64,000 bases of DNA from Bdellovibrio sp. (GCA_016187935.1 JACPIU010000014.1:1-64000); one strand, 5' to 3'; shown: positions 1 to 64,000, counted from the first letter of the stretch. The notes: a model not told the origin generated them from the sequence alone. A program made the numbers and translations.

Positions 1-2
1 AT

Positions 3-1325
3 GACGGCCAGCTCACCCAAGTTTTTGATGCGCGAAATCCCGAGACCCGCGAGTACGACGAGAGAAACCGCTTAAAAAAACGGACGTTTGCAAGCGGCAG
101 AATTATTGAAATGACTTTTGATGACTATGATCGAGTTTTAACCGTGACCGATTCTCATGGCCCAGACATTGTGAATGAATATGAAGACGCAGGCAATGTT
201 TCGCGCTTAATCAAACGCACCACCACAAATGGAAATCCTACCGAAGATCGGGTGGAAGAATTTACTCCCGATGAGCGCGACAGAATTGTCGAATATAAAG
301 ACCCAATGGGTCGGGTGACTCGGACGATTTATGATATAGTAGGAGTTGGCTGTAACGTACAAGATAAACCCCGTGAGATTATCGATCCTGCGGGCAGAAG
401 AACAAAAATGTTTTACGACAAGCGAAACCGCCTTACAAAATCCGTTGATCCGCGCGGTGGTGTGACGCTTTTTGATTACAATCTCCGAGGTGAAAAAATC
501 GCCATAACTGATCCTGAAGGAACAAGAACCAAGTTTCGGTTTGATGGCAATAGGCGAATGATCAGGCGCGAACGCCCGACGGTCAGGACAACTAATGGGA
601 AGACGCTCACCCACACCGAAGTCACCAATTATTTTTATAACCAAAACGATCTTTTAACCCGGCAAGAAATTGAACTTCCTCATTACTCAAATGGCACTTC
701 AATGGGGCACTTGGTTCAGGATTTTCAGTATGACGGACATCAGCGCCTAACACGGCGGCGACAATTTAAAGAATCTCCCTTTGGCGATGCTGTGGAACTC
801 TACGAAGATTCGACTTTTGCTTACGAAAACAATCTTGATGCCACGTTAATGGCAACTGCCAACAATGCCGTTATCAATTTAGGATTTGAATATGAGGCGA
901 CCCCTCCATTCGGCATGACCAGCTATTCGACTTCCGCTGCGGAAGTAGGAAATCCACTTAATTTAATTGAAGGTAATTTTATAGTCACTCCGGCCGTCGA
1001 GCATCCAATTGGAGTCGTTGCTAAAGATGGAGATCAACTTCTCTCTCGAAATTATGATCCCGCAGGACGACTCACTGGCGTGAACGCAAGTTTTGCTGGC
1101 CGTAGCTTAAATACAATAATTGGACACGATGGGTTTGGGAGAAAAAATTCAGTGGTTCATTCCAATGGTCTTGAAGGAACGATGAGCTACGACAAACTAA
1201 ATCGTGCCACCAATATTACCTGGATGGAAACAGGGGAAAACCTTTCAACAGCGATCTCCCATGGCCCCCCAGATTGGCAATGTCGCACAAGTTATTGGAA
1301 ATATGTTCAAAAATCGTTCGGCTGA
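3..1325 (+). CDS. RHS/YD-repeat protein, 5' end outside window, 3' end broken
   Basis: The frame is open from the first bases of the window, so the gene starts upstream. The protein is a run of YD-type repeats (motifs such as YDERNRL, YDKRNRL, YDPAGRLTG), typical of RHS core shells that encapsulate a C-terminal toxin. The repeats stop at about 1264. Read in this frame, the last 20 residues do not look like RHS, but shifting by one at the C6 tract (1265-1270) restores RHS-like text (QIGNVAQV) up to a TAG at 1336-1338. The core is therefore frameshifted and truncated and lacks the DPxGL junction and toxin tip. An ATPase gene follows directly, and RHS sequence resumes at 2636 with a diverged copy of residues near 1126-1260. 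It is most likely a decaying RHS core; a programmed frameshift is less likely because the restored frame also stops quickly. Confidence 0.8.
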   Translation, partial: DGQLTQVFDARNPETREYDERNRLKKRTFASGRIIEMTFDDYDRVLTVTDSHGPDIVNEYEDAGNVSRLIKRTTTNGNPTEDRVEEFTPDERDRIVEYKDPMGRVTRTIYDIVGVGCNVQDKPREIIDPAGRRTKMFYDKRNRLTKSVDPRGGVTLFDYNLRGEKIAITDPEGTRTKFRFDGNRRMIRRERPTVRTTNGKTLTHTEVTNYFYNQNDLLTRQEIELPHYSNGTSMGHLVQDFQYDGHQRLTRRRQFKESPFGDAVELYEDSTFAYENNLDATLMATANNAVINLGFEYEATPPFGMTSYSTSAAEVGNPLNLIEGNFIVTPAVEHPIGVVAKDGDQLLSRNYDPAGRLTGVNASFAGRSLNTIIGHDGFGRKNSVVHSNGLEGTMSYDKLNRATNITWMETGENLSTAISHGPPDWQCRTSYWKYVQKSFG

Positions 1326-1446
1326 GTTCCCCAACTAGACTATTCACCCGACTTTTTTAGTGATGAGTTCAGGGAGTACAAAGTTAGATTCAAGCCACTT
1401 TTTAAAATCCGTGGCAGTCCCACTGATTTTCCATTATACTACTGTT

Positions 1447-2595
1447 ATGTATATAAAAAGACGAATCCCTATCCAAATTCACTTACAAGAAAAAAGCATT
1501 CTCCTTTTAGGCCCCCGTCGAACAGGCAAGTCATCACTCATCGAACATGAGGTCAAACCAGACTGCCTAATTAACCTTCTCCATGCCGAAGATTTTCAAA
1601 AGCTATCCTATAATCCCAGTATCTTAAAAGATTATATCAAATCCAAAGATCGGGTGATTGCGATTGATGAAGTACAACGACTCCCCTCACTGATGGATGA
1701 AATTCACTCTCTCATCGAAAAAGACAAACGTCTTCGATTCGTTCTTTCCGGCTCAAGTGTGAAGAATATCAAAAAAACTCATACGTCTCTTATGGCAGGG
1801 CGGGCCCGCCAAATGCTACTTCTGCCCTTTTCCTATATAGAGGTGAAGAATCATCATTTCGACCTCATTAAGTTTTTGGCATACGGAGGTCTCCCACCTG
1901 TCTATCTGTCGAAAAAACCTTGGGAAGAGCTTAAAGATTATACCGGCGAGTACTTGCGAGAAGAAATCATGGCCTCGGCCTTCGTCAGAAAGATTGAAAA
2001 TTATTCTCGCTTTCTAAGTTTTGCGGCAAAAACCAATGGGCAGATTCTAAATTTTGAATCTTTGGCCCGAGACGCTTTCATCCCTGCTCGGACGATTCGT
2101 GATTACTACGATCTCTTGGAAGAAACCATGATCGGATATATTCTCCCGCCCTACAAAAAGAAAACAAATCGCAAGGAAGTGTCCACTAGTAAATTTTACT
2201 TTTTCGATCTTGGGGTCTGTAACTCCATAGTAAAACGCGATGTTCTCCATGAAAAATCCCCTGCATTTGGAGAATTGTTTGAGCACTTCATTTTTTTAGA
2301 ACTCAAAAACTACCAAAAACAAAGTCGAGTTGATTGGGAACTATCATTCTGGCGCACGCACACCGGTTACGAAGTGGATTTCGTTCTTGGTGAAGGACAC
2401 GTTATCATCGAGGTGAAATCTTCCAAAAAGATCAGCTTAGCTGATTTGAAAGGCATAGAAAAGTTTTCTGAGGATCAGAAGGTAAAAAGAAAAATAGTCG
2501 TCTGCCGAGAAGAGAAAGTAAGACAGGTTGATGATGTTGAAATCCTTCCTTGGGAAAAGTTTTTAGAAATGCTATGGGCCGGGGATATTGCATAA
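1447..2595 (+). CDS. AAA_14/DUF4143-type ATPase
   Basis: The 382-aa protein has a Walker A (LLLGPRRTGKSSL) near residue 20 and a Walker B-like VIAIDEVQRLP about 60 residues later. A sensor-like FVLSGSSVK follows, and then a C-terminal half with the DUF4143/PD-(D/E)XK-like signature (GYEVDFVLGEGHVIIEVKSS). This is the AAA_14 plus DUF4143 family, widespread in accessory DNA and of unknown physiological role. I chose the ATG at 1447 (MYIKRR) because family members begin just before the Walker A; an upstream ATG at 1360 in the same frame would add 29 residues unlike the family. The gene sits between two RHS pieces that share the same repeat segment, so it interrupts or was deposited in an RHS gene. 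A paralogue lies at 47346-48512, also next to a truncated gene copy. Confidence 0.85.
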   Translation: MYIKRRIPIQIHLQEKSILLLGPRRTGKSSLIEHEVKPDCLINLLHAEDFQKLSYNPSILKDYIKSKDRVIAIDEVQRLPSLMDEIHSLIEKDKRLRFVLSGSSVKNIKKTHTSLMAGRARQMLLLPFSYIEVKNHHFDLIKFLAYGGLPPVYLSKKPWEELKDYTGEYLREEIMASAFVRKIENYSRFLSFAAKTNGQILNFESLARDAFIPARTIRDYYDLLEETMIGYILPPYKKKTNRKEVSTSKFYFFDLGVCNSIVKRDVLHEKSPAFGELFEHFIFLELKNYQKQSRVDWELSFWRTHTGYEVDFVLGEGHVIIEVKSSKKISLADLKGIEKFSEDQKVKRKIVVCREEKVRQVDDVEILPWEKFLEMLWAGDIA

Positions 2596-2604
2596 GGAAT
2601 TTAC

Positions 2605-4080
2605 ATGCCGATAATTTTAGACAAATGTATCTCTGGATATGACGTCTTTGGACGAAAAAGCACCGTTTCTCATTCCAATGGTCTTGAAGGCATGATGACC
2701 TATGATGAGTTGAACCGAACCACCAACATTACCTGGACGGGAGCAGGGGAGAATTTTTCCGAGGCAATCGCCTACAATTCGCAGACTGGAAACATAGACC
2801 AAATTGAGCGCGAATTTGGAATGTTCAATTACAATCACGACATTACCGATCAGTTGACTGGCATGGCATATACAGGAACCACTCAGCTTCCCAATGAACT
2901 CGTCAATAGGACGATCACGCACGATCATGCAGGCAACCGCGCAACCGACACCGTAAATGGCATTACCAAGACTCATTCCAACGTCATTTTGGAAAACGAC
3001 AAGTTCAAGATTTTATCTGATGAAGATGGACTTGGGAGAATTTGGCAGAAGGTTTACAAACAAGAAAACAAGACGGACATTTTTAATTATCAGACGGATG
3101 GGAAATTGATTCGTTTCCGTCGTTATGAAAATAATCAACTCACCCGAGATGTAAGATATTTTACCGATGCACTTCAGAGACGGGTGGCGAAGAATTTTAA
3201 GATTAACGGACAGGAGTGGACAAATAACTACAATCATCTTTTAAATTTTGATCAGATTTTGACAGCGCGTTCGGGAACGGGAGCCGAAGTGCTTTTCGCC
3301 GATGGTTTTGGTCTTGATGAGCATTTTGGAAAAATAGAAGCGAATGGGCCACTCGCTTTTGTTACAGATCACCTCGGAACCGTCGTTAACGAGCTGGCCA
3401 CGAGTGAGAAGAAGACTTTAAGTCCAACTGGGGAATTACTTGGCACTGCCCCTACACTGAGTCCATCGCTCCAACCCGTCATTTATGCATTTACAGGAGC
3501 TGAATACGCTGCCGAGAGAAATCAGAGTACGAATGGAGTACGTGAGTACGACCTTGATTTTGGAATTTGGTCTACGTTTGACCGGGCATGGCCGGTAGAC
3601 CATTCAAATGGCGTAGTGTATGGACAAAACTCGCCACTCAGATTTATTGATCCTTCAGGACTGGCATCTCCTGCTACTGATGAAATGACAAGTCCAGGAA
3701 ATACGTATGCAACGGCAAGTGATGCAGCCTACTCATTTCTTTCTATCGTTAATCCTTTTTCGAAAGCAGAAAATAGAGAGATCGGGGGATTGGTTATATA
3801 TGATCAATCTTCTGGAGGATATGGCGTCAGGAATATAACAATAGGGACAGAGCAATCAGTGGGGATTCCTCTACAAGTTAGTGCCGGCGAGATACGAAGT
3901 TCTTTCGCACATACTCATGCAGGTAACGACGCGAGATTTTTCGGAGAAATATTTTCTGAAGACGATGTTTCAACTGCAAATAGGTACGATCTTAAATCAT
4001 TTTTGATGACACCCAGTGACGTTTTTAACGAATATTCACCACACGGTGGATTCATTCCTCAATTTTGTCCGCAAAGATAG
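2605..4080 (+). CDS. Orphan RHS C-terminal cassette with JAMM/DUF4329-like toxin tip
   Basis: The 491-aa product starts 9 nt after the ATPase stop. Its first dozen residues are not RHS; YD-repeat homology begins at GYDVFGRK and matches, with divergence, the end of the upstream RHS. The core runs to the classic junction (FIDPSGLA, D at about residue 349). After that comes a variable tip of about 140 residues. The tip contains E392, H436-T-H438, S451 and D454, the arrangement of a JAMM/MPN metalloprotease (E...HxH...SxxD), and it resembles DUF4329 domains found at RHS tips. I infer a polymorphic toxin of peptidase type. The short core segment and downstream immunity candidate fit an orphan rhs-CT module rather than a full RHS gene. 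Family assignment of the tip is from motif memory only. Confidence 0.75.
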   Translation: MPIILDKCISGYDVFGRKSTVSHSNGLEGMMTYDELNRTTNITWTGAGENFSEAIAYNSQTGNIDQIEREFGMFNYNHDITDQLTGMAYTGTTQLPNELVNRTITHDHAGNRATDTVNGITKTHSNVILENDKFKILSDEDGLGRIWQKVYKQENKTDIFNYQTDGKLIRFRRYENNQLTRDVRYFTDALQRRVAKNFKINGQEWTNNYNHLLNFDQILTARSGTGAEVLFADGFGLDEHFGKIEANGPLAFVTDHLGTVVNELATSEKKTLSPTGELLGTAPTLSPSLQPVIYAFTGAEYAAERNQSTNGVREYDLDFGIWSTFDRAWPVDHSNGVVYGQNSPLRFIDPSGLASPATDEMTSPGNTYATASDAAYSFLSIVNPFSKAENREIGGLVIYDQSSGGYGVRNITIGTEQSVGIPLQVSAGEIRSSFAHTHAGNDARFFGEIFSEDDVSTANRYDLKSFLMTPSDVFNEYSPHGGFIPQFCPQR

Positions 4081-4090
4081 AGAGACATTC

Positions 4091-4405
4091 ATGAAAATAA
4101 AGTTAGCAATCGCAATGACCATTGCTGTATTGATTGTATTATCAGCCCTCTTTTATTTTAATTTATTACCGTTTGGTCCAATCATTTTTGATAGGCAGGC
4201 AATTTTAATTGCTCAAATGGTTTTTACAAAAGACTTAGGATTGCGGGATGAACGCTATGAGTACAAGGTAATCAGAGCGGATAATTATGTAGAAGTAAAA
4301 AGGACCTTGGTTTGCCCACCTGAATATGCATGTATGGGAGGAGGGGCGAAAATTAACATAAATAAATATACAGGCATTTTAGTTGATGTCCAGTATACGA
4401 AGTAG
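4091..4405 (+). CDS. Membrane-anchored candidate immunity protein (NTF2-like)
   Basis: The protein has 104 aa and starts 10 nt after the RHS toxin stop. Residues about 5-27 form one hydrophobic segment (signal anchor). The rest is small and soluble, ending in GGGAKININKYTGILVD, which resembles the end of NTF2-fold immunity proteins (GGGP..IDKKTG). Its position directly behind a polymorphic toxin tip is the usual place for an immunity gene. The N-terminal anchor implies that it acts in the periplasm or at the membrane. The ATG at 4091 was chosen because an earlier in-frame ATG at 4016 lies inside the toxin gene and would prepend sequence ahead of the membrane segment. Immunity function is inferred from context. 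Confidence 0.6.
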   Translation: MKIKLAIAMTIAVLIVLSALFYFNLLPFGPIIFDRQAILIAQMVFTKDLGLRDERYEYKVIRADNYVEVKRTLVCPPEYACMGGGAKININKYTGILVDVQYTK

Positions 4406-4797
4406 ATTGCCGAATTTCTTCAATAGGGAGAGCCATTTTTCGGATCGCATGGCAGCCGACGGCAGATCGTTGTCTTTTTAGCTGCATAAAACCTGAATTT
4501 TAGTCCCAGAAGCTATAAATTCCACGACGTGACGGTCAACTCCCATCAAAATTGGCCCTGTTTCTGGGCATCTGTGTCCGTTTTGTGTCCAAAAATTTGC
4601 AAAAATTTGGAAAAATCCAGCCAAAACCCCATGGAACTTTCAGGCCACAAACTGGATGGGCGCACAATTTTTCCGGCCGTTGGACGTATGTTACTCTTCA
4701 CCGTGTTTTCACTTGGCGACACTAATATAATCAAATAGTTACAAATAAATAGAATCATTAAGTTGACCAATTGTCGCATATAGTGTACACTAAACCA
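4406..4797. other. Non-coding stretch upstream of the HigB/HigA module
   Basis: No convincing gene is visible. It holds the left copy of an 18-bp direct repeat (4572-4589) followed by an A/T-rich block of the form AAAATTTGnAAAAATTTG. The right copy lies just after the antitoxin gene. Confidence 0.5.
4572..4589 (+). repeat. Left direct repeat bounding the HigB/HigA module
   Basis: The sequence ctgtgtccgttttgtgtc occurs here and again, identical, at 5450-5467. Both copies are followed by a similar A/T-rich tail, so the similarity extends to roughly 45 bp. The two copies enclose the toxin-antitoxin genes. Confidence 0.8.
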
Positions 4798-5133
4798 ATG
4801 GAGATTAAAGGAAGAACTGCTAGATTCTATCGGACGGAAGGTGAGAAGGAACCAGCAAGAGAGTGGCTTGATTCTCTTAAAGATAAGGTTGGACAAGCAA
4901 AAATTTTTACCCGAATAAGGAGGGCCGAAACGGGAAATTTTGGTGACCACAAAGTGGTCGGTGAAGGAGTCAGTGAATTAAGGATAACTCATGGCCCAGG
5001 CTACAGAATTTATTACGGTGTGGATGACAACGATAATTTAATTATTCTGTTAGTCGCAGGTGATAAGTCTACCCAAGAAAAAGACATAGAGAATTCCAAG
5101 TTATATTGGAAGGATTATAAGAAACGGAGATAA
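4798..5133 (+). CDS. RelE/HigB-type toxin (Gp49-like addiction module killer)
   Basis: The protein has 111 aa and matches the phage Gp49-like/HigB subgroup of RelE-fold toxins, mRNA interferases or growth inhibitors. Visible signatures are REWLDSLKD near residue 20, a basic IFTRIRRAETGNFGDHK segment, and the core strands ELRITHGPGYRIYYG and LIILLVAGDKSTQEKDI. The ATG at 4798 was preferred to 4771 because family members start a few residues before the first strand (RTARFYRT). The antitoxin follows after 2 nt, in toxin-first order as in higBA. No strong ribosome site is seen. The pair is flanked by direct repeats and sits between RHS fragments. Confidence 0.85.
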   Translation: MEIKGRTARFYRTEGEKEPAREWLDSLKDKVGQAKIFTRIRRAETGNFGDHKVVGEGVSELRITHGPGYRIYYGVDDNDNLIILLVAGDKSTQEKDIENSKLYWKDYKKRR

Positions 5134-5135
5134 AT

Positions 5136-5438
5136 ATGAGCAAAGGAACATCATTTAATGACTACCTGATGGAAAAGCTAAAAGACCCTGAGCTTGCTTG
5201 CCATTTTATTTCAGAGGCCATTGAGCAAAACGATTCTGACTATCTCAAGGTGGCACTTGGAGATATTGTTAAGGCCTATGGTGTCGGTTACATTGCAGAA
5301 CAAACAGGGATAAACCGTCAGACGATTTATAAAATGCTATCTGAAAATGGAAATCCAACCCACAAAAATTTGGTCGCCATCCTCGATGCTCTTGGGTTGG
5401 AGCTGACGGTAAGACCGAAAAAAACAATCGCGTCGTAA
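5136..5438 (+). CDS. HigA-like addiction module antidote (Xre-type HTH)
   Basis: The 100-aa protein begins with SFNDYLMEKLKDPELA and continues with AIEQNDSDYLKVALGDIVKAYG. A helix-turn-helix follows (YIAEQTGINRQTIYKMLS), then KNLVAILDALGLELTV. This order is that of the 'probable addiction module antidote' family paired with Gp49-like toxins. It should bind and neutralise the toxin encoded just upstream and repress the shared promoter. A GGAG ribosome site overlaps the end of the toxin gene, supporting the ATG at 5136. Confidence 0.9.
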   Translation: MSKGTSFNDYLMEKLKDPELACHFISEAIEQNDSDYLKVALGDIVKAYGVGYIAEQTGINRQTIYKMLSENGNPTHKNLVAILDALGLELTVRPKKTIAS

Positions 5439-5449
5439 ACAAAACATGA

Positions 5450-5467
5450 CTGTGTCCGTTTTGTGTC
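5450..5467 (+). repeat. Right direct repeat bounding the HigB/HigA module
   Basis: Identical to 4572-4589 and again followed by an A/T-rich tail. It begins 11 nt after the antitoxin stop. Confidence 0.8.
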
Positions 5468-5583
5468 TTAAAATTTGAAAAAATTTGTAAAACCGCAGGA
5501 AGGCGGCTTGGCACTGAAATTAAAAGAAAAAACACAAGCACTGAACATTGAAAAGTATGTAGTGTCTCAGCTTTTCAAAAACG

Positions 5584-5747
5584 CCTGTACCACTCTTACC
5601 TGGACGGGAGCAGGGGAGAATTTTTCCGAGGCGATTTCCTACGGAACCGAGACCGGCAATATTGACCAGATCACCAGAGAGTTTGGAAATTTTACATATC
5701 AGCATGATGAGACTGACCAGCTCACCGGCCAGGAGTTTACCTGGTAG
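5584..5747 (+). pseudogene. RHS core fragment
   Basis: The frame encodes TWTGAGENFSEAISYG and then TGNIDQI, an RHS repeat nearly identical to residues of the orphan cassette at about 2731-2860, including a shared run of about 35 identical bases. It breaks off at a TAG after TDQLTG. There is no start region, junction or toxin tip. It is a leftover of another RHS copy or orphan cassette. Confidence 0.75.
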
Positions 5748-5974
5748 GAAAAATACAACTAGAAAACCCTCGATTTTCCAATGATGAAAAAATGGGAAGA
5801 AATTATTGCGCCCTTGCAACCTGTTGTAGCGTACAAAATTATAATCGTATAAATTCCCAAATTATTCATCGCATGTTTTCGTGATTTTTTGACATGATTC
5901 CCACTTTATGATCATAAGAAAAAAAATCCCGGCCATTTTATCATTGTACAATTTGCCAAATATACGTCGTTTTA
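5748..5974. other. A/T-rich spacer between two RHS scraps
   Basis: I see no gene. The RHS homology on its two sides overlaps at the same motif (HDxTDQLT), so the spacer separates two different RHS copies rather than being a simple insertion into one. Confidence 0.5.
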
Positions 5975-6105
5975 TAGTCATGACCAGACCGATCAGCTTA
6001 CCTCGGTTGCCTATACGGGCACCACGACCTTGCCGGATGAACTTGTGAACCGAAATTTTGTCTATGATTTTACGGGCAACAGAAAGACCGACACTGCCAA
6101 TGGCG
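5975..6105 (+). pseudogene. RHS core fragment abutting the dikinase gene
   Basis: Reads HDQTDQLTSVAYTGTTTLP and then ELVNRNFVYDFTGNRKTDT, matching the orphan cassette at about 2836-2955. Homology ends at TANG, a few bases before the stop codon (6110-6112, opposite strand) of the dikinase-like gene. The junction marks a rearrangement end-point beside the lipid locus. Confidence 0.75.
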
Positions 6106-6109
6106 ATCT

Positions 6110-8797
6110 TCAGTCGAGAATCTCGATTAACCCCGATTCACCATTCAAGCGTACTTTCATTCCGCTTTTGAGCTTTTTGGTAAGCCCGATCACGCTGACA
6201 ACAGTTGGCAGTCCCATTTCTCTCGCCACAATGGCCGAGTGGGAGAGTAGTCCGCCGCGCTCAACTAACAGTCCGCTGATACTAGGATAGAGGGGAATCC
6301 AACCCGGGTCAGTGCGCATGGTGACCAGGATTTCTCCGTTCAACGTCAAATCATCTTCGGGGCCCATAATGACTTTCACCGTTCCTTCGATAATCCCCGG
6401 GCAACATCCCAGCCCTTTTAACTGGTTGGGAAGAAGGTTGGTTTCAGGAGCGGAGGAGTGCTCATCATTGAGGGGTTCATGCTTATTTTGCCAGTAAGGC
6501 ATACCCCGGGTTACTAAGCGGGTGAGTGGTTCAGTATTATTATAATTTTGATATTCTTTTTTCCTGATATCGATCAAGGCCTTTAAATTTTGGGTGTGCA
6601 AATGGCCTTCCAAGGCACCTTTTAATTCTTCCAAAGAAAGATAAAAAATATCCTCCCGGGCATTGATAATATTTCGTGCCGTAAAGTCGGCGCCTATCCC
6701 AAAAAACATCGATCGAACGATGCCATAGACGCGCGTTCGACAGAAACGGGTATTCTCCCGATTGCGGACCGCCTTACGGGCATGATGTAATGACCAGCGA
6801 TAGAACATTTTTTTTACCGGGGACAAATTCTGATCGAGAAGGGCTTCGGCCTTTTCGCGAATTTCTTTTTCACGTTCTTCAAAATTGTTCAAGTTTATTT
6901 TGCCGGCACTTAAAAGATTTTTTAAGAAGACAAAAAGCAGCGAAGGATCTTGATGGAGGTCTTTCTGTTCAAGTTTCATTTCCGACATACAACGAAAGCC
7001 GTATTTATCAATGTATTCCAGCAATTTTTTGTACAGGTCTTGGTAGGGAGAAACGCGCAAGGCCTCAAAAAGCTGATTGTTGGGAGTGCTCAAAATTAAT
7101 TCCTGCAATGCTGGAATTTGCGAGATCATGCCAGCTAAGCGAATTAGATTCCTGGTGGGTTCTGCGGATTCCAAATTTCCATTACCGGCCAAGAGATCAT
7201 TATGGAAACTATCGCCCAGGTGTGAGAGCCACTTTTTGGTAAGGGACTTGAAAATTCCAAAATGTACCATGCATAGATAATCATTGATAATGGGAGCATG
7301 CCAGCGCCACAACATTTTTTCTTCCAAAGCTTGATAGTCTTGGTAGATTTCATGTGAGGGCATGCGAGAGTAATCGTGCTTACGAAATTGATTGTAAATG
7401 GAATGAAAGTAGCTCAGAAAATCATCCACCACGGTTTGAATGGTAAAGTGGTAGTACAGAAACTTAGCGCCGGTTAAAAACTTGCGAAAAGAGGCCCATG
7501 GCCCTCGATCAAATTCGGGGGGACGTATGCGTTCGGCAATTTCATTTTGCAGGGACTCATTCGTTCCCATCATGGTTTCCATGAATTGCCTATTGTACTT
7601 ATAGCCAGGCAGGATACTGGTTAGCTTGTACCAGTTTAAAAGGTTATAAAAAACGCGACCGTAAAACATCCCCAGCATGTTTTTCAAAAAGAAATTCATG
7701 CTCTTGATATTTTTCGTCGGCACCATGAGAACTTCGCAAAATTGCACATAAACCTGGTGATAGACATAGCGGGCAAAATCGAAAGTGAGGGGGAGGGTCA
7801 AACCGCCATAAGATTCAACGATATTGGAGTTGTCCCATACGAAGAGATGGCCCTTGAAGTTGGGAATAGCTGTGGTAATCGGTCTGGACTGAAGCAGATA
7901 GAGTTGTCCGTTTTCAAAACACCATTCCACATCCTGGGGATGGTGGTAAAAATTCTCGATTTGATTGGCAATTCTCGTCAGGTCTTGTAATTCATGAGGA
8001 GTGAGGGAAGAGGAGTTAACTTTGTCCGGCGATACCGGCACGGTTTTTAGACCGCCGAGTTCCAAATCACAAATGACCATGTCACGTTTTTCCACGATAT
8101 TCTGGCCTTTGACTTGGGAAGTATTCTTGTCGATAAAAAAGGCATCGGCATCGAGCTGCCCGGAGACTAAGCCTTCACCCACACCATAGACTGAATTGAT
8201 GATAATAGTCCCACCATCTTTAGTGGTTGGGTCCCCGGTAAAAAGCACTCCCGCCTTTTCCGCCGCGATCATTTGTTGAATGACGACGGCCACTTGAATA
8301 TTAGTCAGTGGAAGATGATTTTGATGACGATAAAAAAGGCAGCGCTCAGAATAAGCGGAGGCCCAGCATTTTTTTATGGATAAAAACAGCTCTGCTTCAC
8401 TTTTAATATAAAGAAAGCTCGAAAGTTGGCCGGCAAAAGAATGGGCGGCAGAATCTTCGTCAAGGGCAGAACTCCGCACCGCGACCGTGGTAAGGCCGTG
8501 GTCTTTGAAATTTTGCAAAACAATTTGTTTACTCACATGTGACAAAGGTTTAGAAATTATTAATTCCTCTATGGCAAGACTTGCCCTCTTAAAATCTTGC
8601 TGGCACTGTTCCACTAGATTGTTGATTTCATCACCAATCTCATTTTCCTTTTTGAAGGCCTCAAGAAAGGTTGGTCCTAAGGCAAACCATGCGGGAACAC
8701 GACATCCTTGATTGGAAAGTAAATAGAGATTAAAACCTTTTCCCCCGGCCTCGGCCTTGGCGAAATTTTGCAGCGAGCTTTTAGTTACAGGTAACAT
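6110..8797 (-). CDS. PEP-synthase/rifampin-phosphotransferase-like dikinase
   Basis: The 895-aa protein has the three-part layout of Rph-like enzymes. An N-terminal ATP-grasp half contains AEAGGKGFNLYLLSNQG, VAVRSSALDEDSA and VLFTGDPTTKDGG. A long central linker follows. The C-terminal swivelling phosphohistidine domain carries GGLLSHSAIVAREMGLPTVV, with His about 853. It ends there and lacks the PEP/pyruvate TIM barrel of true PEP synthase, so it probably transfers the ATP beta-phosphate to another small acceptor. It is the last gene of the leftward arm, 9 nt after the UbiA-like gene. In this setting the acceptor could be a lipid intermediate, but that is inference. The 3' end abuts an RHS scrap. 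Confidence 0.85.
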   Translation of the reverse strand: MLPVTKSSLQNFAKAEAGGKGFNLYLLSNQGCRVPAWFALGPTFLEAFKKENEIGDEINNLVEQCQQDFKRASLAIEELIISKPLSHVSKQIVLQNFKDHGLTTVAVRSSALDEDSAAHSFAGQLSSFLYIKSEAELFLSIKKCWASAYSERCLFYRHQNHLPLTNIQVAVVIQQMIAAEKAGVLFTGDPTTKDGGTIIINSVYGVGEGLVSGQLDADAFFIDKNTSQVKGQNIVEKRDMVICDLELGGLKTVPVSPDKVNSSSLTPHELQDLTRIANQIENFYHHPQDVEWCFENGQLYLLQSRPITTAIPNFKGHLFVWDNSNIVESYGGLTLPLTFDFARYVYHQVYVQFCEVLMVPTKNIKSMNFFLKNMLGMFYGRVFYNLLNWYKLTSILPGYKYNRQFMETMMGTNESLQNEIAERIRPPEFDRGPWASFRKFLTGAKFLYYHFTIQTVVDDFLSYFHSIYNQFRKHDYSRMPSHEIYQDYQALEEKMLWRWHAPIINDYLCMVHFGIFKSLTKKWLSHLGDSFHNDLLAGNGNLESAEPTRNLIRLAGMISQIPALQELILSTPNNQLFEALRVSPYQDLYKKLLEYIDKYGFRCMSEMKLEQKDLHQDPSLLFVFLKNLLSAGKINLNNFEEREKEIREKAEALLDQNLSPVKKMFYRWSLHHARKAVRNRENTRFCRTRVYGIVRSMFFGIGADFTARNIINAREDIFYLSLEELKGALEGHLHTQNLKALIDIRKKEYQNYNNTEPLTRLVTRGMPYWQNKHEPLNDEHSSAPETNLLPNQLKGLGCCPGIIEGTVKVIMGPEDDLTLNGEILVTMRTDPGWIPLYPSISGLLVERGGLLSHSAIVAREMGLPTVVSVIGLTKKLKSGMKVRLNGESGLIEILD

Positions 8798-8806
8798 TTC
8801 AATACC

Positions 8807-9700
8807 TCAGACCATCATAAATAAGAGCGAATTAAGGGCAAGATAGATAAGTATAATGTATCCACTGCTCATGGCGCGAAACAGTTTCGCGCTTTTGGCG
8901 GAATTTTGTGCGAGATAAAGGCCTCCAAGAGTCAGCAGCAAAATGGGAAAAAACCACAAAAGAATTGGCAAATGGCCCGGCATCTTGGAACCGAGTGCCA
9001 GAAGAAGGAAGAGGGAAGAAAGCACTGCCTGTGAGAGAGAGAGCAACACAGCACCAAGCCGTCCCCAGATATTTGAATAGGTGGCGACACCTTGGCGCTC
9101 TTCTGTGGTGCTATAGGTTTTACGTCCGAATTCAAAGAGATTAAACAGTGTCCAGGAGGCCAAGGCAAAGTAAAAATCGGTTTGATTGAACACTTGTTGT
9201 CCGGCAAAAATACCCAAGAGAGAGAGCGAGAGGCCGACCGTGACCACGGTGTGAGACATCGCGTAGGTGGTGAGGTGGGGGCGGAGGATTTTCCCCATAA
9301 AAAATTCTTTATACATGAGAAGCGAATAACCCACCACTATCAGAAAAAAAGGTAATACTTTCAAGGTCAGTAGGGCGCAGAGAAGAATCTCGCTAGCGAT
9401 AAGAACACCAATCATAAGATAAAGATCGCGATGTACGATCAGCCCGCGAGGAAGTGGACGGCCGGGATTGAAGGTCAAATCAGTCTGGTAGTCCTTGATT
9501 TCATCGTAGCAACGAAGTTTTAAAAAAAATAAAGTTGTAAGAAGGACAGCTCCCGCAACCGTGGCCAGCTTAAAATCAACTATTGTCTGGGCCCGCAAGT
9601 AGGCCAAATGACCGCCGACAAAGAGGACAATCATCACCGAATGAGAGATCGGATCAAAGCGCTCTTTGATAAATTGCAGAATGGCCATTCCCTTTTTCAC
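8807..9700 (-). CDS. UbiA-superfamily prenyltransferase
   Basis: The 297-aa polytopic membrane protein has about eight or nine hydrophobic helices. The first Asp-rich motif is seen as CYDEIKDYQTDL followed by NPGRPLPRG. The second conserved loop is FGRKTYSTTEERQGVATYS. Both are diagnostic of UbiA intramembrane prenyltransferases, which join an isoprenyl diphosphate to an acceptor. It lies 4 nt after the hydrolase/ligase fusion gene and 9 nt before the dikinase gene, so these are one transcription unit. The acceptor is unknown; in a locus of lipid enzymes it may be a glycerol- or alkyl-type lipid headgroup rather than a quinone ring. Confidence 0.85.
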   Translation of the reverse strand: MKKGMAILQFIKERFDPISHSVMIVLFVGGHLAYLRAQTIVDFKLATVAGAVLLTTLFFLKLRCYDEIKDYQTDLTFNPGRPLPRGLIVHRDLYLMIGVLIASEILLCALLTLKVLPFFLIVVGYSLLMYKEFFMGKILRPHLTTYAMSHTVVTVGLSLSLLGIFAGQQVFNQTDFYFALASWTLFNLFEFGRKTYSTTEERQGVATYSNIWGRLGAVLLSLSQAVLSSLFLLLALGSKMPGHLPILLWFFPILLLTLGGLYLAQNSAKSAKLFRAMSSGYIILIYLALNSLLFMMV

Positions 9701-9704
9701 CGAT

Positions 9705-12119
9705 CTAACCCTTAAGTAATTCTTGTCTCAATACCTCGTACTCGACTTTTGAGTGATGACGAGGGTCCATAGGAATTTTTTCAACAATGCGAATTTGGTC
9801 AAAGGCCACGCCATTTTTATCCAGAAGTCGTGCAATCTCCTGCTTGATAGAATCACCTTTGGAGCTGACATCGGCCGGTTCGTTGAGAGCGACAACCGCA
9901 AAGGTTTTTTCACCCAATGTAGCATCTGGCATTCCCAGGTAGGCGGCATATTTCACTTGAGGAATTTTCTTCATGATGATTTCCGCCCTAACCGGGAAAT
10001 AATAACGCCCCCCCCGATTGATGGCATTGTGAACACGGCCGACAAGCCAGAGATAGCCTTTTTCATCTATGCGACCGAGATCCCCGGTCCGATGCCAAAT
10101 AGTTCCATCATGCCCGCGGATTTTGGCCCGGGCAAAGGCCTCAGGATTGTTGAAATAGCCATGGCAGACGTGTTCGCCGGCAACAATAATTTCACCCACC
10201 TCACCATGAACGACTTCATATTTTTTCCAATCTTCATGGCGTGCGATAGTGATGCTTTCTTTGGTAATTTTAATGAATTTAGTTTGCAATCCCTCATCCA
10301 TGTGGCCGACGTTCACTCCCTCATCCACCCATTCCGCATCTTCATCGGCGCGGGTTTTGAGGTTGAGCATTTCTTTAGCTTCAATATGGCCCATTGGTTC
10401 AACTTCAGTTGAACCATACAAAATGAGAATTTCGGCATTGGGGCAGACTGCCTTAATACGCTTGGTATCATCACGAGATACTGGAGCGCCGCCGGTGATA
10501 ATTCTGCGCAATTCAGGCAGTGTATAATTATTTTCCAGGCAGTATTTTGAAAGTCCATTGAGCAGACCGGGTGAAAGTGTCACGCAAGTGACTTTTTGTG
10601 ATTTCATCTGGGCCATCAAAATAAGCGAATCACGGTCGGATGGTGTTCCTACATCAATCGCCGGAATAACGGTATTCACGCCGGCGGCCAAATTGTTCAA
10701 TGAAAAAATGGGAAAAACAGGGAGGTCGACGTCTCCTTCCACATAGGGAAGATGACGATTAAGCGCATAATGTTGGGCGGCCAGAAAACGGTGGGTTCGA
10801 TCAGCACCCTTCGGTGTTCCGGAACTTCCGGTGGTAAAGGTGATCAAGGCAGTATGCTCCTTTTCCACAGCGGCCACGGGGCAATAACTTTTTTCCTGCA
10901 TCAGTTCTTCTAAGCGCGCCGAATAATTTCCTTGCGCCGGCCCGGCGACAACTTTGAGTGGAATTTTTCTGATCTCGGGCACTTCTCCTAAGTAAACAAA
11001 GGCACGCTCCACCGAAACGATTGCCTTGGGCGAGGCCTGTTCTGCTGAGATTCCCAATTGATCGCGGCGTGCCCATGAATCGAGAAAAACCGGAATGGCA
11101 CCGATTTTTTGTAGAGCGAACATGGTGGTATAGAGGTAGAGGCTCATGGGAATGAAGACAATGACACGATCGCCTTTTTGAATCCCCAGTTTGCTTAATC
11201 CTGTGCCTACGACGCCAATCAGGTGATTGAGTTCTTGCACCGAGACGGAGCGGTGGGGGAGTGGAGTATTTAAATTAAAATCCCAATTTTTTAAGACCTC
11301 AAGGTCTACCCAGGTCAGGATTTTTCTAGTGGGAAAATTCTTGAGATGGCCTTTCAAAAAAGTGAAAACATTGTTCTCTTCGGATTCACCCGGGTAATAG
11401 CCGATTTTGCCTGTGGCCTTGAGCACAGTATCTCGGATCAGTCCCTCAACCTGATGAGCGTGAGTCCATAAGAGGGCGTGTCCGCCATCGGCAATTTCCA
11501 CCAGTTCGCCACCTAAAAGATTTTGAATCGGAGTGATTTGTTCCTGGCGATTGGATGTCTTATCTTGTGATCCATAGATGATAGTGACGGGGACAGCACT
11601 TTCCTTCAACGGTTTGAAATCAAGCGTATCATGCTCTTTTTCAAGCACGGATTGGCGAAGGACATTGGCGTTGGTATAGATTCCTTTTTGGGCGCGGTAA
11701 CTGCCCGGAACGGGTTTGGGATAACTGGAGGTTTCCAGCATATTTTCAATCGCTTTCTCGCCTTTATTCTTAAGCAAAACATCGGACAGGACAGGTAAAT
11801 TCAAGGCAAAGCGAGTCATTGAGCTGGGTGAATTTTTGATAAAGAGATAAGGGGAAACAAGAATGACGGCACTGGGACGAATATTATTTTTCAAAAGCAA
11901 TGTGGCATCTTGAATCGCTCGAGTGCAGCCGAAGCTATAACCGATGATAATGATATTTTCCGTCTTTCCATCCAGCACATCTGTCACTGTCTGATAGGGG
12001 TTGGCATAGCGATCGATAGTTTTCCATTCCATTTGTGGGAATAAATTTTCGCTGACAGCTTTAAAATCTGAGGGATGTCCGGGAGAACCATGATGGGCGA
12101 TAACAGTCGGCTTTTTCAT
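9705..12119 (-). CDS. Alpha/beta-hydrolase fused to OleC-like adenylate-forming enzyme
   Basis: The 804-aa protein has two parts. Residues 1-230 form an alpha/beta-hydrolase with nucleophile elbow GYSFG (Ser62), likely acid Asp186 (GSQDK) and His214 (DGGH). Residues about 250-804 are an ANL-superfamily adenylating enzyme with the P-loop TFTTGSSGTPKG (427-438), LYGSTEVEP and the hinge region TGDLGRIDEKGYLWLVGR. The segment PVFPIFSLNNLAAG with ITGGAPV resembles OleC beta-lactone synthetases, and OleB-OleC fusions are known. Here, however, the hydrolase has a Ser nucleophile and there is no OleA thiolase nearby. It overlaps the upstream formyltransferase gene by 4 nt, implying translational coupling. 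It probably activates or releases an acyl chain. Confidence 0.85.
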   Translation of the reverse strand: MKKPTVIAHHGSPGHPSDFKAVSENLFPQMEWKTIDRYANPYQTVTDVLDGKTENIIIIGYSFGCTRAIQDATLLLKNNIRPSAVILVSPYLFIKNSPSSMTRFALNLPVLSDVLLKNKGEKAIENMLETSSYPKPVPGSYRAQKGIYTNANVLRQSVLEKEHDTLDFKPLKESAVPVTIIYGSQDKTSNRQEQITPIQNLLGGELVEIADGGHALLWTHAHQVEGLIRDTVLKATGKIGYYPGESEENNVFTFLKGHLKNFPTRKILTWVDLEVLKNWDFNLNTPLPHRSVSVQELNHLIGVVGTGLSKLGIQKGDRVIVFIPMSLYLYTTMFALQKIGAIPVFLDSWARRDQLGISAEQASPKAIVSVERAFVYLGEVPEIRKIPLKVVAGPAQGNYSARLEELMQEKSYCPVAAVEKEHTALITFTTGSSGTPKGADRTHRFLAAQHYALNRHLPYVEGDVDLPVFPIFSLNNLAAGVNTVIPAIDVGTPSDRDSLILMAQMKSQKVTCVTLSPGLLNGLSKYCLENNYTLPELRRIITGGAPVSRDDTKRIKAVCPNAEILILYGSTEVEPMGHIEAKEMLNLKTRADEDAEWVDEGVNVGHMDEGLQTKFIKITKESITIARHEDWKKYEVVHGEVGEIIVAGEHVCHGYFNNPEAFARAKIRGHDGTIWHRTGDLGRIDEKGYLWLVGRVHNAINRGGRYYFPVRAEIIMKKIPQVKYAAYLGMPDATLGEKTFAVVALNEPADVSSKGDSIKQEIARLLDKNGVAFDQIRIVEKIPMDPRHHSKVEYEVLRQELLKG

Positions 12120-12868
12120 AAAATTAATCCTTGGTCGATCATTGCACGAATTTGTTTATGATTGGGAGTTTTAGAATAATGGTGCGGGGTCGCGCTGTTA
12201 AATGCAAGTGGTTCTGGTAAGCGACCTTCTTTTTCTATGTAAGAAAATATTTCGCTTAAAGCTTGGGCCTCAATCTGGGCCGAACGTTTTAGATATTCTT
12301 GATAGTTTTTGTCTCCATGACCAACTTCACAACGCTTGTATAAAACGCCCGCATCAACTTTTTCCACCATGTGATGGATGCTAAAACCTGCCGGCCGGCC
12401 TTCGGACAAAGCATAAAGGTCACAAAGTGTTCCGCGATAATCAGGTAACAGTCCGTGGTGGATATTGATACAACCGAGTCGCGGAGCTGCTAAAATTGGT
12501 GACTTATAAATACAACGGGTGCGCATGTTTACGACTAAATCAATGTCTAAGTCTTTCACAAGTTTGATGGCCTCAGGCGAATTCATACTCTCAAACTTAA
12601 AAACCGGAACATTAAATTGCCGCGCCAGCACTTCACGGGGGTCCCAATTGAGCATGAGCCGTACAATATTCTGAAGGAATCCCAAACCTGTTTTTCTTGC
12701 CCCCATGGCATAGAGGCCTAAGGCCTTGATTAAGATTTGAGGACTGAGGTTTTGGAGCAAAATAATGCCTTTGATCTGATGGGCCTGAAGAGGCAGTAAC
12801 TGCTTAAAAAGTGGGGCATAATTGCCTGGGACATAAGTAATCTGGCTGGTGGCCAACAGCGCTCGCAT
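12116..12868 (-). CDS. Formyltransferase-like protein (Fmt/ArnA fold)
   Basis: The 250-aa protein has the formyl-transferase catalytic signature: Asn and His in GCINIHHGLLPDYRGT, and the Asp in EKVDAGVL. It is shorter than methionyl-tRNA formyltransferase (about 310 aa) and lacks the C-terminal tRNA-binding domain, so it probably formylates a small amine or hydroxyl compound. It is first in the leftward operon and shares a 143-bp divergent promoter region with the lipid kinase. The upstream AAGGGA supports the ATG at 12868. If the BtaA-like enzyme makes an amino-bearing lipid, that amine would be a possible acceptor; this is speculation. Confidence 0.8.
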   Translation of the reverse strand: MRALLATSQITYVPGNYAPLFKQLLPLQAHQIKGIILLQNLSPQILIKALGLYAMGARKTGLGFLQNIVRLMLNWDPREVLARQFNVPVFKFESMNSPEAIKLVKDLDIDLVVNMRTRCIYKSPILAAPRLGCINIHHGLLPDYRGTLCDLYALSEGRPAGFSIHHMVEKVDAGVLYKRCEVGHGDKNYQEYLKRSAQIEAQALSEIFSYIEKEGRLPEPLAFNSATPHHYSKTPNHKQIRAMIDQGLIL

Positions 12869-13011
12869 AAATTAAATCCCTTGAAGAGGTGGCGTATTCT
12901 AAGAATCGCTCCTTAATTAAACCATGGGGATAGTAGAATTTACACGGGTTTAAGAAAAGAAAGGCCTCTCATGCCGGCTTCCATTACTATGCCAAAAAGG
13001 CCAAAAAACTC
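12869..13011. promoter_or_regulatory. Divergent promoter region of the lipid locus
   Basis: This 143-bp gap separates the leftward four-gene arm from the rightward four-gene arm and is the only sizeable intergenic space inside the locus. It must carry promoters for both directions. I cannot place -35/-10 boxes with confidence. Confidence 0.5.
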
Positions 13012-13971
13012 ATGCAAACTATTAGCGTTTATATAAACCAAAATGCCTCACATGCCAGTCATGATTTGAAGCATAAGATTGAATCGATTCTGTTTCGAAG
13101 CAATTTGCAATTTAAGCAACCCCAAGACTTTGAGGACCTTGATCAATGTCTGGAAAGGGACATTGATGCGAAGGTGGATGCCATCGTTTCGGTCGGCGGT
13201 GATGGAACCGCCAATACCATTATTCAAAAGATTGCAGGAACAGAGATTGGACTTTTGGTAGTACCCGGGGGCACCGCCAACGATTTAGCGCATGAACTTG
13301 GCAATCATCAATCCTTACAAAATGTTTTGCAAAGTATCAGGAACAAGGAATTTAAAAAAATTGATTTGATCAAAATCAATGGCCGTTTCATGGCCACCAA
13401 TGGCGGTATTGGTTTTGGAGGAAAGGTGGCGCAGAAAATTAATCGTTTGCGTGCCGCCTATCCGCTATTTAAAAAGGTCATGAATTTATCCGGCAGTAAG
13501 ATCTATTCGCTTTTTGTGGCCCAAGAATTACTTTCGTTGCATCTCGATCGTCATAGAATCAAAGTTACCAGCAAGGAATTATCTGGAGTATTTGATGTCG
13601 CGGCCCTCTTTGTGAATAACCAATCAACCGTAGCAGGTAAATTTGAATTGGCGCCGTTTACCGCCAATAATGATGGCCGATTTAATGTTATTTTGGTGAC
13701 TCATCAGAATCGAGCTCAGTTGATTAACTGTGTGATAAAGGTGAGTATGGGACATTTCCCCGAGAATGATCCGCATTTTATTACCTTCGAAACTGATAAG
13801 ATTGAAATTGAATCGCTAGAGTCTGAGAAAAGTATTTTCTTTGGTGACGGAGAAATTTTAGGCCAGGGACCTAAATGGGAAGTGGAAGTGGTCAAAGATT
13901 CCTTGAAAGTGTTTACTCGTTGTTCAAAAAATGCCGATCTTCCCCTGCCACAAAATTTTGGATTATCCTAG
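13012..13971 (+). CDS. Diacylglycerol/lipid kinase (DAGK_cat family)
   Basis: The 319-aa protein has the DAGK/YegS/BmrU hallmarks: SVGGDGTANTII near residue 62, then VVPGGTANDLAHELG, TNGGIGFGG, and a C-terminal FFGDGE. Members phosphorylate diacylglycerol, sphingoid or other lipid hydroxyls with ATP. It is the first gene of the rightward arm. The ATG at 13012 is preceded by AAGG at a long spacing. It is likely to phosphorylate a lipid intermediate of this pathway. Confidence 0.9.
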   Translation: MQTISVYINQNASHASHDLKHKIESILFRSNLQFKQPQDFEDLDQCLERDIDAKVDAIVSVGGDGTANTIIQKIAGTEIGLLVVPGGTANDLAHELGNHQSLQNVLQSIRNKEFKKIDLIKINGRFMATNGGIGFGGKVAQKINRLRAAYPLFKKVMNLSGSKIYSLFVAQELLSLHLDRHRIKVTSKELSGVFDVAALFVNNQSTVAGKFELAPFTANNDGRFNVILVTHQNRAQLINCVIKVSMGHFPENDPHFITFETDKIEIESLESEKSIFFGDGEILGQGPKWEVEVVKDSLKVFTRCSKNADLPLPQNFGLS

Positions 13972-13985
13972 GCAGGGATTCCAAT

Positions 13986-15050
13986 ATGCACATTCTATTA
14001 ACAGGCGGCACAGGCTTTTTAGGTGAATCTCTTATCCCTTGGCTTGAGCGTGCACCAGGGATTGAAAAAATCCATCTTTTGGTGCGCCCCCAGAGCGCTA
14101 ATCGTGCTTTGTTTTTACATCGTGGGCGATCAAAAGTTTCCATTGTGCGCGGTGATATCACTCTGCCTCAAGTTTTTTTACGGGATACTGATAAACAAAT
14201 CCTTTCACAAATTTCCACCATCGTTCATCTGGCGGCCTATTACAATTTAAGCGGGAGTTATCCCGAATGTTTTATCAATAACGTGGTTGGGACGCAGAAT
14301 TTACTCTTTTTGGCACGACAGTGCCCTCATCTCCAGGCCATCCATTACGCCAGCTCCATTGCGGTCGTCGGTGAATATCATGGGCCTTTTCTGGAAGATG
14401 AGTTGAACAAAGGCCAGCGTTTTCACGATGCCTATGGCAAAACTAAATTTGAAGCAGAACTGTTGATTGAGAAACTGATTTCCAGTCAGGCCCTGGCGCC
14501 TCAGATAAAAACGCGTTTATATCGCTTGGGCATTCTGGTTGGTGATAGACAATCCGGGGCCTTTAAAGAAAAAAATGGTCCATATTATTTTTTGGAATTT
14601 TTATCAAAATTATCCATGCTTTCTTCGATTATAAAGCATACACCCTTTCTGGCACTACCTTTTGCCAAAAAAAGTCTTTTTCCCCTTGCGCCCGTGGATT
14701 GGGTGTCGGAAGTTTTGTCCCATGGAATACTGAATGTTTGTGAGGTCGGGCGATCAAAAACCTATCATGTCATTCCCCGTCGCATACCCACCATGGAAGA
14801 ATTTTTGCATGATGCGCTTGAAACTTTCGATCTCAAACGTCCTTTATTGGCCATTCCGCGAAATGCCTTAAATGAGCTATGCATGAAACAAGTCGGCTTA
14901 CCGCCAGAATTTTCCACCTATGTCTACTCCAAAACAGCTTGGCAGCGGGCCCAGTTCGAGCAGGATTTTCCTCAGTTTCAGGATTTGGACTATCACGATT
15001 TTAAAAAAATATTTTTTGCTGGCGCTTTCAAGAGATGGGGGAACAAATGA
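13986..15050 (+). CDS. NAD(P)-dependent thioester-reductase-like / extended SDR
   Basis: The 354-aa protein opens with the Rossmann motif LLTGGTGFLGESL, has VHLAAYYNLSG and NVVGTQNLL, and carries the SDR active-site YGKTK (YxxxK). The N-terminal layout matches NAD_binding_4 (male-sterility/thioester-reductase) and OleD-type enzymes that reduce acyl thioesters or beta-keto acids. The start at 13986 has an AGGCAGGGA ribosome site and removes an overlap with the kinase gene. It overlaps the next gene by 4 nt (ATGA). With the neighbouring acyl-ACP-reductase-like protein it suggests production of a fatty aldehyde, alcohol or hydroxy-acyl intermediate. Confidence 0.8.
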   Translation: MHILLTGGTGFLGESLIPWLERAPGIEKIHLLVRPQSANRALFLHRGRSKVSIVRGDITLPQVFLRDTDKQILSQISTIVHLAAYYNLSGSYPECFINNVVGTQNLLFLARQCPHLQAIHYASSIAVVGEYHGPFLEDELNKGQRFHDAYGKTKFEAELLIEKLISSQALAPQIKTRLYRLGILVGDRQSGAFKEKNGPYYFLEFLSKLSMLSSIIKHTPFLALPFAKKSLFPLAPVDWVSEVLSHGILNVCEVGRSKTYHVIPRRIPTMEEFLHDALETFDLKRPLLAIPRNALNELCMKQVGLPPEFSTYVYSKTAWQRAQFEQDFPQFQDLDYHDFKKIFFAGAFKRWGNK

Positions 15051-17101
15051 GGCATATATTATCCCTCGCTTTCACATTGACCCATCCCTATTTTGACGAT
15101 GTGATTGAATTTCAAGGAGAGAAAATCCGTCTTACCCAGTATGGAACCAATTTTGATGTAGAATTGACCAAGCGTTTAATTGAACAATATGACGGCCATG
15201 TTGATGCCATCGCCTTAAGCGGTCTCCCTCCGGTTATTAAATTCAAGGGAGGGGAATTTATTCATCCGGTTTCTCTGGAGCTTAAGCATTATGCCAAGGA
15301 AAGCTTAATCGTTGACGGCCAGATGTTGAAAGATGTGTATCTACCTTGGGCCATGCGACAGTTTGTGCTCAAAAATCAACTCATTCTGAGCAAGAAACGC
15401 ATCGGCATTTATTCGGCCTCTTTTCAAGTCAATTTGTTGGAAGTATTGGAAGAATTTCAAAACCAAATCCTCATGGCCGATCCTTTTTATTTTTTACGCT
15501 TGCCTTTTGTTCTTACTTCTTCCGAGCAATTGAATTTGTTTGTGAAAGTTGGGGGTAATCTTTTTCGTAAGATGAAATTAAAGCGTTCTCAGGTGGCGGA
15601 TTTTTCTCTGCGAAAACATTATCCAAGCGCGCTGAAGAAATTTTTAAATAGCGATATTTTTGTCGGTGCCATGAATACCGTTAATCTGATGGATTTGGAT
15701 CATCTGAAGGATAAGATATTAATCGTGGATTTTGCCACTCCCGAATTTGAGGCGAAGCTGCGTGCCCACGGGGTGGCCAAGGTTGTCACCTGCTTACCTC
15801 ATCTTGATGTTGGTCCCTTTATCAACTACGCTATCTTTGAGGCGTTGTTGCAGGCCAAATCTCCCGGTACTGCTCATCTCGATGAAAATGATCTTCTCGG
15901 CTGGATTCAGCGTCTCCATTTAGGCCCGGAATTGCTCGAACTCAATAGCAAAAAGGACTCAGAGAAAACTAAATTCGCATTTATCATCCATCCATTGAAT
16001 AAAAAACATCTCTTTTATCATCCCAAATTAAAATGGTTCACAAAAAACTTTCCCCAAGTGTTGGAGCCTTTGGAAAATACCGCGGAAGAGATCATTTCCA
16101 TGTTGCCGGGAATCTTTTATGGTCGCATTCATGGAGTGAAAAGTGAGAAAAATGGAAAAGAGGTCGAAGGTTTAATTTACTCGGCCACAGAAACACCACG
16201 TAAGATTATGGAAAAAGACCCCGAAGTGGTTTATCGACGTTTAGTGAGACTGGCCGAGTTGGCTTCCCAGGCCGGGGCGGGAATCATTGGTCTGGGCGCA
16301 TATACTAAAATAGTAGGTGATGCTGGCGTTACAGTGGCACGTCGCTCACCCATTCCCGTGACTACCGGAAATTCGCTCTCCGCTGCTTCCACCCTTTGGG
16401 CCGCCAAGGTGGCGGTATTCAAAATGGGTATGGTGGTAGAAAAAAATGATATCATGCAAGGGGTGTGCATGGTGGTTGGTGCTACCGGAAGCATTGGTGC
16501 CGTTTCGGCAAAATTGCTAGCGCAAAAATGGAAAAAGATTATTTTGGTTGCTCCCAGGGCCTATAAGCTTTTGGAGTTAAAGGGTGAAATTGCCCAGCTT
16601 GCTCCTCACTGCGATATTCAGGTGGCCACCGATCCCGGCCCATATTTGAATGAATGTCATTTAGTTATAACCACCACCAGTAGCCGGGGTGAAAAAATCT
16701 TGGAGATTGAAAAGGTAAGACCAGGTTGTGTGATTTGTGATGTTAGCCGCCCCTTCGACATTAGCGAGGAAGAGGCCCTGAAACGTCCCGATGTGATGGT
16801 GATTGCCAGTGGGGAAGTGGAATTGCCCGGAGCGGTGAAAATCACTGTCAACCTTGGACTGCATGGCAATGTAGTCTATGCCTGTTTGGCCGAGACCGCC
16901 CTCCTGGCCATGGAAGGAAAACTTGAGTCCTTTACTCTATCGCGCAATATTAATTATGAGAAAGTTATCGAGATAGATCGCCTGGCGCGTGAGCATGGTG
17001 TTCGTCTTTCGCATATTATGGGCCACCAAGGCATTATTTCGGATGAGGAATTTGAACTTTGTCGCGGCCATGCAGTTGAGGCACTTTCAAAAAAAACCTG
17101 A
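15047..17101 (+). CDS. Two-part protein: quinate-dehydrogenase-like N-half, acyl-ACP-reductase-like C-half
   Basis: The protein has 684 aa. The C-terminal part (about 330-684) resembles cyanobacterial long-chain acyl-[acyl carrier protein] reductase. It shows GLGAYTKIVGDAGVTVAR, TTGNSLSAAS, the nucleotide-binding VVGATGSIGAVSAKLLAQ, and VICDVSRPFDI. The N-terminal part (1-330), with VDAIALSGLPP and LIVDGQMLKD, looks like proteins annotated 'quinate 5-dehydrogenase'; that match is from memory and tentative. The ATG at 15047 overlaps the preceding stop in an ATGA arrangement, which I preferred to 15035. AAR makes fatty aldehydes from acyl-ACP. Here the extra N-half and its partner genes suggest a specialised acyl reductase feeding lipid synthesis. 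Confidence 0.75.
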   Translation: MRHILSLAFTLTHPYFDDVIEFQGEKIRLTQYGTNFDVELTKRLIEQYDGHVDAIALSGLPPVIKFKGGEFIHPVSLELKHYAKESLIVDGQMLKDVYLPWAMRQFVLKNQLILSKKRIGIYSASFQVNLLEVLEEFQNQILMADPFYFLRLPFVLTSSEQLNLFVKVGGNLFRKMKLKRSQVADFSLRKHYPSALKKFLNSDIFVGAMNTVNLMDLDHLKDKILIVDFATPEFEAKLRAHGVAKVVTCLPHLDVGPFINYAIFEALLQAKSPGTAHLDENDLLGWIQRLHLGPELLELNSKKDSEKTKFAFIIHPLNKKHLFYHPKLKWFTKNFPQVLEPLENTAEEIISMLPGIFYGRIHGVKSEKNGKEVEGLIYSATETPRKIMEKDPEVVYRRLVRLAELASQAGAGIIGLGAYTKIVGDAGVTVARRSPIPVTTGNSLSAASTLWAAKVAVFKMGMVVEKNDIMQGVCMVVGATGSIGAVSAKLLAQKWKKIILVAPRAYKLLELKGEIAQLAPHCDIQVATDPGPYLNECHLVITTTSSRGEKILEIEKVRPGCVICDVSRPFDISEEEALKRPDVMVIASGEVELPGAVKITVNLGLHGNVVYACLAETALLAMEGKLESFTLSRNINYEKVIEIDRLAREHGVRLSHIMGHQGIISDEEFELCRGHAVEALSKKT

Positions 17102-17126
17102 TACAATAAAGACATAGGGTCTTTAT

Positions 17127-18236
17127 ATGTCGAACCAGTATTTCCGTGGAATCAATTATTCCCTTGGTAACGAAGATACCACTTTGGAGTACGAAATCTG
17201 CCGGCAGCACAGGCCAAAAGTCGCTGTGGCCATTGCCGGAAGTGGCGGACGCTCGCTGCCTCTCTTGGCCTTCTCCGATAAACTTTTTGCTGTGGATGTC
17301 AGTAAAGAGCAGTTGGCCCTGACGGAATTGCGTGCCCGCACCTATCAAGGCCTTGATCATTACTCTTTTTTGAAATTTTGGGGATACCCTCCTTTTGGAG
17401 AATACGATTACGGCCATTATCGCAAGGCCATGTTAAATGAACTCCCTTTGTCTCAACAAACCCGCAACTATTTCCATGAACTATTCGGCCCCATTAACTA
17501 TGCCTCCATACTCTATTCGGGCAAGTGGGAACGGACTTTCCAAATATTGTCGAAAGGTCTGCGCTTGATGATGGGCCGTGAGTACGGCCATATTTTATCC
17601 TTTCATTCGATGGAAGATCAGAAGGCCTATTATCAACATGAATTTCCCATGGCGCAGTGGAAAACTGTGCTTTTTCTCTTGGGAAATAAATCAGTGTTTA
17701 ATGCCCTTCTCTACAAGGGTGATTTTGTCAAAAAGTCCCTCACGGAGAGTTACTTCCAATTTTATTTCGATGCTTTTGAACGTCTTTTCACCCAGCAACT
17801 GGCGCGCCGATCTTTCTTTGTCAATCTCTGTTTTTTTGGCAAAATCAATCACGAGGACGGCAATCCTCTCGAAGTTCGTGCGCTGAGTTTTAATGAGATG
17901 AAACCACGAATGCAAAATCTGGAACGTGATCTGGTTTATATTAACCAAGACATCTTGGGGGGGCTGGCCACGATCACCCAACAACTTGGTCCAAGTGGTG
18001 TGGATTTTCTCTCCATGAGCGACGTTCCATCTTATTTTAGGGGCGAACTTGAGAAAAACTTTTTGAGTAAAATTCGCCCATCCATGCGCACCGGAGGATT
18101 GATTTCTGTGCGTTATTATTTGAATGTCTTGGAACCTGATATGGACGGTTTTCAGGATGTCACCAATCAGTATCGGGATTTAATCAACCGCGAATGTGTT
18201 CAGATGTATCGGATAAAAATCTATCAGGCCGTTTGA
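17127..18236 (+). CDS. BtaA-like S-adenosylmethionine:diacylglycerol aminocarboxypropyl transferase (DUF3419)
   Basis: The 369-aa protein has the DUF3419 pattern. VAVAIAGSGGRSLPLLAF is the SAM-binding loop, and FAVDVSKEQLALTELRARTY is the acidic strand and following helix. YHYGHY-like aromatic segments and SMSDVPSYF follow. BtaA moves the 3-amino-3-carboxypropyl group of SAM to a lipid hydroxyl, the first step to betaine lipids. It lies 25 nt after the reductase gene, so it belongs to the rightward arm. No BtaB N-methyltransferase is present in the window, so the product may be an unmethylated or otherwise modified homoserine lipid. The assignment to the family is firm; the exact acceptor is not. 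Confidence 0.8.
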   Translation: MSNQYFRGINYSLGNEDTTLEYEICRQHRPKVAVAIAGSGGRSLPLLAFSDKLFAVDVSKEQLALTELRARTYQGLDHYSFLKFWGYPPFGEYDYGHYRKAMLNELPLSQQTRNYFHELFGPINYASILYSGKWERTFQILSKGLRLMMGREYGHILSFHSMEDQKAYYQHEFPMAQWKTVLFLLGNKSVFNALLYKGDFVKKSLTESYFQFYFDAFERLFTQQLARRSFFVNLCFFGKINHEDGNPLEVRALSFNEMKPRMQNLERDLVYINQDILGGLATITQQLGPSGVDFLSMSDVPSYFRGELEKNFLSKIRPSMRTGGLISVRYYLNVLEPDMDGFQDVTNQYRDLINRECVQMYRIKIYQAV

Positions 18237-18247
18237 GAAGGTGCACA

Positions 18248-18667
18248 CTAGCGCCCACGCTGCCGAATACGGGCCGGAGTCACTTGTGGTGGTATTTCAG
18301 CAGGAGCGCTTTCCTGCCGATTTTCTATTATCTCGCCCCTGCTGCGGGATAAACGCTTGGGTGTCTCATCCATAATTTCATTGCCTTGAGTTTCCTTTCG
18401 GACGGGTGCCGCCGCCTGGGTAGCGATGGTCTCTTCCACTTGGGCGCTATCCTCAGGTTCTGCCTGTGCAACGGTTTCTATGGTTGTTGGGGTGGCTTCC
18501 GGGGCCGGGGGAGATTCTTCGGGAAGACTAATCTCGACGATTTTGGCCTGCTCAACTAATTCCTGTAATTCGCTTTTCAGCAGTCCAGGCAACTCTTCCT
18601 CGGAGGGAGTTTGGCCGTTTAGATTCGGCGAGATAAGCAAAAAAAGAATAAAACCGACAAACTTCAT
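18248..18667 (-). CDS. Small exported acidic low-complexity protein
   Basis: The 139-aa protein has a short signal peptide (FVGFILFLLISPNLNGQ) followed by a Glu/Pro/Ala-rich, probably disordered region and a basic tail (TPARIRQRGR). I do not recognise the family. It is convergent with the BtaA-like gene and divergent from queA, with 61 nt between the two start codons. Codon periodicity looks protein-like, but the low-complexity content makes this a moderate call. Confidence 0.5.
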   Translation of the reverse strand: MKFVGFILFLLISPNLNGQTPSEEELPGLLKSELQELVEQAKIVEISLPEESPPAPEATPTTIETVAQAEPEDSAQVEETIATQAAAPVRKETQGNEIMDETPKRLSRSRGEIIENRQESAPAEIPPQVTPARIRQRGR

Positions 18668-18728
18668 CTCTCCATTATCGCCAAACTGGGATGACTTGCA
18701 AGAATTCTTGATTTATAAAGGCCATTCC

Positions 18729-19793
18729 ATGCAAGATTTACAACTCAAATCATATGCCTATCAGCTACCGCCGGATTTAGTGGCTAAGCGACCGCTAGGC
18801 CAGCGCGATCAGGCCCGTTTGCTGGTCTATGATTCGACCACACAGCAGTCCACTCACACCTATTTTCATCAATTGAGTCATCATCTTCCCGCCAAATGCT
18901 TATTGGTTTTTAACAATACCAAGGTGTTCCCTTGCCGCTTGCAGGGCAAGAAGAAGAGCGGAGGCCAGGCCGAACTTTTTGTGCTAAATCTCGTACCCGA
19001 TAGCGAAGGTCTGTATGAATGCTTGATGGGCTCTAACGGCCGCAAAGATCCCGGCGATCAATTTTTATTTGGCCCAAATTGCGAACTTTTGGTCACGATT
19101 GTCAAACGCAGTGAAAATGAAACTTATCTGGTCAATTTTGACGGCGTTGAAATTACCCCCTTTCTCCAGAGTCAAGGTCAAGTTCCCATCCCTCCCTACA
19201 TCCGAGGGGGGATCAGTGATGGCCAGGATCGCGATGACTATCAAACAGTTTACGCCCAACATCTGGGTGCCACTGCGGCCCCTACCGCTGGCCTGCACTT
19301 TACCGCCGCGGGATTAGAGGAGTTACGGCTTCAGGGGCACCAGCAGGCCTTTGTCACTTTGCATGTGGGCCCGGGAACTTTTCGCCCGGTCACCAGTGAT
19401 AATATTCAGGAACACAAAATGCATTCAGAGAGTTTTTTTATTGCGCAGGATTCTTGGAATAAAATCCAACTGGCACGGGCCAATGGAACACCTATTATTG
19501 CTGTAGGTACAACTTCCTTGCGAGCATTGGAGAGTGCTCATCGTTCCCCGCTGTTTATGCCTGACAAAAGTTATGCGACAAAAATTTTTCTCTATCCCGG
19601 TCAACCCATTTGTTCTATTAATGGTCTGATTACTAACTTTCATCTGCCCCAGAGCACGCTTCTCATGTTAGTGAGTGCTTTAGTGGGGCGGGAAAAGATT
19701 CTTTCGCTTTATCAGGAGGCGATCGGGCAGCGTTATCGCTTTTTTAGTTACGGTGATGCTATGTTGGTGACAGGATTATCGTATGCAAAATGA
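18729..19793 (+). CDS. queA: S-adenosylmethionine:tRNA ribosyltransferase-isomerase
   Basis: The 354-aa protein converts preQ1 in tRNA to epoxyqueuosine using the ribosyl part of SAM. It shows YQLPPDLVAKRPLGQRDQAR at the N-terminus, LLVFNNTKVFPCRLQG, AAPTAGLHFT and HVGPGTFRPV, all family-typical, at the usual length. The ATG at 18729 was chosen because these conserved residues begin right after it; an open frame further upstream (to 18426) is antisense to the neighbouring exported-protein gene. It overlaps tgt by 11 nt, forming a queuosine operon. Confidence 0.95.
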   Translation: MQDLQLKSYAYQLPPDLVAKRPLGQRDQARLLVYDSTTQQSTHTYFHQLSHHLPAKCLLVFNNTKVFPCRLQGKKKSGGQAELFVLNLVPDSEGLYECLMGSNGRKDPGDQFLFGPNCELLVTIVKRSENETYLVNFDGVEITPFLQSQGQVPIPPYIRGGISDGQDRDDYQTVYAQHLGATAAPTAGLHFTAAGLEELRLQGHQQAFVTLHVGPGTFRPVTSDNIQEHKMHSESFFIAQDSWNKIQLARANGTPIIAVGTTSLRALESAHRSPLFMPDKSYATKIFLYPGQPICSINGLITNFHLPQSTLLMLVSALVGREKILSLYQEAIGQRYRFFSYGDAMLVTGLSYAK

Positions 19794-20904
19794 CTGTTTC
19801 AATTTCAAACTTGAAGGCCAAGATGGCAAGGCCCGGGCGGGGGAAATTGCCACCGCCCACGGAAATATTCAAACACCGGTTTTCATGCCTGTGGGGACCC
19901 GTGCCACGGTCAAGACCTTAACGCAACAACAACTTTTGGAACTCGATCCTGCCATCATTTTGGGTAACACCTATCATCTCTATCTTCGGCCCGGGCATGA
20001 ATTGATCGAGCGAGTCGGTGACGGTCTGCATGGTTTCATGGCCTGGCCCAGGGCCATTTTGACGGATTCGGGAGGATTTCAGATTTTTTCTCTCTCAGAG
20101 TTAAACAAAATTAACGATGAAGGGGTCAAATTTCAAAGCCATATAGACGGCAGTTTTCATATGATCACACCCGAAAGATCGATGGAAATCCAGCGGGCCT
20201 TAGGCAGCGACATCGTCATGGCCTTTGATCAATGTCCCCCTCTTCCGAGTACACCTGAGGCCTTAAAAACAGCGGTCGAACGCACTCTTTTATGGGCCAA
20301 TCGATGCTGCGAAATAAAATTGAGGCCCTATCAGGCCCTTTTCGGAATCATTCAAGGCGGCCTGGACCTCAACCTCCGTCATCATTGTATGCAGGCCTTG
20401 CTTAAGTTACCGTTTGCTGGTTTTGCCTTGGGCGGTCTTTCAGTGGGCGAAAAAAATCAAGAAATGGTGGATTTCTTAGATAACTTTGTGGAGCATATGC
20501 CCAAAGATCGACCGCGTTATTTGATGGGTGTGGGGACTCCTCTCGACATTATTCAAGGGGTGAGGGCCGGATTGGACATGTTTGATTGTGTACTTCCCAC
20601 CAGGAACGCCAGGAATGGACAGGCCATCACACACGCAGGACCGCTCTCGATTAAACGGGGAGAATACAAAGAGGATAAGCGCCCCCTTGATCCAATGTGT
20701 CGCTGTCAAGTTTGTGGCACCCACTCCCGCTCTTATATCCGACATCTCTATATGGTCAATGAGTACACGGCGGGAACCCTTTTGACATACCACAATATTC
20801 ATTTCTATCTACAAATGATGCGAGAAATTCGCAGCAGTATTATGGAAAAGCGATTTGACGATTATTGCCAGGAGTTCTATAAGTCTTACATCTGCACTCT
20901 TTAA
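19783..20904 (+). CDS. tgt: tRNA-guanine transglycosylase
   Basis: The 373-aa protein exchanges G34 for preQ1 in GUN-anticodon tRNAs. It has LTDSGGFQIFSL, the catalytic Asp region MAFDQCPPLPST, GGLSVGE, FDCVLPTRNARNG, and the zinc site CRCQVCGTHSRSYIRH. Its start overlaps the end of queA, as in many bacteria. The yajC-tatA-secDF genes follow in the same direction, a common gene order in Gram-negative bacteria. Confidence 0.97.
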   Translation: MQNDCFNFKLEGQDGKARAGEIATAHGNIQTPVFMPVGTRATVKTLTQQQLLELDPAIILGNTYHLYLRPGHELIERVGDGLHGFMAWPRAILTDSGGFQIFSLSELNKINDEGVKFQSHIDGSFHMITPERSMEIQRALGSDIVMAFDQCPPLPSTPEALKTAVERTLLWANRCCEIKLRPYQALFGIIQGGLDLNLRHHCMQALLKLPFAGFALGGLSVGEKNQEMVDFLDNFVEHMPKDRPRYLMGVGTPLDIIQGVRAGLDMFDCVLPTRNARNGQAITHAGPLSIKRGEYKEDKRPLDPMCRCQVCGTHSRSYIRHLYMVNEYTAGTLLTYHNIHFYLQMMREIRSSIMEKRFDDYCQEFYKSYICTL

Positions 20905-20932
20905 TATAACCGAATTTTTAGAAGGATTTATC

Positions 20933-21343
20933 ATGTTAGAGCGTTTAATTCCAAGTATTTTTGAATGGTTAAGTAATGTTGTGATTAACTCTGCCTATGC
21001 CGAGGGAGCAGCTGCGGCCGCACCGGCCCAGAATCCGCTTTTTAGCTTCTTGCCCTTCATTGTTGTTTTCTTTATTTTTTATTTCCTTATGATCAGGCCG
21101 CAGAAAAAGAGAATGCAAGAAGAGCAGTCCATGTTGAATGCTTTGGCCAAGGGAGATGAGGTTTTCACCAAATCCGGTCTGCTTGGCACGATTGCTGGGC
21201 TCAGCGATAAAATTGTGACTTTAGAAGTGGATGCCGGTGTGAAACTGAAAGTTCTTCGCGGCCACATCGCTGGTAAATCCACAAAAGTGTTAGAGGATGA
21301 ACCTTCCAAAACGAAAAAGGAAGCGGACAAGAAAGCAAAATAA
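20933..21343 (+). CDS. yajC: Preprotein translocase subunit YajC
   Basis: The 136-aa protein has one transmembrane helix (FLPFIVVFFIFYFLMIRPQKKR) and the YajC soluble strand region (GDEVFTKSGLLGTIAGLSDK). The N-terminal extension before the helix is longer than in E. coli. GAAGGA at 20921 sets the ATG at 20933. YajC accompanies SecD/SecF at the Sec translocon. Confidence 0.95.
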   Translation: MLERLIPSIFEWLSNVVINSAYAEGAAAAAPAQNPLFSFLPFIVVFFIFYFLMIRPQKKRMQEEQSMLNALAKGDEVFTKSGLLGTIAGLSDKIVTLEVDAGVKLKVLRGHIAGKSTKVLEDEPSKTKKEADKKAK

Positions 21344-21363
21344 GATTTTTTTAAGGAGATTAT

Positions 21364-21651
21364 ATGTTTGGTCTTGGTGCTGGTGAAATGATCTTAGTGG
21401 GAGTCATTGCCTTGATTTTTATAGGCCCCAAGAAACTGCCTGAACTGGCACGAGGGTTGGGACAGGGACTGAGAGAATTCCAAAAGGCCAAAGACGATTT
21501 CAAGGATAATTTAAAAGATAATTCTCCCAGCAAGGTGTTGGAAGACTCCCAGAAAGTAAAGCTTACCGCCGTTCTGCCTACCTCAACTCTTGACAAGATG
21601 GCAGAAACTTCCGTTGTAAGCGCGGCAGAAAAACCTGAAGTCAATGGCTAG
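21364..21651 (+). CDS. tatA: Twin-arginine translocase TatA-family subunit
   Basis: The 95-aa protein starts with GAGEMILVGVIALIFIGPKKLPELARGLG, the short membrane helix, hinge and amphipathic helix of TatA/TatB, followed by a charged tail. AAGGAG precedes the ATG. It sits between yajC and secD. Whether it acts as TatA or TatB cannot be decided here; no tatC is in the window. Confidence 0.9.
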   Translation: MFGLGAGEMILVGVIALIFIGPKKLPELARGLGQGLREFQKAKDDFKDNLKDNSPSKVLEDSQKVKLTAVLPTSTLDKMAETSVVSAAEKPEVNG

Positions 21652-21715
21652 TGTGATATCCAGATGCTCCTAGCTTAATTTGGCCTTTGATATTTTGATA
21701 TCAATGATGTTTCCC

Positions 21716-21745
21716 TTGCAAGGCCCTGCGGCCTTGCTCTATAAT
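21716..21745 (+). promoter_or_regulatory. Candidate secDF promoter with a hairpin between -35 and -10
   Basis: TTGCAA (21716-21721) and TATAAT (21740-21745) are 18 bp apart, a good sigma70 pair 50 bp before secD. A perfect 8-bp inverted repeat, GCAAGGCC-CTGC-GGCCTTGC (21718-21737), fills the spacer. It could be an operator, or the hairpin may end the yajC-tatA transcript, but there is no U-tract. Confidence 0.45.
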
Positions 21746-21795
21746 TCCTCTGTTTAACCAAATACTTATCAAAATCAAAGCGCGGGATGTGAGCA

Positions 21796-23502
21796 ATGAA
21801 GGCGAATTGGTGGTACCGATTTTTGTTATTTGTTTTTCTAACCGTAATTTCAGTCATGGCCATTGTGCCGACAGTTTTCAAGTTTGATGAGAGTTCGAAG
21901 TTTCCCATCAAATCCAAAATTAGTTTAGGCCTGGATCTACAAGGTGGCCTCTATATGATTTTGGGAATCGATTTTAAAAAAGTATATAAAGACGAGATCA
22001 CCGGCTATGCCCGCAAGATGGCCTTCTCCTTAAATGATTTTGGGGTCAAGGCCCGAATGGGAGAATTGAAAGTCACTGATCCCGATGATCCCCAGTATTC
22101 TGTTGTGATTGAAAATGCCGCTGATCTAGACAAGGCCAAGCAGCGGATTAAAGATTACTTTCCTTCCATAATCAGGATGACAGAGGAAAAAGGCACTGAA
22201 TTATTCTATGGCCTCACCAAGGTTATTCGCACTCAAGTGGAAGAGCAATCCGTTACCAAAAGTATCGAAGTCATTCGTAACCGTATTGATGAGTTTGGTG
22301 TGACTGAACCGGAAATATTGGCCCAAGGCAAAGATCGTATTGTGGTGGCCTTACCAGGTGTAAAAGATATTGAGCGCGCCAAGGAATTGATCGGTAAGAC
22401 CGCCAAACTGGAATTTAGGATCGTAAATGATGAGATTCCCCCTGCCAAAATTCAAGAATGGTTGGAGAAAGTTAAAGCTTCGGGACTGGAATACAAAAAA
22501 GGTGAGAGCTGGAGTAAGTACGTTGCTGCGGTCAACGAGAAGCTCAAGGCCGATTTGCCCAAAGATTTTGAGATCGCTTTTGAACGCAAAGTGAATAAGA
22601 CCACCAACGAGGTAACGCTGCTGGTTCCGATGCTTGTGGATGCTGTTCCTCGTTTGACCGGTGATGAGCTGCAAGATGCTGGCGTGCAAATTGACCAGCA
22701 AAAAAATGAACCCTACGTTTCACTCGAATTTAAATCCTTAGGCGCCAAGTTGTTTGAAGAGATCACTGGCAGCAACGTAGGTAAGCGTATGGCCGTCATG
22801 CTTGATGGCAATATTTATACTGCTCCCAACATTCAAACTAAAATCGGCGGAGGTCGTGCCCAAATCACTCTGGGGTCAGGGAATTTTAACAGTCTCATGC
22901 AACAGGCGCGCGATATCGCTTTAGTGCTCAGGGCCGGTGCTCTACCCGTACAGTTGGATTTTCAAGAACAGCGTTCAGTCGGTCCCAGTCTCGGACAGGA
23001 TTCCATCGGGAAGGCAAGGGTGGCTGCCCTCATTGGCTGCGCCATCGTTTTCATCTTCGTGATGGTTTATTACCGCTTGAGTGGCATCATCGCCGTTGCT
23101 ACCTTGGTAGTGAACGTCTTATTTATTTTGGCCGGTTTAGTGGGGCTTGAGGCAACTTTGACTCTGCCAGGTATTGCCGGTATCGCCTTGACGGTTGGTA
23201 TGGCGGTGGATGGTAACATCATCATCTATGAGCGGATCAGAGAAGAAATCAGGAAAGGACTGGGTTATTACAAAGCGGTGGAAAACGGTTTTGGTCACGC
23301 CTTTTGGACCATTATTGATGCCAACATTACCACCGCTTTTGCCGGGATTTGTCTTTTGAATTTCGGAACCGGACCAGTGCGTGGCTTTGCTGTGACATTG
23401 CTTTTAGGTATCGCCGCCACTGTTTACACCAGTTACTTCATCAATAATATTTTGTTTGAGTTGTATCTGAACAAAACCGAAGGGCAAGATTTAAGTATTT
23501 AA
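21796..23502 (+). CDS. secD: Protein translocase subunit SecD
   Basis: The 568-aa membrane protein has the N-terminal helix, ISLGLDLQGGLYM (SecD motif), RNRIDEFGVTEPEI and ALPGVKDIERA in the periplasmic domain. The five-helix C-terminal block carries GMAVDGNIIIYERIREE. SecD and SecF use proton flow to complete protein export. The insertion in the first periplasmic region is ordinary for the family. SecF follows after 37 nt. Confidence 0.97.
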   Translation: MKANWWYRFLLFVFLTVISVMAIVPTVFKFDESSKFPIKSKISLGLDLQGGLYMILGIDFKKVYKDEITGYARKMAFSLNDFGVKARMGELKVTDPDDPQYSVVIENAADLDKAKQRIKDYFPSIIRMTEEKGTELFYGLTKVIRTQVEEQSVTKSIEVIRNRIDEFGVTEPEILAQGKDRIVVALPGVKDIERAKELIGKTAKLEFRIVNDEIPPAKIQEWLEKVKASGLEYKKGESWSKYVAAVNEKLKADLPKDFEIAFERKVNKTTNEVTLLVPMLVDAVPRLTGDELQDAGVQIDQQKNEPYVSLEFKSLGAKLFEEITGSNVGKRMAVMLDGNIYTAPNIQTKIGGGRAQITLGSGNFNSLMQQARDIALVLRAGALPVQLDFQEQRSVGPSLGQDSIGKARVAALIGCAIVFIFVMVYYRLSGIIAVATLVVNVLFILAGLVGLEATLTLPGIAGIALTVGMAVDGNIIIYERIREEIRKGLGYYKAVENGFGHAFWTIIDANITTAFAGICLLNFGTGPVRGFAVTLLLGIAATVYTSYFINNILFELYLNKTEGQDLSI

Positions 23503-23539
23503 TTTATAAAATATAATTTAAAGGTTCGAGGGATTTTTT

Positions 23540-24472
23540 ATGTTTGAACTTATAAAAACTAATACCAAATTTGATTTCGTCGGAAAGTTTCCTTACACCT
23601 CATGGTTTTCCGTTGCGGCGGTATTGGCTTCGCTCATCTTGGTTTTTACTCACTTGAAATATGGGGTTGATTTTTCAGGCGGTGCTGAAATTCAAATCAA
23701 ATTTCAAAAAAGTGTGAATGTTGCTGATATCCGCAGTGCTGTGAGTGGCGCAGGGATTGATTCGGCTTCGGTACAATCCATTGGTGCGGACAGTGATTAT
23801 GAATATCTGCTGCGTATTCCTGCTAAAGAAGAAAATCTCAACAAACTTGAAGAAAGCTTGGAGAAGGCCTTAACTACTAAATTTTCAGATGCAGGTGTCC
23901 AAATTAGAAAAGTGGATTTAGTCGGGCCAAAGGCAGGGTCACAACTGCGTCTTTCCGGTTTTCTGGCCTTAGCTTGGGCCTTAATTGCCATCATGATTTA
24001 CATTGGTTTGCGTTTTAACTTTAAGTATGCCCCAGGCGCAATTGTGGCCTTGATTCATGATTCCTCGATTGTGTGTGGCGTCTATGCCGTTTTCGGCATT
24101 GAATTTACTCTCCAGACTGTCGCCGCTCTTCTCACTGTCATCGGTTACTCGGTTAACGATACTGTTATCGTATACGATCGGGTGCGCGAGAACGAACAAA
24201 TGTATCCGGGCAACGATTTGAAAACCCACATTAACAATGCCACGAATGAAACACTTTCTCGTACTATTTTAACTTCAGGAACCACGCTTTTTACCAGCTT
24301 TGCCATGTTATTCTTTGGTGGTGTTGCCATTCGAGATTTCTTCCTGGCCGTGACCGTTGGTATTGTGGTGGGAACTTATTCCTCTATTTATGTTGCCGCT
24401 CCCATCACACTGGTGCTTGATCGATGGAAGAGTCGAAAGGTGGGCGCTCAAAATGTTGGTTTTGCCAAATAA
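23540..24472 (+). CDS. secF: Protein translocase subunit SecF
   Basis: The 310-aa partner of SecD has GVDFSGGAEIQI, then VGPKAGSQLRLSG, the TVIGYSVNDTVIVYDRVREN motif and a six-helix membrane region. Length and order match SecF. Its last 20 nt overlap the next gene. Confidence 0.97.
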   Translation: MFELIKTNTKFDFVGKFPYTSWFSVAAVLASLILVFTHLKYGVDFSGGAEIQIKFQKSVNVADIRSAVSGAGIDSASVQSIGADSDYEYLLRIPAKEENLNKLEESLEKALTTKFSDAGVQIRKVDLVGPKAGSQLRLSGFLALAWALIAIMIYIGLRFNFKYAPGAIVALIHDSSIVCGVYAVFGIEFTLQTVAALLTVIGYSVNDTVIVYDRVRENEQMYPGNDLKTHINNATNETLSRTILTSGTTLFTSFAMLFFGGVAIRDFFLAVTVGIVVGTYSSIYVAAPITLVLDRWKSRKVGAQNVGFAK

Positions 24473-25370
24473 ATTCCATTTTCTGGTTTTGTGCGTCTTC
24501 TTGGGCATCGGTGTTCCTGACACAGGATTTGGTTTTGGGGCCGGTTCTGGTTCAAGTAGTGGATCAGAACGCGAAGAATTTTTGCGCCAGTTTGCTCAAG
24601 ATCCCAATGCTATTAAAACAGCACCGACCGCCATGCCTTCGCCTGCTGCGGTCGAGACCTCTGACGATAAAAATCCGACTAAAAATTTAGAAAACTTGCT
24701 TAAGAATTTTCGTAAAGAAGGTGTGACTGTCAGACCGGAGAAAATTGAAACAAAGGCCCTGCCCGGTGATGAAAATGCCATGGAAGAGGATGAGGGACAA
24801 GCTCAGGGGACTATCGATGTGAGCGCTTTGCAGAAACTTCAAGGTTTGATGGGGTCTGGGAGTGGTCATGTTTCCCCTGAAGAATTATTAAAGAAAATGC
24901 AGGCCAGTGGAATGAATATTCCTGGAGTACCTGGAGCTGCTCCGGGAGAAAGTGGTGATTATTCGCTTATTGTGTATCGCTTGCTCCATCCTTTTCGCGC
25001 TCAAAGTGAGGCCGAAGTGACGCTAATTTTTCAACAGAAAATGCCCATGTTGAATATGATTCCCTTTGCCAACAAAATTCCTAATCTTATCGCACGAGTT
25101 GCCCGGGATGAGTCTGCCCTTCCTCAAGTGGCAAAAATTGTTAATCAAAGAGGGAAGCTTACTCAGTACGCCATTTTTGTATTTGTCACCTTCATTATTT
25201 CATTTGTTCTAAAACGTTTGAAACAAAAGCAGGATGACTCGATTTTTTCTGGAATGAAGAGCGGTCTTTTGCGTTCGCTCTTTATGACAGGCCTGCGATT
25301 GGCGGTATTTTTTGTGCTGTTTTCTGCAGAACTTACACCCCTTTTGCATGTGGTTAGGAATTCTTTTTAG
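24453..25370 (+). CDS. Exported membrane-anchored protein of unknown function
   Basis: The 305-aa protein has an N-terminal signal (FHFLVLCVFLGIGV) and a Gly/Ser-rich linker, then an acidic disordered region to about residue 150. A folded segment near YSLIVYRLLHPFRAQSEAEV follows, with two hydrophobic helices near the C-terminus (YAIFVFVTFIISFVL and RLAVFFVLFSAEL). I do not recognise the family. The ATG at 24453 overlaps secF by 20 nt, so it is probably coupled to the sec operon and might assist envelope assembly, but no function can be assigned. Confidence 0.7.
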   Translation: MLVLPNKFHFLVLCVFLGIGVPDTGFGFGAGSGSSSGSEREEFLRQFAQDPNAIKTAPTAMPSPAAVETSDDKNPTKNLENLLKNFRKEGVTVRPEKIETKALPGDENAMEEDEGQAQGTIDVSALQKLQGLMGSGSGHVSPEELLKKMQASGMNIPGVPGAAPGESGDYSLIVYRLLHPFRAQSEAEVTLIFQQKMPMLNMIPFANKIPNLIARVARDESALPQVAKIVNQRGKLTQYAIFVFVTFIISFVLKRLKQKQDDSIFSGMKSGLLRSLFMTGLRLAVFFVLFSAELTPLLHVVRNSF

Positions 25371-25426
25371 CAGCGGTTGAAATAAGGCCTGCGAGATTCT
25401 TAATAAAAATCACTTTTAGAAATCAT

Positions 25427-27187
25427 CTAGAAATCATCCTGGGCCGGACCGAGCGAAGGAATGCACCCGAGGCGTTTATCGGGGGGTTTGACAGAGGTTT
25501 GCAATCCGGAGCCTTGGGATGCGGCCTGACCGCCAAGATCACTGGGGGCCTTTACGGTATAAATATACTGAGTGGATTTTCGAACATAGGGATTGATGAT
25601 ATCGGGCGGCCAATAAAACATGATGGTTTTTTGTCCCGCCGTAACATCATTGGGGATAAAATGTTGTCCATTTTCATAATAGAACCAAATCTTACGTAAG
25701 AGATTTTCGCGCACGAGTAAGACATCTTGAGGTGCCTGTTGTAGAGCGCCACCGTTGGCCACGACCACAAGGGGCTCGCGCTCGGCGAGATAGACTCCTT
25801 CAGTATCAACGCCGATGAATTCTTTCATAACTCTAAAGAGTGGGTCCGTGCCGTTGTAATGTTCTTGAGTTGGGCAAAATGCCCGTCCGGTCAGCGCACT
25901 CGTCCAAGGTTGCATAACATAGCCAATACTGGGCTGAGGGCCGGTGCTTCCTCCGCTTCCCGTAGGGGCCACATTCGGCCAACGCAAAAGCATAAATACC
26001 CTGATCGTGCGAGTGACATTATATTCATCCAAGAGACGTTTCTGTATTTCATCGTTGACGTCTTCTTTACTATTGCCATCCGTATCGACAAAACGTGGGT
26101 CGGACTCGTCCCAAGTTGCGAATTGTTGAGGAACTAATTCCAAGCGTGGATAGATGGGGCTGTCATTTAATCCATAGATATTGATGTCATGGCAGAAAGT
26201 CTGTCCACTACTTAAAGGAGGAAGTGAGGGGGGAGACTTATTGACGGCAAAGTAAAAATGCATTCGAAGCGCCTGGTTCCAATTATAACCATCGGTACTT
26301 GATGATCCTGCCCGATTAATACAACTATATTGACTGGCCGGCATGACTTTAAGTGGTCCTGTGGGAGGAGTACTTGCGGGCACATAATCGAAAACGCGAA
26401 TTTGAAATTCATCGGAAGATGCTCCAGAAGAAGTTTCTAGAATGCGTGCCACATAGGTAATGTTTTTGGGAACACTCTGAATATCGATGGTGACGTTCTT
26501 GTTACCAATAAATTCTGGTTTAATGTCTATAAGCATCGTGCCTGAACTGTCTCGCAACTCGAGTTTACAGGCTGGTCGAACAGTTCCATCACCGATTTCC
26601 ACGGTGCACCAGTTTTTTAGTGTTCCCAAACTGGAATTCAGTTCGATAGCGGGGTCGAGATTGACGTTCACAAAGAGCAGCTTCTGGCCATTGGTGCTTT
26701 TGCTACTACAGTAACCTAAGCAGTTATTCAAAATGAGCGGTGTAGTATTTTGGCAGGCACAGTAGTCGTTCTTAACAAAAACGGCTTTGTCAGGTCGTTT
26801 GATTTCCTCAATACAGACGCCTTTACTTTTGGAGATCATTTCGCCTAATTCTATTTCATCATCAGCGCTCAGTCCGCTTGTCGTTTTCAGTGAGTTGATT
26901 ATTGCGGTTATTTCGTCGTGAGTTGCAAGACGTTCATTAGAGGCACATTCCTTAATACACTCAGTTAGTTCCGAATTGATATAATCGGTGCAATTGCCAG
27001 GGTCTGCCGCCTCAGTGGTGACTGAAAAATCTTTGATTTTGGCATGTCCTTTTCGAGCAGCTTCATCCTGACAACCCACCATCACCGCAAGGGATAGAAG
27101 AAGGGCCAAAGGCCATCTACCTCGCCACCATAGGGAAGGTATGATCGCTGTATATGAATTGAATCCCATACTCATTTCCCGACTCAT
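25427..27187 (-). CDS. Large Cys-rich lipoprotein, unknown function
   Basis: The 586-aa protein has a long N-terminus ending in a lipobox (LLSLAVMVGC, Cys39), so it should be lipidated. Cysteine pairs cluster in residues 60-220 (CTDYINSELTECIKECAS, CACQNTT, CLGYCSS), suggesting disulfides. The C-terminal half is beta-rich with YVPASTPPTGPLKV and resembles nothing I can name. Internal ATG codons at 27175 and 27169 are alternative starts; the latter has a GGGA at better spacing. It is monocistronic and points away from the HU-family gene. Confidence 0.75.
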   Translation of the reverse strand: MSREMSMGFNSYTAIIPSLWWRGRWPLALLLSLAVMVGCQDEAARKGHAKIKDFSVTTEAADPGNCTDYINSELTECIKECASNERLATHDEITAIINSLKTTSGLSADDEIELGEMISKSKGVCIEEIKRPDKAVFVKNDYCACQNTTPLILNNCLGYCSSKSTNGQKLLFVNVNLDPAIELNSSLGTLKNWCTVEIGDGTVRPACKLELRDSSGTMLIDIKPEFIGNKNVTIDIQSVPKNITYVARILETSSGASSDEFQIRVFDYVPASTPPTGPLKVMPASQYSCINRAGSSSTDGYNWNQALRMHFYFAVNKSPPSLPPLSSGQTFCHDINIYGLNDSPIYPRLELVPQQFATWDESDPRFVDTDGNSKEDVNDEIQKRLLDEYNVTRTIRVFMLLRWPNVAPTGSGGSTGPQPSIGYVMQPWTSALTGRAFCPTQEHYNGTDPLFRVMKEFIGVDTEGVYLAEREPLVVVANGGALQQAPQDVLLVRENLLRKIWFYYENGQHFIPNDVTAGQKTIMFYWPPDIINPYVRKSTQYIYTVKAPSDLGGQAASQGSGLQTSVKPPDKRLGCIPSLGPAQDDF

Positions 27188-27437
27188 CGACTTTTTTGCC
27201 TCTATTCTTGAATTATTCTTCCTATCTAGTCTATTTTACTGCTCCTATATTGTGGGATGTCTGTTTCATGGTAAAATATGATAAAATGTAATAAAAACAA
27301 TGAAATAGGGATTGTTAAGGGGAATGTAGAGTGCTTTACTGGTGCCTCAAAATTGTGCCAGCAAGAAGATTAAGGTGGAAGGGCAATTTGCCGATAATAT
27401 TAGGGAAAGTTCACCATTTTTTTTCAGGAGATCGTGT

Positions 27438-27743
27438 ATGACCAAGGCCGATTTGATTACCGATTTGGAAAAGCAGGCCAATATCACTCATAAACAGGCC
27501 GAGTCGATTATTAACATTGCCTTCGATGCCATGATTAAAGCACTTTACGGCGATGATCGCATTGAAATTCGAGGCTTTGGCTCTTTTGCCAACCGCAATT
27601 ACAAGGCCTATGAAGGCAGAAATCCCAAGACCGGTAAAATCGTGAAAGTACCGCCAAAAAAAGTGCCCTTTTTTAAAGTAGGAAAAGAATTAAAAGAGTC
27701 AGTCGATGCCGGGCGTGAGAAGTTCACTATTCGTGAGGCGTAA
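27438..27743 (+). CDS. HU/IHF-family DNA-binding protein
   Basis: The 101-aa protein matches the HU/IHF fold: TKADLITDLEKQANITHKQA, then IEIRGFGSFANRNYKAYEGR with the arm NPKTGKIVKVPPKKVPFFKVGKEL. It bends DNA and helps organise the nucleoid. CAGGAG just upstream sets the ATG at 27438 in place of longer in-frame starts. The RNPKTG arm is typical; the Ala-Tyr-Glu-Gly stretch leans to IHF/HU-alpha-like members of delta-type bacteria. Confidence 0.93.
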   Translation: MTKADLITDLEKQANITHKQAESIINIAFDAMIKALYGDDRIEIRGFGSFANRNYKAYEGRNPKTGKIVKVPPKKVPFFKVGKELKESVDAGREKFTIREA

Positions 27744-27815
27744 GCTCTTCTCTTCCCTGTAGAATATTCACACTTCATCCCTGGTGCCAGACCTCCATGT
27801 TAGACTGCTGCCTTC

Positions 27816-30800
27816 ATGGTGTGTCTTAAACATGCGTCCACATTTATTGCCATTCTTTATGTCACGATCGGTATCGCGGCGGCGGCGGTATTGCGGGATA
27901 TGCCAGGGCTTATACCCCTTGATAATAAAGGGTTTCCTGCCACTGATTTGATCTCACAAGGACAACTTTTAGGTTTGGAAGAGGCCATAAGTTTACGCCA
28001 ATCAGGAGCGGATTTATCCCTACTTGAACCGCAAAATTCTGATCTTTGGTCTGCCGATGGAAGCTATGCCTTAACTGTGGCCGATGAAGTCGATATCCGT
28101 GAGGGTGATCAGGTTGATTATCTGAGCGTGGTACTCTCGCGGACCGGAAATTTTCGTTTTTCAGTAAAAAAGGGCGAAGGCGGACGGGTACAAACCTTCA
28201 CCGTCTTGGCCAGCAAGAAATCCCATGGAGTGCTCTTTCGAAAAGCATTGCTGCAAAAATTGGGATATCAAGTTCCAGCAGTTAAACATCTGCATAGAAT
28301 GACAGTGCGTTTCTCTTCTACTTTTGAGCGGGAGAATTTCATTAATGATTTGGCCGAAGGGACGTTTGGTGATCCGAAGCGTTGGGTGATAGAACAAACT
28401 GCCGAAGGAAAAGAAATTATTCTCCAAGATGTCTTGGTCATGGAGGGAGAGGACCTGATTTATAATTTGGCGATGGGACAGGTTCCCGAACAGGTCATCA
28501 AAGGCCGAAGGGTCTTAAATGCTCTCTTGCTTCCCTATGCGGTGATTTCGCCCTCGGAATCGGTCAATCTTTTTTCCTTTGAGGTCGGACGTATTCTCTC
28601 CGGCTCACTCAAAGTCGATTATGAAGACGGAGAGGATTTTTCTCCCGCGTTTGAAGATGCCAAATGGATTGCGCGTAAAATCGCCAAGCTGAGGCGTTCT
28701 GATTTTGAGGAAATTGCGCGAAGTGGATTAGTGCCTCTGCCGGTCGAGAAAATCTTGGTTGAGAAATTTATCTCGCGGCGAAATTCATTAGTGCGTCTTT
28801 TGGGATTGAACGAAAAGGCGCTGGAGTTTAAGTCCGATCTGAGTGAAGGAAAGGAATTGGTTAAAGGCAAGCTCACCCGTGAATGGTGGGATGGACATGC
28901 CGAGCGATTTTCTTACGGTGATCCAAAAGCGCCTTTGAGTGGCACGGAAGTCTTCAATTTTTTCAAGAGCGAGTTCATTTCCAACGCTCTTTCAAACCTG
29001 ATGAGATCGTTCAATGAATATGTTGTTCCCCATACTGATTTGCAAATGGAGGTGGCCGAGCATCAGGCCAAAACTTTCGATAAGGCCTTTCAAGAATTTT
29101 TAAAGACAGGAGTTTATAAAGAGGTTCCGGTAGGCGTTTTTGTTTTACCGCTTTTTGATATTGACCTCATGGCCTCAAGAGATATTGTCGCCGGCACTTA
29201 TTTGGGAACAGATAATGTGGTCCAGTTGGCCGATAGCTTCGGAGTCTCTTTGGAACTGGGTGCCTACATTGGACTCGATGGCCCCACCGCTCCCTGGGTT
29301 GCCAGTGGTGAAGTCACAGGGCGGGTTACCAGGCGTTATTCTCATTTGCGACCGATCAAGAGCATTAAGGCGGCGCTGAAGACGCCTTACAAAAACATCA
29401 TTGTTCCCATGTATAAAAGAAAGCTGGCAAAAAAGTTGGACGCTTTGAATGCTGTTCGTTTGGCCGGTCTTAGTGACGAAGAACTCAAAGTGAAAATTGG
29501 CGAACTGATGGGCGATTTTTACAAGGATTTTGAAGTTGGTGAGTCCATTATCATCACCGATAGTATTGGCCCTTCCTTTAATTTTGGGGGTGGGGTTGGA
29601 CTATCCCAGTTGATCAGCGCCCAAGCGCGTTTCTTTGGTTCACAGATGATCTTGTCGCGTTTACATATTCATCGCAGGGATGAGAAGACCATTCAGATTT
29701 ATCGCGATTTTGGCAATATAGGACAATTCGGAATTTCATTAGGGGTCAGGGCCTTTATCCCCATTCTCACAATTTCGGCCAAGATCAACAAGGGAGTGGG
29801 TAGAACTAAATTCTATTCTCTCGACCTCGATCCAAATCCGGCAGAAAATAAAAGTATTTTACGTAATATCCAGTCACTGCGTGCATTGCTGTTTCATAAT
29901 GACATGGATTTGCTGGAGCACTACGGAAAACCTTTTGCTATCGAGCACAAAATCCGTGAGGGCGGGGTGGATATAAACTTCCTTCTGTGGCGCTATAAAA
30001 CACTCAACACCACCGACTTGATTTCCGTCACCCATCCTCAGGGGGCCAAGAAATATTTCTATCGCCAGCTTTCCGGGCACCGAAGTGGACGCAATCCCTT
30101 GGCCTTCACCTTGGATATTGCCAATGGTCTTATGAATACGTATGTCGGTAATCAAATTGCCCTGGCCGATGTGAGTAATGGGAATCCCGGCGATACCTTT
30201 ATGGGTAAATCCAAGGCGCGTGAAGTTAATTTTGAGGGTGAAATTCTCAATTATGACAGCTCTTCCCAGACAGGCGAAATTCGTGAGCCATTTATTTCCA
30301 TCAGCTATCTCTGGAAAGGCTGGACCATTTCTAAAAAGAAAGTACTCAAGCTGATTGCCGATCTCAATCAAGATTACAATTTTCCTCTCTATACTCCGGA
30401 GAGTTTGAGTACCACCAAAAGTCTTCAGCTGTATTCGCTTTTCTTGAATATCTATTTTTATAAAAAGGCCATTGGTGAATTGAGTCGAGTCGATGATAAA
30501 AAATTATTGGCCATTTATCGCCGTCATGCCAAGGCCCGTGATCGTGTCATGCACGGAGGAAGTTACTTCCCGGGAGACCCGATCGGAGCAGGTAGTTATC
30601 GCGATGTCTATACCCGTGAAGAGCAAATTCGCGATGAACTCTCGCAGCTGAAACGATTGCAGAAAAAATACAACAAGTGGCTTAAACGCCGTGGGCCTGC
30701 CAAGCTGGCAAAATACGGTGTGAAGATTGCCGCTAATCTGGAAGAAGATTTATATTTTGACGGAATCGCCGAGAGTGTTGGCGGAAAACAAAATCTTTTC

Positions 30801-30980
30801 GTTACTTCACAGATCCGAGGATTCAGAAAAGGCGATGAGAACGGCGATACCCCGCTTCTGTCTCACACTCTGGGTGAATTTGGCGATCGGAAATTCATGG
30901 GACCCTTGGCCGATATGAAGGGCCAGATAGGTATGACTGATGCCGAATTCTTTGCTTATTGGATGATGGATAAGCTATGA
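27816..30980 (+). CDS. Large exported protein of unknown function, coupled to a subtilase
   Basis: The 1054-aa protein has a signal peptide (TFIAILYVTIGIAAAAV). I find no known domain. There are hydrophilic alpha/beta segments throughout, a basic stretch near residues 510-545 and another near 930-970, and Gly-rich strands around FGGGVGLSQLISAQARFFG that could be outer-membrane-like. The stop overlaps the ATG of the following subtilase (ATGA), so the two are made together. Possible roles include a substrate, partner or anchor of the protease. Orphan large exported proteins of this kind are frequent in predatory bacteria, which is context only. Confidence 0.75.
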   Translation: MVCLKHASTFIAILYVTIGIAAAAVLRDMPGLIPLDNKGFPATDLISQGQLLGLEEAISLRQSGADLSLLEPQNSDLWSADGSYALTVADEVDIREGDQVDYLSVVLSRTGNFRFSVKKGEGGRVQTFTVLASKKSHGVLFRKALLQKLGYQVPAVKHLHRMTVRFSSTFERENFINDLAEGTFGDPKRWVIEQTAEGKEIILQDVLVMEGEDLIYNLAMGQVPEQVIKGRRVLNALLLPYAVISPSESVNLFSFEVGRILSGSLKVDYEDGEDFSPAFEDAKWIARKIAKLRRSDFEEIARSGLVPLPVEKILVEKFISRRNSLVRLLGLNEKALEFKSDLSEGKELVKGKLTREWWDGHAERFSYGDPKAPLSGTEVFNFFKSEFISNALSNLMRSFNEYVVPHTDLQMEVAEHQAKTFDKAFQEFLKTGVYKEVPVGVFVLPLFDIDLMASRDIVAGTYLGTDNVVQLADSFGVSLELGAYIGLDGPTAPWVASGEVTGRVTRRYSHLRPIKSIKAALKTPYKNIIVPMYKRKLAKKLDALNAVRLAGLSDEELKVKIGELMGDFYKDFEVGESIIITDSIGPSFNFGGGVGLSQLISAQARFFGSQMILSRLHIHRRDEKTIQIYRDFGNIGQFGISLGVRAFIPILTISAKINKGVGRTKFYSLDLDPNPAENKSILRNIQSLRALLFHNDMDLLEHYGKPFAIEHKIREGGVDINFLLWRYKTLNTTDLISVTHPQGAKKYFYRQLSGHRSGRNPLAFTLDIANGLMNTYVGNQIALADVSNGNPGDTFMGKSKAREVNFEGEILNYDSSSQTGEIREPFISISYLWKGWTISKKKVLKLIADLNQDYNFPLYTPESLSTTKSLQLYSLFLNIYFYKKAIGELSRVDDKKLLAIYRRHAKARDRVMHGGSYFPGDPIGAGSYRDVYTREEQIRDELSQLKRLQKKYNKWLKRRGPAKLAKYGVKIAANLEEDLYFDGIAESVGGKQNLFVTSQIRGFRKGDENGDTPLLSHTLGEFGDRKFMGPLADMKGQIGMTDAEFFAYWMMDKL

Positions 30981-33900
30981 AATCGATAATGCTTATGCTT
31001 GTATGCTTGGCCGGAGTGGTGCATGCCGAAATACGGCATGATTATGTCGTTCTTTTCAAAGAGAAAGCATCTTATAAGGGTCAGCAACTGACCCGTTTCA
31101 CGCCCTATCACTCGTCATATTTTGATCGCCTCTATCAAGGAAAATTCAGCGCAAAGGAATTGGCCTCGTGGAAGAAAAGACGCGACGTTCAGAAAATTGA
31201 GGCAGTTTATGGCATCAGTCTAAGTTCTATTATTCCTAACCATGCCCAAGGTCATTCCAACGATCCTCTCTATAAATGGCAATGGGGAATTCACAACCAG
31301 GGTCAAAGCACCACTTCAGATATTGATGATATTCGTTCCAGACGTCTTAATGGTGCAGACAGTATCGACATCGGCGGCCCGCAAACCTTGAACGCATTGG
31401 AAGATAAAATGCACGGCGATGTCATGGTGGCGGTGATCGATAGTGGGGTCGATATTGAACACCCCGATTTGAAGAATGCCATCTTTAGAAATATGGCCGA
31501 ATGTGATGCTGAGGGGCGCGTGCGCTTTCGCCCAACCGATGATCGCGATCAAAATGGTTACATCGGTGATTGCCACGGATGGGATTTTACCAAGGACAAT
31601 GCCAAAGATGGTCAACGCCCTTTTGATGACCAAGGCCATGGTACTCATCTCTCCGGCATTTTAAGTATGCAACGAGATAACTTAATCGGGGGACGTGGAG
31701 TTTCTCAAAAGATTAAAATCCTTCCGATTAAAGTATCCCATGGCCAGAGCAATGGCAGTGGCGCTGGCGCCTCGGCGGAATCATTTACCGATCGCGTGGC
31801 CAAGGGAATTTTGTATGCCACCAAAATGGGGGCCAAGGTTATTAACTTGAGCTTGGGATGGCCTCGATCACTGGATACAAATTATTTACGTGAGGCGGTC
31901 AAGGAAGCGCTTAATAAAAATGTACTCATTGTCGCCGCCGCCGGTAACAATCATTCAGAATCACCGATTTTCCCTTGCGCCTATGAAGGTGTCCTTTGTG
32001 TGGGGGCCCAATCCGTTGATGGAAGTTTGTCTGAGTTTTCCAACTATGGAGGGGCGGTTGATGTTCTGGCCCCGGGTGATCAGATTCTTTCCACTTACCC
32101 GCAAAAACTAACCCCCAGCTTCTTTAGTGTCGTTGGTTATGAAATTAAGAATGGCACAAGTCAGGCGGCCCCTTTTATTTCCGGCTTGAGCGCCGTGCTT
32201 CGGGGGATTTTTCCTGACTCCAGTCTTGACGATCTCAAGGCCATTTTACTGTCCTGGTCCTCAAAAAACAATGAAACGCATGAGACACTTTTTGGTTTGG
32301 TGCATGCCAATTTGGATTTGCGGGCCAGCGATTTTTTAATTTATCCTAATTTCAAGGAAGGCGAGGAGCTGGAAGTTAATTTATCCGATTTATCTTTTAA
32401 ATTTCCACTCGCATTGCAAAATTTAGGTCTTGAGCAATCCCGTGTGGAAATCAAAGTGGAAGTTCAGGCCGAGGGTGTGTCTTTAGAACAAGAATCCTTT
32501 TCCCTGAATGATTGGAAACATGGAGAATCCAGAACAATTCAGATTTCCGGACATGTCGCGAATCTTCAAGTGAAATCCGAGATGCGTCTGCGTATTGTCA
32601 TGGGCCAAATGGTTTTTCAAAAAAGAATTGTGCTGGCACGCGGTTTTGAAGGAAATGAAGTTGTCCGCTTCGATCTCCCCAAGAGTGGAATTAATTATCT
32701 ATTACCTCAGAAAAAGGGATATGCCAGTCAACTTCGCACTGTTCAGGATTTCTATCGTGCCGGCGTTTCTCCTGAGTATTACGCTCTAAAAACCACACCT
32801 AATGGCAGTGAACTTTTTTTGTTTCGCCCGAATCCCACATCAATAAAAACCATTCAAGCGGCGAATCCAATTGTCGGACGCCTCTTAAATTTTTATCAAC
32901 TTGATTTAAATTATGACGGAACGAACGATTATCTCTTGGTTTCTTTGGTGCAAAAGGAAAGTCAGCGCCATCTTCTTTACACCTTTCTCGATAGCAATCT
33001 GCGCCCCATGTTCGGCGCTCAATCGTCCCTGGTCTTTGAACCAGAAGTGGCGGTTTTTGATCCCGCCCATATGGTCATTTTGCCCGTCAACACTAAATTC
33101 GGCCCAGTGGCGTCCCTAGGTTTCATGGCCCAAGGAAAGGTTCCGCGACTTGACAAAAATCCTGATCCATTTAACCGCGATGAAGATGTTCCTGCTTCTC
33201 ATTTTTATTATCTCTATCCTGATTTTGAAAAGGGAATCATGCTCACTCGCATTGTGGATAATTATAAACTTCAGCAGGAGCTGAGTGATCGTTACCAGCT
33301 GGAGTGGCAAGAAAAAATTTTAATTGTCGGACCGTTGTATCAGTCCAAAACATTATTCATGGCCAGCAAGGCCTATCTCCAATTTGAAATGAGCGATGGT
33401 CTGCAAATTCGTCGTGCCATGGTGGAATTGGGTGCCAATTTCTCCACCAAAATCGCTGATGGCCCCATGGCATCCCTGCCTCGTGTCGGGCAGCTCTCCA
33501 TCCCTTTAACTCGTTTAAATAGCGATGGACCCCAGTTTTTTGGCGGAACAGGTTACGTGTCCATGCAAAACGATACCATGGGAAGTGCCGCCTTCTATGG
33601 CCAAAATGGTGAGGCCCTGGCGCGTTTTTCTCTTCAACATCCCTTTGAGCGCGACCATATTTTAGGCCTTTTGGCGGGGGCCAGAAGAGGTGATAGCTCT
33701 TATCTCTTCTATCAGACCAAGAACAATCTGGGTGTTATTGTCAAGGAAGATGGCGTGCAAAAAACTCATCTCCACGGCATTGATCGTGTTTCTTTCTTGC
33801 CGGGGCAGGTTTTTAATGAATTGTTTTATCCCGTGGTTGCCGGCCAGGGAGAGGAGGCGATGCCGGCCTTTTATGTGGATGCCACTCAGCTTAATGCCGG

Positions 33901-34087
33901 CAGGATTTATGTGTTGACGGCCTCATCTCAAGGACTTGAGTCTAATTTGCAAACTAGTATCCGTCTTTCTTCTCGCTGCCTGGCGCTTAATCCGGTAAGC
34001 ATTCAAAACCTCTATCACTTTGTGGCCCTTTGTGGGAAAGAAGACCGGCCTGGCGAATATGAAATGCGTTTTTTGCCCATGAAATAA
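30977..34087 (+). CDS. Secreted subtilisin-like serine protease (S8)
   Basis: The 1036-aa protein has a signal peptide (SIMLMLVCLAGVVHA) and a short propeptide-like region starting at DYVVLFKEK. The S8 triad follows: Asp155 (VAVIDSGVD), His221 (GHGTHLSG) and Ser395 (NGTSQAAPF), with the oxyanion Asn in AAAGNNHS. Residues 460-1036 are a long C-terminal region without a recognised domain, beta-rich and perhaps a beta-propeller. It overlaps the preceding 1054-aa gene by 4 nt. It likely acts outside the cell or in the periplasm. All catalytic residues are present, so activity is expected. Confidence 0.92.
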   Translation: MKSIMLMLVCLAGVVHAEIRHDYVVLFKEKASYKGQQLTRFTPYHSSYFDRLYQGKFSAKELASWKKRRDVQKIEAVYGISLSSIIPNHAQGHSNDPLYKWQWGIHNQGQSTTSDIDDIRSRRLNGADSIDIGGPQTLNALEDKMHGDVMVAVIDSGVDIEHPDLKNAIFRNMAECDAEGRVRFRPTDDRDQNGYIGDCHGWDFTKDNAKDGQRPFDDQGHGTHLSGILSMQRDNLIGGRGVSQKIKILPIKVSHGQSNGSGAGASAESFTDRVAKGILYATKMGAKVINLSLGWPRSLDTNYLREAVKEALNKNVLIVAAAGNNHSESPIFPCAYEGVLCVGAQSVDGSLSEFSNYGGAVDVLAPGDQILSTYPQKLTPSFFSVVGYEIKNGTSQAAPFISGLSAVLRGIFPDSSLDDLKAILLSWSSKNNETHETLFGLVHANLDLRASDFLIYPNFKEGEELEVNLSDLSFKFPLALQNLGLEQSRVEIKVEVQAEGVSLEQESFSLNDWKHGESRTIQISGHVANLQVKSEMRLRIVMGQMVFQKRIVLARGFEGNEVVRFDLPKSGINYLLPQKKGYASQLRTVQDFYRAGVSPEYYALKTTPNGSELFLFRPNPTSIKTIQAANPIVGRLLNFYQLDLNYDGTNDYLLVSLVQKESQRHLLYTFLDSNLRPMFGAQSSLVFEPEVAVFDPAHMVILPVNTKFGPVASLGFMAQGKVPRLDKNPDPFNRDEDVPASHFYYLYPDFEKGIMLTRIVDNYKLQQELSDRYQLEWQEKILIVGPLYQSKTLFMASKAYLQFEMSDGLQIRRAMVELGANFSTKIADGPMASLPRVGQLSIPLTRLNSDGPQFFGGTGYVSMQNDTMGSAAFYGQNGEALARFSLQHPFERDHILGLLAGARRGDSSYLFYQTKNNLGVIVKEDGVQKTHLHGIDRVSFLPGQVFNELFYPVVAGQGEEAMPAFYVDATQLNAGRIYVLTASSQGLESNLQTSIRLSSRCLALNPVSIQNLYHFVALCGKEDRPGEYEMRFLPMK

Positions 34088-34172
34088 ATTCACACTGGCC
34101 TATTTTTTAGAGTCTCTGTTGCTACAATCGCCTGGCACGTCTTGTGTCTAATTGAAATTTTGCGGGAGTCCT

Positions 34173-35075
34173 ATGAAGAGAACGGTCTTGGCCATCAATT
34201 TCATATTTTTTGTGACTTTAATCTTCGCACCTATCAGTGGGCAAGCGGATATGACGACTATTGCGACCGCTTTGGTAAGGGGAGGGGCCACGGCCATCGC
34301 CACCGAAGATGGGCTCAGTATTAAAAATGAAATGACCGATGCTGATTATCGTCGAGTGGCCGAAGGAATGTTTAAGGTGCGTGAGGCCCTTACGCATACT
34401 TACTCGCTGGCCGATGATCTGACTCTCGGAATGTACGTCCTTCGCTATCTCTCTGATCTAGGCTCCTATGAGGTGGCCAACAAAGATATTATGGCGTTGG
34501 TTTCAGGCCTAGAGCAATTATCAGGTGAACCTTTTGACCCCGAGTTTAAGGCCTTATTAGCGCAAATTGAACGCATTCGTTTTGGTGAGCGAAAAGGAAT
34601 CAAGTATGTCAAAATTTTCACCATCAATCGGGAAGGCATTCGAATCCCCTTGGAATCTTTGACTGCCGGCTCGACTGGAAATAATCAAGTTAAATTTCTC
34701 ATGGTTAAAAATAAATCCCAGATTTTCTTCTCTGATTTGGTGGGTGCCAAAAGCGATCAGTGGCTTAAGGATTTCATCCGCAAAAAAGTACGCTTTTTCT
34801 TCTTTGCCATTAAGTCGTTAAACCAAATTAATAAATCCTTAAGCGATAACATCGTGAGCTATATCAAGGGTGGACGCCCAGTGCCAACACTCTTGTTGGA
34901 GTTTGAAGGGATTTACGCACGTGTCGCTACAACAACCTTATTTAAAGACGTCGATTTCTATATCAAAAAGGCCGTGGCCATGCCAGGTATATCAAATGGC
35001 CAAGAAGGTCTCCCTAGCTTTGCTCTCGAGGCCCGTGGTAAGCTGCTGCAAGCAAAAGTTAGCATTGATCGTTAA
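34173..35075 (+). CDS. Exported protein of unknown function
   Basis: The 300-aa protein has a signal peptide (LAINFIFFVTLIFAPISGQA) and a mostly alpha-helical body. GGGAG upstream sets the ATG at 34173; an earlier in-frame start at 34152 would spoil the signal peptide. It lies 85 nt after the protease and may share its transcript. A hairpin with T-run follows directly (35085-35121). No family is recognised. Confidence 0.7.
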   Translation: MKRTVLAINFIFFVTLIFAPISGQADMTTIATALVRGGATAIATEDGLSIKNEMTDADYRRVAEGMFKVREALTHTYSLADDLTLGMYVLRYLSDLGSYEVANKDIMALVSGLEQLSGEPFDPEFKALLAQIERIRFGERKGIKYVKIFTINREGIRIPLESLTAGSTGNNQVKFLMVKNKSQIFFSDLVGAKSDQWLKDFIRKKVRFFFFAIKSLNQINKSLSDNIVSYIKGGRPVPTLLLEFEGIYARVATTTLFKDVDFYIKKAVAMPGISNGQEGLPSFALEARGKLLQAKVSIDR

Positions 35076-35084
35076 CAGGACTTT

Positions 35085-35121
35085 GAAAAAGGCCTATTAA
35101 CAGATAGCAGGGGCCTTTTTC
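35085..35121 (+). terminator. Hairpin/terminator ending at the lplA start codon
   Basis: A perfect 10-bp stem, GAAAAAGGCC...GGCCTTTTTC, with a 17-nt loop ends one base before the ATG of lplA. It looks like an intrinsic terminator for the exported-protein gene. The AGGGG ribosome site of lplA (35109-35113) lies partly in the 3' arm, so the hairpin could also control lplA translation. Confidence 0.6.
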
Positions 35122-36147
35122 ATGAAACAACAGCAAATCGTCCGCGTGATGATTTCCACCACCCATGATCCTTTTTTTAACTTGGCAACCGAGAATTGGA
35201 TTTTTCGCGATTTAGATCCTCGACAGAAAGTTTTGTTTCTATGGAGAAACGAGGATACCGTGGTGATCGGGCGTTTTCAAAATCCCTGGGTGGAATGCCA
35301 TACCCAAAAGATGCAGGAGGATAAGGTTCATCTCGCTCGCCGACAGAGCGGTGGGGGGGCGGTATTTCATGATTTGGGCAACACCAATTTTACCTTTTTA
35401 TCCAGTAAACAGGACTTTGATAAGGCGGTTAACAATCGAATTATTATCGAATCACTCAAATATTTTGATATCCACGCCCAGGCCAGCGGTCGCAATGATA
35501 TTGTGATTGAAGATCATGAGGGCCCAAAGAAAATTTCCGGAAGTGCCTTTAAAGAAACTAAGGATCGTGCTTTTCACCATGGCACACTCTTGATTAACGC
35601 CAATTTAAGTCGCTTGGGTAACTATTTAAATCCCGATAAAAAGAAATTAGAAGGGAAGGGTATTACCTCTGTGAAATCACGGGTGACGAATTTGAAGGAT
35701 GTCTGTCCTACAATCAATCATGAAGATCTTTCGGCGCAAATAATAAAGCAGTTTTTTGCTGTGCATGGAGCTGAAGCTCCCATTGAATATCTCGATGTGG
35801 CCTATTTGAAAAAACAAAATTCCTTGAATTGTTATTATGAAGAACTCAAGGATTGGAATTGGCGCTTTGGTGAAACTCCTAAGTTTACTCATCATTTGGA
35901 AGAGCGTTTTAGTTGGGGTGGGATGGACGTGCATATCGACTGCGAAAAAGGCATCATCCGTGAGATCAAAATTTATTCCGATACCCTTCACCCGGAATTA
36001 GTTGAGGGACTTAACCAGTTCTTAAGAAATTCTGTTTATTCCCCGGAAGGAATCCAGATTGCCATTCATAAGGCATCGCAAGAATTACCCATGATCGCTG
36101 ATTACTTGAATGAATTTGGTATCTGGCTGGCTTCGCAGGTGCATTAG
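35122..36147 (+). CDS. lplA: Lipoate-protein ligase A
   Basis: The 341-aa protein attaches lipoate to E2 and GcvH subunits. It contains VVIGRFQNPW, ARRQSGGGAVFHDLGNTNF (substrate-binding RRxSGGGxVxHD motif), GRNDIVIE and ISGSAFKETKDRAFHHGTLL, in the usual order. It has the catalytic domain and the C-terminal accessory domain of E. coli-type LplA (338 aa). The ATG immediately follows a strong hairpin. Confidence 0.95.
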   Translation: MKQQQIVRVMISTTHDPFFNLATENWIFRDLDPRQKVLFLWRNEDTVVIGRFQNPWVECHTQKMQEDKVHLARRQSGGGAVFHDLGNTNFTFLSSKQDFDKAVNNRIIIESLKYFDIHAQASGRNDIVIEDHEGPKKISGSAFKETKDRAFHHGTLLINANLSRLGNYLNPDKKKLEGKGITSVKSRVTNLKDVCPTINHEDLSAQIIKQFFAVHGAEAPIEYLDVAYLKKQNSLNCYYEELKDWNWRFGETPKFTHHLEERFSWGGMDVHIDCEKGIIREIKIYSDTLHPELVEGLNQFLRNSVYSPEGIQIAIHKASQELPMIADYLNEFGIWLASQVH

Positions 36148-36163
36148 AGGCATAATCATCCAT

Positions 36164-37861
36164 ATGTTAAATAAATTGGCATGGAAATTCTGGCGTGATT
36201 TTTTGTGGCAGCGACGTGTGATCTACCTCATCGGTGCCATAACAGTTTTAGTCACTAATTTTATGCAGGTGATAGTGACCAGATCACTAGGTTGGATCCT
36301 GGATTTTTTCACTGGGAAACCTATTATTTTATTTCCCGATTTCTGGATGCGTGAGGAAACTTTCTTAAGTCTTTTCGTGATTTTTTTTCTTGGCCGGGTG
36401 TTACTTACCGTCGGCCGTTTTGGATGGCGTGTTACTCTGGCCAGGCAAACTCATGTGGCCGCGGCCCATATGCGCCGTCTTTTATGGCAAAATGCCCGTT
36501 ATTTTCCCAAGTATGCCATTGATCGCATTTACACTAAAGGACACATGATCAATATCGCCAGCAGTGATGTCGGGCAAGGCCAACTTCTTTTTGGTTTTAC
36601 TCTTGTTGCGGTGGTGGATTTATTCTGTCTTGGCATTCTAACTTTAAGTGCCATGGTCATGATCAATCCCAGTTTGGCCTTTTTTTCTGTCTGTTCTCTC
36701 TTTTTCATCCCCTTTGTGGTTCGTCGTTTAAGTCATCTCGAAGGCGCTCAGTATCATATCACCCAAGACATTCTCTCACGTTTGGATGATCTGGCGGCCC
36801 AGATGATTGCGTCTGTCCGTCTCCAGCGTTTGACTCGAACTGGTGGCTACTGGGCCCGCTATGTTTTGGGAGTAGGGGAAAACTATCGCAGAGAACGCCT
36901 CAAAACACTGGGGTTTAGCTTAAGCTACATTCCTGCAATGGGGACCGCTACGCTTCTTTCCTATGGCGTGCTTTTTCTGGTGGGCACCTATTACGTCATT
37001 CTTGGCCGTATCAGCATTGGAGATTTCATTGCCATGCAAGGGTTGGTGGCGTTGATTCAAGACCCTTTTATGGAAATGGGCTTTATTATTTCAGAATGGA
37101 AGCGAGGCATTTCCAGTTTGGAAAGAATAATGGAAGTCTATGAGGCACCCAAGGAAACATATCTGCTGGATGGAAGCACTCAAGCGGTTATGGCACCTAT
37201 TGGTAAGTCGGGTGGACCTGTTTTTACAGTTCAAAACCTCACTTTTCAATATGGCGAAGGACTGGAACCAGTTTTTAAGCATCTTAATTTTGAATTGAAA
37301 GAGCAGGGACGACTCGGATTAATCGGGCCCATTGCCACTGGTAAGACCACATTAATCAATATTTTGATGGGATTGGAAAGAAATTACCAAGGAAAGGTAC
37401 TTTTTCGCGGTCAGGGTTTTGAGCAATTTGGGCACTTGGAATTGCGCCGACAAATCGGACATGTTTCACAACGTCCTTTTCTTTTCGCTTCAACTATTCG
37501 GGAAAATTTGAAGCTTGATCGCGACATGTCGGATGAAGAAATTTGGCATTATCTCAAGATGTCCGAACTGCTTGAGGATGTACGCAAATTTCCACACGGT
37601 CTGGACACTTCCCTCGGTGAATGGGGGATCAATCTTTCCGGAGGGCAAAAACAGCGCCTAACCCTGGCGAGAGCTTTGGCGCGTATACCATCAGTGCTTT
37701 TATTTGATGACTGCTTAAGTGCTGTTGATACGGTAACGGAAGAAAAAATTTTAAAAAACATTGATCATGAAATGAAAAATGTCACCATAGTATGGGCCGC
37801 CCATCGGGCCTCAACCCTTAAGTACTGTGATCGCATTTTAGAAATGGGTTCAAAAGAATGA
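36164..37861 (+). CDS. ABC exporter half-transporter (MdlA-like, degenerate site)
   Basis: The 565-aa protein has six hydrophobic helices (about 1-300) followed by an ATPase domain: Walker A GPIATGKTTLI, Q-loop QRPFLFAS, signature NLSGGQKQRL and Walker B SVLLFDDCLSAVD. The usual catalytic Glu after Walker B is Asp, which is the mark of the degenerate subunit of heterodimeric exporters such as MdlA/LmrC. The ATG at 36164 leaves a 16-nt gap to lplA. The partner gene overlaps by 4 nt. The substrate is unknown. Confidence 0.92.
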   Translation: MLNKLAWKFWRDFLWQRRVIYLIGAITVLVTNFMQVIVTRSLGWILDFFTGKPIILFPDFWMREETFLSLFVIFFLGRVLLTVGRFGWRVTLARQTHVAAAHMRRLLWQNARYFPKYAIDRIYTKGHMINIASSDVGQGQLLFGFTLVAVVDLFCLGILTLSAMVMINPSLAFFSVCSLFFIPFVVRRLSHLEGAQYHITQDILSRLDDLAAQMIASVRLQRLTRTGGYWARYVLGVGENYRRERLKTLGFSLSYIPAMGTATLLSYGVLFLVGTYYVILGRISIGDFIAMQGLVALIQDPFMEMGFIISEWKRGISSLERIMEVYEAPKETYLLDGSTQAVMAPIGKSGGPVFTVQNLTFQYGEGLEPVFKHLNFELKEQGRLGLIGPIATGKTTLINILMGLERNYQGKVLFRGQGFEQFGHLELRRQIGHVSQRPFLFASTIRENLKLDRDMSDEEIWHYLKMSELLEDVRKFPHGLDTSLGEWGINLSGGQKQRLTLARALARIPSVLLFDDCLSAVDTVTEEKILKNIDHEMKNVTIVWAAHRASTLKYCDRILEMGSKE

Positions 37862-39669
37862 GTGGTGCAACAAACAATTTTCTGCAAGAAGATGAGCAAG
37901 AGGATCATAAGGGATTAAAAGGTCTCTCTGATATTCGATCGCTTTTCTTTATTTTCCGTTATTCCCGTGGCCATCTGACCGGTTTGGCCGTCGCCTTGCT
38001 GTTTATTTTTGCTTCATCACTCATGGCCATTTGGTCCACTCGTTATATCGGCATTATGGTGGAGGAAGTCTTTATCCCGAAAAGCTGGGATAAGGCCGCC
38101 TATCCCATTGCGATGATCTTGGGACTAGAGGGACTCGCCATGTTGGTTCATTGGCAAGGGCGGCGGCTATTGGCCCGTCATGCCAGCTACACTTTACTCA
38201 ATGTCCGTGAAGCGTTGCTGGGACATCTCTGCAATTTACCGATGAGTTTTTATGATCATCAGCCTCAAGGACGAATCGTCACCAGGCTTACGCATGATGT
38301 GGAAGGACTGGAAGAATTTTTTACCGCTAGCCTCGGCCGTCTTATCAATGCGGTGTTTGTCGGTACGACGGCAACCTATGCAGTTTTTTTCAGCAATTGG
38401 AAGATCGGCACCATCATTGTTCTCTCCATGATTCCTGCCGTGATCTTTATTTTTGCCACCAGACATAATATCCGTGCCCTCAATCGCAAAATTTCCAAAC
38501 ACTCGGGGCAGATCAATGCCCAATTGTCCGAGTTCATCAATGGTATAGAAGTGATTCGTTCTTTGGGCCTTGAAGATTGGAGTCAAAAAATCTTTAAGGG
38601 CAAAGTTGACGATCAGGAAAAAACCTTGATGGAGTCCAATTTGTATTATGCCTGGACCAGACCTGTTGTGGCCTTTTTATGTACTTTTCCTCTGGTGACG
38701 TTGGTTTGGTTTGGCGGGCAAATGGTGATTGAGAATAGCTTGGCGGTGGGGCTTTTTGTGGCCATCATTCGTTACACTGAACGTTTTGCCAATCCTGTTT
38801 TAATTATTGCTTGGGAAGTCCACATTATTCAGAAGGCCTTTGCCAATGCCGAAAGGTTATCGCTCTTTTTGGCACATCAGACCGAGGATGATGTTTTTCA
38901 AGGCGACGGCAAGATTCAGTCAGGACCGCTTGAAGGGAAAATTGATTTTAAGAATGTGCAAATGAGTTACAGCTCACAACAATTAGCATTGGATGATGTC
39001 TCGTTTTCTATACGTAAAGGCGAGAAAATCGGTTTCGTGGGACGAACTGGTTCGGGCAAAACCACCACAGTTGGAGTACTGGCACGGCTTTACCCATTTC
39101 AGGCCGGTGAATTATTAATCGATGATCATCCCATTCAAGAATATCAGCGGGATTTTTTGCGCTCACAAATCGGGTATATCGGCCAAGACGTCATCATTTT
39201 TCACGGAACCTTAAGGGAGAATTTGGACTTCTCAAAACGTTTTAACGATGAAGATTTAACTGTCGCCATGGAGATGACCGGTCTTGCCCAGACCATCAAA
39301 TGTAAAGGGTCACTACTGGATTTTGAAATTTTAGAAAATGGCAATAATTTGTCGGTGGGACAAAAGCAATTGCTTTCCATCACCCGTATTCTTCTTTTGG
39401 GACCGTCAATTTTAATTATGGATGAGGCCACCGCAAACGTAGACCCCGAAATGGAACATCTGGTTCATCGTGCCGTTCACAAAGTCATGATTGGACGGAC
39501 CTGCTTACTCATTGCCCATCGTTTGAACACCTTGTCCGAATGTGATCGCATTCTGGTTTTTAAGAATGGTCGAGTGGTTGAGGAAGGCCCTCCTTCAGTC
39601 TTGGCCAATCGGCCGGGGGCCTTTCAAGAGCTGGCCCAGGCGGCGCTTTTGCCGACAGTCATTTCATAA
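37858..39669 (+). CDS. ABC exporter half-transporter (MdlB-like, consensus site)
   Basis: The 603-aa partner has six transmembrane helices and an ATPase domain with Walker A GRTGSGKTTTV, signature NLSVGQKQLL and Walker B ILIMDEATANVD with an intact catalytic Glu. The LSVGQ variant is typical of MdlB-like subunits. With the preceding gene it should form an asymmetric lipid or drug exporter. A 139-bp fragment of this gene (38785-38924) is duplicated at 43209-43347. Confidence 0.93.
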   Translation: MSGATNNFLQEDEQEDHKGLKGLSDIRSLFFIFRYSRGHLTGLAVALLFIFASSLMAIWSTRYIGIMVEEVFIPKSWDKAAYPIAMILGLEGLAMLVHWQGRRLLARHASYTLLNVREALLGHLCNLPMSFYDHQPQGRIVTRLTHDVEGLEEFFTASLGRLINAVFVGTTATYAVFFSNWKIGTIIVLSMIPAVIFIFATRHNIRALNRKISKHSGQINAQLSEFINGIEVIRSLGLEDWSQKIFKGKVDDQEKTLMESNLYYAWTRPVVAFLCTFPLVTLVWFGGQMVIENSLAVGLFVAIIRYTERFANPVLIIAWEVHIIQKAFANAERLSLFLAHQTEDDVFQGDGKIQSGPLEGKIDFKNVQMSYSSQQLALDDVSFSIRKGEKIGFVGRTGSGKTTTVGVLARLYPFQAGELLIDDHPIQEYQRDFLRSQIGYIGQDVIIFHGTLRENLDFSKRFNDEDLTVAMEMTGLAQTIKCKGSLLDFEILENGNNLSVGQKQLLSITRILLLGPSILIMDEATANVDPEMEHLVHRAVHKVMIGRTCLLIAHRLNTLSECDRILVFKNGRVVEEGPPSVLANRPGAFQELAQAALLPTVIS

Positions 39670-39780
39670 TCACACCTGTAATAAAATTCGACACTTTTTT
39701 CCTCCAGAACCGATATATCAGCTTTGAGCATTATAAAAGTGGTCTCAAATTTGAATATAGATGTGACCGGGAGTTGTGGG

Positions 39781-40479
39781 GTGAGTATTGCAATAAAATT
39801 TTACGCGCTTACCGCGCTTTTGCTCTTGTCGATCTCAGTCGCCCAGGGGGCATCCAGGAAAATCAATCTCTTTGATCCACAGGTCTTAGAGAAGATTGCT
39901 CAAGGCCCTACCTTGGAAAGTGAAGACTCGTGTGACTGCGAGCAAATTCTGAAGTACGGATTTAAGCAAGTTTTTCCGATGAAGAATTGGCAATATATTT
40001 TTGTAGAAGATCTGCTGTCCCGTGAAGATTCGGCCAGCGCCACCCCAAAGATCAAAAAACAGGCCATGAGCAAGATCAATTTAATTAAAAAGGGTATTAA
40101 AGACTCCTTAATTCTCTCCGGGAAAAAGTTTTATCATGGCGAGTTAGGGATCTATCTCGCTCTTAGTCTGGGAGGACCCAAAATAGATTGGGGAGATCAG
40201 GCCAATCGATTCAAGACAGATTTTCTGGAAATTATGGATGAGCAAAATATTCCGCAGCTGGCGGCACGCGCAGAAAATGCGGGAGTGGCCATGCATCTTA
40301 TGATGGCCCATTACCAGGAATATTTCTCTTCCCATTGGGGCGATTTTAAAGGCGTTCGGATGAATGCCGAAGGGAAGCTAACCGGAATCGTTTTTGAAAC
40401 AGGTGCACTGTCGTGGGATGAAAAGGGCCATGCCTTTCGGGGAAAGTTAAAAGGTCGCGAGGTCGAACTGTTCTTTTAG
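39781..40479 (+). CDS. Exported protein of unknown function
   Basis: The 232-aa protein has a signal peptide (IKFYALTALLLLSISVAQGA). I chose the GTG at 39781 because the signal peptide begins there and GGGAG-like bases precede it; the frame can also be opened at a TTG at 39724. The body has an early CDCEQIL motif and no recognised domain. It is alone after the ABC pair. Confidence 0.6.
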   Translation: MSIAIKFYALTALLLLSISVAQGASRKINLFDPQVLEKIAQGPTLESEDSCDCEQILKYGFKQVFPMKNWQYIFVEDLLSREDSASATPKIKKQAMSKINLIKKGIKDSLILSGKKFYHGELGIYLALSLGGPKIDWGDQANRFKTDFLEIMDEQNIPQLAARAENAGVAMHLMMAHYQEYFSSHWGDFKGVRMNAEGKLTGIVFETGALSWDEKGHAFRGKLKGREVELFF

Positions 40480-40484
40480 CTCGC

Positions 40485-40660
40485 AAAATTTATTTGTAGG
40501 TTTCAATCAGGCGACGGATTTCTTCCTCGCTCTAGATCATTCAGTGGCAAATGCTTCTTTCAATCGTTCGCGGGCCTAAAATTATGATCGCATGATCAAG
40601 TTCGGAAAGTGAGCGATAAAATTTTTGAAAGATAGATGGTATCACAGATTCTCAAGGCAT
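40485..40660 (-). pseudogene. C-terminal relic, perhaps of an aldo/keto reductase
   Basis: Read leftward, three frames in turn give ELDHAIIILGPR, ERLKEAFATE and SEEEIRRLIETYK-stop. Placed together these look like the end of an aldo/keto-reductase-type protein (..GPR..LKEAF..LSEEEIRRL..). Stops and shifts between the pieces make it a broken remnant. The family guess is weak. Confidence 0.4.
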
Positions 40661-40754
40661 TGGCCTGCGGACTCGATGCCTGCGACGTTCAGGAAGCACG
40701 CCTCAGCGTCGCGACTTGTCCGCCTACTTGATAACCAAACAGCGAAGGGTATAA
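40661..40754 (+). repeat. Dispersed structured repeat, copy 1
   Basis: These 94 bp match 55720-55813 at 88 of 94 positions by eye. The repeat is G/C-rich with internal inverted segments (gcgacg...cgtcgc) and ends in GCGAAGGGTATAA. This copy lacks the left terminal inverted repeat seen in copy 2, so it is probably truncated. It lies just downstream of the Cys-rich exported-protein gene. Confidence 0.85.
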
Positions 40755-40763
40755 ATAGTCTCT

Positions 40764-42095
40764 CTAGCGAGGCGCTGTGCTCACGTCGGAAGAATCAACT
40801 TCCGGTGCGGAAGCATCGTCCCGAGTTCCGGTTCCGCGATTATGGTCCCCGACCCGAATTGGTCTAGAACGATGGGTGGCCACAAAATCAGAAAAACTAT
40901 CACGTTTAATGATGGCAAGGATATTGAGCGAATCGTAGGCCTTGCAACCTTCAAAGGTGGAATGAGATCGAAGCCATTCTTTAATTTTAGATTTTATTGA
41001 TGACAGTTTTGATTTCACTTGGGGATAAAACCGTTCTTCTACTGAATCATAATTCAAACCCTGCCAAATCCCTTCAGGATTGCTTAAGTCGATCATTACA
41101 CTGTTAAGCGCGAGTGCTTCAAATTCCGTCATGATTAAAGCGTAAATGGCCTGATTTAACTTTTTGTCACAAGCGATCTTTTGTTTTTCCCTGATACTTG
41201 TAGCAAACTCCTGCCATGTCTTTCCGCCGATTCGCACCGTCTTGCTGCACCCAATAGAAACATTTTCGCCACTGGCAATCTCCCATTCAGTAAATCTATT
41301 ACATTGAGAAGTGAGAGCGGTCTGTTCCGAAGATGTCGGATTCCAATTCTCAAACATATGTGCGCATAGTTCCAGTCTCTCACCTCTGTCAAAGGCGCAT
41401 AGATGTTCCTTGGCATACTGGCCAAAAGGATAATGATAAGAATATTCATCATCATCCGACATAATTCTAATGCCAGTCGCAACAAGCTCCTTGCAAAATT
41501 GAAGATCTTTGGCCTCCGTACCTGTATTAAGTCTAACTCTCTCGGCGCGGGCGGCTGCTGATAATCTATATTTCTTTTTTATGTCTTTACAAAACTTAGC
41601 GCGCACAATTTTATTTTTAGCATTGTATGTTTTAAAAAATTGTAAATTTTTATATTCATTCAATATCCCATGAAGACCTTTTGATTTTAAACATGTTTTC
41701 CATTGCGCATGAGTTGGCCCATACTCTCCGTATTCGCTGATTCGGTCGGCAAAGCTTGCCAGTTGGGTTGCGCACTCCTGGGCTTTGATCTCCACAATAT
41801 TGGCAGGAGAAAGTCTACCATCGGGCCCAGAACCAGGACGAAAAGTCAGTATATTATCGGGACAATGAAGACTATTTCTTAGCGTTGTGGTGCAACTGTT
41901 CCACTCCGCTTGAGTGGATCTGCGTCCTCGATTGCTAGAGTTTCGAGCATCTGTGGCACCGCCGTTTGAAACCCAACCGCACATTTCATCCACGTCAGCA
42001 TAAGTGAAGGTATTGCAATCTGTATAAATTTGTCCGAAAGAAGTGGGCAGAATGAGCAAACTCAGAATCAGTATAAATAAATTCTCTATTTTCAT
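40764..42095 (-). CDS. Exported Cys-rich protein of unknown function
   Basis: The 443-aa protein has a signal peptide (ENLFILILSLLILPTSFGQ) followed by a hydrophilic, mostly helical body with about a dozen cysteines (FCKDIKKK, CAFDRGERLELCAH, GCSKTVRIGG). The C-terminus is an acidic Ser/Asp-rich tail reaching to a dispersed repeat. It has no recognised domain. The tail composition differs from the body, so the original stop may have been moved by the rearrangement next door. Confidence 0.65.
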   Translation of the reverse strand: MKIENLFILILSLLILPTSFGQIYTDCNTFTYADVDEMCGWVSNGGATDARNSSNRGRRSTQAEWNSCTTTLRNSLHCPDNILTFRPGSGPDGRLSPANIVEIKAQECATQLASFADRISEYGEYGPTHAQWKTCLKSKGLHGILNEYKNLQFFKTYNAKNKIVRAKFCKDIKKKYRLSAAARAERVRLNTGTEAKDLQFCKELVATGIRIMSDDDEYSYHYPFGQYAKEHLCAFDRGERLELCAHMFENWNPTSSEQTALTSQCNRFTEWEIASGENVSIGCSKTVRIGGKTWQEFATSIREKQKIACDKKLNQAIYALIMTEFEALALNSVMIDLSNPEGIWQGLNYDSVEERFYPQVKSKLSSIKSKIKEWLRSHSTFEGCKAYDSLNILAIIKRDSFSDFVATHRSRPIRVGDHNRGTGTRDDASAPEVDSSDVSTAPR

Positions 42096-42439
42096 TTGAA
42101 AATCCTCTATCCAGAATCAGATTTATGACTAATCTTATCGACAATCCTTTCTAAATAATTAGCGTTAATAATTGTAGGTATTTAGATCTTATTTGGAAGT
42201 GTCCCTAGAAGACGGGACAGGTGTCGTCAACCAGCACTTCCCGTTCGATGGCCGCCTTATTACTGAACGTTTGCCAGGGTCTTTAACATATTCGTTGATC
42301 CCCGTGAATATCCATAGAGACGAGGCCTGGGAGTACACGCTCTAAGGTTGAGTTTACCTGGCCGTTTCATTTTTGGTCGAAGACTAGCGAAGCTAAATAT
42401 TTTATTTTTTAAAAAAATTTTGCTTGCAAGGTTCTCGGC
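42096..42439. other. Intergenic region with a gene remnant
   Basis: On the + strand 42178-42345 is open without an ATG (a GTG is at 42202) and reads ..SLEDGTGVVNQHFPFDGRL, then LPGSLTYSLIPVNIHRDEAW, to a TAA. It looks like the end of a protein whose front is missing. I cannot name it. The rest holds A/T-rich runs upstream of the HNH gene. Confidence 0.35.
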
Positions 42440-43138
42440 GTGGATTTCTTGAAAAAACTTTTTGGTAAGCGACAGCGCGTAATGCACACCCAGAGCTGGC
42501 TGCGCATTTCTGCCTGTCGCATGTTAGCGACACTTCCTGAAATTGAAGAAAAACTTGACCGCGGTGAGCTTAATTTGACGGTACTGGGAATGGCGAACAC
42601 TTATTTTAAGGAGCAGCAGCTCACTTTGTCCGAGCAGCGGCAAGTGCTGGAGGAGATTGCCAATAAACCCAAGCGCGATGTGGAAAAAATGCTGGCTCCG
42701 GATTCTATACCTGCGCCGGCGCATGCTTCAGAGCGCAAGGTATCCAGAACGCAAACCAAAGTGACATTGGTGCTTGACGACGTCGTGGTGGAAAAATTGA
42801 AAGAACTTCAGGCGCTGCTTTCTCACACAAAAAAGCACCAGCTGCCGGAGTTGATCGAATTTCTTTGCACTCAGGAATTGGAGAAGCGAAAAAAATCCTT
42901 TGAAACCGTAAAATCACCTGCGTCGACGCATATAAAACGTCAAACCCGGGCCATTCCATCGGCGATCAAAAAAGCGTTGTGGGCCAGAGCAGAGGCACGC
43001 TGCCAGCATCCCGGTTGCTACTCTCGGCATTTTTTGCAGATTCATCATCGTGTGCCCTACGCCCAAGGTGGGGCGCACACGCTGGAAAATCTGCGCTTGC
43101 TTTGCCACGCCCATCACGCGCGGAAACATTTCTCTTAA
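42440..43138 (+). CDS. HNH endonuclease domain protein, probably N-terminally truncated
   Basis: The 232-aa protein has a C-terminal HNH nuclease motif: RCQHPGCYSRHFLQIHHRVP (with a zinc-type Cys pair), HTLENLRLLCHAHH. The N-terminal part (RISACRMLATLPEIEEKLDRGELNLTVLG) matches the middle of a family common in Bdellovibrio relatives, whose members carry about 60-80 more residues before it. Here only a GTG start and an unrelated leader (MDFLKKLFGKRQ) precede it. It may be a shortened copy, still with an intact nuclease domain. Flanked on both sides by gene scraps. Confidence 0.75.
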   Translation: MDFLKKLFGKRQRVMHTQSWLRISACRMLATLPEIEEKLDRGELNLTVLGMANTYFKEQQLTLSEQRQVLEEIANKPKRDVEKMLAPDSIPAPAHASERKVSRTQTKVTLVLDDVVVEKLKELQALLSHTKKHQLPELIEFLCTQELEKRKKSFETVKSPASTHIKRQTRAIPSAIKKALWARAEARCQHPGCYSRHFLQIHHRVPYAQGGAHTLENLRLLCHAHHARKHFS

Positions 43139-43208
43139 ATACTTTTTTTGAGCATTGTTATGATCAGGATACGTGCCATGACATTCAACTTTTTGGATAA
43201 AGAATCCG

Positions 43209-43347
43209 TTTGCCAATCCTGTTTTAAGTATTGCTTGGGAAGTCCACATTGTTCAGAAGGCCTTTGCCAATGCCGAAAGGTTATCGCTCTTTTTGGCACA
43301 TCAGACCGAGGATGATGTTTTTAAGGCGAGGGAAAGATTCAGTCAGG
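43209..43347 (+). repeat. Transplanted fragment of the MdlB-like ABC gene
   Basis: This stretch repeats 38785-38924 with about five differences including one deleted base. It covers the end of the transmembrane domain (FANPVLIIAWEVHI...). It has no start, and the deletion shifts the frame, so it is not expressed as a protein. Confidence 0.9.
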
Positions 43348-43537
43348 CCACCCTACACGACAACGATAGTAGGTGACATCCTTGAGTTTTTCCTCGACTT
43401 GAACCAGGACAAGATAGGTTTCGCTGAGTTTTCAGCTTTTCCAGTGTCCAAGTATTAATACTCAAGATGGCCAAGATTAATAAAAAACTAATTCCAGAAA
43501 TCCACTGATTTTTCCAAGTGGGTGACGTAAATTTCAA
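43348..43537 (-). pseudogene. Small membrane-protein remnant
   Basis: A short leftward frame encodes a one-helix N-terminus (WISGISFLLILAILSIN). After LEKL the reading shifts frame to continue LSETYLVLVQVEEKLKDVTYY, which looks like real protein, then runs into the ABC fragment. It is a frameshifted, truncated gene of unknown family. Confidence 0.4.
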
Positions 43538-43561
43538 TGTGATGAATCTTTCCAGTGTTGT

Positions 43562-44134
43562 TTATGCTGGTTGACTTGGGCAGACTGGGGATTTGGTTTT
43601 GCCGAAAATCAAAGTATCCCTGAAGCGCCCCATCTCGATAGAATCCTGAGAAAGGACTCCTTCAAGGCGATAACCAAGCCTCTTCGGGATTGAAGCCGAA
43701 CGTTGATTCAGTGAGGAGCAGCGAATTTCGACGCGATTAAAACCCATTTCAAAGCAGGTCTTCTCCAGTCCTCGCACGGCATCGGACATGAAACCTTTGC
43801 CCTCAAAATCCCCCAGAATCCAATAGCCCAGCTCGCATCGTTCATGGTTCCATGCAATGCTGTGAACCCCCACGTTTCCTAGATAGGTGTCGGTGTCTCG
43901 ATCAAAAATGCCATAATCAAAAAGTTCAAACTGGGCCCATTTTTCATGTGTCATTTTGAGATAGTTGATTTCATCTTGAAGGGTTTTGGTGAAATCCACC
44001 CAGGGTAAGAACTGTCTTAGACGCTCACGATCTTTTTCAATGTAATCGAACATTGTGGGGGCGACCTCAAGCTGATGTTTTCTAAGTACGACAAGATGAG
44101 CTTGAATTGTTGCGGGAAATTCACGTTTTTCCAT
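43562..44134 (-). CDS. GNAT acetyltransferase, RimJ/RimL-like
   Basis: The 190-aa protein has the RimL-type layout: LRKHQLEVAPTMFDYIEKDR, YGIFDRDTDTYLGNVGVHSI, then the acetyl-CoA loop region CELGYWILGDFEGKGFMSDAV and RVEIRCSSLNQRSASIPKRLGY. GGAGAAAGG precedes the ATG at 44134. RimL members acetylate N-termini or small amines; the substrate here is unknown. Two related small enzymes follow the same direction upstream. Confidence 0.88.
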   Translation of the reverse strand: MEKREFPATIQAHLVVLRKHQLEVAPTMFDYIEKDRERLRQFLPWVDFTKTLQDEINYLKMTHEKWAQFELFDYGIFDRDTDTYLGNVGVHSIAWNHERCELGYWILGDFEGKGFMSDAVRGLEKTCFEMGFNRVEIRCSSLNQRSASIPKRLGYRLEGVLSQDSIEMGRFRDTLIFGKTKSPVCPSQPA

Positions 44135-44156
44135 TGTCCTTTCTCCAGAGGGTTTT

Positions 44157-44537
44157 CTACTTTTTACGGAGTATACCATCACCGGCAATAACTTGCCCGG
44201 ATTTCGCCTCGGTATAGATAATGAAAATATTTCCCGGAATACCCAACCCACTACTCAAGGTTTTGGCCGCAGTTTGGAGTAATTTTTCGATTTCCTCCGA
44301 GGTTCTACCTTCAAAACAAATAAGTTGCGCGATGGGGGGATGAGTCTCTTCTGGCTGCGTTGAGGCAGGATTATGGCCCTCGACATAATGGCCGGGTTTG
44401 AGGTCTTCCCAAGTCGCCCAAACATGTTCTGGTTTACATCCATAAAGGGTGGCGATGGCAACGCACGTTTCACTGAGAGCAGTTTGAATTCTTTCGGGAT
44501 ATTTTTGAGCTAGTCCTCTCACATGTAAAATCGGCAT
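44157..44537 (-). CDS. Tautomerase/4-oxalocrotonate-like protein
   Basis: The 126-aa protein begins MPILHVRGL with Pro1 after Met removal, the catalytic base of tautomerase-superfamily enzymes. It continues with CVAIATLYGCKPEHVWATWEDLKPGHY. It is longer than 4-OT (about 62 aa), nearer to MIF/CHMI-like members. AGGAGAAAAG precedes the ATG at 44537. Substrate unknown. Confidence 0.7.
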   Translation of the reverse strand: MPILHVRGLAQKYPERIQTALSETCVAIATLYGCKPEHVWATWEDLKPGHYVEGHNPASTQPEETHPPIAQLICFEGRTSEEIEKLLQTAAKTLSSGLGIPGNIFIIYTEAKSGQVIAGDGILRKK

Positions 44538-44622
44538 TTTCTTTTCTCCTAGCTTTTTTGGATATAGTAATCCTTTTTGGCCCTTAGACCTACTGCAGTC
44601 TCGGGTTATTAGTGGTTGATGA

Positions 44623-45009
44623 TCACTTTTCCATTGCAATCATCCATGGCCTTATCTCTATGACAAGCACGCGACTTTTGACTGCAGGATCGACTTCAGC
44701 AAAAGATTGGATTTCTTCAAGTGTGGTTCCTTCTACGGGGACCATCAGTCCTCCAGAATTGTCCAAAAAAGGTCCACCTAAAGCTAATTTACCATCTTGG
44801 TAAAGCTTCATATAATGTTGAACGTGATCCCGAACGCCCGGTTGTTGGCGAAAATCAACACCCTGTTGCCATTGAGGCCCTGGTTTGTGAAAAACGACAT
44901 ACCTAACGGGCGGTTGATTTTGGGCCACTGACATTGATCCTCCTATATAGATCAAACTCATCAGAGTAAAAAGAAACAGGCCGATCTTCTTCGTTGTTTT
45001 CACCGTCAT
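44623..45009 (-). CDS. Exported YCII-domain protein
   Basis: The 128-aa protein has a signal peptide (IGLFLFTLMSLIYIGGSMSVAQ). A YciI-like fold follows: YVVFHKPGPQW, HYMKLYQDGKLALGGPFLDNSGGLMV and ASFAEVDPAV-like text near the C-terminus (SFAEVDPAVKSRVLVIEIRPW). YCII proteins are dimeric with a His/Asp active site and few known functions; export is unusual but seen. Confidence 0.75.
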   Translation of the reverse strand: MTVKTTKKIGLFLFTLMSLIYIGGSMSVAQNQPPVRYVVFHKPGPQWQQGVDFRQQPGVRDHVQHYMKLYQDGKLALGGPFLDNSGGLMVPVEGTTLEEIQSFAEVDPAVKSRVLVIEIRPWMIAMEK

Positions 45010-45041
45010 TCTCCCCTATGCGAGGTTGGTCCGTTTCTATT

Positions 45042-45230
45042 TAAGAGTCTTTAAAATAGACTGCTGACTTCAATGCTCCGTCCCTGAATTGTCAGACCTG
45101 AATTTACTTTTGATGGTTTTACAATTTCGTCAAGGCCTACTGATTTTACCAAGCTTGCTAGACTTGAATCAAATTTTAGCGTTATTCCATCCACAAAGAG
45201 TGGGCCATCCGAGAAAATAGGGGAGCCTCT
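45042..45230 (-). pseudogene. C-terminal gene remnant
   Basis: Leftward, an open stretch without a start reads IFSDGPLFVDGITLKFDSSL, then VGLDEIVKPSKV, ending SIEVSSLF-stop. It looks like the tail of a real protein of unknown family. The front is missing. Confidence 0.35.
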
Positions 45231-45276
45231 GCACCAGTTTATTAAAAATGATCAGCGTATCCATATCCAATCCGTT

Positions 45277-45420
45277 TTATCGTCCTGAACCTTGTTTCGC
45301 CGGGTAAAAAACGACCTCCGGAACAATCCTGGTGTCTTCAAAGAAGAGGGGATGGCCCGTGAGTTCGCGCGCCAAAGGGTAGGGCGGAAAAGACCTCGAT
45401 TGAACTTTGTTTCGAGTCAT
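45277..45420 (-). CDS. Short ORF, likely a truncated gene start
   Basis: 47 codons with a good GAGGAG ribosome site before the ATG at 45420. It encodes MTRNKVQSRSFPPYPLAREL and then FFEDTRIVPEVVFYPAK. The composition looks like the first residues of a longer protein cut short, just after hipA and in the same direction. It could instead be a small protein. No family recognised. Confidence 0.35.
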   Translation of the reverse strand: MTRNKVQSRSFPPYPLARELTGHPLFFEDTRIVPEVVFYPAKQGSGR

Positions 45421-45431
45421 TTCTCCTCTCA

Positions 45432-46709
45432 TTATTCGATTGCAACCCTAAATGCTCTTGCCATTCGATCTTGCTCTCTCACTGAAATTCCAAGTGCCTT
45501 GGCATGCACTCGCCATTTAAGAACTGCACTAATAACTTCTTTGATTATTTTTTCGGCCCTTGCCGGACTGATTCGAAAATATCCAATGACCGATTTGGCC
45601 GTCTCAAGACTTTGAGAATTATCTGTCTCGGTGATATTGAGCTTGAGGCCCTCTCCATCTGGTACCGGATTAATGTCATAAGCGGGAGATAACTTCCATC
45701 CCTTTCCTGTTAAAAGAAAACCATGATTTCTTAAATGATCATCAACATTGGAAATACAAATACTAAAAACGATCCTTCGCCAAAGTTCCTCAAGGTCAGA
45801 GTTAACCTGACTTCCATTCGTCGTAATAAAGGCGGCGATATCTAAATAGCTTTCGCCAGTAGATGCACCTGCACCATCAACTTTTCCCAAACAAGTCATG
45901 GACGAAGCAAAATGTATTCTTGTGTTTTCGGTTTCTCGATCAAACCTTTTTGTCATAAAGGTATGGTGAGGACTGTTAAACTTTTGCACTTTGCACTCAC
46001 ACATTTCAATTCCGGCATCCAAGGCCATTAGGTGCGCAACCTTTTCCCATCCACCAATATCTGAGTCATCTTTACGACTTGGAAATTTTGCCATCCAAAG
46101 ATTTCCCCTTTCATCGATGACACTCGCTTTAGGTCTTGCTCCTCCCAAAGAAGAGCCGGGAGACATCAACATATTGATCCATTTTAGATATTCTTTAGAA
46201 TTTTCTATTCCTTCTTCTTCCAATTTTAAGCTGGCCTGCTCTAATTCTCTTAAGCATGCCCAAGGTGGTGAAGTAAAATCTCGATTGTTATTTAAAAAAT
46301 CACCCTTGGGATCTAGCTTATAGCGCAAGGCCCCCATCCTATGCCCATCAAAAACTCCCAACAAATAATCGCTTTCAAATAACTTGCGTGGAATTCGTTT
46401 TTCCTCTTTTGCTAGTATGGCCTCTCTGCGATCCATGAGTACCCGGCCCCACCTATCGGGACAAGAATCTAAAAAAAGTCCAAAATTGGATTTCCCTTCA
46501 GTTAAAAATTGAAGCCCCGCATAGAGCTGAAGTTCCGGGTCTAACTGTTGCCCATGGCCTGCCGCGAGCCATGCTTTATCGTAATCAAAAGAAAAAACTT
46601 CTGCGCCTCGGACAACATCGACACTCATCGTGCCCATAAATGTAGGGCCCGCTAATTTCTTCCAATCTGCGTAAACATAAATGAATTTTCGCTCACCTTT
46701 TTTGGACAT
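45432..46709 (-). CDS. hipA: HipA-type toxin kinase
   Basis: The 425-aa protein has the HipA layout: an N-terminal domain (residues 1-110), the Gly-rich loop region SPGSSLGGARPKASVID, and catalytic loop NVDDHLRNHGFLL. The metal-binding LSPAYDINPVP follows. HipA phosphorylates glutamyl-tRNA synthetase or related targets to halt growth. The Xre antitoxin gene lies 16 nt upstream. All kinase residues appear present. Confidence 0.93.
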   Translation of the reverse strand: MSKKGERKFIYVYADWKKLAGPTFMGTMSVDVVRGAEVFSFDYDKAWLAAGHGQQLDPELQLYAGLQFLTEGKSNFGLFLDSCPDRWGRVLMDRREAILAKEEKRIPRKLFESDYLLGVFDGHRMGALRYKLDPKGDFLNNNRDFTSPPWACLRELEQASLKLEEEGIENSKEYLKWINMLMSPGSSLGGARPKASVIDERGNLWMAKFPSRKDDSDIGGWEKVAHLMALDAGIEMCECKVQKFNSPHHTFMTKRFDRETENTRIHFASSMTCLGKVDGAGASTGESYLDIAAFITTNGSQVNSDLEELWRRIVFSICISNVDDHLRNHGFLLTGKGWKLSPAYDINPVPDGEGLKLNITETDNSQSLETAKSVIGYFRISPARAEKIIKEVISAVLKWRVHAKALGISVREQDRMARAFRVAIE

Positions 46710-46725
46710 ATGTCATCCTCAGCGA

Positions 46726-47037
46726 TTATTTTTTTGGAGCACGCTGTTTTGTAACGAGGCCAGCATCTTGGATTTTTCTGCCAAGCAAATCGTCCTTTGC
46801 AACAACGAGAAAGTCTTCATGCAATCTCATCACAAAAAGAACTTGGAAATAACTCCCCATCGATACGCCCTCATCGCCTTTTTCAATTTTGATTAAGGTC
46901 GATCTACTAATGCCCGCTCGCTCAGCAACCTGTTCCATGGATAGCTTTCTGCGCAGCCGGGCCAGCTTAATATTCTCCCCAAATACATCTAGAGTCTTTT
47001 TCGCTTGTGGGAATATGGGGTTCTTATGTGTTTTCAT
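46726..47037 (-). CDS. hipB: HipB-type Xre antitoxin
   Basis: The 103-aa protein has an Xre helix-turn-helix (IKLARLRRKLSMEQVAERAG, ISRSTLIKIEKGDEGVSMGSY) and a C-terminal tail (GRKIQDAGL) of HipB type. It neutralises HipA and represses the operon. I prefer the ATG at 47037: GGTGAA precedes it, and the alternative ATG at 47049 lies in the arm of the operator-like inverted repeat. Confidence 0.9.
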   Translation of the reverse strand: MKTHKNPIFPQAKKTLDVFGENIKLARLRRKLSMEQVAERAGISRSTLIKIEKGDEGVSMGSYFQVLFVMRLHEDFLVVAKDDLLGRKIQDAGLVTKQRAPKK

Positions 47038-47047
47038 AATGTTCACC

Positions 47048-47087
47048 ATTATACACTTTTATCGACTATTTTGTGTATAATATTATA
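47048..47087 (-). promoter_or_regulatory. Candidate HipB operator/promoter
   Basis: Perfect 9-bp arms ATTATACAC (47048-47056) and GTGTATAAT (47073-47081), with centres 25 bp apart. They are followed by a 12-bp palindrome TATAATATTATA (47076-47087) which can also serve as a -10 box. The position directly before hipBA fits autoregulation by HipB. Confidence 0.6.
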
Positions 47088-47142
47088 CGTTATATTTGGG
47101 TAGGGTTATAAGCTACTGATTTTACGTCTCAAAGGAGAGAGA

Positions 47143-47273
47143 AAAGTCTTCTAGCGTAAAATTGGCAGAGAATGAATTCCAATGTGGTTTCAGATAAGAC
47201 AGCAAAGGCCATCAACGGCGTTCAAGGAAATGATCGAAGTCCTCGTGTTGCGAGGAGGAGGAGATGCTTTGGG
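47143..47273 (+). pseudogene. Truncated copy of the 5' end of the 51521 gene
   Basis: 47143-47218 repeats 51492-51567 with roughly one mismatch in six or seven. It includes the leader and ATG (MNSNVVSDKTAKAIN versus MNSISVPDKTAKAIN). Homology stops after 15 codons and an unrelated frame ends at a TAA. The DUF4143 ATPase gene starts about 70 nt further on. Confidence 0.75.
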
Positions 47274-47345
47274 TAATGCTAATTAAGCAATTATACTTCA
47301 AGAAAAGACTTGTTCCTCGGTAAGGATCTTGCTTATAATCAGGAT

Positions 47346-48512
47346 ATGACATCCCGATTATCATCATATAAAAGAATTCTCACTCTCGATTTTGAAGAAG
47401 CACGAGCAGCACTACTGCTTGGGCCAAGAAAGGTTGGCAAAACAACATTTCTTCATCAAAAGTTTCCGAGAGCAACCTATATCGATCTCCTTCAAACAGA
47501 TATTCGTGCCGAGTTTCAGATTCATCCTTCAAAACTTCGAGAGATCGTGCTGGAGTTTCCGAAAAAGCTCTATGTCATTGATGAAATCCAAAAGGTGCCA
47601 GCACTTCTTGATGAAATTCATTGGTGTCTGGAAAACACCACAGCACAGTTCATTCTCTGCGGTTCTTCCGCAAGGAAATTAAAGCGAGGGGCAAGTAATC
47701 TGCTTGGAGGAAGAGCTTTTAAGTATGAATTGTACCCACTCACATCTCGGGAGATTCCCAACTTTAATATAATGACGGCAATCAATAAGGGGCTTATTCC
47801 TCAGCACTATCAAGCGAAAAATGTACAGAAATTTTTAAAAGCTTATATTGAACAATATCTACAAGAAGAAATTGTGGAAGAATCTCAAATTAGAAAACTT
47901 GCTTCCTTTCATCGTTTCCTGGAAGTTTCTGCTCTTATGAATGGTGAACTTCTTAATTATGCCAACGTCGGCGCGGATTGCGGCGTTTCTGGAAAAACGG
48001 TGAGGGAGTATTACCAAATTCTAGAAGACACTCTTCTTGGGTTTACTCTCTGGCCGTGGCGTAAAGTAAAAACAAGAAAACTAATCGAAACAGCGAAGTT
48101 TTATCTTTTTGATCTTGGCGTCATTCGATATTTAAAAGGCCTTGATTCAATTTCGTTGCGAACACAGGAGTTTGGAAATAGTTTTGAGACTTTCCTCATC
48201 AATGAAGTGAGGGCCTATCTTTCATATCAACATTCATCCAAAAAACTTTCATATTGGAAAACGACCTCGGGTCTGGAAGTTGATCTTGTTGTGGGCCAAA
48301 TGAATGTTGCGCTTGAGTTTAAGTCGACAGATAAAGTGCGCAATGAACACTTTAGTGGTCTCAAGGCGATCATGCAAGAGCATCATCCCAAGCAGGCTAT
48401 CCTTGTCTGTATGGATCAGAATTCACGAAAATTGGAGAACGGTATTCGCATCCTCTATTTTAAACAATTTCTCAGTGAACTTTGGGCGGGTGAGATCATT
48501 CATGAAGGATAA
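47346..48512 (+). CDS. AAA_14/DUF4143-type ATPase, second copy
   Basis: The 388-aa paralogue of 1447-2595 has Walker A LLLGPRKVGKTTFL, Walker B LYVIDEIQKVPALLDEIH, sensor FILCGSSARKLK and DUF4143 region SGLEVDLVVGQMNVALEFKS, ending in FLSELWAGEI. The ATG at 47346 follows an AGGA-like sequence and places the Walker A at the usual distance. It stands beside a truncated copy of another gene, as the first ATPase stands inside a broken RHS gene. The family is often linked to mobile or defence-rich DNA, but its function is unknown. Confidence 0.88.
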   Translation: MTSRLSSYKRILTLDFEEARAALLLGPRKVGKTTFLHQKFPRATYIDLLQTDIRAEFQIHPSKLREIVLEFPKKLYVIDEIQKVPALLDEIHWCLENTTAQFILCGSSARKLKRGASNLLGGRAFKYELYPLTSREIPNFNIMTAINKGLIPQHYQAKNVQKFLKAYIEQYLQEEIVEESQIRKLASFHRFLEVSALMNGELLNYANVGADCGVSGKTVREYYQILEDTLLGFTLWPWRKVKTRKLIETAKFYLFDLGVIRYLKGLDSISLRTQEFGNSFETFLINEVRAYLSYQHSSKKLSYWKTTSGLEVDLVVGQMNVALEFKSTDKVRNEHFSGLKAIMQEHHPKQAILVCMDQNSRKLENGIRILYFKQFLSELWAGEIIHEG

Positions 48513-48562
48513 AAAGACATAAACGGCCTTTCGTATTTTTTAGAGGAACTCTCGTTCTGGCT

Positions 48563-49366
48563 TCATTCGTGAGTTTTATCCCACCAACAAACACCAAGCA
48601 TTTTTTCTGTAGGGGTGAATCCGACAGATTCATAAATTTTTGCGGCATGATATTCTTCATCGGCCACCATAACCAGCGTCTTAATCCCCATTTGATCAAA
48701 TGCATATTGTGCCGTCTTATACACGAGCGCTCCACATACGCCTTGGCGCTGATAATCTGCATGTGTGCTTACGACTTGATATCGGCCGATGTCTGCATCT
48801 TTGAAAATGCCGAGGCCTGCGACCATCTTTGAACCCAGGAAACCGCCAAACCAGGTTCCGAGACCTGCTTTTGTCATTTTTTTATAGCGTTCCATTTGGG
48901 AACGATAAAAATTTTCCCACTGAAGCTTTGAGAGGGTGGCATTTGCGCAGCTCAATTGAATTTGGATCGACTCCTCCCATTCGGTGTCACCTTCAATAGG
49001 CCTTACAGCTAATGAAGCATGAAATTTGGGTGGAACACGGACATTTTGAGTTGTTAATACAACACCCTTTTCAAATCGAAAACCATCGGCAAGAAACTCG
49101 GAGATATCGCCCGTAGTGCCTTCCGGTGAATCCCAGGCAAAGGTGACGTGATAGGTTCTTGGATCTTTAAAATGATCTTGAAATATAAGCCGCCACTTTG
49201 CCAGATCACCGAGTTGTGGAGGGTGCGCAAAAATTAAAAAATTGCCCCAAAAATAACAGGGATTGGAGGGCGTTTTAACCACCAAAAAAGATTCTAAATC
49301 CAAACACTCACCATCAAACCTTGTGAAGATTAAATCAGACCTGTAGCCTAAGGATTTCAGAATCAT
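48563..49366 (-). CDS. GNAT acetyltransferase, two-part
   Basis: The 267-aa protein has a C-terminal GNAT domain: GTWFGGFLGSKMVAGLGIF, VVSTHADYQRQGVCGALVYK (acetyl-CoA loop R-Q-x-G-V-C-G-A) and AAKIYESVGFTPTEKMLGVC. The N-terminal 120 residues are a second, diverged region (HVTFAWDSPEGTTGDISEF) that may be a remnant GNAT half. The substrate is unknown. Confidence 0.85.
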   Translation of the reverse strand: MILKSLGYRSDLIFTRFDGECLDLESFLVVKTPSNPCYFWGNFLIFAHPPQLGDLAKWRLIFQDHFKDPRTYHVTFAWDSPEGTTGDISEFLADGFRFEKGVVLTTQNVRVPPKFHASLAVRPIEGDTEWEESIQIQLSCANATLSKLQWENFYRSQMERYKKMTKAGLGTWFGGFLGSKMVAGLGIFKDADIGRYQVVSTHADYQRQGVCGALVYKTAQYAFDQMGIKTLVMVADEEYHAAKIYESVGFTPTEKMLGVCWWDKTHE

Positions 49367-49525
49367 GTGAGATTCGATAACATAAGTTCTGAGTATTGGT
49401 CTACGAAATCAAAAAGATGAAGGCAATCTTAAGCGAGTTTAATTTTTCCACATATAAGGCCCCGGCGGAAACTTTGTAATGTTTCAGGATTTTATGCGGA
49501 AAAATCAAACCCTCTTAAGATAAAT

Positions 49526-49560
49526 AAAAGGCCCCTTAGTGGGGCCCTCGTTTTTTACAT
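49526..49560 (-). terminator. Intrinsic terminator
   Basis: GGCCCC-TTAGT-GGGGCC stem with T-rich flanks on both sides, so it can act in either direction. It lies 25 nt beyond the stop of the 49585-50187 lipoprotein gene and ends that transcript. Confidence 0.8.
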
Positions 49561-49584
49561 GTTTGAAGATGTAAAACTCTGTTT

Positions 49585-50187
49585 CTAGTCCAATCGCAAA
49601 TAGCAATGGCCATAGTTTGTCACCACGCGTCTGGAATCATAATCAGATCCATTGAAGCTCCCAACCACTTCGGTCGAAGCAGGCGTAAGTAAGGTGAAGT
49701 TAAACTCTGTGGTTTCTCCATGATACTCAAAAGTCACTTCCCGATGTCCCCGGACGTTAATTGTCTGTTCACGACAAACTCGGCGCTGAGATACTGGATC
49801 AAAAGAACACACAGGTCGGCTAACGGTGCTGGTGCATGATTCTATCGTAGTTCTTGGCCCTGAGTTGCTATAGACGGTCTCAGCAGTTGCCGTTAGGTCA
49901 TAGGGTTGCCCAACTTCTTGTGCAGTCAAGCGGAGTTCTCCAGAGTTGGTTGGCAATCTTACGCCTTTTGGCAAAGTAAATTGCACTTTTCTATTGTATC
50001 CAACAAGAATACTGGCATATTTTTTCTGCTTAACTGTTAGTACCGCAGAGTGTACGCCCTTAGCTAGCGTGATATTGCCATCTTTCCCTTTGAAGCTAAG
50101 TGGTGTCTTTACTTCAAAAGTACCCTTTACTTTTTCAACGCAAGACGTGAGTAGGACAACAGACAAAAGTAATACGATTTTTTTCAT
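49585..50187 (-). CDS. Lipoprotein of unknown function
   Basis: The 200-aa protein has a lipobox (LLSVVLLTSC, Cys16) and a beta-rich body with KVQFTLPKGVRLPTNSGEL. A central disulfide-prone stretch (CTSTVSRPVCSFDPVSQRRVC) follows. No recognised domain. A terminator follows. Confidence 0.75.
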   Translation of the reverse strand: MKKIVLLLSVVLLTSCVEKVKGTFEVKTPLSFKGKDGNITLAKGVHSAVLTVKQKKYASILVGYNRKVQFTLPKGVRLPTNSGELRLTAQEVGQPYDLTATAETVYSNSGPRTTIESCTSTVSRPVCSFDPVSQRRVCREQTINVRGHREVTFEYHGETTEFNFTLLTPASTEVVGSFNGSDYDSRRVVTNYGHCYLRLD

Positions 50188-50316
50188 AAGATTCTCCTCA
50201 ATTGATGTGTTGTGAGTTTTGAAAGTCGGGGCATATGTTACCTCCTAGTTTTATGCCTGCTGGCAGCTAACTGAATGCTCGCTATTTGAAAACTTACGTG
50301 CACCTCTTGTTTTTAC

Positions 50317-50344
50317 TTGCAAAACGTACGGAAAAGCGTAATAT
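50317..50344 (+). promoter_or_regulatory. Candidate promoter of the Phd/ParE-type module
   Basis: TTGCAA (50317-50322) and TAATAT (50339-50344) are 16 bp apart and only 6 nt before the ATG at 50351. If used, the transcript would be nearly leaderless, matching the absence of a ribosome site. Confidence 0.35.
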
Positions 50345-50350
50345 GCCTAT

Positions 50351-50614
50351 ATGGGAATTCCAAAAATTACAAAACAGACAGAACTTAGAGACAACTTATA
50401 CAAGACCCTTGAGGACATTGCGACAGGTGGTGAGCCTCATTTAATACCCACAAAGAATGGTGAGGTCATAATTATTTCTCGCCAAGCCTATGATGCGATT
50501 CTTCTTGAGAAGGAATTTTTACAGGAATTCCAAAGCCCTATCAAGTTTGAGGAACTAATAGAAGCATCAGAAGTATTTAAACGTATTGATAAGAAATTCG
50601 GTTTCAAGAAGTGA
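50351..50614 (+). CDS. Phd/YefM-type antitoxin
   Basis: The 87-aa protein begins GIPKITKQTELRDNLYKTLE and continues PHLIPTKNGEVIIISRQAYDAI, the Phd/YefM DNA-binding fold. The C-terminal helix region neutralises the toxin. Its stop overlaps the toxin start by 4 nt (GTGA). Confidence 0.85.
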   Translation: MGIPKITKQTELRDNLYKTLEDIATGGEPHLIPTKNGEVIIISRQAYDAILLEKEFLQEFQSPIKFEELIEASEVFKRIDKKFGFKK

Positions 50615-50889
50615 AAGTTTATTTCACAAGAAAAGCTGAAAAAGGCCTAGAAAAAATTTTTAGTCATGTTGTAAAGAATTTCAGCTTCGAACAGGCACAG
50701 ATAGTTCGAAATGAACTCGTAGCTTCAATTTTAAAACTTGGTGATTTTCCAGAACTTGGTAACAAGTTAGCTGGCCAATCCGATAAACGAGTCCTATTCG
50801 TGTCTGGGAACGCAATTGTTTACGAAATTGTTCTGGTCAAAGATCCTTATATTATAATTCGAAATATTAAGCCGCGAAAAACAGCATAA
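50611..50889 (+). CDS. RelE/ParE-type toxin
   Basis: The 92-aa protein reads KVYFTRKAEKGLEKIFSHV, FPELGNKLAGQSDKRVLFVS and GNAIVYEIVLVKDPYIIIRN, the ParE/RelE fold with the usual strand order. It starts at a GTG coupled to the antitoxin. The last 96 nt overlap the opposite-strand exported-protein frame. Confidence 0.85.
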   Translation: MKVYFTRKAEKGLEKIFSHVVKNFSFEQAQIVRNELVASILKLGDFPELGNKLAGQSDKRVLFVSGNAIVYEIVLVKDPYIIIRNIKPRKTA

Positions 50890-51393
50890 ATCAATTCGTC
50901 GCTGGGCGGGTGAGATCATCTCTACATGGCCAGGCCCTTGAATGGTCTTATTCGAGATCTTGTCAAGCGCCTTTTTTGCGGCAAACCGGCACGCCATTCT
51001 CCCGGTCACTCCAACATGGGTAGTGGCCGCCCCTACTGAGCGAAAGACATTGTTAAGCGACCCGCCGTCCTTTTCGACTACGTCAATTTCTACCTTGCAA
51101 GAGGATTTCCCAAATAGATTTTGCATACGTGCATTCCAGGTGGTCCGCATGCTTACATATAAGTCGCCGTCGATCATGATGTCGGATAAATTGCTGCGAA
51201 AATACTTCGTGTGTACGTCGATGCCTTTTTTCTCTGGCCCGACACGAACAATGTGGCCGACATAAGGGTCGAGGCTGTCAGCTGGTCGATCCATGAGTAC
51301 CCAGCAGCGAGAAAGTCGGCCTTCTTCAGTGTGTCCGGTTGCTAGTGTAAAACTAAGCACGATCATGAGTCCTAGAAAATTAAGAGCTTTCAT
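50794..51393 (-). CDS. Exported protein with a substituted C-terminus
   Basis: The 199-aa frame has a signal peptide (FLGLMIVLSFTLATG) and a folded body to about residue 155 (RFAAKKALDKISNKT). The last 40 or so residues run through a 17-bp ATPase-tail relic and antisense to the toxin gene, so they are probably not native. The toxin-antitoxin module seems to have landed at, and clipped, the 3' end of this gene. Function unknown. Confidence 0.6.
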   Translation of the reverse strand: MKALNFLGLMIVLSFTLATGHTEEGRLSRCWVLMDRPADSLDPYVGHIVRVGPEKKGIDVHTKYFRSNLSDIMIDGDLYVSMRTTWNARMQNLFGKSSCKVEIDVVEKDGGSLNNVFRSVGAATTHVGVTGRMACRFAAKKALDKISNKTIQGPGHVEMISPAQRRIDLCCFSRLNISNYNIRIFDQNNFVNNCVPRHE

Positions 51394-51520
51394 GCACCCT
51401 CCTATAATGTTATTGGCATGAGATTGTTGCCAGGAACCTAGACGAATCGCGTCGGGATTTCTACTGACAAATTTGCCACGAATTGCTGGCCAAAGTTTTC
51501 TCGCGTAAAATTAGCGCAGA

Positions 51521-52135
51521 ATGAATTCTATTTCGGTTCCAGATAAGACAGCGAAGGCCATCAACGAGATCTTTGACCAGATCACCTGCGGGGATATCAA
51601 TCAGGCCCGTGCGCTGGTCTTGGAACTCAGCAAGAAGCGAGTGCCCCGGCAGCATGCCGTCAGGTTTGCCAGCGCCGCGATCTCGGTACGAATTCCGGAG
51701 TTGGCCTATCGCTGTATTCATCCCTTTGTCCGAGGACGGGCCCGCTCAGGCCGACCTTTAGATACGACGAAGGATGAACGAATTTACTTCGCATCCGCCG
51801 CGCTTGATCTCGGGGCGTTCAAGGAAGCGCTTCCATTGCAAATTGAGGAACAGGCAGGACGTTATCGTCTCCTCTGTTCGCGACCTGTCACCCTGCGAAT
51901 CTGGTTGAAAGATACGGTTCCCGAGGAGGCCGTCAAAGGTAGGCATTCGGCGGCGCTACGCCAACTCACTTCAGCTTTTAAAGATCGGGAGTTTCAGGCG
52001 ACTGAGGCCGCCCAGGCGCTGGGGGCAAACAAGAGGACCACCCTTCGCATTCTCAATGAGGTGCTAGCATCGGGTGTGCTCGAGAAAGTGGGACTAGGAC
52101 GAAACACCCGATACATGATCAAGGCAGGTGCATGA
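51521..52135 (+). CDS. Winged-helix protein coupled to a ferredoxin gene
   Basis: The 204-aa protein has an N-terminal part of helical pairs (INQARALVLELSKKRVPRQH, ELAYRCIHPFVRGRARSGRP) that looks TPR-like. The C-terminal winged helix is FKDREFQATEAAQALGANKR, LRILNEVLASGVLEKVGLGR. It overlaps the ferredoxin gene by 4 nt. It may be a regulator; the family is unrecognised. Its leader and first 15 codons exist as a truncated copy at 47143-47218. The two halves may have been joined, since the region after residue 105 changes in character. Confidence 0.65.
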   Translation: MNSISVPDKTAKAINEIFDQITCGDINQARALVLELSKKRVPRQHAVRFASAAISVRIPELAYRCIHPFVRGRARSGRPLDTTKDERIYFASAALDLGAFKEALPLQIEEQAGRYRLLCSRPVTLRIWLKDTVPEEAVKGRHSAALRQLTSAFKDREFQATEAAQALGANKRTTLRILNEVLASGVLEKVGLGRNTRYMIKAGA

Positions 52136-52932
52136 AAAGAAAAATTGTTAAAATTGATGAAGAGCTTTGTAATGGATGTGGCGACTGCGTTACCGATTGT
52201 TCCGAAGGGGCGTTGCAAATAATAAATGGTAAGGCCAAATTGATCCGCGAGGATTTCTGTGACGGTTTTGGTGATTGTATGGGCGCGTGTCCGACTGGCG
52301 CCATCATTATTGAAGAGCGCGAAACCGTTGCCTTCGACAAGGATGCCACCAAACAACACCTAATGGATAGCATTGGTCCAGATGCTGTATTACGCATGGA
52401 AGAAGCGCAAAAGAGACATGAGCACGGGAATATTCGTAAGGATAGTCCCCACGGCATCCTGATGCATGGAGGAGGTTGCCCAGGAAGTCAAATGAGGCAA
52501 TTTGATCGAACAAGCAATAATCATGTCTCAAGCCAGGAGGGACATAGGCCATCGCAATTGGCGCAATGGCCGGTTCAAATACATTTGGTCAGTCCCCAAG
52601 CGCCTTTTTTCAATCAGCGGGAATTAGTGGTCCTCAATACTTGTGCCGGCATAGCTTCCGCCAATATTCACAAGGATTACATCAAAAATAGATCTGTGAC
52701 AGTCGGTTGCCCCAAACTGGATGATACCTCCCGATATGCCGAGAAGCTTGCAAGCATATTGCGTAATCCCACCATTCCCAAGGTGATTGTGACCATTATG
52801 GAAGTTCCATGTTGCTATGGACTTTCCATGATCGTGCAACAGGCCCGGGCCATGACAGGCAGGAAAGATCTGGTGGTGGAAGAACACACTCTTTCCTTAA
52901 GTGGAGAAAGAAAGACCGTCAAAGTGCTTTGA
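52132..52932 (+). CDS. 4Fe-4S ferredoxin-type protein
   Basis: The 266-aa protein has a first cluster motif CNGCGDCVTDC and a second, incomplete motif CDGFGDCMGACP (one Cys replaced by Phe), a pattern known in this family. The C-terminal 130 residues carry further cysteines (CAGIAS, GCPKLDD, VPCCYGLS) that may hold another cluster. It is probably an electron carrier or sensor. Translation is coupled to the upstream winged-helix gene. Confidence 0.85.
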   Translation: MKRKIVKIDEELCNGCGDCVTDCSEGALQIINGKAKLIREDFCDGFGDCMGACPTGAIIIEERETVAFDKDATKQHLMDSIGPDAVLRMEEAQKRHEHGNIRKDSPHGILMHGGGCPGSQMRQFDRTSNNHVSSQEGHRPSQLAQWPVQIHLVSPQAPFFNQRELVVLNTCAGIASANIHKDYIKNRSVTVGCPKLDDTSRYAEKLASILRNPTIPKVIVTIMEVPCCYGLSMIVQQARAMTGRKDLVVEEHTLSLSGERKTVKVL

Positions 52933-52934
52933 GT

Positions 52935-53672
52935 TCATTCTTCTTGTGTGTAGGGCATCTTTCGCATCTCTATCTTGGCCTTGATTTTTTCAATGAACTG
53001 GGCACATATTTTTCCATCCACCACATAGTGGTTAAACACCACATTGAGGGTGAATGATGAATTGCCACCGATGTCCCGTATTCCTCCGATTCCCATAATC
53101 AAGGTTTTGGAAGTACTGGGGAAAAAACTGAGGATGCTGCCCTGGCCGAGATTGCTGAATCCCATGCTGCCATAAGAAAGATAATCGCGCGGGAAAAGAA
53201 TTGCCCACAGTGCAAAAATAGGACGGTGCAACCAGGCGGGGATATAAAATAGTTTTTTCAACTTGATGAACAAGGGGAATTCTTCAATCGGCATAGTGGA
53301 AAGTTTCTTGTATTCATTTTCTATTTGTATCAGAGATTTTTTCATAACATCATGAAGAACATAAATGATGACAACGGGCCCTCCTTCAAACTCCTTGTGG
53401 ACTGCCACAGAAAATGAAAGATCATCAAAGATGATGACACGACTGCGCCAGGCGGTACGTTCAAGGACACTATTTAAGATTTTGAATTCCGGGTTATCCT
53501 GCAAAACCTCAGCAACTTTCTTCATGAAAAATGGCACAAAATTATTTTTCTTGTCGGGTGGTATTTGTATTTCCGTATTCAGGTATATGGGATGAACATT
53601 TTTGGCATTGGAAAGTTGAAGAATACTATTGGCGCATCTTCGATATCGACTAAGTTTTCTTATGGTATACAT
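52935..53672 (-). CDS. Stand-alone E2-type (2-oxoacid dehydrogenase) acyltransferase domain
   Basis: The 245-aa protein is similar to the catalytic domain of E2 proteins. It has YLNTEIQIPPDKKN, the SYGSMGFSNLG strand, and FNHYVVDGKICAQFIEKI with the HxxxDG active site intact. It has no lipoyl or subunit-binding domain, so it cannot be a normal E2; the acyl donor is probably CoA-bound. The ATG at 53672 was preferred to a GTG at 53681. Similar free-standing domains act in lipid or polyketide tailoring in other bacteria (inference). Confidence 0.75.
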   Translation of the reverse strand: MYTIRKLSRYRRCANSILQLSNAKNVHPIYLNTEIQIPPDKKNNFVPFFMKKVAEVLQDNPEFKILNSVLERTAWRSRVIIFDDLSFSVAVHKEFEGGPVVIIYVLHDVMKKSLIQIENEYKKLSTMPIEEFPLFIKLKKLFYIPAWLHRPIFALWAILFPRDYLSYGSMGFSNLGQGSILSFFPSTSKTLIMGIGGIRDIGGNSSFTLNVVFNHYVVDGKICAQFIEKIKAKIEMRKMPYTQEE

Positions 53673-53777
53673 AGGCCACACCGGAAGTTGCGCTTTTTAA
53701 TGACCGCCATTTTGGCGTACAGTGCGGGAATAACACCAAAAACAAGTCTTTGTAAACTGGCTTACAACCGTGGTCCA

Positions 53778-55829
53778 TTATTGTAGGCCAGTTTTTATCG
53801 GATGAAATTGGGTGATCGCTCTCCTCAAATCCAAGTGAGCATGAGTCTGGTTGACGGGGCCATAGCGTAGAGACAAGTAATATTTTGCCAATGCTTCAAA
53901 CTCAGACGCATTTTCCCATTGCTGCTGGGCCAATTGCTGCCAAACGTCCGATGATTGATGGACAATTTGCCGCTGGCCCGGGAACCACTTCCTCATTGAT
54001 TTCCTCCACTCGCGCGTGAGCGGATCGAGCTTTGGGGTGTGTTTATAAACGGTCCACCCGATACTGATGACAATCACAAGCAACATCAGGCCCGCGATTG
54101 TCCATAAAGTTTTTGAATATTGCCCCTGAAATCTCCATACTTGCCGCTGCTCATCTCGATCATAGTTGACCATCCACATATTGGTTCTTAGATAGGCCGC
54201 TTTCAGACGGCCTATGCCTTGGACGAGAACGATGTTTTTAAGCCAGGCCGACCATCCTGTGGCATTTGATCTTTCTCGCTGTCTCCAATGGGACTGGGAT
54301 AAGTTCAGTCGACCCGGAACCACGTAACTGGTGGGGTCGAAGCGTTGCCAACGGTGCTCTTGGGGCGACCAGTATTCTGCCCAAGCATGGGTATCGGAAT
54401 TGAGGAGTGTGAGGACACCTTGATCATTGAGTGGCATGGACAAAAAACCCACGACAATTCGTGCCGGGATATCCATCAATCGCAGCAAAAGAGCGGCACT
54501 GGCTGCGAAATGCTCGCAGTAACCTGACCGCCGCCCAAATAAAAAATCTTCGGCGGAACGATAAGTTCCCGGGGTTAAGGAATAAGAGAATTCACGGGAA
54601 AAAAATTGTCCAATGGCATCCACCGGGTCCTTGGCCAATTTGAAAGTTTGTATCAAGCGAGAGAATTGTGGGCCCAAGCTTGGGGGGACGTTTAAGTCTT
54701 GCGGGCGTGGAGGATCCGCAATCGCCTGGTCAGTCCATTCACCACGGTAAAAGGGCCGCTTTCCTTGGAAATAAATACCTGTGAAGGTTTGATCAGGATG
54801 TGAGTGAATAAGCATACGGGTTTTGGCCACGAGACGACTGGTGCCTTCTAAATTGACCAGAACTCCATCCCCCATGCCTTCATAGTACACCAAATAACTG
54901 ATGGCCCCGTCTGATTTTAGTGTGCTACCCGTTGGCGGAAGAGCATGTGAAATGCTTTTCTTCCAATGCCAGCCATTTTCCGTATCTCGTAAAGTTGCAT
55001 ATCTCCAATACGCCTGCATTTTCCGTGAGGGAGGTCGGTCAAAAATAACATTGGCGAAAACACTATCGTCTAAGACCAGTGAGGCCAGATCGCCAGGCGC
55101 AAGACTCGTGGATAGACCTGTTTTACCTTGTGGCCAATAGATGTTCGAAAAAAACTGGATGCGAGGAAAGAAGAGAAAACAAATTAAAGTAAGAGGTAAG
55201 GCCATGGCAATAAAGGTTGAGGCCATTTTCAAGGATTGGGGGATGAAAGACACTTGCTGTTTATAGGCCATACTCAGCAAATAAACCATGATGATGGCCA
55301 AGCCCAGGCCGACTGCTATCCATAAGAGTTGAGAGCACAAGAGTAATTCCGTCGTCCACAACAGAATAAAGATGAGTATCTGTATTCGACGGTCGCGCGG
55401 AAGCCCTAATTCGACATTTTTAAGGATAGGCAAAAAAACAAAAAAATTAATGGCATCTTCCGGTCGAAAGCGACCCTGTATATGGGACCAGGCCAGAGAA
55501 AGTGCCATGAGAAGCATGGCAAGACGTATCCAGGAACTGGCAGCGCGTGAGAATTTGGAAGAATATTTTTTAAGCATGACTGTAACCATCCACATGCCGG
55601 CACAACTGAGAATGATTCCCCAAGGCAGTTCACTCCAAATAGGCAACAAAACATAACACCATAAAATAAAAAAGCAGAAATCCCAGCTATACCCTTCGGA
55701 TTTTGATTTTCCAGGGCGTTGGCCTGCGGACTCGACGCCTGCGACGTGCTGGAAGCACGCCTCAGCGTCGCGCCTTGTCCGCCTACTTGAAAACCAAACT
55801 GCGAAGGGTATAAGAGTTTTGGTGCGCAT
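53778..55829 (-). CDS. Transglutaminase-like membrane protein (DUF3488/TgpA type) with in-frame repeat insertion
   Basis: The 683-aa protein has several N-terminal membrane helices. A transglutaminase core follows with Cys in RSGYCEHFAASAALLLRL, His in NSDTHAWAEYW and Asp in FDPTSYV. A C-terminal membrane helix and cytoplasmic tail (LDPLTREW) follow. The ATG at 55827-55829 overlaps the stop of the DUF58 gene by one base (TAATG), a sure sign of coupling. Codons 7-48 come from a 126-bp repeat element (55688-55813), so the native N-terminus was MRTKTL joined to about residue 49. It belongs to the MoxR-DUF58-transglutaminase operon, whose members have roles in envelope maintenance. Confidence 0.85.
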   Translation of the reverse strand: MRTKTLIPFAVWFSSRRTRRDAEACFQHVAGVESAGQRPGKSKSEGYSWDFCFFILWCYVLLPIWSELPWGIILSCAGMWMVTVMLKKYSSKFSRAASSWIRLAMLLMALSLAWSHIQGRFRPEDAINFFVFLPILKNVELGLPRDRRIQILIFILLWTTELLLCSQLLWIAVGLGLAIIMVYLLSMAYKQQVSFIPQSLKMASTFIAMALPLTLICFLFFPRIQFFSNIYWPQGKTGLSTSLAPGDLASLVLDDSVFANVIFDRPPSRKMQAYWRYATLRDTENGWHWKKSISHALPPTGSTLKSDGAISYLVYYEGMGDGVLVNLEGTSRLVAKTRMLIHSHPDQTFTGIYFQGKRPFYRGEWTDQAIADPPRPQDLNVPPSLGPQFSRLIQTFKLAKDPVDAIGQFFSREFSYSLTPGTYRSAEDFLFGRRSGYCEHFAASAALLLRLMDIPARIVVGFLSMPLNDQGVLTLLNSDTHAWAEYWSPQEHRWQRFDPTSYVVPGRLNLSQSHWRQRERSNATGWSAWLKNIVLVQGIGRLKAAYLRTNMWMVNYDRDEQRQVWRFQGQYSKTLWTIAGLMLLVIVISIGWTVYKHTPKLDPLTREWRKSMRKWFPGQRQIVHQSSDVWQQLAQQQWENASEFEALAKYYLSLRYGPVNQTHAHLDLRRAITQFHPIKTGLQ
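55688..55813 (-). mobile_element. Palindromic repeat element, copy 2, inserted in the transglutaminase gene
   Basis: The element is 126 bp with terminal inverted repeats TATACCCTTCG / CGAAGGGTATA (11 bp). It includes the 94-bp segment shared with 40661-40754. Internal inverted pairs (gcgacg...cgtcgc, cgtgc...gcacg) give a folded structure. The length is a multiple of 3 and the frame stays open, so it adds 42 residues. The TA at each end fits a TA target duplication, as in mariner-type miniature elements (inference). Confidence 0.75.
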
Positions 55830-56695
55830 TAGTTGATACCTCGGTGCTCTGGCCGAAGAGAGCTGAGGTAATAAGTCAAGCGCACTAAGAGTTGATTGTT
55901 GATGCACCAGTGCTCACCATTGGGCATTTCCACCGCGTTCCAGCTTTTGGGATTTTGCTGAAGCCAGAAGAGGGCCTGTCGGATTTTCTCCAACCTGCCT
56001 GACAGGGCAATGTCCTCTAGCACCAAGGTATGTCCTTCGGATATAGAAATCTCAGGCCGTATACCTACTAATTGATCGCTGGCGGCCATGCGACGCCAGT
56101 GAATACGTGCACCACTGTCAAGCGAATCAAGGACGATAGGATATCCTGGCGTCGAAGATTCAAAATTGGTTAATATGGAGTTGCTGAGTTCACTTTGTTT
56201 TCGGCCCAGCGGGGGACGTTTGACTGCGTAATCCTTCGGGCATGGAAGCACCATAATTTCTTTGTGAATGGTGAGATAGGTCCATGCCTGAAAAATCCCC
56301 AGAGGGGCCATAGAGGTGAGACGAATGGCCTGAACAGTATGGACACCGGGAGCAATCAAACCTGGAGTCTTTAGCGACAGGAAATCTTGTCGGTCGTTTA
56401 ATTGAAGAGAAATATTGCACATTTCATTGTCAAAATCTGATTTGAACTCAGCAGTGGAATTTTCATTCCAGCGCCAATCCATCAACCAATCCATCGATCT
56501 GGTCTTGGCCAAGGTCTGTTGAGTTATGATGGCCGCGATCAATAAAACGACAAACCATAGGAAAATGAAAAAAATCCCGAGAGGATTGCCATAGATCAAT
56601 GCAAAGATAATTCCCAAGAATGTCCCTAATAAATAATAGAGACCTTGACGTGTGGGCAAGATATAGATTTGCGAAACCCTAGGATACCGGAACAT
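55829..56695 (-). CDS. DUF58 protein
   Basis: The 288-aa protein starts at FRYPRVSQIYILPTRQGLYY with two membrane helices (LLGTFLGIIFALIYG and IFFIFLWFVVLLIAAII). A beta domain with PLGIFQAWTYL and the DUF58 region follow, ending at the transglutaminase start. The ATG at 56695 was preferred because an earlier in-frame start at 56806 lies inside the MoxR gene. Function is known only through the operon with MoxR ATPases. Confidence 0.85.
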   Translation of the reverse strand: MFRYPRVSQIYILPTRQGLYYLLGTFLGIIFALIYGNPLGIFFIFLWFVVLLIAAIITQQTLAKTRSMDWLMDWRWNENSTAEFKSDFDNEMCNISLQLNDRQDFLSLKTPGLIAPGVHTVQAIRLTSMAPLGIFQAWTYLTIHKEIMVLPCPKDYAVKRPPLGRKQSELSNSILTNFESSTPGYPIVLDSLDSGARIHWRRMAASDQLVGIRPEISISEGHTLVLEDIALSGRLEKIRQALFWLQQNPKSWNAVEMPNGEHWCINNQLLVRLTYYLSSLRPEHRGIN

Positions 56696-57608
56696 GCTCA
56701 AGAATTTGCGCCGCCATGGTTTGTCCAAACTCAACTCCTTTATCCCCACCCAGTCGATGGGCACAAACATAGGGGAAGGCCTCATGGATATGCGCCGGAA
56801 AGACAATTTCTTCCTGATCGATCAGGGCCAGGGCGCGAGAAATGAGGACGAGATCACGTCCCGCTCGGGTAGAGAGTAACATGGAACGTTTCGGCCAACC
56901 TCGTGCCGCCTCCAATAAGCGCATGATGTATCGTAAAAGATCGGGATGAATAAAGATTTTTTTTACCAGCTCTTTCGCCATACTAAAATGCTGGACATCC
57001 AAAAGTTGAGGCAATGACTGTACCGTTTGCAAGATATCAGTTTGCTGGATCATCTCGACTTCAATTTCAGGAGCAGGAATATCGAGTCGAAAAGAAATGG
57101 AGAAACGGTCGATTTGTGATTCTGGCAAAGGATTATTGCCCACTCCATCATTGGGATTTTGGGTTGCCATCACGATAAAAGGCATGGGAAGAGGCAAGTC
57201 ATTACCATCGATGGAAATTTTTCTCTCTTCCATGGCCTGGAGCAGGCCACTTTGCGTTTTAGAAGGGGCACGATTAAGTTCGTCGACTAAGACCATGGGA
57301 GAAAAAATCGGGCCGGGTTTGAAAATAAATTCATGCTGTCCTGGATGCCAAATGGTGGGACCAATAATATCAGAAGGAAGCATATCGTTGGTACATTGAA
57401 TTCTCTTAAGCGAGAGACCTGAAAGACGCGCCAGCATTAAGGCAAAAGTGGTTTTCCCAACACCAGGAATATCTTCAATCAGGATATGGCCTCCCGTTAG
57501 CATCGCGGCCAGGGATACACGGGCCTGTTTTGTTCTCCCTTTCAGTTTTTCTCTGGTAAAATTGTGGAAATCACTGAACCATTTTTCCGCACCTGATGTG
57601 GGTAACAC
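56679..57608 (-). CDS. MoxR-type AAA+ ATPase
   Basis: The 309-aa protein has Walker A IPGVGKTTFAL, Walker B VLVDELNRAPSKTQSGLLQAME, sensor VMATQNPNDGVG and FPYVCAHRLGG near the end, the MoxR/AAA_3 pattern. The GTG at 57608 with GAGG was preferred over a TTG at 57650. It is the first gene of the operon with DUF58 and the transglutaminase-like protein, an arrangement known to act in envelope assembly and protein maturation. Confidence 0.93.
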   Translation of the reverse strand: MLPTSGAEKWFSDFHNFTREKLKGRTKQARVSLAAMLTGGHILIEDIPGVGKTTFALMLARLSGLSLKRIQCTNDMLPSDIIGPTIWHPGQHEFIFKPGPIFSPMVLVDELNRAPSKTQSGLLQAMEERKISIDGNDLPLPMPFIVMATQNPNDGVGNNPLPESQIDRFSISFRLDIPAPEIEVEMIQQTDILQTVQSLPQLLDVQHFSMAKELVKKIFIHPDLLRYIMRLLEAARGWPKRSMLLSTRAGRDLVLISRALALIDQEEIVFPAHIHEAFPYVCAHRLGGDKGVEFGQTMAAQILEHVPVS

Positions 57609-57817
57609 ATTCACCTCGCAAGTATGAAAATTTCTCGCACCAACTATCAATTAGCAAAAAATATTCTACACTAGAACGGCTTACCTGCACACTTCCGATC
57701 AGAATTGGTCTATGCTATTTATTTAACTCTTAATTTAGATGGATTCTAAGGAGTGATTTGTTCAAGTTTTTTCCAATCGACCCAGCCATGGCCCCACAGA
57801 CAGGTAGATTAACAATA

Positions 57818-58867
57818 TCAAGATTCTGTCTGTGAAACTTCAACCAACAGATATCCCACCAGAAAACCAACAACATGTCCGAGATGATGAATTTTTCCCT
57901 TCGCTAAAAGCGGGTGTAAAAAAAGTATGTTCATAAGCAGATAGAGTAAAATAAAAAGATAGGCAGGGAATTTAAATGAATAGTGAAAACTTAGGGCCCG
58001 TCCCCATAAAACGCTTACTCGTCTGATTTCAAATTTTGTATGGGGAAAAATTCTCAGGAAGGCCCCCATCATGGCAAAAATCCCGGCACTACTACCCACT
58101 AAGGGGATCTTCATTCCGGAAAAACGATAAACCAATCCAGACATCGTTACGCCTAAAAAAAAGAGTATCAAGGCCTGGGCGCGCCCGATGTATCTCTCCA
58201 CATGACTTCCGAAGAGCAAATAAAAACAGGCATTGCCAGCGACATGACTAATATCACCATGAACAAAAGCATGTCCTGGTAGCGAAATAAGCTCTCTCAA
58301 AAGACCTGATTTTGGGATATATGCAAGCTTGGCATAGGCGAATTTACTTTTGAGTAATGCAAAAAACAAAACAGTCATGGATATTGTCAGGATTGGAAAA
58401 TCCAAGCTTTTCTTTTTTAAAGTTTCTTCATCGTGATGAACTCGAATTGTACCAATAAGCGTTTCCACCATCGCTTCGGGTGACAATCCTTGGTTTATTT
58501 CAAGCGCGAATTCTGAATCTCCAATTAAAAAATCTGCTGTTGTGTTAAGTTCAATCTCCTTGGTCTCGTCTTTGTCAAACCACAATAGATTGCAGCGAGT
58601 GCAAAAATCAAGAAGGATAGAGTTTTTGATTCCTTTGAAAGCAATGGCCCTGTATTTTTCGTGACAACAAAAACATTCCTTGCTGGTTGAAACACGCTCC
58701 CCTTTGTTGGCGTCTTCTGTGAACTGTTTAAAAACTTTTGTCGTTAAGGCCTTTTTTAAGTGATGCCCCATAATCCCGGAAGACTTGCATTCATAGCAAT
58801 GGAAAATAGGGAGATTGCCTTTGAAGGTTTTGAACAACTTATTTTTACAATAACTACAGTAAAACAT
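57818..58867 (-). CDS. Rhomboid intramembrane protease with zinc-ribbon N-terminus
   Basis: The 349-aa protein has two N-terminal zinc-ribbon-like Cys pairs (YCSYCKN with FHCYECKS, and CFCCHEK with FCTRCNLLWFDKDE). A linker and a six-helix rhomboid domain follow, with HAFVHGDISHVAGNACF, catalytic Ser in VGSSAGIFAMMG and His in HLGHVVGFLVG. The catalytic dyad is intact. It cleaves membrane proteins within the bilayer. The ribbon domain may select substrates. Confidence 0.92.
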   Translation of the reverse strand: MFYCSYCKNKLFKTFKGNLPIFHCYECKSSGIMGHHLKKALTTKVFKQFTEDANKGERVSTSKECFCCHEKYRAIAFKGIKNSILLDFCTRCNLLWFDKDETKEIELNTTADFLIGDSEFALEINQGLSPEAMVETLIGTIRVHHDEETLKKKSLDFPILTISMTVLFFALLKSKFAYAKLAYIPKSGLLRELISLPGHAFVHGDISHVAGNACFYLLFGSHVERYIGRAQALILFFLGVTMSGLVYRFSGMKIPLVGSSAGIFAMMGAFLRIFPHTKFEIRRVSVLWGRALSFHYSFKFPAYLFILLYLLMNILFLHPLLAKGKIHHLGHVVGFLVGYLLVEVSQTES

Positions 58868-58995
58868 AATCCTTTTCTGCGAACGCGATGGTAGGAATCA
58901 AGAGCAGCTGATTGTAAAGATTAAGCCATTATTTTTTTGCTGACAAGCGGCACATATTGGAAACTTTTAAACTTCTCTTCTTTGATTTAAGATTA

Positions 58996-59571
58996 ATGAT
59001 GATGGCCGTGAAATATATTGAAACTGAACGAATTTATTTAAGAGAATTCGAAAAGGGCGATGAACTCAATCTTCTCGAACTGGACAGCGATCCTGACGTC
59101 ATGAGGTATTTGACTAATGGGCAACCTTCAACTTTTGAACAAGTAAGCGCCGGCCTTTACCGTATTTTCACTCTCTATGAAAAGCATCAGCATCGCCTGG
59201 GATTTTGGGTAGCGGTTGAAAAATCCACTGGCAGTTTTATGGGGTGGTTTTTATTCAGGCCCTGCAAGCTTCGGCCCGATGATCTTCGTGTTATAGAGCT
59301 GGGTTATCGGCTTAAAAAGGAATTTTGGGGACGAGGTTTCGCTACAGAAATGTCAAAAGCAATCATCGACAAAGGTTTTCGGGAGTATGAAATTGACATA
59401 ATATTTGCAAAAACCATGAAGCTGAATCTGGCCTCGCAAAAGGTTATGAAAAAAATAGGTATGCTTTATGAAAAAGATTTTATTGAAAGTGAATTTCCCG
59501 GAGCTAATAAAGAGGCGGTGAGATATTCAATGACAAGAGAACAGTGGAACAAGCTCGTTCAGGTAGGATGA
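58996..59571 (+). CDS. GNAT acetyltransferase
   Basis: The 191-aa protein is of RimL type: IETERIYLREFEKGDELNLL, DSDPDVMRYLTNGQPSTFEQ, then VIELGYRLKKEFWGRGFATEM and KLNLASQKVMKKIGM. Several ATG codons (58996, 58999, 59002) can start it; I give the first. A TTG at 58957 in frame is less likely. Substrate unknown. Confidence 0.88.
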   Translation: MMMAVKYIETERIYLREFEKGDELNLLELDSDPDVMRYLTNGQPSTFEQVSAGLYRIFTLYEKHQHRLGFWVAVEKSTGSFMGWFLFRPCKLRPDDLRVIELGYRLKKEFWGRGFATEMSKAIIDKGFREYEIDIIFAKTMKLNLASQKVMKKIGMLYEKDFIESEFPGANKEAVRYSMTREQWNKLVQVG

Positions 59572-59850
59572 TAGTACCAGAATTCAAGGCTTTATTCGTT
59601 TTTTCATTCCTGTAAAAATTATCCGCGCTCTCAACGAACGCATCTTACTTGTTAAATTTCCACGCTCATCTTATATTTTTTTCACTCATCAGTGATTTCA
59701 ATACCCTCCGATGTCAAATGGTTATATATAAGGCCAATAACAACTGGGACACGAGCAGATAGCTTTGGAAATTAGGTACTCCTCACCAATTTCGTTGACT
59801 CTGATTATTTCGTGGTGAACTGCCGTGGAAAAATCGGGTGGAGAATTTGC

Positions 59851-60852
59851 ATGAAAAATTTATTGTTTTTTTCCATATTGATTTTCGTTTTATCCTTCAG
59901 TGGTGTCGGCCATGCATTTCCCAGCGGTTGTCGAATCTTCGGACACGAAACTCCAACGTTGCTTGCCCGGAACTTCCAGCTTACTTCGGCACAGAAGGCG
60001 GCCCATGAAGCAATCACCACCGACCTCTATAACGGTCGGGTCATTGCGGCCGAGAGGTTTAGCAAGAACGGAAACCGCACTGAGTTGTGGTTAGTACAAG
60101 TGCAAAACCCGGCAACTGGTAGGATTAGAAAGGCCCTCTTCAAGCCACGCCAGTACGGTGATAATGAAGGTTGGAACCGAGTGCCCATGGAGTATGTGGT
60201 TTATGAGATGGGACTCCTGCTGGGAATGGACTACATCCCGCCGTCGGCCTATCGCAAACAGTGGAACGGTAACCCGATTACAATTGGTGGACAGACTTAT
60301 TCAGAGGGAGCCCTTCTCTTCTTCGTGTCTGGAACTCACGCCTTGCAATCGGTACCTGTCAGACAGTGGGATCTGAAGATGGATTACAAGGAAATCGACA
60401 AGGAACTCTTTTTGAGCGACACACGCGTACTTGATGTGCTTATGCAGAATCCCGATCGTCATGTCGATAATTTTATGCGTGGAGAGCATTGGGTGGATGG
60501 TGTCTACCGTCCCCTTCTGATCGATAATGCCGCCTCTCTTAGGCCAGGAACTAATACCCACATGGGACATCCCGATGCCTTCGGGTACGGACCGGTGGTC
60601 AAATTCCGCGAACAAACGCTCGAATATTTGAAAGGACTGACTCGGGAGAAATTGGAGAAACTGAGTGAATTTATCACCCCAGACGAAATCAACGGCATTC
60701 TCGCGCGCCGAAATGTCATTTTGGATTACGCTCAAAAATTGATCGATAAAAATGGCTATGACAATGTCGTTATCAGGCGGGGAACCAGCTTGCCTAAGAA
60801 TGATGCTGAGACAAAAAAAGAGGTCGCACACGTTTCCGCTTCTGGTTTCTAG
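59851..60852 (+). CDS. Exported FAM20C/PI3K-like kinase homologue
   Basis: The 333-aa protein has a signal peptide (LLFFSILIFVLSFSGVGHA). A kinase-like core follows: Lys98 in KALFKPR, Glu114 in MEYVVYE, catalytic loop QNPDRHVDNF (Asp202, Asn207) and the metal-binding LIDNAASL (Asp225). This pattern (DRHxxN followed by hydrophobic-D-N) resembles the FAM20C and PI3/PI4-kinase-like groups. A kinase with a signal peptide would act in the periplasm or outside the cell, where nucleotide supply is uncertain. GGTGGAG precedes the ATG at 59851. It is alone between the GNAT and UspA genes. Confidence 0.7.
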   Translation: MKNLLFFSILIFVLSFSGVGHAFPSGCRIFGHETPTLLARNFQLTSAQKAAHEAITTDLYNGRVIAAERFSKNGNRTELWLVQVQNPATGRIRKALFKPRQYGDNEGWNRVPMEYVVYEMGLLLGMDYIPPSAYRKQWNGNPITIGGQTYSEGALLFFVSGTHALQSVPVRQWDLKMDYKEIDKELFLSDTRVLDVLMQNPDRHVDNFMRGEHWVDGVYRPLLIDNAASLRPGTNTHMGHPDAFGYGPVVKFREQTLEYLKGLTREKLEKLSEFITPDEINGILARRNVILDYAQKLIDKNGYDNVVIRRGTSLPKNDAETKKEVAHVSASGF

Positions 60853-60885
60853 AATGGCTTCGGGGCGGTATCAGACCACCAGCTT

Positions 60886-61800
60886 TCAAGGCAAAAGATA
60901 GAAATTATAATTATTATGCTTCAAGAGATAGTGTGTGATACTGCCCAACCCAAAATGATGCAGTAATTGTGAGTGTGGAGACATAATCACAAGATTCGGA
61001 TCAATCTTGTGTAACATTTTATCCAAAGCAAGTGCATTGTCCTTATTAAGTGCAACATGGATTTCATGTTGGCACTCAACTCCTACTATTTTGAGCTTGA
61101 TCTCAAGTTCTTTTACCACTTGCTGCGCTTTTTGCCGCAATGATTCTATGGTTTTTTTTTGAATTTCCAAAGCGCCCGGCGCGTGAGGAAATGCTTCCAA
61201 ATTGAGACCGAGAAATTGCACGTCGACAAGACAGATAATGTGCAATTTTTGACGCAGTTGTTTCAGCAGATTGACCACTTTGACGACGGATTCATCTTGA
61301 TGAGAGATTGGATCAATGAGCATGCAAATTTTGCTGAATTCTTTGTCCTTTTTTTTGACTATCAAACTTTCTTTATTCAGATTAAAGAAAACCTTTTCCG
61401 CAAAGGTATTAAAAAATAGCCTGCTTATTTCTCCATGTTCCGATGCTCCGATTGAAATAAGACCAATGTCTTGATGTTGTCGTTTTAGATGTTTGATGGC
61501 GGCTGAAACAGACCCTTCAAAAACTTCAAAATCAAAGCTTTCTTTTTTCAAAGATATTCTTTCCAGTTGGGAAGCGATTTTCTCCAAGACAGTGACTTCG
61601 TACTTTTTATTCCAAACCGGGTCTAGCGCGTAAGTGGTATGTATTTTTTGAGGATGAAATGTTTTTTCAATCATGGGAGAGAGGCCATCTACAAAATAAA
61701 GCTTGGGCCTGAGATCAAGTGCCTGTGCCAAATGATAAGAGGTGTAAACAGTTGCATCGGACGCTTCATAAAGATCGGTTGTGACAATAAATTCCTGCAT
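60886..61800 (-). CDS. Universal stress protein, tandem UspA domains
   Basis: The 304-aa protein has two UspA halves: IVTTDLYEASDATVYTSYHL with DIGLISIGASEHGEISRLFF, then KICMLIDPISHQDESVVKVV with LVIMSPHSQLLHHFGLGSIT. The ATP-binding GxxGxxG motif is present only in a weakened form in each half. Function in stress survival is family knowledge. Confidence 0.85.
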   Translation of the reverse strand: MQEFIVTTDLYEASDATVYTSYHLAQALDLRPKLYFVDGLSPMIEKTFHPQKIHTTYALDPVWNKKYEVTVLEKIASQLERISLKKESFDFEVFEGSVSAAIKHLKRQHQDIGLISIGASEHGEISRLFFNTFAEKVFFNLNKESLIVKKKDKEFSKICMLIDPISHQDESVVKVVNLLKQLRQKLHIICLVDVQFLGLNLEAFPHAPGALEIQKKTIESLRQKAQQVVKELEIKLKIVGVECQHEIHVALNKDNALALDKMLHKIDPNLVIMSPHSQLLHHFGLGSITHYLLKHNNYNFYLLP

Positions 61801-62140
61801 GACAGCTCTCTGTTATTTCGCCCTTTATTATTTTAATTCAGGACCGGTCTTCTTTCTGCGACTAGGACTGCTTTGGGCAGTGATATACATCATATAAAAA
61901 GTTCCTACAGATTTCTGAACAGACTTACACTTCTTAGTTGGGCGCTTGACACACTGATGATCTATGACCTCCAAGAAAACATCGGCCGTCTAAAAAACCT
62001 ACAAAATTGCACCAAGAGTTCGCAGGGTTGGCCATGAATGAGGTGGCACGAGATTTGAATTGAAGGAAGTGCTCCCGGACATTCGTCCAGCACGGGGGCC
62101 TTTTCTTAAGATAAACGTATGGTCGACAAGGAGTGGGCCT
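61801..62140. other. Intergenic region with a leader hairpin
   Basis: There is no gene. 62069-62093 forms a stem (GTGCT...AGCAC outside, GGAC-ATTC-GTCC inside) followed by GGGGGCCTTTTC. Because nothing upstream reads in this direction, it may be an attenuator in the leader of the lipoprotein gene. Confidence 0.35.
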
Positions 62141-63559
62141 ATGAGCATGAAGCACATGAAAATCAAATGCAGTTGTTTGTTCTTTGGTATGATTCTGTTT
62201 TTGTATGGTTGCAATAGTTCCGAGACCTCTTTAACGACGGCCCCACCGAATGAAGGTGGAATCAGCGAAATCCGGCCTGAAGAAACGGGCCATATCAAAT
62301 CTCTCATTTCCAACACCGGCGTGGAATGGGTGGGTGAGATTGATTCCGTGATCGCTAAAGGCGCCATCCAGGCCTCACTGAAACGTATCTTTAATAATCC
62401 TAGTAATCCTGAAGAACAGAATAATACCAACGACAATGGAGATGACGACTTTAATGTGGAAGAATTCAAACAGGACTTTCCCAGAGTGATAAACTTGCTT
62501 ATGGCCAATGGAATGCCAGAAAACGGTGGCATGACATATCGGCCGGAAGCGCGTGTGTGTGGAGAAATTCTGGCCAAGAATCATCCCGCCGCATGTGAAG
62601 AGGCGATGGCAAGAATAACCTTTTTTCATTCTTCCACCCAGGAGTTCCATGGCACGATCATCGCCAGGTTCGATAACTACATTCCCTTCATCATCGAGTA
62701 TCGGGCCAATAGTTTTGAGATCAAACTGAGTGCTCAGAACATCCGGGCGATGATTGTGGAAATTGACAAAATCGAGCAACGGAATGGGGGAGAGGCAATG
62801 GAGGTCATTCCGGAGTTAAGCGGCGCTTTAAACTTGAGTTTTAGCAAACCCAATACTGCACAATTGGGCCTTCAAATCATCGTTGATCAAGCTTTGCGGG
62901 CCTATTTTCAAGTCTATGATGGTGAAGTCGATATTAACATTGCTGCGTCCGCCTCTCCCATTGCCCAACTTAGCTTAAACAAAGTTTCGCGTTTGATATC
63001 TTTGGATGTTGATGTCACAGCAATCGACGCCAAATTTCCCGTAAATGGCGAAGAGGTGCAAGGGGACAGCACCAAACGCTTCTGGTTGGAGGCAAGCGGA
63101 CTGGCGGGTAAAGTCATTTGGAATGACGCTGAAGAAAAAATTATTTTTGATAATATCCGCATGGCCGCCACCGGCATGTGGCGTTTGAATGTGGACGATG
63201 AACCGGCCTTAGAATTGTCCTTTGAACCGATAAGCACCGTACTTACAACCAGCGGGGAGAGATTGCATGTGAAAGTACCCCAATCGATTTATTTTTACGC
63301 CCAATTGTTCCCATCCAATCTGACCGATGCAGAGGGAAGTCTTACAATCTCTGCCCAGGCAGAAACGGAATTGGAAATTTTCACAGTTTGGCAAGATGGA
63401 AGCTCAAACGATCATTACACTGTTCTTGCCGGATCAGTGCATGTCCAAGGAACGGGCGATTTGCTGGGAGAGCTGCTTCGTCTTCCCGGTGAGATGTTTC
63501 GTGAAAGTGATACCAGTGATGCCGAAGATGAGAAATTCCCTTTCGTGGCCATTGAATAG
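62141..63559 (+). CDS. Lipoprotein of unknown function
   Basis: The 472-aa protein has a lipobox (GMILFLYGC). The linker is Asn/Asp-rich and disordered (near residues 85-100), and the remainder is beta-rich with FHGTIIARFDNYIPFIIEYR and regularly spaced strands. AAGGAG sets the ATG at 62141. No family is recognised. A strong terminator follows. Confidence 0.8.
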   Translation: MSMKHMKIKCSCLFFGMILFLYGCNSSETSLTTAPPNEGGISEIRPEETGHIKSLISNTGVEWVGEIDSVIAKGAIQASLKRIFNNPSNPEEQNNTNDNGDDDFNVEEFKQDFPRVINLLMANGMPENGGMTYRPEARVCGEILAKNHPAACEEAMARITFFHSSTQEFHGTIIARFDNYIPFIIEYRANSFEIKLSAQNIRAMIVEIDKIEQRNGGEAMEVIPELSGALNLSFSKPNTAQLGLQIIVDQALRAYFQVYDGEVDINIAASASPIAQLSLNKVSRLISLDVDVTAIDAKFPVNGEEVQGDSTKRFWLEASGLAGKVIWNDAEEKIIFDNIRMAATGMWRLNVDDEPALELSFEPISTVLTTSGERLHVKVPQSIYFYAQLFPSNLTDAEGSLTISAQAETELEIFTVWQDGSSNDHYTVLAGSVHVQGTGDLLGELLRLPGEMFRESDTSDAEDEKFPFVAIE

Positions 63560-63566
63560 CGAGCAT

Positions 63567-63607
63567 GCTCGTAAGATCACCCGTACTAGAACGGGTGATC
63601 TTACTTT
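63567..63607 (+). terminator. Intrinsic terminator
   Basis: A long stem (GTAAGATCACCCGT / ACGGGTGATCTTAC) with a short loop and TTTT tail, 10-50 nt after the lipoprotein stop. It is also at the 3' end of the convergent YaiI gene and can serve both. Confidence 0.9.
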
Positions 63608-64000
63608 TAAAATTTGAGGAGACTCAGGATTTTGTTAAAGGCATTGGCAAAGCGTTCTTTGTCTTTTGCACTAAATGCCTCTGGACCGCCTGTTTCCACG
63701 CCACTGTCCCTGAGTTCTTTCATAAAATTTCGCATGGAAAGTCTCTCGTGTACATTTTCTTCGGTGTAAATTTCTCCCCGCACATTGATGGCCGTGGCCT
63801 GTTTTTCCACGATCAAGGCGGCAAGGGGAATATCGGCGGTGACGACAATATCGAAGGACACAACGTTGGCCGCGATGAAACTATCGGCAACATCGGCGCC
63901 TGCTTCCACTTTGACAAGTTTGATCAACGGACTTTGAGGAACGAACATGGAACTGTTGGCAACCAACACCACTTCAAGCTGCAAGCGTGCAGAGGCCTTA
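63607..64000 (-). CDS. YaiI/DUF188 (UPF0178) protein, 5' end outside window
   Basis: The frame is open to the window edge (reads KASARLQLEVVLVANSSM), so the gene starts upstream. It has the UPF0178 signatures VANSSMFVPQSPLIKLVKV, FDIVVTADIPLAALIVEKQA, SMRNFMKELRDSGVETGGP and FSAKDKERFANAFNKIL. The missing N-terminus should carry the VDADACP motif. The family is thought to be PIN-like and has no fixed function. Confidence 0.88.
   Translation of the reverse strand, partial: KASARLQLEVVLVANSSMFVPQSPLIKLVKVEAGADVADSFIAANVVSFDIVVTADIPLAALIVEKQATAINVRGEIYTEENVHERLSMRNFMKELRDSGVETGGPEAFSAKDKERFANAFNKILSLLKF

Follow-up and report, generated by a model that had tools for sequence, protein, structure and literature searches.

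In the BtaA/BtaB betaine-lipid pathway, BtaA converts diacylglycerol and SAM to diacylglyceryl-homoserine (PMC10685587), and aminocarboxypropyl transfer as a whole has been reviewed (PMC10491745). The eight-gene locus described here encodes a DUF3419 enzyme (BTAA) that is likewise expected to move the 3-amino-3-carboxypropyl group of SAM. Unlike the betaine-lipid pathway, however, it has no BtaB, its amine would receive a formyl or acyl group in place of three methyl groups, and its other enzymes have no counterparts there. The prodiginine (pig/red) and tambjamine clusters share with it a PigC/RedH-like dikinase and a PigE-like thioester reductase domain. The locus differs from them in its lipid kinase, UbiA-like protein and DUF3419 protein, in its lack of aminotransferase and pyrrole genes, and in scores that fall far under the family cut-offs. 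The C-terminal half of the locus reductase (AAR) has the fold and catalytic cysteine of cyanobacterial AAR (6JZU), but an additional N-terminal domain of about 310 residues precedes it, and the locus encodes no aldehyde-deformylating oxygenase.

Three further systems are partly similar. OleBC fusions join a hydrolase to OleC, and the locus also fuses a hydrolase to an OleC-like ligase; in contrast to OleABCD, it lacks OleA, its ligase misses the OleC cut-off, and its hydrolase tracks a formyltransferase instead of olefin genes. Phytol salvage proceeds through VTE5 and VTE6 and then a UbiA-type transferase. A kinase, a second phosphotransferase and a UbiA are likewise found in one set here, but the kinases belong to other families and the UbiA has no second Asp motif. 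Aryl polyene and Lol-type exported lipid clusters combine biosynthesis genes with neighbouring genes for LolA-like proteins and for MMPL or ABC exporters. Such LolA-like, MMPL or ABC genes adjoin variants of our locus, whereas its core contains no polyene ketosynthases. We found no described pathway that matches the eight-gene set, and the locus is apparently undescribed. This agrees with the original prediction, which knew of no characterised pathway with these genes; our search of the open-licence PMC literature found none either, no paper joining DUF3419 and UbiA, and no described cluster with the gene set.

Locus layout and conservation

The window, a 64,000-nucleotide stretch of DNA, belongs to a genome of 4.4 Mb, of which it is contig 48. 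Eight open reading frames at 6110-18236 form two tightly packed head-to-head operons, with FMT - HYD-OLEC - UBIA - DIK running leftward and DAGK - TE-SDR - AAR - BTAA running rightward (Table 1). The divergent operons of overlapping or nearly touching genes, predicted from the sequence, were confirmed with two starts corrected. Homologues of TE-SDR begin at residue 38 of the reading frame and those of AAR at residue 5, so the likely starts are 13986 (not 13875) and 15047 (not 15035). With these starts, DAGK and TE-SDR are 14 bp apart and TE-SDR and AAR overlap by 4 bp; FMT and the ligase gene also overlap by 4 bp, and the remaining within-operon gaps are 4 to 25 bp. A sigma-70 scan of the divergent intergenic region gave no match above chance and performed no better than on shuffles. 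The left flank carries HigA-like, DUF4329 and RHS-repeat genes and the right flank queA-tgt-yajC-secDF. Because these are unrelated, the boundaries of the locus hold. Family searches supported the predicted name of each gene, that of UbiA being right but sub-threshold.

Table 1. Features of the divergent locus, with positions in the window.
Feature	Position	Strand	Evidence
DIK, Rph/PigC-type phosphotransfer dikinase	6110..8797	-	PF01326 4.5e-73, PF00391 1.1e-20; NF004881 1050 bits; His853
UBIA, UbiA-like membrane transferase	8807..9700	-	PRK13592 7e-16; DExKDxxxD + E-x2-R-K
HYD-OLEC, alpha/beta hydrolase fused to OleC/PRK09274-like AMP-forming ligase	9705..12119	-	PF00501 2.1e-40
FMT, 10-formyl-THF-type N-formyltransferase	12116..12868	-	PF00551 1.5e-14; Asn135-His137-Asp172
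Divergent intergenic region, presumed promoter region	12869..13011	.	Between the two operons
DAGK, YegS/DAGK-type soluble lipid kinase	13012..13971	+	PF00781 3.1e-18, PF19279; GGDGT
TE-SDR, thioester-reductase/fatty-acyl-reductase-like extended SDR	13986..15050	+	PF07993 4.1e-35; YxxxK
AAR, long-chain acyl-thioester reductase domain behind ~310-aa N-terminal domain	15047..17101	+	4ppm, 6jzq matches; Cys617
BTAA, DUF3419/BtaA-like SAM-dependent 3-amino-3-carboxypropyl transferase	17127..18236	+	PF11899 1.5e-24, full length; GxGxR...D

The locus is real and conserved, and is not a chance assembly. Its gene set is common to many genera of Bacteriovoracales and several distant relatives. All eight genes are present in the RefSeq strain Bacteriovorax sp. 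BSW11_IV, the closest relative with a name is MAG GWA2_49_15 of the Bdellovibrionales (AAR 93% identical), and further carriers are named Bacteriovoracaceae and Halobacteriovorax. Of 20 loci in other genera, each spanning at most 20 kb, the majority had all eight genes in unchanged divergent order (eight-gene synteny in L031-L034, L037, L039, L041-L044 and others). Across 80 loci from a species-level genome collection, the DAGK - TE-SDR - AAR - BTAA arm was found in most of the closer loci and the FMT - HYD-OLEC - UBIA - DIK arm usually adjoined it. One genus (G044, G045) has the second arm elsewhere in the genome, which shows two modules that are functionally kept together. In 129 genomes of the order, AAR occurred with BTAA in 62/65 and DIK of the locus type (counted at E <= 1e-150 or when cut by a contig end, thresholds of our own setting) with BTAA in 63/63. 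The neighbourhood search proposed with the original prediction thus found the genes together across many genera rather than rarely linked, and no housekeeping enzymes were among their closest relatives. In every family of the locus, the catalytic residues were conserved with very few exceptions.

Two sets of apparent neighbours were set aside. Reading the sequences of clusters c8 and c12 identified them as NrdA and NrdB, housekeeping genes that adjoin by accident. Dus (L123) and ppk/ppx (L121), found beside gammaproteobacterial AAR genes, look incidental.

Putative headgroup enzymes and exporters

We tentatively read the two operons as encoding the biosynthesis of an envelope lipid that is derived from SAM and N-capped, a reading to which we give somewhat less than an even chance. 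The SAM motif of BTAA was present in 49/49 sequences; a PDB search with BTAA as query returned no match. Neither BtaB nor another N-methyltransferase was found in the window locus or among the annotated recurrent neighbour clusters. DUF3419 relatives also occur in a non-lipid-looking cluster of Deefgea, so the BTAA acceptor need not be a lipid.

The catalytic triad of FMT was intact in 23/23 sequences. Where FMT is missing, its place is occupied by a family without a Pfam name (c7), whose predicted structure (pLDDT 86.7) matches tandem GNAT acyltransferases (7q3a, 9.5e-13). By type, 35 genomes had FMT only, 25 GNAT only, one both and two neither (p 4e-14, a type of value that overstates independence because the genomes are related). 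The sole genome with both (G124) has a fragmented assembly, in which AAR and BTAA are each present twice; of those with neither call, one is fragmented (G012) and the other has a divergent GNAT in the locus (G047). At the level of loci, 23 of 38 had FMT, 15 had GNAT and 0/38 had both. On the AAR tree the distribution needs four changes, at least three of them forced by strongly supported branches, and one genus (g4) holds both types. The exclusivity therefore reflects three or four changes on the tree and not 60 independent cases. The presence of the hydrolase domain in HYD-OLEC follows that of FMT, and none of the GNAT-type ligases that we examined carries this domain. Because formyl and acyl transfer share an amine as their type of target, this replacement points to N-capping of an amine. 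That amine would most simply be the 3-amino-3-carboxypropyl group, since BTAA is the only locus enzyme expected to bring one.

Exporter genes accompany variant loci of several kinds. A LolD-like ATPase and LolCE-like permease occur in L068, L089, L092-L094, L100, L113, L118 and L127, an MMPL exporter in L134 and L131, and LolA-like proteins are added in loci of several lineages. Outer-membrane-barrel-like proteins, read by eye and without a family match, are also encoded in variant loci. In the window, no exporter lies beside the locus. The exporters of the variants indicate that the product is probably bound for the outer envelope, and a lipid destined for the outer membrane is their simplest reading. 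The known sphingophosphonolipids of Bacteriovorax were considered as the product and rejected, since the locus carries neither a gene for serine palmitoyltransferase nor a phosphonate gene.

Reductases, phosphotransferases and UbiA

The C-terminal half of AAR (residues ~313-688) matched PigE (4ppm, 3.7e-29) and AAR (6jzq, 2.8e-05). Its Cys617 aligns with Cys294 of cyanobacterial AAR and was found in 76/76 sequences, and its model (pLDDT 86) matched 6jzu with a TM-score of 0.79 by target. Against TIGR04058 it scored below the cut-off (50.6 of 449.7 bits). The N-terminal domain had no convincing structural match, its weak matches being aspartate-transcarbamoylase-like; stand-alone copies of it exist elsewhere. 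TE-SDR retained YxxxK in 58/58 sequences, and DAGK retained GGDGT in 59/60, with one T-to-S change, together with a GTAND motif. AAR is missing in G067, in G047 and in a Roseinatronobacter operon, which means that the core can do without acyl reduction. G047 instead has an HMG-CoA-reductase/APH-kinase fusion in the locus, which may be the counterpart of a thioester reduction and the subsequent phosphorylation of the alcohol.

DIK comprises an ATP-binding PPDK_N domain, a middle domain and a C-terminal His domain, with Pfam matches to PF01326 and PF00391 only. It has the Rph/PigC-type domain order, and its catalytic histidine was present in 36/36 sequences. NF004881 was matched above its cut-off, yet we rejected the name 'PEP synthase' because the PEP/pyruvate barrel (PEP-utilizers_C, PF02896) is absent. 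DIK matched RedH/PigC at about 1e-107 without reaching the RedH, PigC or Rph cut-offs (361 of 1300 for PigC/RedH). UBIA-DIK pairs also occur without BTAA in PKS, AfsA-like, ICMT and P450 clusters (L138-L141) and may belong to a separable reaction.

These matches of DIK and of the AAR domain to RedH/PigC and PigE raise the question of a soluble or pigment-like metabolite made by prodiginine/tambjamine-like logic, in which an AAR aldehyde would enter a PigC-like ATP-dependent condensation and the lipid parts would be incidental. The related dikinases of PKS/AfsA/P450 clusters and the P450 and MBL genes that join some loci fit such a product. We nevertheless consider it unlikely, though deserving of attention, given how far the PigC/RedH scores lie under their cut-offs, the absence of aminotransferase and pyrrole genes from the locus, and the lipid kinase and LolA/LolCE or MMPL exporters that accompany its genes.

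UBIA had no Pfam match, and a PF01040 search of its own genome misses it; PRK13592 (Table 1) was its sole family support, and a Roseinatronobacter relative matches PF01040 at 2.4e-11. UBIA keeps the first motif (D-E-x-K-D-x3-D) but has E-x2-R-K in place of the second Asp-rich motif, invariantly in 14 aligned and 30 locus sequences; at this position a canonical UbiA-family protein encoded in the window genome reads N-N-L-R-D. This replacement makes a standard two-metal diphosphate site unlikely and an ordinary prenyl-diphosphate reaction doubtful. The DUF3419 enzyme, the exchange of formyltransferase for GNAT and the exporters favour an unusual headgroup-modified lipid, as originally predicted, but 'prenylated' is unsupported as stated, a normal second Asp-rich motif being missing from UbiA.

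A phytol-salvage-like alkylation would give UBIA another substrate: a fatty, possibly allylic, alcohol from the reductases would be phosphorylated by DAGK and then DIK, and UbiA would transfer the alkyl group of this phosphate to an acceptor lipid. The reductase, kinase, dikinase and UbiA do co-occur, and two loci without AAR and DAGK have apparent stand-ins. One is the fusion in G047; the other is a 439-aa membrane protein encoded in a Roseinatronobacter plasmid operon (UbiA - DIK - DUF3419 - 439-aa protein - GNAT - ligase, the core without AAR, SDR and DAGK), which by eye resembles dolichol/phytol kinases. The latter protein, however, has no Pfam or NCBIfam match, the UBIA-DIK pairs of L138-L141 lack such a kinase, E-x2-R-K stands in place of the second diphosphate-binding Asp motif, and saturated alkyl phosphates are poor donors. 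On balance this alkylation seems rather improbable.

HYD-OLEC matched PRK09274 at 374 bits and did not meet the OleC NCBIfam equivalog cut-off (236.7 of 900 bits). Its hydrolase residues Ser62-Asp186-His214 were kept in all 16 sequences with a hydrolase. Ligase and UbiA form one polypeptide in L079, L083 and L084, where both domains were seen directly in the sequences, and ORF length and order suggest the same fusion in L081, L085, L086, L097 and L099. An AAR, an OleC-like ligase and a hydrolase could also serve wax ester or olefin/hydrocarbon synthesis by Ole or AAR pathways, and in Nostocoides a WS/DGAT gene lies next to an AAR homologue. We regard this as very unlikely, because the locus has no OleA, ADO or WS/DGAT, the OleC score is low, and BTAA, FMT and the dikinase would go unexplained. 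Ordinary betaine-lipid (DGTS) synthesis beside unrelated neighbours would account for BTAA, a DUF3419 protein as is BtaA, but is extremely improbable given the lack of BtaB, the N-formyl/acyl transferase in place of it and the continued linkage of the seven other genes.

Candidate pathway

Under the N-capped envelope lipid reading, the product is probably an unusual exported membrane lipid with a SAM-derived amino-acid head, whose nitrogen is capped by formyl or, in other strains, by another acyl group. We infer that it is a lipid, that its head is of the N-formyl-homoserine type and in what order the steps run. First, AAR and TE-SDR would make a fatty aldehyde or alcohol by reducing an acyl thioester, and second, DAGK would phosphorylate a lipid hydroxyl. 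Third, BTAA would transfer the 3-amino-3-carboxypropyl group of SAM to a lipid nucleophile, giving a homoserine-type head, the amine of which would, fourth, be formylated by FMT or, in GNAT-type loci, acylated instead. Fifth, the ligase, in one complex with UbiA, would adenylate a carboxylate. Sixth, UbiA would form an alkyl bond in the membrane, DIK supplying or consuming a phosphorylated partner. Seventh, Lol-like or MMPL systems would export the lipid; variant loci have the genes for these systems close by, and in the window genome such genes presumably lie at another place. The BTAA, FMT and export steps (third, fourth and seventh) are the better supported, and the ligase and UbiA/DIK steps (fifth and sixth) are the weakest.

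It is possible, if somewhat unlikely, that the locus makes a new class of outer-envelope lipid (N-formyl/N-acyl homoserine-ether) through a UbiA with basic E-x2-R-K in place of the second Mg-diphosphate site and a lipid-directed dikinase, which would be new UbiA chemistry. The UbiA proteins of the locus form a subfamily whose active site is altered. If true, our reading would add a further kind of aminocarboxypropyl lipid to the betaine lipids and would explain a conserved, unstudied envelope chemistry of predatory-type Bdellovibrionota.

Variant loci and the AAR protein

The G047 variant locus lacks AAR, the acyl-thioester reductase carrying an N-terminal domain, and holds within it a fusion of HMG-CoA reductase and an APH-like kinase. 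Stand-alone copies of the AAR N-terminal domain (about 312-335 aa) were found in several genomes (L157-L162), and in G027 (L162) one such copy lies inside the locus, with the reductase half absent. Full-length gammaproteobacterial AAR homologues stand next to polyphosphate kinase and Ppx/GppA (L110, L114, L117, L121), and a Nostocoides homologue adjoins WS/DGAT (L120). Genes for P450 (c9) and MBL-lactonase-like (c21) proteins are present in part of the loci.

Coordinates of accessory, variant and flanking genes
Feature	Sequence	Positions
HMG-CoA reductase-APH-like kinase fusion	L132 (G047)	5009-7354
P450/MBL-lactonase-like genes (example; others similar)	L083	12919-14298
Left flank: RHS-repeat protein, DUF4143 ATPase, DUF4329 protein, HigA-like antidote	window	111-5438
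HipA-like protein	window	45432-46709
Second DUF4143 ATPase	window	47310-48512

Other clusters and a plasmid-borne core

UbiA and the dikinase also occur in a second cluster type (L138-L141; G076, G078, G087, G114) with PKS/AfsA-like genes, an OleC-like ligase, two ICMT methyltransferases, an SDR and a P450. A Streptomyces durmitorensis plasmid (L153) carries dikinase, AfsA, ICMT, P450 and KASIII without UbiA. On Deefgea piscis plasmid NZ_CP054144.1 (L151), a 35% identical DUF3419 protein neighbours an iron-containing redox enzyme and SpeD, with SbnA/SbnB further away; this is a DUF3419 cluster of a different kind.

A Roseinatronobacter plasmid (L152, NZ_CP121116.1) encodes, in order, UbiA, dikinase, DUF3419, a 439-aa membrane protein, GNAT and ligase. 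The membrane protein matched no family; on visual inspection its sequence looks similar to dolichol/phytol kinases. This operon is a minimal core, found in an alphaproteobacterium.
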